Shown one piece after another: positions 1 through 31,658 of a stretch of DNA of 31,658 nt; positions within the stretch are counted from its first letter, which is position 1; each line of letters begins with the position of its first letter. Both the position numbers and the translations under genes were made by a program. Under the pieces are notes generated by a model. It was not told where the DNA came from. It did not search any database and saw only the letters and a list, made by a program, of their open reading frames with translations. This DNA comes from a virus, in IMG/VR virus record IMGVR_UViG_3300030108_001725, positions 1 through 31,658 of that record; one strand, written 5' to 3'.

Positions 1-141
1 TAAAATAGTTAATTTAAAATAGTTAATTTAAGTTAAAATAATTAATTTAAGTTAAAATAGTTAATTTAAGTTAAAATAGTTAATTTAAAATAGTTAATTT
101 AAGTTAAAATAATTAATTTAAGTTAAAATAGTTAATTTAAT
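1..141. repeat. AT-only tandem repeat, 19-bp unit
   Basis: The unit TTAAAATAGTTAATTTAAG (19 bp) and shortened 14-15 bp and 18 bp variants repeat without interruption from the first base. Some copies carry A in place of the G (AATTAATT). A higher-order period of 71 bp is visible: bases 15-51 recur at 86-122. The array starts right after the stop codon of the nuclease gene at 132 and may extend beyond the window. It has no coding potential. It could be an AT-rich unwinding or regulatory region, a genome-end repeat, or an assembly edge. Confidence 0.85.
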
Positions 142-503
142 TTATCTAAAAATTTTTTACAATCTTCAAGCGTTTCTGCCTTTGGTTTTGTTTTTAAACC
201 ATTTTTTACTAAATCGTCTATTTGATTGCCAAAATAAAGACACACACGAGCACGCACAGCGTCATCAACGAGTATATAGGTACCAATGGGGTGGCGCATA
301 TGAAAAGATATTTGATGAGGAGAAAATTTTATTTTATTGCCAGACCTTACGACTTTAAGTTCTAAAGTGAAAAAGTAGTTATTAGAATTATAGCCCAATA
401 AATCAGGAGTACCGAGACTACTAGTGTTTTCAATCCGTGTCCACTTAATTGTAGGAGTATTTTTTTTAAGGTAGTACCAAAATTGACTTTCATTTCTTGC
501 CAT
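132..503 (-). CDS. VRR-NUC-type PD-(D/E)XK nuclease
   Basis: This 123-aa protein carries a compact PD-(D/E)XK nuclease core. GTPDLLGY gives Asp34, FTLELKVV gives Glu48-x-Lys50, and SPHQ supplies the downstream Gln64 typical of VRR-NUC and archaeal Holliday-junction-resolvase-like enzymes. Stand-alone VRR-NUC proteins of 90-130 aa are common in phages and are thought to cut branched or recombining DNA; the substrate here is unknown. It overlaps the upstream oxygenase gene by 14 bp and is the last gene of its minus-strand run, ending in the tandem repeat. VRR-NUC is often paired with SNF2 helicases, and one is present at 19072, though far away. Confidence 0.8.
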   Translation of the reverse strand: MARNESQFWYYLKKNTPTIKWTRIENTSSLGTPDLLGYNSNNYFFTLELKVVRSGNKIKFSPHQISFHMRHPIGTYILVDDAVRARVCLYFGNQIDDLVKNGLKTKPKAETLEDCKKFLDKLN

Positions 504-1152
504 TCATCCTTGCTTGTAGGTTAAAGTGTATAAATCGAAACGGATCGATGCCGCTATCTACACTAAATTGATGAGGTAGCCAAGAATTAAATAACAAAAG
601 CGAACCTGGTTGCACCGTAACAATTTGTCTCTCCATCGCAGGACATAGCTTGCTGTGGTCCTTAATTGGAAGATTAAGCATCATGCGACCTGCACGCGGG
701 TCATGAAAGATTGGTTTAGATGTTCTTTCAGAACACTCTACAAAATAAAAACCAGAAATATGATTATCCCAATGTACGTGTGTATCTTGGTGGCCTCCGC
801 CTGTATCAGCAAATTTCTGTATCCACATTTCAGTATAATCTAAGGTGTAGTTAGATAAATCAAATCCTTGGTCTTCTAAAATATTGCGAGCTGTGTTTCT
901 AATTAACAACTCAAACTCAGCAAATCTATCATCTTTATATAATTCTGCTCCAGAATGATAAGACAAACCATGGTCTTTTACGTCTGTTTTAAATTTTTTG
1001 TTTCTTTCATCTATTTTTTGTTGTGTGTTTTTAATAGCTTTGTCTGTATTCTCATTACAAACTGCCATAAAATCTTTATCTTCTAAATACTTAGGAACAT
1101 GTGCTTGATAAAGTATTGTATCAAACAACGAAATAGACTTAAGTTCACTCAT
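490..1152 (-). CDS. Putative 2OG-Fe(II) oxygenase (TIGR02466-like)
   Basis: This 220-aa protein resembles the phage family of putative iron/2-oxoglutarate dioxygenases. A cluster of possible metal ligands occurs in HQDTHVHWDNH (His121, His125, His127, Asp129), followed by the beta-strand SGFYFV. The distal part has PGSLLLFNSWLPHQ with His194 and Arg206 in DPFRFIHFN, the expected third ligand and 2OG-binding Arg. Which residues of the first cluster bind iron cannot be decided by eye. The substrate is unknown. It overlaps the preceding zinc-ribbon gene by 8 bp (ATGAGTGA) and the VRR-NUC gene by 14 bp. It is the first of two putative oxygenases in the window. Confidence 0.7.
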   Translation of the reverse strand: MSELKSISLFDTILYQAHVPKYLEDKDFMAVCNENTDKAIKNTQQKIDERNKKFKTDVKDHGLSYHSGAELYKDDRFAEFELLIRNTARNILEDQGFDLSNYTLDYTEMWIQKFADTGGGHQDTHVHWDNHISGFYFVECSERTSKPIFHDPRAGRMMLNLPIKDHSKLCPAMERQIVTVQPGSLLLFNSWLPHQFSVDSGIDPFRFIHFNLQARMNGKK

Positions 1153-1318
1153 GTTTTTTATAATCTTTTATAGTCTCTTCATTTGGATAATAAACTTCAA
1201 CTAAGCAATGACATTTAGGACAAGATAAATTACTTACCATACTATAAGCATCATTTTCTTCTTCAATATCATGGTCACCGCCCCATATTAATTCAGTTTT
1301 ACAATGCCAACAATTCAT
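1145..1318 (-). CDS. Small CxxC zinc-ribbon protein (57 aa)
   Basis: I translated this 57-aa ORF directly from the minus strand. It has two CxxC knuckles, CWHC at residues 3-6 and CPKC at 33-36, the second followed by HC, separated by an acidic stretch (DIEEEND). This is a small zinc ribbon. The N-terminal pattern WHCKTELIWGGDHD resembles short proteins I recall from many marine phages. Its start shares one base with the previous stop (TGATG), and its end overlaps the oxygenase start, so it is translationally coupled on both sides. Function is unknown; protein-protein or nucleic-acid binding is possible. Confidence 0.75.
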   Translation of the reverse strand: MNCWHCKTELIWGGDHDIEEENDAYSMVSNLSCPKCHCLVEVYYPNEETIKDYKKHE

Positions 1319-1557
1319 CAGAGTATAATTCCTCCATGGTCTTTTATAACTTTACCCATGGGGGCTTTTTCCGGTATAACTTCTATAACTATTCTATGTG
1401 TTTCTCTTGAACCAATAATTTTATTTTCCAACAACTTAATAGATTTAATATCATGGTAAACACCATCAAGAGTTCTAACTTGCATTCTTGCGGTTTTAAC
1501 ATTTTCTGCTTTCAAAAACTTATCTAATACTTGACGTATTAACTTAGCATCTATCAT
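1318..1557 (-). CDS. Conserved-looking hypothetical protein (79 aa)
   Basis: I do not recognise a family. The 79-aa protein begins with a helical, lysine-rich segment (residues 1-22) and continues as alternating beta-like strands, ending PMGKVIKDHGGIIL. No membrane segment, cysteine pair or catalytic motif is visible. It is the first gene of the 1557-132 run. The predicted -10 of the minus promoter in the 1561-1593 element lies 7-8 bases upstream, so its mRNA would have almost no leader. The ATG start also has no room for a Shine-Dalgarno sequence on such an mRNA. Confidence 0.6.
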   Translation of the reverse strand: MIDAKLIRQVLDKFLKAENVKTARMQVRTLDGVYHDIKSIKLLENKIIGSRETHRIVIEVIPEKAPMGKVIKDHGGIIL

Positions 1558-1560
1558 AGG

Positions 1561-1593
1561 TTGACTTGTACCTTAAATTACTCTATACGTCAA
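1561..1593. promoter_or_regulatory. Face-to-face overlapping divergent promoters
   Basis: On plus, TTGACT (1561-1566), a 17-bp spacer and TATACG (1584-1589) form a sigma70-like promoter whose start would fall near 1596, at the ATG at 1597. On minus, TTGACG (1593-1588), a 17-bp spacer and TACAAG (1570-1565) predict a start near 1558, next to the ATG at 1557. The outer ends form an imperfect palindrome, with TTGAC opposite GTCAA. Each -10 lies on or beside the opposing -35, so the two promoters should compete. The -10 boxes are only 4/6 matches, so the call rests partly on the same architecture at 19023-19056. Confidence 0.5.
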
Positions 1594-1596
1594 TAC

Positions 1597-2121
1597 ATGG
1601 GAGTACCAAAAAGACTAACAGAAAAACAAATTAAATTTGCTCAATTAGTTGTTGCTAATGAAGGTAGAATGAACGGAACCGAATGTGCAAAAGAAGCTGG
1701 CTATGGTGAAGCAGCCAGGATTAGAGCATATGAATTACAAAATCCAAAAAAATATCCTTTAGTTGTAAAATATATAGGTGAACTCAGAGAAGAAAATCAA
1801 AAAAAATATGCTGTGACATTTGAAAGACATATTACAGAGCTTGCAAAAATTAGAGAAAACGCATTAAAAAAAGGTGCGTTCTCAGCCGCAACAAATGCAG
1901 AAGTAGCACGGGGTAAGGCCGCAGGATTATATGTTGAACAGAAAATTATCAGAACCGGCAAGATAGATGATTTGAGTGCGGAGGAACTAGAGACGAGGAT
2001 GAAAGATATTATAGACCAATACTCACCTATACTTGAAGGTGTTGAAGTGAAAGATATTAAAAAAGAAGTAAAAGAAAAAGTAAAACAATCAAGACTTCCA
2101 AAAATAAGAAAACTTAATTAA
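1597..2121 (+). CDS. terS: Terminase small subunit-like DNA-binding protein
   Basis: This 174-aa protein starts with LTEKQIKFAQLVVANEG, followed by a helix-turn-helix-like segment (TECAKEAGYGEAARIRAYEL), the pattern of Terminase_2-type small subunits that recognise the packaging site and load the large ATPase. A long helical middle follows (residues 50-110), then a Lys-rich tail. The frame is open back to a TTG at 1561, but I prefer the ATG at 1597 because TTG 1561 is itself a good -35 and the HTH pattern starts soon after Met1597. It is one of only three plus-strand genes, and its 3' end overlaps the convergent gene by 8 bp. No large terminase follows. A different phage DNA-binding protein of the same fold is possible. 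Confidence 0.65.
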   Translation: MGVPKRLTEKQIKFAQLVVANEGRMNGTECAKEAGYGEAARIRAYELQNPKKYPLVVKYIGELREENQKKYAVTFERHITELAKIRENALKKGAFSAATNAEVARGKAAGLYVEQKIIRTGKIDDLSAEELETRMKDIIDQYSPILEGVEVKDIKKEVKEKVKQSRLPKIRKLN

Positions 2122-2377
2122 TTTTAGTTATTTTAGTTATCCATGGAGTAGGTATCATAGTCCTATCGCCAAATGTTATACTGCCATCTGTATCTTTATC
2201 GTAACTAGCAAAAAGTTTTATGTATTTTTTATTACGTTCATACATCCAGCCTTCATTTACAGGAGAGGCCAACTGCATTTTATCAAATTCTTTATCAGAT
2301 GCCCATCCGGAATCGCTAACACAATCAATCCACTCAACTCGATACTTTGAATATGGGATATCGTTTGTCTGTGGCAT
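2114..2377 (-). CDS. Hypothetical small protein (87 aa)
   Basis: No function recognised. The conserved-looking core runs YRVEWIDCVSDSGWAS, then a WMYERNKKYIKLFASYDKD segment and TFGDRTMIPTPWI, which suggests a small beta-rich domain. I recall similar short proteins in marine phage genomes but cannot name a family. The frame is open up to an ATG at 2434, which would add a very basic 19-residue extension (PRKKPKRKKPQKRKR). I chose the inner ATG because it limits overlap with the next gene and is preceded by AAGAG. The gene is convergent with the terminase-like gene and overlaps it by 8 bp. Confidence 0.55.
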   Translation of the reverse strand: MPQTNDIPYSKYRVEWIDCVSDSGWASDKEFDKMQLASPVNEGWMYERNKKYIKLFASYDKDTDGSITFGDRTMIPTPWITKITKIN

Positions 2378-2516
2378 CTCCAGGACTCTTTTTCTTTTCT
2401 GCGGCTTTTTTCTTTTTGGCTTTTTTCTTGGCATAGTATTCAGGATTGTGTTTTTTTTGAAACATATCCCAAAAATCTTTCTCTGTCATCATACTAATTG
2501 CTAAATCCCATACCAT
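2334..2516 (-). CDS. Hypothetical small basic protein (60 aa)
   Basis: The 60-aa protein starts MVWDLAISMMTEKDFWDMF and continues into a lysine-rich stretch (AKKKAKKKKAAEKKK). No family recognised; the basic tail could bind nucleic acid. The ATG at 2516 has GGAAG about 8 bases upstream. A GTG at 2531 would extend it by five residues. It overlaps the following gene in another frame by 44 bp. It is the first gene downstream of the 2520-2999 repeat region on the minus strand. Confidence 0.5.
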   Translation of the reverse strand: MVWDLAISMMTEKDFWDMFQKKHNPEYYAKKKAKKKKAAEKKKSPGDATDKRYPIFKVSS

Positions 2517-2587
2517 TTTTTCTTCTTCCACATTTCTTCCACATTTTCAATGTTAAATAAGCGTTGGTAATTGCGGCTTTCTACATT

Positions 2588-2617
2588 TTCCACATTTTTT
2601 GTTTTAAAAATGTGGAA
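2588..2617. repeat. Perfect 12-bp inverted repeat with two DnaA-like boxes
   Basis: The arms TTCCACATTTTT (2588-2599) and AAAAATGTGGAA (2606-2617) are perfect complements around a 6-base spacer (TGTTTT). Each arm contains the TTCCACA core of the iteron, so two boxes face each other. There is no GC-rich stem followed by a T-run, so a transcription terminator is unlikely. A dyad protein-binding site or cruciform is more plausible. Confidence 0.8.
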
Positions 2618-2656
2618 GATACTATTGTTGCCTAGTGCGAATAATAATCGATTTTT

Positions 2657-2680
2657 AGTCTTTTTCCACAAATAAAGACT
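2657..2680. repeat. Inverted repeat flanking a DnaA-like box
   Basis: AGTCTTT (2657-2663) and AAAGACT (2674-2680) are perfect 7-bp arms around a 10-base centre that includes most of the exact TTTTCCACA box at 2662-2670. The dyad places this box at the tip of a potential hairpin. Confidence 0.6.
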
Positions 2681-2816
2681 CAAAATACTTTTGAAGAGTT
2701 GCACGCCCAAAAAGTTTTTGAAAAATGTGGAAACGTGGAAAACGCGTATTTTCTTTGTATACCAACACTTCTAGTCAATTTGGTTTTCCACATTTTCCAC
2801 GTTTTTGAAAAAAAAA

Positions 2817-2922
2817 TTCGTTTTATGCGGGTTTTTGACCCCTGTTTCCACATTTTTAACCCAAAATTTCGTAAATTTGACAAAAAAAATTTTAAAATTT
2901 TCGTTTTATGCGGGTTTTTGAC
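2817..2922. repeat. Two 23-bp direct repeats, 83 bp apart
   Basis: A 23-bp sequence beginning TTCGTTTTATGCGGG and ending TTTTTGAC occurs identically at 2817-2839 and 2900-2922. Each copy is followed 5-7 bases later by a TTCCACATTTTT iteron (2846 and 2929). The repeat unit is therefore a GC-containing block plus a DnaA-like box, an arrangement reminiscent of replication or partition iterons. Confidence 0.85.
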
Positions 2923-2999
2923 ACCATCTTCCACATTTTTATTTTAAAAATTTGTGGCAATTTTATGATTTAGACACATTTTAGCCACAATAGTGACAT

Positions 3000-3683
3000 T
3001 TATGTCACACTTTTGTAATATTGGTCAATTTTTTTTAACCATTCCCACTTCCATTTTCTAAACTCTGATCCATTGATAATGAACCGTTGAAAGAAGTTGT
3101 CTGGTGTACACATTAGGATTACTCCTTGATCTATATCAGTACCATAAATACAATTATGCGCCATAGCATACGCCACTAGCTGTATTTTATAATCTTCTAT
3201 CCACTCGTCACGTTTAGGCTTGTTTGAATGCTTAAAATCTATTATACTTTCGCGCCCCTGGTAAATACCACACATATCAGTCTGGCCTGCATACAACCCA
3301 GGATAGTGTAACGTGCACTCAACACCCCAAATCTCCTCTAAATCAGGAAAACCCTTGTCAATAATAGTTTGACCCATGCCCCTCGCTTCTTGCCCCACGT
3401 CGCTCAAATCTAGCACATTGCCACCTTTAAGATGTGTCTCTAAATAACTATGCATCGCCGTGCCCCGTAGAGCAGCCGTATTCTTGATTCTATCTGCCTC
3501 CGCAGCACCCACCCTGTCTTTCCACCTAGCCAAGCTCTCAGCCTTCTCTTCGCTCTGCGTTCCGGATATAATAGTCGTAACACTAGGTAGTTTCTCGTCA
3601 CCAACTTCGTATCTCCTAGTACCATCAATATTAGATCTTACAGTCTTCGGGTAGTTGTATAGTTTATTCCACTTTAGAGTCAT
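3000..3683 (-). CDS. RecB/Cas4-like PD-(D/E)XK nuclease
   Basis: The 227-aa protein shows the RecB-family nuclease order. RGTAMHSYLE contains His78, GVECTL contains Glu122, YAGQTDMCG contains Asp136, IIDFKHSN contains Asp149-x-Lys151, and QLVAYAMA gives the Gln168-x3-Tyr172 motif. These are the metal and DNA ligands of Cas4, AddB and lambda-type exonucleases. Cas4-type iron-sulfur cysteines are not evident. In phages of this kind it probably trims DNA ends during replication or recombination, or degrades host DNA. It lies one base from the upstream gene. The start has only a weak Shine-Dalgarno sequence. The repeat-rich candidate origin lies directly downstream of its stop. Confidence 0.85.
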   Translation of the reverse strand: MTLKWNKLYNYPKTVRSNIDGTRRYEVGDEKLPSVTTIISGTQSEEKAESLARWKDRVGAAEADRIKNTAALRGTAMHSYLETHLKGGNVLDLSDVGQEARGMGQTIIDKGFPDLEEIWGVECTLHYPGLYAGQTDMCGIYQGRESIIDFKHSNKPKRDEWIEDYKIQLVAYAMAHNCIYGTDIDQGVILMCTPDNFFQRFIINGSEFRKWKWEWLKKIDQYYKSVT

Positions 3684-3684
3684 T

Positions 3685-3927
3685 CTAAACTAGCTTATTA
3701 AGTATCCACTTAATCCCTCTAATTACATAGCCTCTAATAAATTTATTAAAACCGTAACGCAACACTCTTACGACGATTAAAATAGGAGAACTTAAAACAT
3801 CAAATACAATTAACATAAGATCAACACCAACATCGATAGCATTATCGCTGTTTATTAGCCTCCTTACCTTCATCCTTTTTTTTATTTTTTCGAAAAATTT
3901 CGTCATAATTTTTCTTATATAGATCAT
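3685..3927 (-). CDS. Hypothetical hydrophobic/basic protein (up to 80 aa)
   Basis: No family recognised. The C-terminal 55 residues look like a real protein: a hydrophobic segment (LMLIVFDVLSSPILIVVRVL) that could enter a membrane, then a basic amphipathic part ending IKWILNKLV. The N-terminal third overlaps the 48-aa gene at 3842-3988 in another frame, so the true start is uncertain. ATGs at 3927, 3906 and 3873 are possible and none has a convincing ribosome binding site. The longest version is given. It ends one base before the RecB-like nuclease. Confidence 0.5.
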   Translation of the reverse strand: MIYIRKIMTKFFEKIKKRMKVRRLINSDNAIDVGVDLMLIVFDVLSSPILIVVRVLRYGFNKFIRGYVIRGIKWILNKLV

Positions 3928-3988
3928 TTGACGGTCTAGATCTACCGTCCCATTTACGTCCAGATTCTTTTATTTGTTTCTTATCCAT
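3842..3988 (-). CDS. Small basic protein (48 aa)
   Basis: This ORF was read directly from the minus strand. It begins MDKKQIKESGRKWDG, continues RSRPSNDLYKKNYDEIF and ends in a Lys/Glu-rich tail. Short proteins with GRKWDGRSRP and YKKNYDEIF-like cores are, as I recall, frequent in marine phages; function unknown. The ATG shares its A with the stop of the LAGLIDADG gene (TAATG), which suggests translational coupling. The last 86 bp overlap the next hydrophobic ORF. Confidence 0.65.
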   Translation of the reverse strand: MDKKQIKESGRKWDGRSRPSNDLYKKNYDEIFRKNKKKDEGKEANKQR

Positions 3989-4410
3989 TATTCTAAATTC
4001 ATAGTTTCTCTATACTCATCTAACGACACCACTTTATCATTCAATACTTTCAATCTTCGCTTCGCATAGTGACTAATAATCTTTTGTATACCAGCCAACT
4101 TTACATGAGCGTATGGAAATAGTAAACAAGAAACATAATACGCGTCTCTATGACTACAACGCCAACGCCATTGTTTCTTCCAACCCACCGTATAAGCTGT
4201 TTTATATTTTTTTTCTGTAACAGTGCCAACACCTAATACTTCACAAACCCATATCAATATAGATTTATCAGTCATAGCCATCTCAAGTCTAATCTGCCAA
4301 GTTGGATATGCTTTTTTATTATGTGAACGTTTACGCATATATTGTTTATATGATACACAACCTTCACCATCAAATAGCCCAGCAATGTAAGCTACGTTTG
4401 TATCTTTCAT
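3988..4410 (-). CDS. LAGLIDADG homing endonuclease
   Basis: The 140-aa protein has the signature YIAGLFDGEG at residues 8-17 (Asp14, Glu16), a match to the LAGLIDADG helix with acidic metal ligands. With one motif it should act as a homodimer that cuts a long asymmetric site. The rest is basic and aromatic (WKKQWRWRCSHRDAYYV), as in related LAGLIDADG_3-type proteins. It stands free, not inside an intron or intein that I can see. It is coupled by 4 bp to the upstream 72-aa gene and by TAATG to the downstream 48-aa gene. Alternatively it may be a domesticated regulator. Confidence 0.8.
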   Translation of the reverse strand: MKDTNVAYIAGLFDGEGCVSYKQYMRKRSHNKKAYPTWQIRLEMAMTDKSILIWVCEVLGVGTVTEKKYKTAYTVGWKKQWRWRCSHRDAYYVSCLLFPYAHVKLAGIQKIISHYAKRRLKVLNDKVVSLDEYRETMNLE

Positions 4411-4625
4411 TCAGGATTTACTATATCTTGTAATGCGACAATTCTATTTTGTAGTTTTACAATCTCATCTAAATGTTGCTCGACCCTCGTATATAAACCA
4501 CCGAACAAAGCCTCTGGATGCTCGTCGTTCGTCTCCATATCCAAGACTATACGTAACTTTTTTTCTTCATCTATAATAGAATTAAACTGACGTTTAATTA
4601 CTCTCTTTATTGTTGTTTGATTCAT
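4407..4625 (-). CDS. Hypothetical helical protein (72 aa)
   Basis: No family recognised. The 72-aa sequence is mostly helical. It has a basic N-terminus (TIKRVIKRQF), an acidic middle, and a C-terminal heptad-like stretch (VEQHLDEIVKLQNRIVALQ) that could form a coiled coil. The ATG at 4625 has a strong Shine-Dalgarno sequence, AAGGAGG, 9 bases upstream, so this start is well supported despite a 32-bp overlap with the oxygenase gene. Its end overlaps the LAGLIDADG start by 4 bp. Confidence 0.7.
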   Translation of the reverse strand: MNQTTIKRVIKRQFNSIIDEEKKLRIVLDMETNDEHPEALFGGLYTRVEQHLDEIVKLQNRIVALQDIVNPE

Positions 4626-5277
4626 CTTTCTTAACCTCCTTTACTTTTTTTAAATCTTTCCATTTAATAGAATCACTAACATTGCCCGATACCGAAATAC
4701 GAACGCAATCACTTTTAAATGGAAACACCCAATGTTTTAATGATGCCGGAAATATAAACATATCTCCTTCTTCCGGTACAAAAGAATGGTGACTAATATA
4801 ACTTCTTGGTCCTTCACCGTATATAAACGTTAGTCCTCCAGGACCAGCGGATCTTCCTTTGTATCTTTTATTTTCTTCTATTAATTCTTTAGGCATCTTT
4901 AAAAATATAACCCAAGATAACGTGCCGCCATGATCGTGCGGTGGGTTAAAATCTCCGGGTCCTTGAAAGTTTGCCCATAACGCCTCGATTAAATACTGTT
5001 GTCTAAACGTTTCTCTTGTAGCTCCTACCTCTGGTGCCCACTTAGACTGAGCATCTGCATACATTTCAAAGACAGTATGGAAGAAGGGTTGAAACATATC
5101 TATATCTCTAAATCCTACCTCTTTGGTAATAACGCCTGCTAAATTTTTTTCATAATCCTTGCTGCTCGCCTCTGCTTCCTCTAAAAGTTTTTTACGTATG
5201 TCATCTGGTATTTTAAACTTAACCAACAAAGGCCCCCATCTAAACATTTGATAATCTAAACGTATTTTCTCACTCAT
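4594..5277 (-). CDS. Putative 2OG-Fe(II) oxygenase
   Basis: The 227-aa protein has the double-stranded beta-helix pattern of phage iron/2-oxoglutarate oxygenases. FNPPHDHGGTLSWVIFL supplies His114 or His116 and Asp115, EGDMFIFPASLKHWVFPF supplies His182, and Arg193 in VRISVSGN would bind 2-oxoglutarate. Similar proteins are common in cyanophages and other marine T4- and T7-like phages; substrates are mostly unknown. The last 30 residues are a charged tail (KEVKKDESNNNKESN). It is coupled by 4 bp to the coiled-coil gene upstream. It is distinct in sequence from the oxygenase at 490-1152. Confidence 0.75.
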   Translation of the reverse strand: MSEKIRLDYQMFRWGPLLVKFKIPDDIRKKLLEEAEASSKDYEKNLAGVITKEVGFRDIDMFQPFFHTVFEMYADAQSKWAPEVGATRETFRQQYLIEALWANFQGPGDFNPPHDHGGTLSWVIFLKMPKELIEENKRYKGRSAGPGGLTFIYGEGPRSYISHHSFVPEEGDMFIFPASLKHWVFPFKSDCVRISVSGNVSDSIKWKDLKKVKEVKKDESNNNKESN

Positions 5278-5489
5278 CTTTTCTCCATTTCTAACACTTG
5301 TACATACTCATTTAATCTATCTATTTCTTTTGCTTGAGTTAAGTTATGTCTTTCTAAGTCCTTGATCCTCGCTCCTGCCTTCTTGCATGCAGCTTTAAGC
5401 AACTCTTTTTGTTTTTCTAGCTGCTCGATTCTTTCCTCTAGATCAGCAGAACCTCGGACAACTCTTTTAATATCGTACTCAGTTACCAT
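5274..5489 (-). CDS. Coiled-coil protein (71 aa)
   Basis: The 71-aa protein is almost entirely a predicted coiled coil. Heptad-like Leu/Ile positions run through LEERIEQLEKQKELLKAA and DLERHNLTQAKEIDRLNEY. A single Cys (Cys35) is present and there is no membrane segment. Small oligomeric coiled-coil proteins in phages can be scaffolds, chaperones or anti-host factors; no specific role can be assigned. It overlaps the nested lipoprotein-like gene upstream by 11 bp and the oxygenase gene by 4 bp. AGAGGAAA lies just upstream of its ATG. Confidence 0.7.
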   Translation of the reverse strand: MVTEYDIKRVVRGSADLEERIEQLEKQKELLKAACKKAGARIKDLERHNLTQAKEIDRLNEYVQVLEMEKR

Positions 5490-5586
5490 TTGTTTCCTCT
5501 ATATTTGTTACAACTGCGGCTCCAATATTAACTACATCAGTTGCGCTGCAATGACTTAAACATAGGACAAGAATCAAAATACTCAT
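5479..5586 (-). CDS. Tiny lipoprotein-like gene (35 aa), nested at both ends
   Basis: Read directly from the minus strand. The 35-aa product starts MSILILVLCLSHC, a hydrophobic signal-like segment ending in Cys13, then a short polar mature part (SATDVVNIGAAVV). LSHC resembles a lipobox but has His at -1, which is atypical. AAGGAG lies 5 bases before the ATG at 5586, a strong start. The gene overlaps the 61-aa zinc-knuckle ORF by 50 bp and the coiled-coil ORF by 11 bp, all in different frames. It resembles tiny phage lipoproteins such as o-spanins in form only; no i-spanin partner is adjacent. Confidence 0.55.
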   Translation of the reverse strand: MSILILVLCLSHCSATDVVNIGAAVVTNIEETNGN

Positions 5587-5722
5587 CAAACTCCTTATCA
5601 TGTACTTCTCCTTTTGAATTACACATTGGACACTGTACTACTTCATCCACTTTACTTTCTACACTTTCTTTAACTTTAAAAAAACCATTGCCTTTGCATC
5701 TTGGACAAATTTTGTTTTCCAT
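5537..5722 (-). CDS. DnaJ-type zinc-knuckle protein (61 aa)
   Basis: The 61-aa protein contains two CxxC-x-G motifs, CPRCKGNGFF at residues 6-15 and CPMCNSKGEV at 31-40. This is the CxxCxGxG pattern of the DnaJ cysteine-rich zinc domain. A third Cys lies in DSCPMF. Without a J domain it is a stand-alone zinc-binding module, possibly for protein or nucleic-acid contacts. Its start shares a base with the stop of the 52-aa gene (TAATG). Similar short zinc proteins are common in phages. Confidence 0.7.
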   Translation of the reverse strand: MENKICPRCKGNGFFKVKESVESKVDEVVQCPMCNSKGEVHDKEFDEYFDSCPMFKSLQRN

Positions 5723-5880
5723 TACATTACTACTTTTTCAGGTTTCTTTTTATCTTCCTTGCTATTTTCAATAGGTTTTAAACCTACGATTAATGCAATT
5801 AAAGTAAAAACTTCTGCATAAGGTCTATTTTGTAAGTAACTTAAAAGTTTTTGTCTTTCTTCTTGTGATATCTTAAACAT
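5722..5880 (-). CDS. Hypothetical small protein (52 aa)
   Basis: Read from the minus strand: a 52-aa protein starting MFKISQEERQKLLSYLQNRP, with a hydrophobic helix (YAEVFTLIALIVGL) and a Lys/Glu-rich tail. No family named. The hydrophobic stretch may be a buried helix or a short membrane segment. GGAAAGG lies about 6 bases before the ATG. It overlaps the ribbon-helix-helix gene by 8 bp and the next gene by one base. Confidence 0.65.
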   Translation of the reverse strand: MFKISQEERQKLLSYLQNRPYAEVFTLIALIVGLKPIENSKEDKKKPEKVVM

Positions 5881-6046
5881 TTTTTGCCTTTCCATTTAGT
5901 TTTTCCATTTTTTCGTTTACTAAAATATTTATTGTCTGACTTCTACTTAACATAGTGTTAGGTTGTATAACGCGTCTAATTTTATCTATCTTAGTATATG
6001 TATCTTTGGACAACGATACGTTTTTGTATTTGCTTATGTCCGTCAT
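5873..6046 (-). CDS. Ribbon-helix-helix-like regulator (57 aa)
   Basis: Read from the minus strand. The 57-aa protein matches the RHH (Arc/MetJ/CopG) layout. A short beta strand (YKNVSLS, residues 7-13) is followed by helix 1 (KDTYTKIDKIRRVI), a turn with MLSRSQ at 32-37, and helix 2 (TINILVNEKMEKL). RHH proteins bind DNA as dimers through the beta ribbon. It is the first gene behind the minus promoter at 6077-6104, so it may regulate its own operon, or bind the inverted promoter elements or the 2.5-3.0 kb repeats. AAAGG precedes the ATG by about 10 bases. Confidence 0.65.
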   Translation of the reverse strand: MTDISKYKNVSLSKDTYTKIDKIRRVIQPNTMLSRSQTINILVNEKMEKLNGKAKNV

Positions 6047-6049
6047 ATA

Positions 6050-6079
6050 TTGTATCCTTTCATTTTGATGTAATATAAC
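6050..6079 (+). promoter_or_regulatory. Possible promoter of the secreted Cys protein gene
   Basis: TTGTAT (6050-6055), an 18-bp spacer and TATAAC (6074-6079) form a weak sigma70-like promoter that would start near 6086, 20 bases before the GTG at 6106. It overlaps the -10 of the opposing promoter. The AT-rich context makes chance matches likely. Confidence 0.3.
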
Positions 6080-6104
6080 ATATATTTTTTTGTAGGATTG
6101 TCAA
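6077..6104 (-). promoter_or_regulatory. Sigma70-like promoter for the RHH operon
   Basis: On minus, a perfect -35 TTGACA (6104-6099), a 16-bp spacer and TATGTT (6082-6077, 4/6 match) predict a start near 6070. This leaves a 24-base leader containing AAAGG before the ATG at 6046. It drives the 6046-132 accessory run. Confidence 0.5.
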
Positions 6105-6105
6105 G

Positions 6106-6324
6106 GTGAAAATAGTTTTAACTTTATTCATGTGTAGCTACGTGTCGGGAGAGTGTTTGCCGCCATTTCAATGGCCGACTACATTTAACAATGCGTATGA
6201 TTGTAGTATGTTTGGTTATGAAGAAGCGGCTAGAAAGTTAAAAGAAATAGGAAGGGAAGAGGTAGAACTACATAGAATATCAATTACATTTAGTTGCACT
6301 TTATTACCAGAAGCTAACACTTAG
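6106..6324 (+). CDS. Small secreted cysteine protein (72 aa)
   Basis: The product starts with GTG and a signal-peptide-like segment (MKIVLTLFMCSYVSG) with likely cleavage before Glu16. The mature part has three cysteines (Cys17, Cys33, Cys64), consistent with one exported disulfide, plus the motif ECLPPFQWP. I recall related short proteins in marine phages, where they often stand alone on the opposite strand, as here. Function unknown; a periplasmic location is inferred. AGGATTGTCAAG precedes the GTG. It ends 2 bp from the convergent gene. Confidence 0.7.
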   Translation: MKIVLTLFMCSYVSGECLPPFQWPTTFNNAYDCSMFGYEEAARKLKEIGREEVELHRISITFSCTLLPEANT

Positions 6325-6326
6325 TT

Positions 6327-6536
6327 TTATTTACACATACACCCGTAAAAATTACCTGTGCCATCTTTCATAACATGAGCATTGATTGGATAGTCATGAT
6401 AGGTTGTTAAATGCAATCTTAATATATCACACAACTCAAAACAATCTACTTCACTTAATAATTTTATACTTGCCGTCATTTCTTTCGTTACTTCTACCAG
6501 ATGATAGAGGCCATCGTTTAGTATTATGAGGTCCAT
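6327..6536 (-). CDS. Hypothetical protein (69 aa)
   Basis: No family recognised. The 69-aa sequence begins MDLIILNDGLYHLVEV and ends DGTGNFYGCMCK, alternating strands and helices as in a small soluble domain. The start at 6536 is chosen over the ATG two codons upstream because AAGGAG lies 6 bases before it. The first 86 bp overlap the 59-aa gene at 6451-6630 in a different frame, so both frames appear to be coding there. It is the last gene of the large minus run from 19020. Confidence 0.6.
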   Translation of the reverse strand: MDLIILNDGLYHLVEVTKEMTASIKLLSEVDCFELCDILRLHLTTYHDYPINAHVMKDGTGNFYGCMCK

Positions 6537-6630
6537 TTGCAAACTCCTTTACTAGTTTGTACCAAAGATATTTATATTTTGGGTTTTTTGTTTTATTCCA
6601 ATTATTTGCCGCTTCGTCTATTTTGTCCAT
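6451..6630 (-). CDS. Small basic protein (59 aa)
   Basis: Read from the minus strand. The 59-aa protein starts MDKIDEAANNWNKTKNP and contains KYLWYKLVKEFANGP, then RWPLSSGRSNERNDGKY. The W-Y-K/KEFANGP and SGRSN motifs recall a short conserved protein of marine phages, function unknown. It overlaps the upstream 62-aa gene by 29 bp and the downstream 69-aa gene by 86 bp. GGGACAA precedes the start but there is no strong Shine-Dalgarno sequence. Confidence 0.6.
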   Translation of the reverse strand: MDKIDEAANNWNKTKNPKYKYLWYKLVKEFANGPHNTKRWPLSSGRSNERNDGKYKIIK

Positions 6631-6790
6631 TAGTTGTCCCTTGTTCTATAATACGTTTAATACTATGTGCTTTTAAATTTACATTAACACCGTATGGTCG
6701 CCATGCTTTTTTCATTAAATTTAATTCTAATAAAAAAGCAGACCACTGACCTTGAGATATACCTTCTACGTTTATGGTTACTGTTTTCAT
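6602..6790 (-). CDS. Conserved small phage protein (62 aa)
   Basis: The 62-aa protein has the core VTINVEGISQGQWSAFLLEL followed by NLMKKAWRPYG, a pattern I recall from many marine podovirus genomes, with no known role. A beta strand, a helix and a basic C-terminus (GTTNGQNRRSGK) suggest a compact soluble domain. AAAGGA lies about 6 bases before the ATG. It lies in the string of tiny genes after the endolysin. Confidence 0.7.
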   Translation of the reverse strand: MKTVTINVEGISQGQWSAFLLELNLMKKAWRPYGVNVNLKAHSIKRIIEQGTTNGQNRRSGK

Positions 6791-6802
6791 ATTTCCTTTC
6801 TT

Positions 6803-6976
6803 TTACGGGCAGTTATTATAAGGTTCATACCCAGGAACCAAATCAATATAGGATACTTTGGGATATTTGTCAACGACCTTGACGATTATATTTTTTACTT
6901 TGTCTTTTAGTGTGTTTATTAAGTTTTTTTGAATGCCTTCTAGGACGTTTTCTAGGTTGTTGTTTGTGATATAAAT
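6803..6976 (-). CDS. Coding-like ORF without a usual start codon
   Basis: This frame directly follows the stop of the 75-aa zinc gene (TAA at 6979-6977) and stays open for 57 codons. It contains LINTLKDKVKNIIVKVVDKY and ends SYIDLVPGYEPYNNCP, which reads like a real protein C-terminus. No ATG, GTG or TTG occurs in it; the first codon is ATT. It overlaps the 45-aa gene by 107 bp in another frame. Options are an unusual start, stop readthrough, a +1 frameshift at the run of seven A bases (6924-6930), or a sequence error. Confidence 0.35.
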   Translation of the reverse strand: MYITNNNLENVLEGIQKNLINTLKDKVKNIIVKVVDKYPKVSYIDLVPGYEPYNNCP

Positions 6977-7007
6977 TTACACCGAAGAGTGGTTTCTTTT
7001 TAGCCAT
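6870..7007 (-). CDS. Small very basic protein (45 aa)
   Basis: Read from the minus strand. The 45-aa protein starts MAKKKPLFGVNLYHKQQP and is dominated by Arg, Lys and His (RKRPRRHSKKLNKHTKRQ), ending KYNRQGR. This resembles short basic proteins I recall in marine phages. It probably binds nucleic acid or is ribosome-like in composition; no function is established. It overlaps the upstream zinc-ribbon gene by 31 bp. Confidence 0.6.
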   Translation of the reverse strand: MAKKKPLFGVNLYHKQQPRKRPRRHSKKLNKHTKRQSKKYNRQGR

Positions 7008-7204
7008 TTTTTATCTGTTTCGCTTAATTGTATGTACGATATCTTTCCATTTACATGTTGTTTGGTATCTGCACCGCAATTTGTACACCTATAAAATTCT
7101 GTTACAATTGCAACGAGTATGGTTTCTTCTTCACAATGATAACAGTGTCCAACAACAGTATCTATCTTTTGTAGACCTATGCTTAATTTATCTTTAACCG
7201 ACAA
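6977..7204 (-). CDS. Zinc-ribbon protein (75 aa)
   Basis: The 75-aa protein has a two-knuckle zinc ribbon, CYHC at residues 21-24 and CTNC at 40-43, linked by a beta hairpin (EEETILVAIVTEFYR). The C-terminal part (KISYIQLSETDKKWLKR) is conserved-looking. Phage zinc ribbons of this size often modify transcription or bind nucleic acid; no target can be given. It overlaps the endolysin gene by 11 bp. Confidence 0.7.
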   Translation of the reverse strand: MSVKDKLSIGLQKIDTVVGHCYHCEEETILVAIVTEFYRCTNCGADTKQHVNGKISYIQLSETDKKWLKRNHSSV

Positions 7205-7679
7205 CTTCTCCGCCTTTCCATTTCATTTCTGGAAGGCCGTTTTCGTAGCTTTTTCCGTCATAAGTGAGCACTTGTTTTCTGTTTGCGCCCGCCTCATTGT
7301 ACGACACGTGCACCCAGCCACCCGCCGGATCGTCTGGGTTATAAAATTCTAGTATAAGTTGGTCAAAATCTACGTTATTTTGTAGCCAGTAAGCAATTTT
7401 AATATTCGGTATACCCGCGATTTCAAAGTCAACCGCTTGGCCCTTCGCATGCTGCGACGTTTTTTTGCTGCCGATCGCTTCACACAAGGCCTCGCTGCGG
7501 TAGCCTGATGTAATAGTAACTGGTTTGTCAAAGTGGGCACGAACTGGTTCCAATATTTCATAACATACGTTCTCCAAATTTTTTATATCGCCTGAACCTG
7601 GCGAATTGTCAATACCTTTACGTGTTGCGGTCATTGACTTAGTCATTTCTTCAAGTTTGAAGTGTTTACTTAACTGCAT
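7194..7679 (-). CDS. Endolysin, M15 family peptidase
   Basis: The 161-aa protein is a single Peptidase_M15_3-like domain, a zinc-dependent peptidase acting on peptidoglycan stem peptides. SGYRSEALCEAIGSKKTSQH carries the conserved SGYRS and His77, KGQAVDFEI carries Asp84, and GWVHVSYN carries His124: the three zinc ligands. There is no signal peptide, so release would need a holin. Length is typical for M15 endolysins of marine phages. GGAG precedes the ATG by about 9 bases. Membrane and coiled-coil genes directly upstream (7690-8616) form a likely lysis cassette with it. Confidence 0.9.
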   Translation of the reverse strand: MQLSKHFKLEEMTKSMTATRKGIDNSPGSGDIKNLENVCYEILEPVRAHFDKPVTITSGYRSEALCEAIGSKKTSQHAKGQAVDFEIAGIPNIKIAYWLQNNVDFDQLILEFYNPDDPAGGWVHVSYNEAGANRKQVLTYDGKSYENGLPEMKWKGGEVVG

Positions 7680-7689
7680 AATTTTTCTC

Positions 7690-7908
7690 CTACTCTAATA
7701 TTAGCTTCTTTATAGATAAAGATCCATCAATATTTGACTCTAATTCTGCCATAGATTTTATGCATTGGTACTTAACACTACTATTAGATTTTAAATTACG
7801 TTTAGCTACACGTGCGCCTTTAAGACATTCAGACATTGTTGTTTGGATACGAGCTTCCTTAATCTCTCCTTGTATAATCATAAGTAAAGCCACTACTAAT
7901 TCTGTCAA
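7690..7908 (-). CDS. Small membrane-anchored or secreted protein (72 aa)
   Basis: The 72-aa protein opens with a short hydrophobic helix (LVVALLMIIQGEI), followed by MSECLKGARVAKRN and SVKYQCIKSMAELE. Cys28 and Cys49 could pair if exported. I recall this pattern next to lysis genes in marine phages, without a known function. It overlaps the upstream coiled-coil membrane protein by 4 bp (ATGA) and lies 10 bp before the endolysin gene, so a lysis or envelope role is inferred from position. Confidence 0.65.
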   Translation of the reverse strand: MTELVVALLMIIQGEIKEARIQTTMSECLKGARVAKRNLKSNSSVKYQCIKSMAELESNIDGSLSIKKLILE

Positions 7909-8282
7909 TGTGCGCCTCCGTTTTGTCTAACTTTATCTTTTAATTCTTCGACATCATCTAAAGCTTTTTCTAATTGAGTTTTTAAAAATTCTATATTGAC
8001 TTTGTTAGTCATATTCTGTTCTTGATTTGTAATTAATTTTTCCACGTCAGAAAATAAACTTTCAATTAACATAAATTGCTCTTGATCGACCGGTTTCTGG
8101 TCCGACGCATTTAAAAGATCAGCTTGCATTAGCTCACGTGATGTCTCCAGCGATACCAACCTAGCCGTCAACTCGGTGTATGCGAACACGCCGGCTGCGA
8201 CGAGCAAAATCAAAGAGGCAACCGTTTTCATCGGCATTTGTACAGCGGCTTCTTCGCTTATGTTCATTGGTTTTTTTGACAT
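7905..8282 (-). CDS. Membrane protein with coiled coil (125 aa)
   Basis: The protein has a cytoplasmic-type N-terminus, one membrane helix at about residues 20-36 (TVASLILLVAAGVFAYT), and a long coiled-coil tail (NIEFLKTQLEKALDDVEELK). One N-terminal membrane helix plus a periplasmic coiled coil is the layout of an inner-membrane spanin, but holin-type and unrelated membrane proteins look alike at this level. It sits between another such protein and the endolysin, which supports a lysis role without proving it. Confidence 0.65.
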   Translation of the reverse strand: MSKKPMNISEEAAVQMPMKTVASLILLVAAGVFAYTELTARLVSLETSRELMQADLLNASDQKPVDQEQFMLIESLFSDVEKLITNQEQNMTNKVNIEFLKTQLEKALDDVEELKDKVRQNGGAH

Positions 8283-8283
8283 T

Positions 8284-8616
8284 TTAGTTTGCTAGTGGAT
8301 TTGAAGTAGATACTTTAATTTCTTCTATTTGAACTTGTAATAATTCAATTTCTTTTTTGTTAATTAAATACTCTGTGTGACCATGCTCATCATTGTGCTC
8401 ATGTGAAGTATCTATATTTTCTAGTTTATTAACTTTTTCTTCCAATACTGCAATGGCGCTTTCAATTGCTGATGTATCAACAACTGCTTGTTCTTGTGAT
8501 TCTATTGCATCTAATTTAGTTACAATTTCACCATATTTAACAAAGCCACCACCAATTGCTACTATTGCTGCAATCAAAGCTGCTATTCCTGCGAGTTGAT
8601 CTTTAAGTTTGCCCAT
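8284..8616 (-). CDS. Membrane protein with coiled coil (110 aa)
   Basis: An Ala/Ile-rich membrane helix (IAALIAAIVAIGGGFV, residues 11-26) is followed by a coiled coil (IESAIAVLEEKVNKLENI), a His/Glu-rich stretch (HEHNDEHGHTEYL, residues 72-84) that could bind metal, and a second coiled coil. It parallels the 125-aa gene downstream, and the two may be partners in the envelope. A holin or spanin-like role is possible. It overlaps the 601-aa gene by 14 bp. Confidence 0.6.
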   Translation of the reverse strand: MGKLKDQLAGIAALIAAIVAIGGGFVKYGEIVTKLDAIESQEQAVVDTSAIESAIAVLEEKVNKLENIDTSHEHNDEHGHTEYLINKKEIELLQVQIEEIKVSTSNPLAN

Positions 8617-10408
8617 TTTTTAATACCTCTAGTTCATTCAAAAGCTGTTGCTTCTTAAGATTAAGTTCTCCAAGTTTTCTAGCTTTAATTTCCATCTTAT
8701 CATTTTGGATATAAGTTGCAAGACTCTTATCTGCATATATTAACCTACTGTCAAATATGGGTAACTGCTCTAAATATATGTTTTTTGGCTTATAAAATAA
8801 TGTGTTTTGATATGCATTTAAAGACGCTTGTTCACTTGTCATTGCTTCCATTTTTATTATATTTTTTACTGCTAAATTTTTAGAAATATCTTTAATATCT
8901 TTGTCAACTTTATCCATTATTCTTGCAAGATTTTTGACGATAGCTTTTTTCTGTTGTATCTTTTTTTGTTTGGCAAGTTTCTTAGTCTGAACAGCGGACT
9001 TCTTAGGAGTCTCGCTATCAGATTTCTCTTCTTTAATTTCTTCTTCTTTTTCTTCATTAGTTTCTTGTACCATTTGAGTAGGCTCTTCTTCAATAGCTTC
9101 TTCCTCAGTCATTTCAGTAGTTTCTTCTTCTATTACTTCTTCTTCAACCATTTCTGTGGGTGCTTCTTCTGGCATCTCTTCCTCTATTATTTCCTCTTCT
9201 TGAAATGTTTCAGTCATCATAGGCTCTTCTTCTATTATTTCTTCTTCTTGGAATGTTTCTGTACTAAATCCTTCTCCATCCTCGGTTGGTTCCATGAATA
9301 TGGGTCCATCTGATTCGATGAACGATTCCTCATATGAAAATTCCTCTTCTTCAGAAACCATTGGTAAGAATGTTGCAACAAGTTCTTCTGTCTCTTCATA
9401 AATTTCCTCCATCATTTCGTCATCTGCAAATACAATCATTGGGCCATCTTCAAATGACATACCTTCTTCTGTAAAAAATTCTTCATCTATCTCCATAAAA
9501 AATTCTTCAATAAATTCTTCTGCAAATGTAAATGTTTCCATTTCCATTGGCATTTCCATTTCAAATTGAGGTTCCTCGTTAAAAGTAAACGTTTCTTCCT
9601 CAAAGAAAAATTCTTCCATGTCCTCAAAAACTTCGTCTTGTAAATCTTCTAAAACTTCTTCGACATTGTCTAAAGCTGTTGAAGTTTCTGTATCTAATAC
9701 AGTATTGTCATAAGTCATTGTAAGTTTAGCACCTAAAAGATTTGGTCCGCCTCTACTTGCTGATCCAGTATTATTATCAGTGCCAGTCCAAGACCAATCT
9801 ACTTTATTAGATCCTGAATTATTGTAAATAACTTGATCATTGTATTGACCACAGTCAGCTGAAAGACCTGCAGAAGAAGATGTTGGATAACCATTACAGT
9901 TTCCTTTAAACCCGTCTATATCTGTTCTTGTTTGAGTTGTGGTTGATAGCACCGTGCCACTTGAGTCTTTTAATTGAATAGTTATAGTGTGTGAATCTGT
10001 GTTTCCAGTATCACCTTCACAGTTACCAGCTTCATGGTCACAGTTTGCAATGTCTATGTAGTTATTAAGAGTAATACCATTGTCTAACATCTCTTGAGTA
10101 CGAGTATTGTTAGTTAAAGCAATATTGTCTTTAGATAGTGTAGCCGTACCAGTAACTTCAAAATCTCCACCTACGTTATGTTTATAACCACAATTAGATT
10201 GAGAAGTAGGACAGGTAACAGTAAAACCGTTTAAATCAGAGTTATTAGAAACATATCCAGAGCTTCCAGGATTAATTTGATCCGTAGAACTAGAGTTCCA
10301 GTCTACACCATCTCCTGAGTTAGGAAGTAAATTATTTGTTGTTATTTCTTCTGCTGAAGTTGTAAGGGTTAACATCGTCAGCAAACTTATTAATACGATA
10401 AAACGCAT
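8603..10408 (-). CDS. Large secreted protein with extreme acidic tract (601 aa)
   Basis: A signal peptide (RFIVLISLLTMLTLTTSA) is followed by a beta-rich Ser/Thr/Asn domain to about residue 240, with cysteines at 66, 73, 123, 130, 171 and 186, such as a phage adhesin or secreted structural protein might have. Residues 247-466 are almost unbroken Glu/Phe/Met, including a 15-residue repeat (TETFQEEEIIEEEPM-type) twice. A Lys-rich helix at 469-500 and a coiled C-terminus follow. I recall homologous N-terminal sequence in SAR11-type phages, without a function. AGGAG 7 bases before the ATG supports the start. The mature protein should act in the periplasm or outside. Confidence 0.7.
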   Translation of the reverse strand: MRFIVLISLLTMLTLTTSAEEITTNNLLPNSGDGVDWNSSSTDQINPGSSGYVSNNSDLNGFTVTCPTSQSNCGYKHNVGGDFEVTGTATLSKDNIALTNNTRTQEMLDNGITLNNYIDIANCDHEAGNCEGDTGNTDSHTITIQLKDSSGTVLSTTTQTRTDIDGFKGNCNGYPTSSSAGLSADCGQYNDQVIYNNSGSNKVDWSWTGTDNNTGSASRGGPNLLGAKLTMTYDNTVLDTETSTALDNVEEVLEDLQDEVFEDMEEFFFEEETFTFNEEPQFEMEMPMEMETFTFAEEFIEEFFMEIDEEFFTEEGMSFEDGPMIVFADDEMMEEIYEETEELVATFLPMVSEEEEFSYEESFIESDGPIFMEPTEDGEGFSTETFQEEEIIEEEPMMTETFQEEEIIEEEMPEEAPTEMVEEEVIEEETTEMTEEEAIEEEPTQMVQETNEEKEEEIKEEKSDSETPKKSAVQTKKLAKQKKIQQKKAIVKNLARIMDKVDKDIKDISKNLAVKNIIKMEAMTSEQASLNAYQNTLFYKPKNIYLEQLPIFDSRLIYADKSLATYIQNDKMEIKARKLGELNLKKQQLLNELEVLKNGQT

Positions 10409-10445
10409 ATCCCGCTCCTATTATCATTATTGTTAACCAAATCAT
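10332..10445 (-). CDS. Tiny membrane peptide (37 aa)
   Basis: Read from the minus strand. The 37-aa peptide is a membrane helix (MIWLTIMIIGAGYAFYRI) followed by a polar tail (ADDVNPYNFSRRNNNK). The A-D-D-V-N-P-x-N-F motif after a short helix resembles tiny proteins I recall from marine phages. Its ATG overlaps the previous stop (ATGA), and its last 77 bp lie inside the 601-aa gene in another frame. Function unknown; a small holin or envelope peptide is possible. Confidence 0.55.
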   Translation of the reverse strand: MIWLTIMIIGAGYAFYRINKFADDVNPYNFSRRNNNK

Positions 10446-11164
10446 CTAACGTTTTTTAAATTTTTAAGTTCTTCTTTAATTTTATCTTTAGCAGCTTCTC
10501 TATCTGCTTTTTCAAATTCTTTTGTCATCTTAGCTTCTTCTTCAATTCTTTTTTTTTCAGCTATTGCCGCTTCTTTAGCTATTTTTTCTTCTTTTTTTTC
10601 TCTAGCTTTCATACGTTTTACATATAAATCATAGTCTGGTCTTTCATGATCATACTTAGACCATAATGCTTGAGCTTCTTTTCCAATTCTACCATCAATA
10701 GGACATGGAGTGCCTGCTTGTATCATTGACTCAAACACACGCTCATCTTGGCAAAGGATAGCAACTGCTGCTACCTTCATACCAAAATCATTAAGTATTC
10801 TTGCTAATTTTAATCTTTCACAATTTTCATCGATTACATGTTTTCCACCAGATACACCTATACCAAATGTTTGAACACCCATTGAAACTCCAACAGCGCA
10901 AACATCTTGTGTCATAGAATTATAAGAAGGCGCTGCAGCTGATGGTGGTGCAGATTTTATATCTGAGTTTGTAGTATTGTTAGTTGTAGATGTAGATTCA
11001 GAACCGGATTGATATGTAGTTGTAGCAGTTGAAGTGTATCCTCCTTCAATTGCTGTATTAGATCCGGATGTGTTTGTTTGTGTAGAACCACCATAAGCTG
11101 GTTTTACGCAAAAAGCCAATAAGGTCATTAAAATAATTAATATACCTGTAAAATAATAGTTCAT
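10442..11164 (-). CDS. Secreted conserved phage protein (240 aa)
   Basis: A signal peptide (residues 1-25, ending KPAYGG) leads into a Thr/Ser/Asn-rich linker. A conserved-looking domain at about residues 80-160 follows (MTQDVCAVGVSMGVQTFGIG, with further cysteines in DENCERL, ILCQDER and GTPCPIDG). A Lys/Glu/Ala coiled coil ends it. I recall the central domain in several pelagic phages, function unknown. The ATG at 11164 is chosen because GGAGG lies 8 bases upstream; an ATG five codons earlier overlaps that site. It is exported, so an envelope or lysis-related role is inferred from the neighbours. Confidence 0.7.
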   Translation of the reverse strand: MNYYFTGILIILMTLLAFCVKPAYGGSTQTNTSGSNTAIEGGYTSTATTTYQSGSESTSTTNNTTNSDIKSAPPSAAAPSYNSMTQDVCAVGVSMGVQTFGIGVSGGKHVIDENCERLKLARILNDFGMKVAAVAILCQDERVFESMIQAGTPCPIDGRIGKEAQALWSKYDHERPDYDLYVKRMKAREKKEEKIAKEAAIAEKKRIEEEAKMTKEFEKADREAAKDKIKEELKNLKNVR

Positions 11165-11178
11165 CCTGCTAACCTCCA

Positions 11179-11346
11179 TTATTTTTGTTTGACCTCGTTT
11201 TCGTATGACATATCAGTCCCATGATCTTGCTTTTTCTTATATGTTCTTTTACATGCACAATTATCGCAAGCACAAGTACCATATTCATCTGCATGAAGAT
11301 CCCCATCACAATGACAATCGTGTTGGCAATTTTTACATTTAGTCAT
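11179..11346 (-). CDS. Cysteine-rich metallothionein-like peptide (55 aa)
   Basis: Eight cysteines fall within 29 residues (4, 7, 11, 13, 25, 27, 30, 32) together with His9, His12 and His18, as in CKNCQHDCHC and CACDNCACK. The spacing recalls metallothioneins or a dense zinc site. The C-terminal part is charged and has no Cys. GAGGAG lies 7 bases before the ATG at 11346; a longer frame exists to 11427 but would cross the upstream gene without a ribosome site. The stop and the next gene's SD overlap. Metal binding is inferred from Cys spacing only. Confidence 0.7.
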   Translation of the reverse strand: MTKCKNCQHDCHCDGDLHADEYGTCACDNCACKRTYKKKQDHGTDMSYENEVKQK

Positions 11347-11989
11347 TTTTTTTCTCCTCAATTTCGTAAAAAAATTTATCAGTGTCTTCTGTTCTCCATT
11401 TACGAGTATCTTCAACATTCCATTCACTTGTCTGTACTTTCCAGTCAGGAATTTCGTCCTTAACTGTAAATGATGGGATGTCCCAAATTAATCTATTGTT
11501 TGGCTGTGCCGCATAGTTGCCGTCATCTAAGGCAAGTATATGTGCGCACTTATGTTCGTGCGGTATTTCAGAATGATCTGTATCTACTATATTACTCTCT
11601 GGATGTGCAAAGTCAACTGTGAAAAGGTATGCACCATAATACCATTTTTTATCTTTACCTATATATTTTCCTGATTGCCCATCTAAGATATCGTAAGAAG
11701 TAACAGCAGGATAATAACTAAAACAATTCCATAGCTGCAATTCATCAAGTCGACGCCCAGGTACTTCTTTTGGATTAAAACCTCTTTGTATAAACGCAGA
11801 GATAGGCAATCTATAAAAGATTGCACCATTTTCCATAATCGCATGAAAGAGTATAGGGCGCCCTGTAATTGATGTAAGGCCAAATACAATGCAGTCTTCA
11901 GTTTCGCCGTGATGCTTTTTAAGATCGTAAAGATATTCTCTTCTGATCTGTGCATAAGTCACAGGTATGTTTGCATTTAAATAGGCCAT
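11339..11989 (-). CDS. Conserved marine-phage protein (216 aa)
   Basis: The 216-aa protein begins MAYLNANIPVTYAQIRREYL and contains HGETEDCIVFGLTSI, SAFIQRG, LFTVDFAHPESN, HEHKCAHILALDDGNYAAQP and a Trp-rich end. The whole reads as a soluble alpha/beta protein with no signal or membrane segment. I recall close relatives in many marine podo- and siphoviruses, usually beside DNA polymerase, as here, with no established function. A replication-related or host-takeover role is inferred only from position. It overlaps the Cys-rich gene by 8 bp. Confidence 0.75.
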   Translation of the reverse strand: MAYLNANIPVTYAQIRREYLYDLKKHHGETEDCIVFGLTSITGRPILFHAIMENGAIFYRLPISAFIQRGFNPKEVPGRRLDELQLWNCFSYYPAVTSYDILDGQSGKYIGKDKKWYYGAYLFTVDFAHPESNIVDTDHSEIPHEHKCAHILALDDGNYAAQPNNRLIWDIPSFTVKDEIPDWKVQTSEWNVEDTRKWRTEDTDKFFYEIEEKKND

Positions 11990-11998
11990 GTGTCATAA

Positions 11999-12103
11999 TT
12001 ATTTAATTAAATTATATATTATAATTATTGCAACAACAGCTACTCCGATTTGTACTTTTCTATCAGATTTAACTTTTGCTACTATTTTGTTTATCATTTC
12101 CAT
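11999..12103 (-). CDS. Tiny membrane peptide (34 aa)
   Basis: Read from the minus strand. The 34-aa peptide has a basic N-terminal helix (MEMINKIVAKVKSDRK) and a membrane helix (VQIGVAVVAIIIIYNLI). GGAGG lies 6 bases before the ATG and overlaps the end of the polymerase gene, a strong start signal for so small a gene. Its stop lies 9 bp before the next ATG. Function unknown; it would sit in the inner membrane with a positive cytoplasmic end. Confidence 0.6.
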   Translation of the reverse strand: MEMINKIVAKVKSDRKVQIGVAVVAIIIIYNLIK

Positions 12104-12105
12104 AA

Positions 12106-14004
12106 CTAACCTCCTGGTTTATTATATATATCTCCCCAACTATTTCCAGATTCATAATCTACTTTATTAGGGATCTTTAACTTAACAGCATTTTCCATAA
12201 TCTCAATAATTTTTTTAGCTTGTTTATCTGATTCAACAGAAATATCTAATTCATCATGTATTTGTATGTGTGGCACAATACCTTCTCTATATAAATTTAA
12301 CATAGATTGTTTTGTCATGTCGGCTGCACTACCTTGTATTAATTTATTTAATGCTTTGTAAGTCATAGCTCTTCTTATATTTGCTTTTGTGGCTTTAGGA
12401 TATTTTTTAAAGTATGCTGCCTCTGCATCTGCTTTACTCATTGGTGCAACAAATTTACCGTTGTTCCATTCCGCTATTTCCCATTTATCAAACCTACATT
12501 TTCTACCACCAAATGTTTTTATGTATCCAAATGCAGCACCATCTCTTGATATTGCATCCATAAGATCTTTTACAAAAGGCACACTATCATGATATTTGTT
12601 AAATAATTTTACTGCTTCTTCTTTTGTAGACAAACCTAACTCTGCTTGTAGTTTAGCTTTACCCATACCATAAAATAATCCAAGGTTAATTGTTTTAGCT
12701 TGTGTTCTCGATATGTTAGCCATGTTTGCAACAGTTTGATGGAAGTCTACTGTATTGTTTTGAAACCTTTCTACAATTTCAACTACTTCTTCATCACCTT
12801 TAAATTTTGTAGCTGCATAGTGTACAACTAGTCTTGGTTCTTGCTGACTGTAATCAAAACATCCCCACTTGTGATTGTGTTCTGGTATAAATAATGATCT
12901 AATCATTGGCCCTAGCTGCTTGTTCCTCGCTGGAATTTGCTGAAGGTTAGGATTAGAATATGAAAATCTACCAGTTACCGTGCCCCCACTGTCCCCTCGA
13001 ATAGGATTAATATCCGCATGTATTCTACCTTTATACTGATACTTAATTATAGTATCTATAAATGTAGTATGTGCCTTGTTTATTTCTCTAGCTTTTGCTA
13101 TTCTCTGCACAACAGGATTTGTATGCTCTTGTAAAAAATTTTTAGTAAAGGAGGGAGCTTTTGTTTTTGCGGTTATTTCATAGTCTAATTTCAATTTATC
13201 GAAAACTTTGGCAATGCTTCTTGCTGCCCATATTTGAGGCTCTATTCCTGTTTCTTTTTTTACTTCTAGGAGTAACGTTTCTTCTTGTGATGCTAATTGT
13301 TTCTTTAATTTATGAGCAGCTTCAACGTCTACGCGTACTCCCTTAAATTTCATATCAATTAAACACGGAAACAATTGTGTTTCAAGATCAAATACTTTTG
13401 TAAGATCCTGTGCTTTAATTTCTTTAGATAATCTTTTAAACAAACTTAAAGTTAGCTCTGCATCTTTTTCTGCATAAGACCCCACATACATTGCAGGTAG
13501 TTTCCACATTTCAGCTTTAGCATCTATGCCTGCTTTATCTGCTGCAGCTCTTAGTGCTGTTTCATCTTTTACTTGATTAAGATAATCTAGAGATAAACTG
13601 TTTAATGAATACCAAAATCTATTTTCATCTATAAGTGATGCCATAACCATTGTATCAACAATATGGCCATTTATTTGCACTCCGTATGCTCTTAACCAAC
13701 ATACATCATACATTGCATTGTGAAATAACTTTACGTTTGGTAGTGCACATATTTCTTTTATCCATCGCATTACTACAGCCTCATCAAAAAAGTTTCCTTC
13801 TTTATGACCAAAAGAATAATAACCTGACCATCCTTCTACAGCTACAGCTATTCCTACGATTTCTCCTTCGCCAACTAATGCACCAGATCCTTTAGACTTT
13901 AGACCTGGATCTCTTGTTTCTAAATCTATTGCTATATATTTGTGCTCTTTAAGATCCGGAAAAGACTCTGGACTTATCCATTCCGTTTGAGCTTCAAACA
14001 TCAT
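12106..14004 (-). CDS. polA: Family A DNA polymerase with 3'-5' exonuclease
   Basis: This 632-aa replicative polymerase has a proofreading exonuclease domain: AIDLET (Asp27, Glu29), NAMYDVCWL (Asp100) and SYAEKDAEL (Tyr177-x3-Asp181). The polymerase domain follows: TGRFSYSNPNLQQIPAR (344-360), motif A FDYSQQEPR with Asp384, motif B RTQAKTINLGLFYG (Arg433, Lys437, Tyr445), NKLIQGSAAD, and motif C IHDELD (Asp584, Glu585). Leu441 sits at the position of E. coli Phe762. There is no 5'-3' exonuclease domain, as usual for phage enzymes. It follows the DUF3310 gene with a 4-bp overlap and shares the replication operon with primase and helicase. Confidence 0.96.
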   Translation of the reverse strand: MMFEAQTEWISPESFPDLKEHKYIAIDLETRDPGLKSKGSGALVGEGEIVGIAVAVEGWSGYYSFGHKEGNFFDEAVVMRWIKEICALPNVKLFHNAMYDVCWLRAYGVQINGHIVDTMVMASLIDENRFWYSLNSLSLDYLNQVKDETALRAAADKAGIDAKAEMWKLPAMYVGSYAEKDAELTLSLFKRLSKEIKAQDLTKVFDLETQLFPCLIDMKFKGVRVDVEAAHKLKKQLASQEETLLLEVKKETGIEPQIWAARSIAKVFDKLKLDYEITAKTKAPSFTKNFLQEHTNPVVQRIAKAREINKAHTTFIDTIIKYQYKGRIHADINPIRGDSGGTVTGRFSYSNPNLQQIPARNKQLGPMIRSLFIPEHNHKWGCFDYSQQEPRLVVHYAATKFKGDEEVVEIVERFQNNTVDFHQTVANMANISRTQAKTINLGLFYGMGKAKLQAELGLSTKEEAVKLFNKYHDSVPFVKDLMDAISRDGAAFGYIKTFGGRKCRFDKWEIAEWNNGKFVAPMSKADAEAAYFKKYPKATKANIRRAMTYKALNKLIQGSAADMTKQSMLNLYREGIVPHIQIHDELDISVESDKQAKKIIEIMENAVKLKIPNKVDYESGNSWGDIYNKPGG

Positions 14005-14255
14005 TTAGTTATTCCCCATGAATTTGTTTTTTCTTCTTTCGGTTTTTCTGGATAATCTCTATCGATTGCCATATCAATGTAATGTTTAGCTTTTAGTAAG
14101 TCTTCTTTCTGATTTTTCTGCTTGTGCCTGCACAAATATTTTATAGCGTTTCCTTCTGCAAAGGGCAAGTTGTTTTTGTTTATGAACTCTGATGGCTGTA
14201 TCACCATAGATCTATAGTGAGTTCCTCCTACTTGTTTTTTATATATGTCGCTCAT
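14001..14255 (-). CDS. DUF3310 protein (84 aa)
   Basis: The 84-aa protein matches DUF3310: KQVGGTHYRSMVIQPSEFI, then LPFAEGNAIKYLCRHKQKN and DLLKAKHYIDMAI. This small helical domain is widespread in phages, is sometimes labelled nucleotide kinase-like, and usually lies in replication modules, as here. Biochemical function is not established. The C-terminus (PEKPKEEKTNSWGITK) is a charged extension. It overlaps the helicase gene by 4 bp upstream and the polymerase by 4 bp downstream. Confidence 0.88.
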   Translation of the reverse strand: MSDIYKKQVGGTHYRSMVIQPSEFINKNNLPFAEGNAIKYLCRHKQKNQKEDLLKAKHYIDMAIDRDYPEKPKEEKTNSWGITK

Positions 14256-15790
14256 ACTATTGGTTCTCCTATTGTGTAATGATAATCTGATGATGGTTGC
14301 ATTATGTGTAAATTTTCTTTTGCTCTTGTTGTGCCCACATAAAATAATCTGTGTTCAGGATCTGGATCATCGTATGCTGCTCGATAAATAAATTCATCTT
14401 GTCCTTCAACACCATAGTCTGTAAATAAACATATGTTTTCACACTCTTTACCTTTTGAACCGTGTAAAGTAAGTAGTTGTATATTTGATTTATCCATTAA
14501 AGTATCTCCTCTTTCTAATAACGTTTGCATATATTCTTTTGTGTCTTCTGGAATATGTAATTGTTTCCAATCACCCTCTATTAATAAACCATGATCTTTT
14601 TTTAATTTTTGTAAATCTACACTCGTCTCTCGCTGCACGGTTCTTCCATCAGAATAACCTCTTGCTACATGTCCTTTCTTAACTACTAAATGTGCATAAA
14701 GTTTTTCAGCTTCTTCGGCAGAAACAGATGCTCCTTGATTTAATCTTGTCCAGATTCGATAGACTTCTAATATAGAGTTGGGTAAATGTTTATTTGTTTT
14801 ACCACTAAACCTCATACCTAAAGAATAAAAATGCTCTGAAATATTTAGTAATAATTTGTTCGTTCTAGCCAATATCATCCACTCACCTTTAGAAAAATCA
14901 ATCTCTTCTAGTATTTGATTATAGTGAACCATACCTTCTGCATCTCTTGGTACCCATTTTTTCTTTATTCTAACACCAAGTCTATCTAATATCTTAACAG
15001 CTTCTTTGTGTACAGTTCTTGGAACTCTTCGTGATATTTCTTGATCGTCTCTTTCTCCTTCTTGCAACATAAAGCAATTAGGATCTGCTCCTTGAAACCC
15101 ATAAATAGTTTGATCATCATCACCTGCTATGTAAGCTCTCTTGCAATTAGATTTTATATAATCAAAACACTTCCATTGATGTGGACTAAGGTCTTGGGCT
15201 TCATCGAGGAAGATGACATCGAGTGGAGGACATCTTTCTTCCTCGACAAACTTGTTGATCATATCATAGAATTCAATCATCTTCGATCCTTCTTTGTATA
15301 ATCTTAAATCTGTTTCTAATTGTATTGTAGTATCTACATCTACATCATAATGTTTCTGTAATTCAACAGTTGCACTTTCTATAGAAATTAATTTAGATCT
15401 CGCATATTGTATTATTTCTAAATGTTTGTTTTTATACATTGGATTACCCACCGCATCAGGTTTTGTTTCAAACGATATGTTTGTCCATTCTGGATACTCT
15501 TGTTTAAATCTATTCCATTTTTTATTTTTAAGTAAATAAATGTTTGTATCTATACCGCATTCGTCTTTACCCATTTTATGCATGGTAGATATATGTTTTA
15601 ATTTTTTGTCAGGGAATAATTCTGAGATTCTTTCTTCTGCTTCTTCTGCTGCAGCCTTACTAAACGTAATATATATTATTTTTTGTGGGTTAGTATTATA
15701 CTCATTTAATTCTTTTTTTAAATAGTGGTTTACTAGTCTGTATGTTTTACCTGTTCCAGGTGGTCCCATTATTTTTTTTACTATAGCCAT
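14252..15790 (-). CDS. UvrD/Rep-type superfamily I helicase
   Basis: The 512-aa protein carries SF1A helicase motifs in order: Walker A GPPGTGKT (9-16), motif Ia YITFSKAAAEEA, Walker B VIFLDEAQDLSP (192-203), motif III AGDDDQTIYGFQGAD (222-236), a C-terminal LLTLHGSKGKE, and motif VI FYVGTTRAKENLH. It is a 3'-5' DNA helicase expected to assist replication, recombination or repair. It is shorter than UvrD (about 720 aa), as for many phage versions. It overlaps the primase by 10 bp. It is the only candidate unwinding enzyme in this operon, since no DnaB or T7 gp4 helicase is visible. Confidence 0.93.
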   Translation of the reverse strand: MAIVKKIMGPPGTGKTYRLVNHYLKKELNEYNTNPQKIIYITFSKAAAEEAEERISELFPDKKLKHISTMHKMGKDECGIDTNIYLLKNKKWNRFKQEYPEWTNISFETKPDAVGNPMYKNKHLEIIQYARSKLISIESATVELQKHYDVDVDTTIQLETDLRLYKEGSKMIEFYDMINKFVEEERCPPLDVIFLDEAQDLSPHQWKCFDYIKSNCKRAYIAGDDDQTIYGFQGADPNCFMLQEGERDDQEISRRVPRTVHKEAVKILDRLGVRIKKKWVPRDAEGMVHYNQILEEIDFSKGEWMILARTNKLLLNISEHFYSLGMRFSGKTNKHLPNSILEVYRIWTRLNQGASVSAEEAEKLYAHLVVKKGHVARGYSDGRTVQRETSVDLQKLKKDHGLLIEGDWKQLHIPEDTKEYMQTLLERGDTLMDKSNIQLLTLHGSKGKECENICLFTDYGVEGQDEFIYRAAYDDPDPEHRLFYVGTTRAKENLHIMQPSSDYHYTIGEPIV

Positions 15791-17319
15791 GGTGATTTTT
15801 CTATTTTAGTTGTTCTTGGATTTGGTCTTTCTAATTTAATAGTAGGCATCTTTAATAATCTAATTGTTTTTGTGCCAACTTTAGGTGATGTTTCTTCTGC
15901 TTCAAATAAAGATTGTAATAGTCTTACTGTTTTTTGTTTAGGGTAAGTTCTTTCTGCCCACGATTTAGTTTTTAATAAATACTTCCAAAAATCTTTAAAT
16001 TTAAAATAAGTAAAACCATCGGTATCAGTAAAAGCAATACCCCTCATAACATCTTTTAATTCTTTACCTGGAGTTTTATTTATATAGTCTGCTAGTATTT
16101 CTTTTAGCTGCACATCTAGTTTAGATGATGCTGGCGCAGGAATAGTTTCTAAATTAGCAAATAATTTTATAAGTAGCCTTCGCCACATATGTTTTGGTAC
16201 AGGCATCATTGGTTTACCTATTTGATTCATACACGCCAAAGAAAACTTTTCTGGATCGTGCAGTGTTGCATCATCCACTTCAACACTTTCGCCATCAATA
16301 GATGCAAAGTATATTGGTGGATCAGAATCATACTTTCTAATCTCTGTAATCTCTGGTGTAGGAGCATTATCGCCTACGCCAAATTGTTGTAGTGCACACT
16401 TTTTAGCATCACAAAAACTATGTATAGGCTCATCCTTACATTTATAGTTATACTCTTTACTATCTAAAGAACCTATTAAAGTATTTATTTCTGTTGCATC
16501 TAACGGAGGAGTCATAAATTGTTTGTTGTAAGTAAACATATAACTTTGCCATTCTTCTTTATCTGGATATCTTTTCTTTAAATAAACTCCAACATTATAC
16601 ATGCAGTTGTTTCTTTGACCATCTGGCACACCATCACTTAACAATGTAATTAAACAAGGAGGCATTCCTTTGAAAAGATCTGTTTCTTCTTTTTTGTTTT
16701 CTATTTTTAAATTATTTAATTGCTCTCCTGTTAAAGCTATATCTTCATGTAGTTTAAAAAATTCATCTATCTTTAAAACATTACCATCTAAATTATATGC
16801 ATATCTAACTGTTCTTTCATTTGCATGATAAGGTAAGTTTAAAAAACTACCTGTATCTCCACGATCTACTCTTATATAATCTTGTTTAGGAAATATTTCT
16901 GCACCTGCAAACCCCATTGCAGATGCAATAAGTTTTAGTTTTACTCTCATTACTGTTGCAGGAACAAATTCTTTTGTAAATAAAAATGCGTGCGCTCCGC
17001 CCGACTTAGATCTACAAACAATTATAGGTATGTTTTTTTCTTTTAATTTTAATATAAATTTTTTATGATCAAATGGATAAGTGTCAATATCAATACATCC
17101 CCACTTACATTTGTTTTCTTTATTGATTGGTACAATACCTAATGCAGGATCTTTACCCTCTAGATGTTCTCTCCATAACTTTTTAGTTACAGGATTTGAT
17201 ATTGTAAATGATTTAGTTTTATGTTTACCTTTTTCACTGAATTGATCTGTCTTTACAGTTTGACCGTAGGCACTGTTTAAGCCTTCAAATATATTTATAA
17301 ATTTATCTAATTCAGTCAT
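15781..17319 (-). CDS. Archaeo-eukaryotic-type DNA primase (PrimPol-like)
   Basis: The 512-aa protein has an AEP primase core. CKWGCIDIDTYPFD carries the catalytic Asp77-x-Asp79, CRSKSGGAHAFLF the nucleotide-binding Ser/His (His110), and a third acidic region GAEIFPKQDYIRV follows. Downstream come a PriCT-like helical part (DGVPDGQRNNCMYNVGVYLK) and a cysteine cluster, YKCKDEPIHSFCDAKKCAL (Cys294, 303, 308), seen in TOTE-like and plasmid/phage primases. It would make primers, and perhaps extend DNA, for the family A polymerase. An upstream GTG adds two residues; I chose the ATG at 17319. A stem-loop lies just upstream. Confidence 0.87.
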   Translation of the reverse strand: MTELDKFINIFEGLNSAYGQTVKTDQFSEKGKHKTKSFTISNPVTKKLWREHLEGKDPALGIVPINKENKCKWGCIDIDTYPFDHKKFILKLKEKNIPIIVCRSKSGGAHAFLFTKEFVPATVMRVKLKLIASAMGFAGAEIFPKQDYIRVDRGDTGSFLNLPYHANERTVRYAYNLDGNVLKIDEFFKLHEDIALTGEQLNNLKIENKKEETDLFKGMPPCLITLLSDGVPDGQRNNCMYNVGVYLKKRYPDKEEWQSYMFTYNKQFMTPPLDATEINTLIGSLDSKEYNYKCKDEPIHSFCDAKKCALQQFGVGDNAPTPEITEIRKYDSDPPIYFASIDGESVEVDDATLHDPEKFSLACMNQIGKPMMPVPKHMWRRLLIKLFANLETIPAPASSKLDVQLKEILADYINKTPGKELKDVMRGIAFTDTDGFTYFKFKDFWKYLLKTKSWAERTYPKQKTVRLLQSLFEAEETSPKVGTKTIRLLKMPTIKLERPNPRTTKIEKSPWL

Positions 17320-17333
17320 TTCCACTCAGTAGC

Positions 17334-17365
17334 GTAGGCGGCTTTAGTCTCCCTTAGCCGCCTAC
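17334..17365. other. Strong GC-rich stem-loop between two operon genes
   Basis: The arms GTAGGCGGCT (17334-17343) and AGCCGCCTAC (17356-17365) pair perfectly around a 12-base loop. It is far more GC-rich than its surroundings and fills most of the 54-bp gap between the candidate ssDNA-binding gene and the primase. No T-run follows on either strand, so it is not a classical terminator. RNA processing, 3'-end stabilisation of the highly expressed upstream gene, partial attenuation or protein binding fit better. Confidence 0.75.
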
Positions 17366-17373
17366 TATTCACA

Positions 17374-18099
17374 CTATTTACCGGATAAACTAGTGTAAAA
17401 TTTCTTAGCACGTTCGTATAAAGCAGCGTCTTTAACTTGACCTTCTTTAACGACATTGTAACCGTACCATTGGTTACCTTTACCAGAATTTAAAACAGTT
17501 GTTAGTTTATAAGAGTGGCTAAATGATGGTGGTGTGTAAGAACCATTCTTTCCATCAAGTGAAATAGACATCATCATAGAATTCCATTTCCTGCTTATCT
17601 TACCTTGAGATGAACTCATGGATATTAAAGCTTGTTCAGCTCCTCCGTCATCTCCAACAACCAATACATAGTGTTGGCCAACAGTTAGAATATAATTACC
17701 ATTTTCTAATCTGTCTTTACCTCCACCATCTTTAGTTGTTGATTCTAGAATGTCAGACCCATCTGGAAAAAGGTTTTCTGGTCTACCAGAACCTGTTCCA
17801 AAGTCAGCCCATTCTTGGTACTCTAACTTATAATGACATGGAATAACCGATACCCCATTTGCTCCATCATACAGTTTTTTAGTAACTGTATTTAAAAGCA
17901 TACCAGGTTCTGCACCGTCAACGTAATTTTGGTTACGTTTCTGTGCTTCCCCAGAGCCATTCTGTAAAAGTTTTAAGATAGGTAAAGCCAAACTAGTTGT
18001 CTTTACATTCTCAAAACCTGACGCAGCATCATCTTCAAATAATATAGATGAAGGTAAGCCCGCCTCTTTCTTTATCGCTACTTGTTTCTCGTCACTCAT
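17374..18099 (-). CDS. Conserved replication-module protein, possible ssDNA-binding
   Basis: The 241-aa protein begins with a charged tail and then LPILKLLQNGSGEAQKRNQN, GAEPGMLLNTVTKKLYDG, a beta-rich middle and HSYKLTTVLNSGKGNQWYGY. I recall this family in marine and enteric phages next to primase and polymerase, where ssDNA-binding-like roles have been proposed; that is not shown here. It lacks the acidic C-terminal tail of classical SSB and gp2.5, ending FYTSLSGK. It lies 2 bp after the 183-aa gene and is followed by the stem-loop, which may set off its transcript as an abundant product. Confidence 0.6.
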   Translation of the reverse strand: MSDEKQVAIKKEAGLPSSILFEDDAASGFENVKTTSLALPILKLLQNGSGEAQKRNQNYVDGAEPGMLLNTVTKKLYDGANGVSVIPCHYKLEYQEWADFGTGSGRPENLFPDGSDILESTTKDGGGKDRLENGNYILTVGQHYVLVVGDDGGAEQALISMSSSQGKISRKWNSMMMSISLDGKNGSYTPPSFSHSYKLTTVLNSGKGNQWYGYNVVKEGQVKDAALYERAKKFYTSLSGK

Positions 18100-18101
18100 T
18101 T

Positions 18102-18653
18102 CTATCTCCTTGTTATTTTTGTACTGTTACCCGCGTAAGTTTTAAATAAGTCAGAGGGCATCTCACGTCCAGCTTCAAGACGCTCCCTGACTACTGCTTT
18201 AAGTGTCTGAGCATGAACCCCTATTTTCTGGACTGGTTCATATCCCTGACCTTTTGCAAGGTCTGCGTAAACGCTCGCCTTGTTGTCTTCGCCTCGACCA
18301 AAGGTAACGGTAATATCATTTTTAATAATATCACCTAAGTCGTTGTCTCGAAGCCATTGAAAAGCTTGTTCCTGATGTTCAGGTAAGATGGCAGCACTAT
18401 AGAATTTTTTTATTTCTACAGCCTCGCCGTCTTTAAGCTTTAATTTTGTAATATGCATTTTCTCCATCATCTCAGGTATTTCAAACTGAGATAATACTTT
18501 AGCTTGCTCTTTAAGTTTAGAGACGCTTTTTTCTGCATTTGCAATTTCGTCCTCTAAATTTTTTAATTCTATAACTTTACTAGACAAACTTTTAGCTGCG
18601 TCTGCCTGTGTTACAGATTGTACTCTATCTTTTTCATAGTCTATTTGACTCAT
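18102..18653 (-). CDS. Conserved phage protein with coiled coil (183 aa)
   Basis: The N-terminal 60 residues form a coiled coil (LKNLEDEIANAEKSVSKLKE). The rest is a compact domain ending with IGVHAQTLKAVVRERLEAG, MPSDLFKTYAGNSTKIT, a C-terminal pattern I recall from many T7-like and marine phages as a conserved protein of unknown function near replication genes. It overlaps the upstream gene by 20 bp or less, depending on its start, and precedes the candidate ssDNA-binding gene by 2 bp. GAG-rich sequence precedes the ATG. A scaffold or replication accessory role is possible. Confidence 0.65.
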   Translation of the reverse strand: MSQIDYEKDRVQSVTQADAAKSLSSKVIELKNLEDEIANAEKSVSKLKEQAKVLSQFEIPEMMEKMHITKLKLKDGEAVEIKKFYSAAILPEHQEQAFQWLRDNDLGDIIKNDITVTFGRGEDNKASVYADLAKGQGYEPVQKIGVHAQTLKAVVRERLEAGREMPSDLFKTYAGNSTKITRR

Positions 18654-19020
18654 CTATTTCACCTCTTTCATGTATGTTAAACTCAGTTGAGTAGTACATC
18701 TTTTCCTGCCTATCCCAAGTTAACGTTTTATACTTTCCATTGTTAATATCACACGCAACAGCAATTGCCAAACCTATAACTTTTGGATCTCCAGATAAAA
18801 GTAAATAATCTTCATCAGAAAAATCTTTTAACAAACGTCTAAGTTGATAAGTTATTGGTCCTGGACTTCTTACGATTTGTGTATCTTCTCTAAGAAGAAC
18901 TTTTATCTGACCAAACTTTTGTGCGCCAACAATATTATATTTTGGACGACCTATTTTTGTGCCAGGAACTTCTTGTAGCAGATAAACTATCGGCTCACTG
19001 TTTAATGTTTTTTCTTTCAT
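18634..19020 (-). CDS. First gene of the replication operon (128 aa), unknown
   Basis: The product starts MKEKTLNSEPIVYLLQEVPG and contains GRPKYNIVGAQKFGQIKVLL, SPGPITYQLRRLLKDFSDED, YLLLSGDPKVIGLAIAVA and a Trp/Tyr-rich end. I recall similar proteins at the start of early or replication operons in marine phages; no biochemical role is known to me. The ATG at 19020 is preferred to a TTG at 19029 because the TTG lies within the promoter element. The predicted transcript start (about 19021) falls at the ATG, so the mRNA may be leaderless. Confidence 0.7.
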   Translation of the reverse strand: MKEKTLNSEPIVYLLQEVPGTKIGRPKYNIVGAQKFGQIKVLLREDTQIVRSPGPITYQLRRLLKDFSDEDYLLLSGDPKVIGLAIAVACDINNGKYKTLTWDRQEKMYYSTEFNIHERGEIDESNRL

Positions 19021-19022
19021 GC

Positions 19023-19056
19023 TTGACAATATAATCTTTTACATTTATATTGTCAA
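19023..19056. promoter_or_regulatory. Perfect palindromic face-to-face promoter pair
   Basis: Twelve-base arms TTGACAATATAA (19023-19034) and TTATATTGTCAA (19045-19056) are perfect inverted repeats around a 10-base spacer. On each strand this gives TTGACA, a 17-bp spacer and TATATT: plus -35 at 19023-19028 and -10 at 19046-19051; minus -35 at 19056-19051 and -10 at 19033-19028. Predicted starts are about 19058 for the SNF2 gene and about 19021 for the replication operon. Polymerase cannot occupy both at once, so this is an either/or switch, and the palindrome could also be an operator for a dimeric regulator. Confidence 0.75.
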
Positions 19057-19071
19057 CTAGAAAGAAGAAAA

Positions 19072-20505
19072 ATGATAAATTATAAATTTAAGACTAAACC
19101 TTACGCGCATCAATTAACTGCCTTAGAAAAGTCATGGGAGAAACAAGTTTACGCCTATTTTATGGAAATGGGTACAGGTAAATCAAAGGTATTAATTGAC
19201 AATATATCAATGCTTTACGACAAAGGTAAGATTAATGCTGCCTTAATTATAGCTCCAAAAGGAGTATACCAAAACTGGCATGATTCTGAGATACCCACAC
19301 ACTTAGTAGATCACATAGATAAAAAAATGGTCTTGTGGCAAGCCATGATTACAAGAACACAGGAAAAAAAATTAGAAACTTTGTTTGAAGCAGGAGAAGA
19401 ATTACATATTTTAATTATGAATGTAGAAGCTTTTTCTACTAAAAAAGGCGTAGCGTTTGCTAATAAATTTTTAAACTGTCATAATACACTAATTGCAATT
19501 GATGAGTCTACCACTATTAAAAACCCTGGTGCTAAACGTACGAAAAATATTTTAGCTTTATCTAAACAATCTAAATATAGAAGAATACTTACAGGTTCTC
19601 CTGTAACTAAATCACCATTAGACTTATATACACAATGCCAGTTTTTGGACTCTTGGTTATTGGGACATGCTTCTTATTATGGTTTTAGAACTAGATACGC
19701 CGTAATGCGTAATGCAAACTTTAGTGGTAGGACTGTACAGATTGTTGTTGGCTATAGAAATTTAGCGGAATTATCTTCTAAATTAGAGCCTTTTTCATAC
19801 AGAGTATTAAAAGACGATTGCTTAGATTTACCTGAAAAAACATTTATTAAACGTATAGTACAATTAAGTCCAGATCAGTCTAAACTATATCTACAAATGA
19901 AAGAAAAAGCGCTTGCAGTATTAAATGGTAAGATGGTCAGTACAACAACTGTAATGACTCAACTTATGAGACTACAACAAATAACATGTGGGCACTTTAC
20001 TGCTGATGATGGCTCTACTCAAGAGATACCTAATAATCGTATAGACGAGTTAGTAGATGTGCTAGGTGAGATTGAAGGTAAAGTTGTCATATGGGGCCAT
20101 TGGCAAAAAGATATGACGCAGATAATAAAAGCAATAGTTAAAGAGCATGGAGAAAAATCTGTTGTAGATTATTATGGTTTAACACCTAAAGAAGATAGAC
20201 AAAGTAATATAAATAAATTTCAAACAGATCCTGAGTGTAGATTTTTTGTAGGAACGCCAGCAACAGGTGGTTATGGTATTACTCTTACGGCTGCATCAAC
20301 CATGATTTATTATTCTAATGGTTATGATCTTGAAAAGAGAACACAATCACAAGCCAGAATAGATCGTATTGGCCAAAAATATCCTATGACTTATATTGAT
20401 ATAATTTGTAAAGATACTGTTGATGAAAGAATTGTAAAAGCTCTTCGTAAAAAAATTAATATAGCTAGTCAAGTTATGGGTGAAGAACTTAAAGATTGGA
20501 TATAG
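19072..20505 (+). CDS. SNF2-family helicase/translocase
   Basis: The 477-aa protein has SF2 SNF2-type motifs: YAHQLTALEK (Gln14 region), Walker A MEMGTGKSKV (31-40), Walker B IAIDESTTIKN (Asp144-Glu145, with Ser-Thr in place of the usual Ala-His), motif III LTGSPVTKSPLDLYTQ, motif V GYGITLTAASTMIYYSNGYD, and motif VI QARIDRIGQK. The core length has no insertions, like other phage SNF2 proteins thought to move along dsDNA during recombination or packaging-linked repair. It stands alone on plus behind half of the palindromic promoter. AGAAAGAAG precedes the ATG, and no partner is co-transcribed. Confidence 0.92.
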   Translation: MINYKFKTKPYAHQLTALEKSWEKQVYAYFMEMGTGKSKVLIDNISMLYDKGKINAALIIAPKGVYQNWHDSEIPTHLVDHIDKKMVLWQAMITRTQEKKLETLFEAGEELHILIMNVEAFSTKKGVAFANKFLNCHNTLIAIDESTTIKNPGAKRTKNILALSKQSKYRRILTGSPVTKSPLDLYTQCQFLDSWLLGHASYYGFRTRYAVMRNANFSGRTVQIVVGYRNLAELSSKLEPFSYRVLKDDCLDLPEKTFIKRIVQLSPDQSKLYLQMKEKALAVLNGKMVSTTTVMTQLMRLQQITCGHFTADDGSTQEIPNNRIDELVDVLGEIEGKVVIWGHWQKDMTQIIKAIVKEHGEKSVVDYYGLTPKEDRQSNINKFQTDPECRFFVGTPATGGYGITLTAASTMIYYSNGYDLEKRTQSQARIDRIGQKYPMTYIDIICKDTVDERIVKALRKKINIASQVMGEELKDWI

Positions 20506-20531
20506 TAAATTATAGGACTTACGTATGGGTG

Positions 20532-20726
20532 TTACAATTTTTGTATTAAGACTACAATTACGCCGCCCATACCGGTCATAACGGCTCCCATAGATACTAA
20601 AAGTATTCTTTCTATTCTAGTAATATGAGCTTGTAGTTGGTTCATTCTATCGTAAGTTTGCTTTTGCATAATCCTGCAAAGCTTTTCGTGTGAATCTATT
20701 CGCTGTATTGCGTTATCTTTAGGCAT
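20532..20726 (-). CDS. XhlA/holin-like membrane protein (64 aa)
   Basis: The 64-aa product has a charged helical N-terminus (IDSHEKLCRIMQKQTYDRM) with heptad-like hydrophobics, then one C-terminal membrane helix (ILLVSMGAVMTGMGGVIVVL). This coiled-coil-plus-anchor layout is that of XhlA-type haemolysin and small holin accessory proteins. The ATG at 20726 overlaps the end of the GNAT-like gene; a frame open to 20777 lacks a good start. It lies at the end of the virion operon, far from the M15 endolysin, so a tail- or DNA-injection-related membrane role is also possible. Confidence 0.6.
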   Translation of the reverse strand: MPKDNAIQRIDSHEKLCRIMQKQTYDRMNQLQAHITRIERILLVSMGAVMTGMGGVIVVLIQKL

Positions 20727-21156
20727 CTTTAACAAAATCCAAATCTTTATATTGTTTATTTGATAGGTCTTTAACAAATGTCATAGAACTTTTTTCTCCT
20801 ATTTCCATACCATGATATTTAGTATATCTTTTTTGTAAAGCTTCTTGGGCTGTTACAGTATATAATAGTTTAATGTTGTTGTCTTTTGCCATTTGTATTA
20901 TTTCTCCAATACATAAGTTTAAAGCATTGTGAGCTGTTTTTAAACCTATTTTTTTATCTACCACCACCCACTCCATAAAACCAAATTTAGTTCCTTTACA
21001 AAGATAAAGTCCTGCGGCACAAATAGGTCTATCTAATAATACTACAATTCCATCTGGGGGTAAGCATTCTTTTGGAACAGTTCCAAAATCATATTGTTTC
21101 CACCACTCAACTAAATATTTATAGTCGGTGTCTAGCTTCCATTTTCTAGCTTGCAT
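20719..21156 (-). CDS. GNAT-like N-acetyltransferase (145 aa)
   Basis: The 145-aa protein resembles phage GNAT-fold proteins: an N-terminal helix pair (DYKYLVEWWKQYDF), central strands (GIVVLLDRPICAAGLYLCKG, FGFMEWVVVD), a helix ALNLCIGEIIQMAKDN, and the strand LLYTVTAQEALQKRYTKYHG near the C-terminus. The acetyl-CoA loop (Q/RxxGxG/A) is not clear, so catalytic activity is uncertain. Similar proteins often sit in virion operons of podoviruses, as here. It overlaps the 1088-aa gene by 11 bp. Confidence 0.65.
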   Translation of the reverse strand: MQARKWKLDTDYKYLVEWWKQYDFGTVPKECLPPDGIVVLLDRPICAAGLYLCKGTKFGFMEWVVVDKKIGLKTAHNALNLCIGEIIQMAKDNNIKLLYTVTAQEALQKRYTKYHGMEIGEKSSMTFVKDLSNKQYKDLDFVKDA

Positions 21157-24100
21157 TTATAATATTAACGTTGCTATCACTATCTACTTTTGCATGTATC
21201 TTCCAGTTGTCAAAAAATTTATCTCCTTCTGAAAGTTTTTCTTGTTCATTAACTTCAAAGTAGTCTGTAAATAATATGTCGTCAATTAAAATTCTTCTGT
21301 TCTCAGCACCAAAGACATAAACAGTGTGTTCATCATCTCCTAGTGTTTTACCATGTTTACTATCTTCAACTCTAACCCAGTTGCCATCTTCACTAACCAT
21401 ATGGCTACCTGAAACTTTAATTCCTTTGTAGTCATGTAGGTTTTTAACTAAGAATTTACCTGTTGCAAATACTTTTCCACCTTTAGCAACTTTGTCTCCA
21501 AGATCAACTTGCTCAATTGATTTAGTAGAACCATCAGCCATTGTAACTTGTGTTCCTTTTAAGAAGCAGCCACCGCCTCCGCCGCCTCCGCCACCGCCGC
21601 TTTGGCTTGGTGGTCCGTAATTAGGCCGTGAAGGTGCTGGTCTTGATGGTGCAGGATCTCTATCTGCTCCGCCACCTCTTGGTGTAAATGTTGGTGTAGA
21701 TTTAGGGGCTGGTGCAGGATCTCTATCTGCTCCGCCACCTCTTGGTGTAAATGAAGGTGGTGGACTTGGATCTGGTCTTGATATAACTGATGGTGGTCCG
21801 CCTCTGTCTGGTTCAGGTTCTTCTGACATAATTTGATCAAGTCCAAAATCTAATAGTTCTCCAAGTTGTGGAACTTTTTTTCCGGCTGCAATATCTGCTT
21901 TTTCTTGTTCTGTGTAACCAATATAATCAACATCTTTTCCTATTTCTTCTAAATCATCTAAATATTCTTTTCCTTCTTGTCTAGCCTCAATTAAATCAAA
22001 AGCTTTACCAAGATCGTTTCCTGTATTATTTAAAAGATTTTCAAATTCTTGCATAGGCATTTCTGCTAATTGTGTATTCGTTAGTGGCCCAGATTCAGCC
22101 ATGTCCATAAATTGAGGTCCAACACCTAAATCTCTTTCACGTCTAAGTTCATCTAATCTTTGTCTCATAGGTGTGGGTTCTGATATTGGTTCATCAAAAG
22201 CAGTCATATCAAACTCGTCCATTAAACTAGGAAGACCTGGTTCTCCTGCTAAAGTTCCTCTTGTTGGTTGATCAACCATACCTAAAATAGGATCTCTGTA
22301 TATATCTTGACCACTAATAATTTCTTGATACTGCACCTGCTCTTCAGGTGTTATATTTCCTGATACACCTTGAATGTTTCTAATAGTATCTTGTACTGCT
22401 TCTCCAAATGGTTGATCGGCTACGGCTTCACTTATTCCAAATAATGATTGAGTTCCTTGATATAAAGCTGAAGCACCTGTACCTGTCACTGGTCCTAATC
22501 CCATTGTTTTTCTTGCATCAAAAGCGCTTAATCTGTTGTAAGTTTCATTTGAAATTTTTCCCGCTCGTACAGCATCTTTTAATTTTTCTGTGTTATCAAA
22601 ATGTTGTTGTCTATTAATAGGGTTTAAAGCATCTACAGGAGTTCCTGTTTTTGATGCTCCTTCTGGTAACGTTTCGTAAGTAGGTAGTCCTGCTGTAATA
22701 TTTATATTATTGGCTGCTGGCTGATCCATAACTTGTGGTCCAGATATTTGTCTTGGAGGTCCTGCTATTCCTGTTACTGTTGCTGCTTCTTCTTGTGGTG
22801 TAAGTGTTTCACCGCTTATAAGATCAGGAAGTAAATAAGTTTCAAAATCTTTATCATAATCACTACCAACTCCTAGTTTAGGACTTTCCTGCCTAATGTC
22901 GTCATCTATGTCGTAAGGCACAGCAGGATCCATATCAAAATACTCATCAACCCTTTCTTGTATAGTTTTTGCAAAAGGATTATCTGTATCAATCATATCT
23001 TCGTACTGTCCTGGAATAGGTGGGCTTCTTTTTAAATTTTCAATATATTCTTCAAAAGATATATCATCACCACCACTGTCTCGTATTTCTTCATAATTAG
23101 ATTGTAAAAGTGCATCTAAATTTCTTTGACGTACAGCATCAGCTATCGTTTGTTTCATTTTTGTTTCGCTTAATCTTTTATCTTCTGCAGCTGCAATACC
23201 TAAATCTCTTTGACGTACAGCATCAGCTATCGTTTGTTTCATTTTTGTTTCGCTTAATCTTTTATCTCCCGCAGCTGTAATACCTAAATCTCTTTGACGT
23301 ACAGCATCAGCTATCGTTTGTCTCATTTCTGCCTCACCTAATCTTTTATCTTCTGCAGCTGTAATACCTAATACATCTGCCTCTTTCTTTTTAGCATCTT
23401 CAAGATCAGTTAATGTATCTAATAAATTTGTATCTACATCACCTTTGTAACTACCTGCTTTAACATCTGCTATTTCAGCGTCTGACATATTGTATTTGTC
23501 TTTTAAAGTATTTTCTATTGTACCAATTCTTTTATCGTAAGCATCTTGTAATCCGTAAGTTGGATCACTAATACCAGGAATACCTCCTGACACAGGATTA
23601 TATCCTGCCATGAGACCGCTTTGTATTGTGCCATCTTTAACATCATAAAGATCATCTAATTTATTTTGTCGTGGATCTCTTTCAGGTAACACTGCTTTAG
23701 CTGCTTCAAATATTAAATTTACAGGGCCACCCGCTATTTTGTTAATAGCAGCAGATGCTAAAGTTTTACCCACGTTTATTTTTTTACCAAATAAATCTAC
23801 TGTTTGATTTGCTGCATCTACAATAGCTCCTGGTATGTTGCCAAATGCAGATAGTGCTCCGCTAACAGTTTGACCTGCTTGACCTAGTATGTTTTGAATA
23901 GTGCCTTGTTGCTCTGGTGTAAAATCTATTTTTTCTCTTGGGTCAGCTAAAGTTCCTGCAACGTCAGAATAATCTCCTGGCGCAAACACATCTCCAGTTT
24001 TAGGGTCTACTATATTTCCTGATGTAGGTTGACCTGTTGCTGAATCTGTTGCTGATAAAACATTTGGAGATGTTTCTACAAAAGGCGCAGTTGTTTTTGG

Positions 24101-24412
24101 CGCTGTAGGTTGAACAGTAGAAACAGCTGTAATTCCGCCACCGCCTCCGCCTGATCCTCCTGGTAAAGGCACGTTTACATTTGATGCCGTTGGTGTTTGC
24201 GGTAATCTAGGCAATCCACCAGAAAAATATGCTAATAAATCAGTAAAAGAGGATTGTAGTGTGGGGTCATATTTTACACCTGGAAGTGTTGATATACCAC
24301 CTAACAATTCTTTTCTTGTCGGCGTTGTAGTCGCTAATTTAGATACATCTAACTGTTGATCAACTAAATTTGGATCTGTTACTACAAACGATTTAAAATC
24401 TTCTCTAGACAT
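21146..24412 (-). CDS. Large virion-type protein with C-terminal Hint domain (1088 aa)
   Basis: The first 940 residues are low-complexity and Pro/Gly/Asp-rich, with two polyglycine tracts, three 28-residue tandem repeats (about residues 347-430) and duplicated FTPRGGGADRDPAP motifs. After ten glycines a Hint (hedgehog/intein) domain starts at Cys949 (CFLKGTQVTMADGSTKSIEQ), with KVSGSHMV (His1004) as block B-like residues and EDSKHGKTLGDDEH and ILIDDILFTDYFE downstream. There is no C-terminal His-Asn, so if active it would cleave at its N-side rather than splice. The gene sits among virion genes and starts at the stop of the 993-aa gene. A tail, injection or adhesion role is inferred. Confidence 0.8.
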   Translation of the reverse strand: MSREDFKSFVVTDPNLVDQQLDVSKLATTTPTRKELLGGISTLPGVKYDPTLQSSFTDLLAYFSGGLPRLPQTPTASNVNVPLPGGSGGGGGGITAVSTVQPTAPKTTAPFVETSPNVLSATDSATGQPTSGNIVDPKTGDVFAPGDYSDVAGTLADPREKIDFTPEQQGTIQNILGQAGQTVSGALSAFGNIPGAIVDAANQTVDLFGKKINVGKTLASAAINKIAGGPVNLIFEAAKAVLPERDPRQNKLDDLYDVKDGTIQSGLMAGYNPVSGGIPGISDPTYGLQDAYDKRIGTIENTLKDKYNMSDAEIADVKAGSYKGDVDTNLLDTLTDLEDAKKKEADVLGITAAEDKRLGEAEMRQTIADAVRQRDLGITAAGDKRLSETKMKQTIADAVRQRDLGIAAAEDKRLSETKMKQTIADAVRQRNLDALLQSNYEEIRDSGGDDISFEEYIENLKRSPPIPGQYEDMIDTDNPFAKTIQERVDEYFDMDPAVPYDIDDDIRQESPKLGVGSDYDKDFETYLLPDLISGETLTPQEEAATVTGIAGPPRQISGPQVMDQPAANNINITAGLPTYETLPEGASKTGTPVDALNPINRQQHFDNTEKLKDAVRAGKISNETYNRLSAFDARKTMGLGPVTGTGASALYQGTQSLFGISEAVADQPFGEAVQDTIRNIQGVSGNITPEEQVQYQEIISGQDIYRDPILGMVDQPTRGTLAGEPGLPSLMDEFDMTAFDEPISEPTPMRQRLDELRRERDLGVGPQFMDMAESGPLTNTQLAEMPMQEFENLLNNTGNDLGKAFDLIEARQEGKEYLDDLEEIGKDVDYIGYTEQEKADIAAGKKVPQLGELLDFGLDQIMSEEPEPDRGGPPSVISRPDPSPPPSFTPRGGGADRDPAPAPKSTPTFTPRGGGADRDPAPSRPAPSRPNYGPPSQSGGGGGGGGGGCFLKGTQVTMADGSTKSIEQVDLGDKVAKGGKVFATGKFLVKNLHDYKGIKVSGSHMVSEDGNWVRVEDSKHGKTLGDDEHTVYVFGAENRRILIDDILFTDYFEVNEQEKLSEGDKFFDNWKIHAKVDSDSNVNIINAS
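21647..21753. repeat. Two identical 44-bp repeats, 63 bp apart
   Basis: Bases 21647-21690 and 21710-21753 are identical and in the same reading frame, encoding FTPRGGGADRDPAP twice, just before the polyglycine tract and Hint domain. Identity at DNA level implies recent duplication or slippage. Confidence 0.9.
23123..23374. repeat. 84-bp (28-aa) tandem repeat, three copies
   Basis: Three consecutive 84-bp units, each starting TCTTTGACGTACAGCATC on plus (23207 and 23291 for copies two and three; the first, at 23123, begins one base earlier with a TTT variant), encode DxKRLSETKMKQTIADAVRQ-like units. Two copies are nearly identical in DNA and the N-terminal one is diverged (RLGEAEMRQTIADAVRQ). 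The predicted product is an amphipathic helical repeat, possibly an extended coiled coil or spacer in the 1088-aa protein. Confidence 0.9.
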
Positions 24413-27393
24413 TATGATGCCATTCCTCTTGATCTAAGTCTTATTGATTGTTCTTCAGGTGATAATAAAGCTTGCTCTGTTGGTGTTAAACCAGTTGCAT
24501 TAATACCAGTTGCTTGTTTAGGCACCTGGCTTAATAAACTTGGATTTATACCTGGTGTTTGTAAAGGAGGGGTATCTATTGCAGCCATTTGTCCTCCGTC
24601 GTCTGCACCTTCGCCTTCGTTTAATAAATTACTTACTTGATCATCTGTTGTTTCTATATCTTGTTCAATAACTGTTTCTTTAGAAGGCTGTGTAGGTAAA
24701 TCATCTTGTACCATAAAAACACTACCACCTAATTTAGCAAGAATTGCTGCAGCAGCTTTACTTTTTTTTGGTAATTTTCTTAATGCAATAAGATCTTTTA
24801 ATGAGTCTGGATTTAATATAGCTCTTGCTATCATTCTATTTGATGCAGCTGTAAAAATTCTTCTACCAGCTGTTAATAATCTACCTGCAACTGTAAACTG
24901 ACCTACCCGTGCTCTAATTATATCAGTAAACGCACTTGCAACAACGCCTTGTTGTGCAGTTACTGCTGATCTATTAGCTATTTGTAATGCGTTATTTAAA
25001 ATATCTAAATTTTTAACATATTCAGGTCCAAATATTTCTTTTAAAACTGCTCTATGTCCTGCTTCTCCTCCACCGCCATTTAAATATCTGTTAAAAGCAT
25101 TAGCGTCTAAAACCTTACCTAAAGTAAATTTTCTATCTAATTTAAAAACTTTTTCATTTAAATCTGTTATAACATCTCTTTGAAATTTTTTAAAAACTTC
25201 TGGGTTTTTTTGAAGAATATTTTTTAATGTTCTTACTTGACCTATATTACCTGGTCCATATATTTTTTTAAATATTTCTTCAGGTGAAGTTCTAAACAGT
25301 TTTCCTTCAAATGATTTATTTAATTCTTTTTGTGTTTGTGTAAAAAGTTTGTTTGTCTTTTCTATATTTCTTTGTAGCCCACCTATTCTAGATATTTTAT
25401 TATACTCAGCTTCATTAAAAAATGTCCTTAATGGTTTTTCATAGTTTTTAATAAAACTATTGTGTTTTACTAAACTTGGTTTGTTAGTTATGGGATCTAA
25501 CACCTCTGATCTATATTTATTAAAAATAGAATTTTTATATGCATTTAATGCTTCTGGAGATTTACTAATAACTTCATAAACTTCTGCAGCCGCTTTTCCT
25601 GAACCTATACCTTTTTTAAATGTTGTTTCAAATATATCTTCATCAGCAACTTTTAATATGCTACCAATTTCTATTTTAGTTAATTTAGATATAATATCAT
25701 TATTTAAAAGTTCTTTATTAGTAATAACTAAATCGTTAAATTTTTGTAATTCATCCAAATATTCTTTTCCTGCATTTTTTTTAACTTGCTCTGTAAAGGC
25801 ACTTTTTAAAAACATTAATCTACCTACATCAGGAGTTTCTCCTGCTGCTAAACCTATTTGTTTTTCTCTAATTTTTTTACTTAAAACTGACATTGTTTCT
25901 CTAGCGTCACTAAGAAGCATTTTTGAATTTTTTGATAATAAATCATCATAAACTCCAGGTTTAAAAATACCTTCTATTTTAGCAATTTCTACTAAACTTT
26001 TTTGTTCTTTTACAGAAAGCTTAGTAATTGCTTTTGCTATTTCATCTGTGTCTATTAATTTAATACCTGATGTTTTATCTAATTCTTTTGCAGCGAGTTT
26101 TACGTCACTTTTATATGCATCGCCTAAATCTTTTACAATTGATCTAAATTCAACACCTGTTACTTTAGAGCTGCCGTCTGGTAAATTAAATACTTTTTTA
26201 GTTAATAATTCATCAGATGCTTTTTGTTTTTTTATAAGATTTTTAACTGCATCTTTGTTTCTATTTTCTATTACTTCACTTATAAGTTTTCCTGTGTCGT
26301 AAGTTGACCCAGCGTTAACTCCAAATTTTGCTTTCATTGCTCCAAAGTAATCATTTAAACTTTTAGCTTGCGCTTCTCCAAACTCTCTATATTCTCCCAT
26401 TTGACCTAATACTCTTTTGTTTTCAAAAGCTGATTGTATTGCTAGTAGATCTTTTTCATCAGTGGCTTCTGCTAATGTGTATTTTAATCTAGAGTTAATA
26501 CCAGCATCTTCTAATCTTATATTTATATCTTTTGCAACTTTTTCTGCTTCTAAAGCTTTAGCACTTTTTAAAGATTCAACGCCTTCACCCACAGATGAAA
26601 AAGATCTACCTTTTACTACGTTGTTTATACTTTTAATTAATTTAACCCCTCCAATTCCAATAAAACCAGCTGCACCAGATATTCCTGCTGTTTTAAATGC
26701 TTCATGAAGTAATTGGTTATCTGCTAAATCTAAATTAACTCCATAGTGTTGTTGTCCCCATTTAAGCCTCCAATATTCAGCAGCTCCAGCAGCAATAGCA
26801 CCTGTTGTTAAACCACCTACTGGTGTTGTAAAAATTGTACCAACAATAGTTCCTGCTATGTCTGCTCCTATAACCCAAGAATCTCCACCTATATCTCCAA
26901 AGTCTCCAAAATCCATTCCTGGTTTATCTACTAGAGCATATGATTGAGTTTTAGGGTTAAAATATTCTAATTCTCCTGTTTGAGGTCCTGTCCTAACATC
27001 TATGTCTTGTTTGTATAATCTTGATAAACCATTTTTTATTGCAAGAACTTTCTGTTCTTCATTGTATCCTAACGATCCACCAAACCTTGATTTTATATCT
27101 GCTGGATCATTTACAGATACTCCTGCTGATTTAGCTATTTCTGATGTTGTAGGTTTAAAAAAATCATCTTTTGGAAGTGAAATACCTCTGCCTTCTAAAT
27201 AATCAAGTCCTTCTTGAGGAATGTCTTCTTCTTCCACTCTTTCATCAGATATGTTTGGAAAAGCTAGTTTGTAAAATTCTGTTTCACTTATTTTTCCTTT
27301 ATATGCTTTTTCATACAAGATCTCAGCTAATTGAAGATCGGGAATATTACGATATTCAGGATGTTGTTTTTTATAATCAGATATACTAGCCAT
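24412..27393 (-). CDS. Large internal virion/ejection-like protein (993 aa)
   Basis: The N-terminus (SISDYKKQHPEYRNIPDLQL, LYEKAYKGKISETEFYKLAF) resembles internal virion proteins of T7-like marine phages. Hydrophobic segments follow at about 173-190 (WVIGADIAGTIVGTIFTT), 193-206 and 236-254 (AGISGAAGFIGIGGVKLI), flanked by a long Lys/Glu-rich helical body (residues 260-780). The end (GLTPTEQALLSPEEQSIRLR) is a motif I recall from pelagic podoviruses. The mix of membrane-capable segments and helical rod suits a protein ejected with the DNA to cross the envelope; no lysozyme motif is seen. It is one base from the 1088-aa gene and one from the 441-aa gene. Confidence 0.65.
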   Translation of the reverse strand: MASISDYKKQHPEYRNIPDLQLAEILYEKAYKGKISETEFYKLAFPNISDERVEEEDIPQEGLDYLEGRGISLPKDDFFKPTTSEIAKSAGVSVNDPADIKSRFGGSLGYNEEQKVLAIKNGLSRLYKQDIDVRTGPQTGELEYFNPKTQSYALVDKPGMDFGDFGDIGGDSWVIGADIAGTIVGTIFTTPVGGLTTGAIAAGAAEYWRLKWGQQHYGVNLDLADNQLLHEAFKTAGISGAAGFIGIGGVKLIKSINNVVKGRSFSSVGEGVESLKSAKALEAEKVAKDINIRLEDAGINSRLKYTLAEATDEKDLLAIQSAFENKRVLGQMGEYREFGEAQAKSLNDYFGAMKAKFGVNAGSTYDTGKLISEVIENRNKDAVKNLIKKQKASDELLTKKVFNLPDGSSKVTGVEFRSIVKDLGDAYKSDVKLAAKELDKTSGIKLIDTDEIAKAITKLSVKEQKSLVEIAKIEGIFKPGVYDDLLSKNSKMLLSDARETMSVLSKKIREKQIGLAAGETPDVGRLMFLKSAFTEQVKKNAGKEYLDELQKFNDLVITNKELLNNDIISKLTKIEIGSILKVADEDIFETTFKKGIGSGKAAAEVYEVISKSPEALNAYKNSIFNKYRSEVLDPITNKPSLVKHNSFIKNYEKPLRTFFNEAEYNKISRIGGLQRNIEKTNKLFTQTQKELNKSFEGKLFRTSPEEIFKKIYGPGNIGQVRTLKNILQKNPEVFKKFQRDVITDLNEKVFKLDRKFTLGKVLDANAFNRYLNGGGGEAGHRAVLKEIFGPEYVKNLDILNNALQIANRSAVTAQQGVVASAFTDIIRARVGQFTVAGRLLTAGRRIFTAASNRMIARAILNPDSLKDLIALRKLPKKSKAAAAILAKLGGSVFMVQDDLPTQPSKETVIEQDIETTDDQVSNLLNEGEGADDGGQMAAIDTPPLQTPGINPSLLSQVPKQATGINATGLTPTEQALLSPEEQSIRLRSRGMAS

Positions 27394-28718
27394 TAGTTCG
27401 CCAATAGTTTTTCGTCTATGCCTAAAGGATTAAATATTTTTTCTTTTGGGCCATCAGATTTTTCTTTATTTGGATCATCTTTATTTGGATCAATTGAACC
27501 AATAATATTCATATTAGAAAAGTCTAAAGGATTACCAGTTAACTCTTGATACGCAAAAGCTGCATTACTATTTCTTAATTTAACTGCATTTGTTAAAACA
27601 TTAATAGTTCTTTGTGGATTAGCTCCTATACCCAACTCTTCCATTTTTAATGCAATATCCCTATCAGTAAATCTTCCACCAGGCTCATCTATTCTTGCCA
27701 TTAGATATGCAAGGTTAATAGACACTGATTTAATTCTACCAAGTTTTGCCGCATCTCCTCCTATTGAACTGCCAAATTTATCTTCAATATATCTATCAAT
27801 AGCTCCACTTCCTGTATCATCAAAAGTTTTATTTTCACCTGTTGTTGAAAAACCAAATGCATTTGCTGCTTGTTTTAGTTGTGCTCCAGCACTATCTAAA
27901 GCCGTTATAAAAGAACCAACTGGACCCACTTTAGCGTTTGCTTGTAAGTTAGAAACTAAATTTTGAGCTGCATTGTTCATTTGAAAAGTAGCTATTTTTA
28001 TTTGTCTACCTTCTTTTTGAGCAGGAGTTTCCCCTTTAACGTCTCCTTTTGTAATATTAACTGTTCCGTCAGCACCAATTGTAATTTGCTCACTTGCAAC
28101 TGGTGGGTCAGTAAATTTACCTGGATTATCTCTTAATACTTTATTAGTTACAAAACCAACTTTTCCAGGTTCTATCCCTGCTATTGTTTCTTTAGAAATG
28201 TTTAAGGCTGATTTAGTTGTTGGATCTTTTACCTCTTCGAAAAAACCTTGAGCTGCTAAGATTTGTGCATTAGTTACAAATCCACTTTCCCCTGGCTCAA
28301 TATTAAATAATTTTTGGTTTGAAGTGTTTTTAACAAATTTAGTTGAAGGTATTTTAGGAGTTTTTACCGCCTGTCCTAAAACTGTAGACACAGCTGCTTG
28401 TTTTCTTTTATCCATAAGGGCTCTTCTTCTATCGTCTGCTTTGGTGAACTGTGCATACGGATCTTTTAATGCGTCTACAAGAGACATACCCGATGCTATG
28501 TTTAAACCAACTGCACCAATAGGTAAGTTAGTTTTAGCAACTGGTGCAAATTTATCTTGTAAACCCATAAGCATTTCTATATTTGATCTTATTTGATCTT
28601 CAGACATGCTACCAAATGCGCCGTTTTCATAATTTCTTCTATCAGTTAACCCAGACATGATACCTTCATTAACTTTACCACCTCTTCTAAACATAGGTCG
28701 TTTTAATATTCTAGACAT
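27393..28718 (-). CDS. Virion-associated protein (441 aa)
   Basis: The N-terminus MSRILKRPMFRRGGKVNEG has the RGGKV signature found in several proteins of this module and in marine podoviruses. The body is helical and Ala/Asn-rich, with two copies of an IEPGxxGFVTN motif (about residues 146 and 184) and a later QMNNAAQNLVSNLQ helical segment. No catalytic domain is recognised. A tail, internal or scaffold-like virion protein is inferred from the neighbours. Junctions with both flanking genes share a single base. Confidence 0.65.
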   Translation of the reverse strand: MSRILKRPMFRRGGKVNEGIMSGLTDRRNYENGAFGSMSEDQIRSNIEMLMGLQDKFAPVAKTNLPIGAVGLNIASGMSLVDALKDPYAQFTKADDRRRALMDKRKQAAVSTVLGQAVKTPKIPSTKFVKNTSNQKLFNIEPGESGFVTNAQILAAQGFFEEVKDPTTKSALNISKETIAGIEPGKVGFVTNKVLRDNPGKFTDPPVASEQITIGADGTVNITKGDVKGETPAQKEGRQIKIATFQMNNAAQNLVSNLQANAKVGPVGSFITALDSAGAQLKQAANAFGFSTTGENKTFDDTGSGAIDRYIEDKFGSSIGGDAAKLGRIKSVSINLAYLMARIDEPGGRFTDRDIALKMEELGIGANPQRTINVLTNAVKLRNSNAAFAYQELTGNPLDFSNMNIIGSIDPNKDDPNKEKSDGPKEKIFNPLGIDEKLLAN

Positions 28719-29995
28719 TAGTCTTTAAATATCCTTCCATAAATATCAGCACCAGCTAAACCTAAACCTAAAGCTGTAGCTAATGGACTAGCTTGTTGCG
28801 TTGCTGGTGATTCGCCAATAGCAACTGTTCCAGCTCCTGGTGTTAAACCTGTAATACCCTGTCCAAACATAGTAAGTCTTCTTCTTGGATCATCGACTGC
28901 CATTTGCGCCGCTTGTCTTTCTGCATCAAGTATTGCTTGTTCTTGTGCTTGTTGACCTGCGCCTAATGTACCAAGACCAGCTATTTGTGCTCTTGAGAAG
29001 TCTTGTGCAGCTCCGCCTAATCCTTGTTGTAAATTTGCTATACCCATTTGATTTGCAAGATCTTGCTGTCTTGCAGTTGATGCTTGTTGGAATCCTCTCT
29101 GTTGTAAGTCGGCTAATATTCTTGATCTATTTGCATCACTCGTTGTTTGATATTCAGCTCTTTGTACACCCTCTCTACCTCCACCAAATGCACCAGGTGT
29201 TCCCAATGCTTGTGCTGCTAATTGGTTTTGTCTTATCTGAGCCTGTTTATCAAACTCAGCAAGAGTTGTGTCTATAACCTGTTGTTGATATGGTGACATA
29301 TAAGCAGTTCTTTGTGCCGCTGTCATTGGCCCTGTAAGTCCTGTTGCTGCATCTGCAGCTGCTCCTGCTTTTGTTAAGAATGGTTGAAATGATCCAAGAC
29401 CTGTTGTTGGATCAACTGCTTGAGTTAAGGCTGCAGTTTGTAATGCATCTTGCTGTGCAACTTTTGGTGCAAGGCCTGCCATACCTGCTTTTGTAATTTG
29501 AAACTGTTGCGCTTGTGCTTGTCTTTGTGCAAACTGTTGCGCTGTTTCACCAGGCTGTTGTGTTGTAGCCGTGGTAATACTTGGTATACCTGCTTGTCTT
29601 GAAAGATCAGTTAAATATGTTTTTTGTGCTGCTTCTATAAATTCTGGTGGTAATGTTCTTGATTCTGTTACACCACCTGTCTGATAACCTACTCTACCCC
29701 CTAATGCGAATGCATTAACACCTAATTCATCTGCTAACATTTTTAATTTTCTTTTTTCTGAATCTGTTTGTGCTTCTTTAAATAATCTTGGAATTATAGT
29801 TTTATAATAAAAATCTTTAGTTTCATCATCTACTTTACCCTCCATGTCATTCATTAACATGTTTAAAAAACTTTCATCTTTTGAAACATTTGGTACCATA
29901 GCTCTTTCAATATCTTTTTCAGATAATCTGCCCTCTGGTTCTTGTTGTCTTGCTAATTGATATGCTAATTGTGTTAATATTCCTTCGTCCATCAT
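28718..29995 (-). CDS. Virion-associated Gln/Ala-rich protein (425 aa)
   Basis: After a charged helical N-terminus (residues 1-95) comes FALGGRVGYQTGG, then a long Gln/Ala-rich, low-hydrophobicity stretch (QQPGETAQQFAQRQAQAQQF, AQRTAYMSPYQQQVIDTTL, then GAFGGGREGVQRAEYQT). The last 30 residues contain an Ala/Gly/Leu helix (LATALGLGLAGADIYG). Such Gln/Ala-rich helical proteins are typical of phage internal or tail-associated proteins. The YMSPYQQQVID segment is one I recall from marine phages. It overlaps the 335-aa gene by 4 bp. Confidence 0.65.
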   Translation of the reverse strand: MMDEGILTQLAYQLARQQEPEGRLSEKDIERAMVPNVSKDESFLNMLMNDMEGKVDDETKDFYYKTIIPRLFKEAQTDSEKRKLKMLADELGVNAFALGGRVGYQTGGVTESRTLPPEFIEAAQKTYLTDLSRQAGIPSITTATTQQPGETAQQFAQRQAQAQQFQITKAGMAGLAPKVAQQDALQTAALTQAVDPTTGLGSFQPFLTKAGAAADAATGLTGPMTAAQRTAYMSPYQQQVIDTTLAEFDKQAQIRQNQLAAQALGTPGAFGGGREGVQRAEYQTTSDANRSRILADLQQRGFQQASTARQQDLANQMGIANLQQGLGGAAQDFSRAQIAGLGTLGAGQQAQEQAILDAERQAAQMAVDDPRRRLTMFGQGITGLTPGAGTVAIGESPATQQASPLATALGLGLAGADIYGRIFKD

Positions 29996-30999
29996 ACTAT
30001 TCTCTTCTCTAAATTTTTCATTGTATCATACATCCTTTGTGCTCCTTTTTCAATGCTCCCGCCGCCCGCTCCTCGAACCGCGTTAGCTGTCATTACAAAT
30101 TCGTTCTTAGATAACATAGCTGGTACGTCATCTGCCTTTTCTTTTACACCTACTGGTACAAAACCACCTTTATCTCTATAGTCTCTTTCCGTAACTCCAG
30201 CTTGATTAGTTCTCATAATACCCATCGGTATACCTCCGCCTCTTAAATTATATCTTGCAACAAATGCATCTTTACCTGCATCATCTAATGAAGAATACTC
30301 TTTATCAAAAGCAAAATAATTATCAAAATATGTTCTCATTTTATTACCAACATTTTCTTTTCTTCTAGCCAAGTATTCTTCTATAGTTTCGCCTTCCTCT
30401 TGAGGCGGTTCTTCAGCTAAAAATGCGTTATAAAGATATGTTCCTGCAGCAGTAGCACCACCAACAAGTATTTGTTGTTGTACCATGCTTGGTAATTCTC
30501 TTAATATTGGAACATCTTTAAATATACTTGTTGCGTCTCTTATTGATTTTAAGCCTTTAGGATCTGTTCCTTTTGTTCCAAGATTAATATTTTTTTTTAC
30601 ATCACCTATATTAGTTTCAGTGCCTTTAAATAATCTACCAACAGGACCTTCTCTAAATCTGTCCATAGAAAATGTGCCAGGTCCACCACTAGCTCCTTCA
30701 GCGCCTGCTAAAAATCTTGCTCCTCTCCCAAGAGCATAAGTTCCTAATCCTTGTTTAAGTGCATCACTGACGCTACCTCTTTGATCAAATCTACCTAACC
30801 CTCTCATTGCTGCAGCTATACCTGGTTGAAAAGGTGCAACAAACGGTGCAGCTTTAACTGCAAAATCTGCTAATTCATTTGGTATGAGTTTTCTTAATCT
30901 TTTTTTAATACCACCTAGAAAGAATCCTTCTCTAGGAACCGTGTTTGTTATCCCGCCTCGTGCACGTAATTGTCTTCTAATTTGAGCTCTTGTTATCAT
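29992..30999 (-). CDS. Virion-associated protein with conserved C-terminal motif (335 aa)
   Basis: The product begins MITRAQIRRQLRARGGITNT with EGFFLGGIKKRLRKLIPNEL, a basic amphipathic segment. A Gly/Ala-rich part follows, with one hydrophobic helix at about 163-180 (MVQQQILVGGATAAGTYLYN). The conserved C-terminus is KGGFVPVGVKEKADDVPAML, SKNEFVMTANAVRGAGGG, AQRMYDTMKNLEKRI. The last motif (DDVPAMLSKNEFVMTANAVR) recurs in many marine phage virion proteins in my recollection; its role is unknown. The gene starts an 85-bp gap with a possible minus promoter. Confidence 0.7.
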   Translation of the reverse strand: MITRAQIRRQLRARGGITNTVPREGFFLGGIKKRLRKLIPNELADFAVKAAPFVAPFQPGIAAAMRGLGRFDQRGSVSDALKQGLGTYALGRGARFLAGAEGASGGPGTFSMDRFREGPVGRLFKGTETNIGDVKKNINLGTKGTDPKGLKSIRDATSIFKDVPILRELPSMVQQQILVGGATAAGTYLYNAFLAEEPPQEEGETIEEYLARRKENVGNKMRTYFDNYFAFDKEYSSLDDAGKDAFVARYNLRGGGIPMGIMRTNQAGVTERDYRDKGGFVPVGVKEKADDVPAMLSKNEFVMTANAVRGAGGGSIEKGAQRMYDTMKNLEKRIV

Positions 31000-31084
31000 A
31001 TGTATATTGTTATTTATTATATTATATAGGCAGGGATTTCACCTGAATTTATATTACTACTCGTTTTTAACGAGTAAATCAAGC
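31000..31084 (-). promoter_or_regulatory. 85-bp gap with possible minus promoter
   Basis: A perfect -10 TATAAT (31026-31021) sits about 22 bases before the ATG at 30999. No good -35 is placed 16-18 bases upstream. A short hairpin at 31058-31076 lies between it and the next gene. The gap is one of the few in the virion module, so some transcriptional control here is plausible. Confidence 0.3.
31058..31076. other. Small hairpin in the virion-module gap
   Basis: TACTCGTT (31058-31065) and AACGAGTA (31069-31076) pair perfectly with a 3-base loop. No T-run follows on the minus strand, so a terminator is weakly supported; mRNA end protection is possible. Confidence 0.4.
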
Positions 31085-31429
31085 TTATGTTGTAACGGTT
31101 CTAGGCGTTACTTCCATAGCGGACAGGATCACATGGAGCCTGTTTGCTTGAGCAGCCGTAACTTTTATTATTTCCCCTGTTTCTGCCACTAATGGGTTTG
31201 TTAATATCTCAGTGGGAGTATTAGCTGATATAGTCTTTAAATATGCAATACTAAAAACAGCGTCACTTGTATCAGTCAAAGTTATTGTAATTGAAGATCC
31301 AGAGCCAGAGTCATCTGAAACTAATATAGATTTTATAATAGCCGTAGTAGCTGAAGGAATTGTATATAAAGTTACCGCTGACTCTGCACTTGTTATATCT
31401 ACTTTTTTATTAACAAAATTATTAGCCAT
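31085..31429 (-). CDS. Small virion structural protein (114 aa)
   Basis: The 114-aa protein is nearly all beta strand: VTLYTIPSATTAIIKSILVS, then SSITITLTDTSDAVFSIAYL and ETGEIIKVTAAQANRLHVIL, ending SAMEVTPRTVTT. This pattern of a small all-beta protein with YTIP near the start and SAMEV near the end is common among phage head-decoration or tail proteins of marine phages. There is no signal peptide. GGAGG sits 3 bases before the ATG, unusually close. The start overlaps the upstream stop by one base. Confidence 0.75.
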   Translation of the reverse strand: MANNFVNKKVDITSAESAVTLYTIPSATTAIIKSILVSDDSGSGSSITITLTDTSDAVFSIAYLKTISANTPTEILTNPLVAETGEIIKVTAAQANRLHVILSAMEVTPRTVTT

Positions 31430-31596
31430 TATCCTCCTAAAAAGAAGATTATTGCATCGCTATCTTCTCCTTTTTCTTCTTGAAATGTTGTATTTAATTT
31501 TTCTATTAAACCGTTTAAATCTCTAACTAAAGATAAAAATGAAAGTTGATCGTATTCTTTTGGTGGTTGTGTTAATGATTGTACAATTTTTGCCAT
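31429..31596 (-). CDS. Small virion-module protein (55 aa)
   Basis: Read from the minus strand. The 55-aa protein begins MAKIVQSLTQPPKEYDQLSF and has a helical segment (LSLVRDLNGLIEKLNTTF), ending FFLGG. I recall similarly sized YDQLQ-RDLN-IEKLN proteins before small structural genes in marine phages, probably a virion component. GGAG precedes the ATG by 8 bases. Both ends overlap neighbours by one base (TAATG). Confidence 0.65.
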   Translation of the reverse strand: MAKIVQSLTQPPKEYDQLSFLSLVRDLNGLIEKLNTTFQEEKGEDSDAIIFFLGG

Positions 31597-31658
31597 TACA
31601 TATCTCCTACATTAATTGTTTCTATACCTTCTTTTTTTTTATTCATCAACATGGCAAA
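31596..31658 (-). CDS. C-terminus of a gene cut by the window end
   Basis: The frame is open from the window edge to a TAA overlapping the next ATG, giving the last 20 residues (FAMLMNKKKEGIETINVGDM). The gene continues beyond the window; too little is present to name it, but position and coupling place it in the virion operon. Confidence 0.6.
   Translation of the reverse strand, partial: FAMLMNKKKEGIETINVGDM

Follow-up and report, generated by a model that had tools for sequence, protein, structure and literature searches.

A repeat array beside terS that changes its word between relatives of a marine phage is probably an iteron-type replication origin

We analyzed a 31,658-nucleotide stretch of viral DNA (hereafter the window), part of a 41,193-base IMG/VR record from a marine phage related to Pelagibacter phage HTVC027P, and found that an array of short sites, with TTCCACATTTT as the repeated unit, fills the gap between an exonuclease gene and a small gene inside a leftward run of genes (Table 1). 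We conclude that this array is probably an iteron-type replication origin. We also consider it likely that the origin is read by an initiator of the phage's own, with the site word and its reader changing together between lineages and the array being exchanged as a cassette.

The array stands out sharply from the rest of the sequence. The core TTCCAC occurs 11 times at 2526-2934, on both strands (8 on + and 3 on -); 11 copies at 2501-3000 compare with 0.36 expected, a count reached in 0 of 2000 dinucleotide shuffles. The longer motif TT[CA]CAC[AG][CT]TT has 10 copies in the array and a single one elsewhere in the 41,193-base record, and in two relatives the motif matches of the whole contig lie almost or wholly inside the array (10 of 11 in G001; 10 of 10 in G002). 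The first-pass annotation had reported three exact and at least eight near matches to a DnaA-box-like 9-mer in noncoding DNA at about 2524-2981. All of these sites were located, at coordinates right to within a few bases: exact TTTTCCACA starts at 2586, 2662 and 2784, and near matches at 2524, 2535, 2611(-), 2726(-), 2734(-), 2793, 2844 and 2927. The stretch is indeed without a conserved gene, and its listed ORFs match essentially only relatives that carry the same array.

We confirmed, then, that the cluster is real, but it was first given the wrong consensus. The scan for TTWTNCACA that the annotation had suggested gave a divided answer: the 9-mer is enriched locally (3 in 500 bases versus 4 in the remaining 40.7 kb), but not over the whole window, where we found 7 versus 5.6 expected and, with up to one mismatch, 108 versus 115. 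Since the count over the window is at chance, the DnaA consensus is the wrong measure. The sites are better described by TTCCACATTT(T), of which TTTTCCACA is the subset with TT directly before. Across the aligned sites TTCCAC is invariant (full information content) and the next four bases are nearly so (high), while the two bases before TTCCAC, which are positions 1-2 of the DnaA 9-mer and necessary for a DnaA box, are variable, with clearly lower information content. The array also holds two copies of a second repeat, TTTTATGCGGGTTTTTGAC, variants of which are present in other lineages.

Table 1. Positions of the array, its parts and the genes discussed, in window coordinates
Feature	Position	Strand	Basis
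Repeat array (putative iterons), consensus TTCCACATTTT, ~420 bases, about a dozen copies of the word	2524..2939	both	motif counts, shuffles, alignment
Two tandem sites, spacing 11, cores 2526 and 2537	2526..2547	+	motif positions
Inverted pair: + site at 2588, - site with core 2612-2617	2588..2617	both	motif positions, relatives' alignment
Variant site TTCCACAAATA	2664..2674	+	motif positions; conserved in relatives
Left arm of the core: pair of - sites in tandem (spacing 8; cores 2727-2732, 2735-2740)	2722..2740	-	
Constant element AAGTGTTGGTATACAAAGAAAATA (RTTGGTATAYA), separating the arms of the core	2745..2770	-	
Right arm of the core: pair of + sites in tandem (spacing 9; cores 2786, 2795)	2786..2805	+	
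Single site	2846..2856	+	motif positions
Single site	2929..2939	+	motif positions
Two TTTTATGCGGGTTTTTGAC copies (2821, 2904)	2821..2922	+	
Cas4-like/PD-(D/E)XK exonuclease gene bounding the array, 3' end toward it	3000..3683	-	phrog_298; weak cas4 match
Small gene bounding the array, beside terS; two allele types ~32% identical	2114..2434	-	phrog_25889
Terminase small subunit gene (terS), near the array	1597..2121	+	
PrimPol-type primase (AEP, PriCT_1, C-terminal winged helix); candidate initiator	15781..17325	-	
UvrD-like SF1 helicase, primase partner; diverges with the primase	14252..15790	-	
57-aa RHH-like protein	5873..6046	-	

The terS, exonuclease, PolA, primase and helicase genes of the window match those of Pelagibacter phages HTVC027P and HTVC023P, and the relatives, which have been cultured, are phages that carry genes for capsid, terminase and PolA. 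The array lies ~13 kb from the primase gene; HTVC027P and HTVC023P have their arrays at about 14.8 kb and 11.7 kb, respectively. A DNA similarity search in a phage collection gave no match. Several other features of the region were noted. The contig starts inside a tandem repeat of TTAAAATAGTTAATTTAAG (window 1-140), and this start is probably an assembly break in the terS-terL spacer. The window's array, TerS and exonuclease are nearly identical in the relative L001, whose small gene (L001:7859-8101 versus window 2114-2434) is only ~34% identical, an allele swap of one gene. An HNH endonuclease gene lies near the array at 3988-4410, and in L013 an HNH endonuclease gene has apparently been inserted between exonuclease and array; genes for 2OG-Fe(II) oxygenases (490-1152 and 4594-5277) flank the array region. 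Farther away are a 601-aa ORF (8603-10408) with relatives in the phage group and no PHROG or Pfam match, and two very large ORFs (1088 and 993 aa; 21146-27393) with no PHROG match, probably structural.

The array is conserved among close relatives. In an alignment of 12 sequences (the window and eleven relatives), most sites have kept their position and orientation. With the window and one near-identical relative excluded, we found that columns within sites match the window in 88% of cases, compared to 72% for columns between sites (Mann-Whitney P 2e-9), and that this difference holds for A/T columns and for G/C columns. In contrast, TTCCAC is absent from the same interval in more distant relatives, which have another word instead. 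We found TTCTACTTTT in L080, L082 and L398; TTACACAA in L075; TTGACAG in L013 and L015; TTGTAAC in L018 and L049; CGTGATC in L023 and L038; GAGGTGAT in L026 and L375; TGCGACAT in L097; ATTGTAG in G068; TTGGCACA in phage 023Pt_psg01; CTAGGAAAA in HTVC023P; and words containing ACAA or GTAAC in L383, L393, L395, L407 and L413. Automatic counting of 9-mer motifs, which misses A/T-rich words such as TTCTACTTTT, placed the TTCCACATTTT class (eight arrays of ten to twelve sites), L015, L049, L097, psg01 and HTVC023P above all shuffles; the remaining arrays, with fewer or A/T-rich sites that are not significant alone in this count, were read by eye.

A common layout persists across different words. 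Nine arrays of four classes (the window type, the L002 type, TTGACAG and TTGTAAC) have the sequence RTTGGTATA, or a near variant, followed at a distance of 26-27 bases by a tandem pair of sites; on the opposite side of this element are one to three sites of reverse orientation. The core with this layout in the window spans 2722-2805. Within the genomes scanned, the constant element is seldom found outside the array.

Comparison of L082 and L084 showed that the array alone has been replaced within well-conserved flanks. The DNA of these two contigs is mostly 71-92% identical on both sides and 46-59% identical across the array, where L084 has the word TTCCACATTTT and L082 has TTCTACTTTT. The array probably moves between genomes as a cassette. 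Since TerS (94%) and the exonuclease (81%) are so alike in the two contigs despite their different words, neither neighbor is likely to be the reader of the array, and exchange of the array alone calls for a reader encoded outside the exchanged stretch.

We compared genes across word classes for such a reader. The product of ORF106 was rejected in this comparison, as was a Pam3-gp32-like small protein (18634-19029), whose unusually strong divergence between two classes does not follow the word consistently. In whole-contig comparisons, the primase and the UvrD-like helicase next to it are the genes whose divergence jumps between word classes. The window and G009 (classes A and B) share 47% identity in the primase and 40% in the helicase, compared to 67-71% in the neighboring genes (PolA 71%). 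In an AlphaFold2 prediction with 56 sequences, residues 1-207 of the primase form a PrimPol domain and residues from about 397 to 502 a winged helix. The catalytic domain is structurally closest to the CRISPR-associated PrimPol of Marinitoga (Z 19.5); the pRN1 and NrS-1 PrimPols matched only weakly in structure, and a phmmer search of the primase against PDB sequences gave no match. The C-terminal part folded alone matched best the TcpK-oriT complex (Z 8.5 over 86 residues, 2.6 A), a score in the range where shared folds are common; TcpK was also the top Foldseek match (E 0.03), and the SaPIBov1 replication initiator is in the structural match list (Z 6.7).

The identity of the whole primase does not predict the word. 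G014 has the window's word at only 64% primase identity, with the segment TYPKQKT...ETSPK common to both, while G068 and G003 have primases that are 94% identical, with the same recognition helix, yet their words are ATTGTAG and TTGACAG. The differences between these last two lie mainly in the wing and the helix cap, and among the pairs compared theirs is the lowest identity of the wing relative to the rest of the protein. At the other extreme, G009 and G087 share TTCTACTTTT with primases that are 45-46% identical, and the similarity of their wings, relative to the remainder of the protein, exceeds that of every other pair compared. However, the wing differs almost as much between G003 and G004, which have the word TTGACAG in common, as between G003 and G068, and primase and array occur on one contig in few pairs among many primase loci, and independent pairs are few. 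These comparisons are suggestive of a winged helix that follows the word in part. We tentatively take the winged helix at the primase C terminus, perhaps through its wing, as the leading candidate for the reader.

If the array is such an origin, a phage-encoded initiator would bind the TTCCACATTTT sites of a core made up, in this order, of a tandem pair, the constant RTTGGTATA element and a second tandem pair in the opposite orientation, as well as the extra sites outside. The initiator would then open the DNA at the array and load the phage's own replisome of primase, UvrD-like helicase and PolA. Between lineages, the word and its reader would change together and the array would travel from genome to genome as a cassette. 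The array has what is typical of iteron origins, namely conserved short repeats in non-coding DNA and a fixed spacing (26-27) around a central element. A turn in GC skew lies near the array in G001 and psg01; HTVC027P and HTVC023P show no such turn, and gene strand confounds the measure.

Neither host DnaA nor TerS, the RHH protein or the exonuclease accounts for the switching of words among relatives and the cassette swap. The earlier proposal took the sites for DnaA boxes at which host DnaA would start phage replication; we infer that its call of an origin is the best reading, but its DnaA part is not supported, and we regard that part as very unlikely. The local enrichment of the 9-mer agrees with DnaA boxes, as does the resemblance of the core to TTATCCACA, but TTATCCACA itself is absent from the record and conservation covers TTCCACATTT, a block shifted 3' relative to the 9-mer, such that positions 1-2 of the 9-mer vary while bases after it are fixed. 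Moreover, host DnaA reads one fixed consensus, whereas the relatives hold unrelated words at the same place. A packaging site (pac or cos) read by the terminase small subunit would fit the closeness of the array to terS in every lineage seen, including HTVC023P with its different gene order. We nevertheless consider this quite unlikely, because the DNA-binding region of TerS does not change with the site: its N-terminal region is identical in the window, with TTCCACATTTT, and in G005, with TTCTACTTTT, and L082 and L084 likewise combine similar TerS proteins with different words.

Sites for a phage or host regulator of transcription or replication timing, rather than for an initiator, are unlikely. 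The use of both orientations, the fixed layout of the core and the constant element fit an origin better, and none of the genes compared was found to encode a regulator that follows the word, even though the array sits within a run of leftward genes, cooperative DNA binders typically have arrays of a single word and the link to the primase is unproven. The suggestion that the array is a partition (parS-like) site, for instance one bound by the RHH protein, is hardly credible. Short tandem repeats are frequent targets of RHH proteins, but the DNA-contacting strand of this one, KNVSLSKD, is identical in phages with TTCCACATTTT (the window) and with TTCTACTTTT (G005) and divergent within the class that shares TTGACAG. 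Furthermore, no partition gene (ParA or ParB) was found among 30 ORFs scanned, and the relatives were cultured as phages. It is highly improbable that the inverted sites serve as hairpins in RNA or single-stranded DNA: the better folding of the minus strand relative to shuffles (z -3.2) arises automatically from inverted repeats of one word, an Rfam search gave no match, and sequence changes are shared by the copies, something not needed for simple stems. We favor an iteron-type origin whose reader is a phage initiator.

These phages belong to a widespread SAR11-infecting group, for which we found no described replication origin in the literature searched for origin terms. If our reading is correct, the window provides a testable origin and a testable initiator, and the relatives provide a natural series of matched arrays and primases in which to ask how a phage initiator changes its DNA word. 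The words would also mark phages able to replicate each other's satellites or to compete in one cell, and the origin swapping of PLE satellites would extend to abundant phages. More speculatively, HTVC023P/HTVC027P-type phages might fall into origin types like plasmid incompatibility groups, with the cassette and the DNA-reading part of the primase diversifying and being exchanged together under pressure from co-infecting phages, satellites or origin-directed nucleases.

Several known systems resemble parts of this proposal. The lambda origin has iterons bound by the phage initiator O, next to A/T-rich DNA, and is thus, like the one proposed here, a phage origin of iterons with a phage initiator; it lies inside the O gene, whereas the array is intergenic and far from the replication genes. 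In PICI origins, a central region is flanked by two sets of short iterons whose words are specific to each element (PMC6092414). Both traits recur in the window, as does the presence of a primase and an initiator, here a candidate one, in the same replicon; the C terminus of the SaPIBov1 initiator is moreover among the structural matches of the primase C terminus. However, in PICIs and SaPIs the replicon is a satellite island, its initiator is of the SaPI type and its origin is next to rep, whereas here a phage genome has its array beside terS, far from the primase, and a UvrD-like partner helicase. TcpK binds tandem 9-mers at the oriT of pCW3, mainly through its beta-wing (PMC6137059), and its winged helix is structurally closest to the predicted primase C terminus, although it is a separate small protein acting at a conjugative transfer origin. 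In geminiviruses, lineage-specific iterons are matched by a variable iteron-related domain of Rep (PMC3174254), a pairing of iterons with a variable initiator region like that proposed here, but in rolling-circle ssDNA viruses. In PLE satellites, origin iterons and the DNA-binding domain of the initiator covary and swap as a module, as was experimentally tested, and the origin-directed ICP1 nuclease Odn may select for change (PMC8263062); no Odn-like nuclease was identified here. The PLE initiator is of the RepA_N type and its origin has three semi-palindromic iterons of ~30 bp, compared to asymmetric sites of ~11 bp and a PrimPol-type candidate here, but in layout and in word switching the PLE RepA/ori system is like the array described here.
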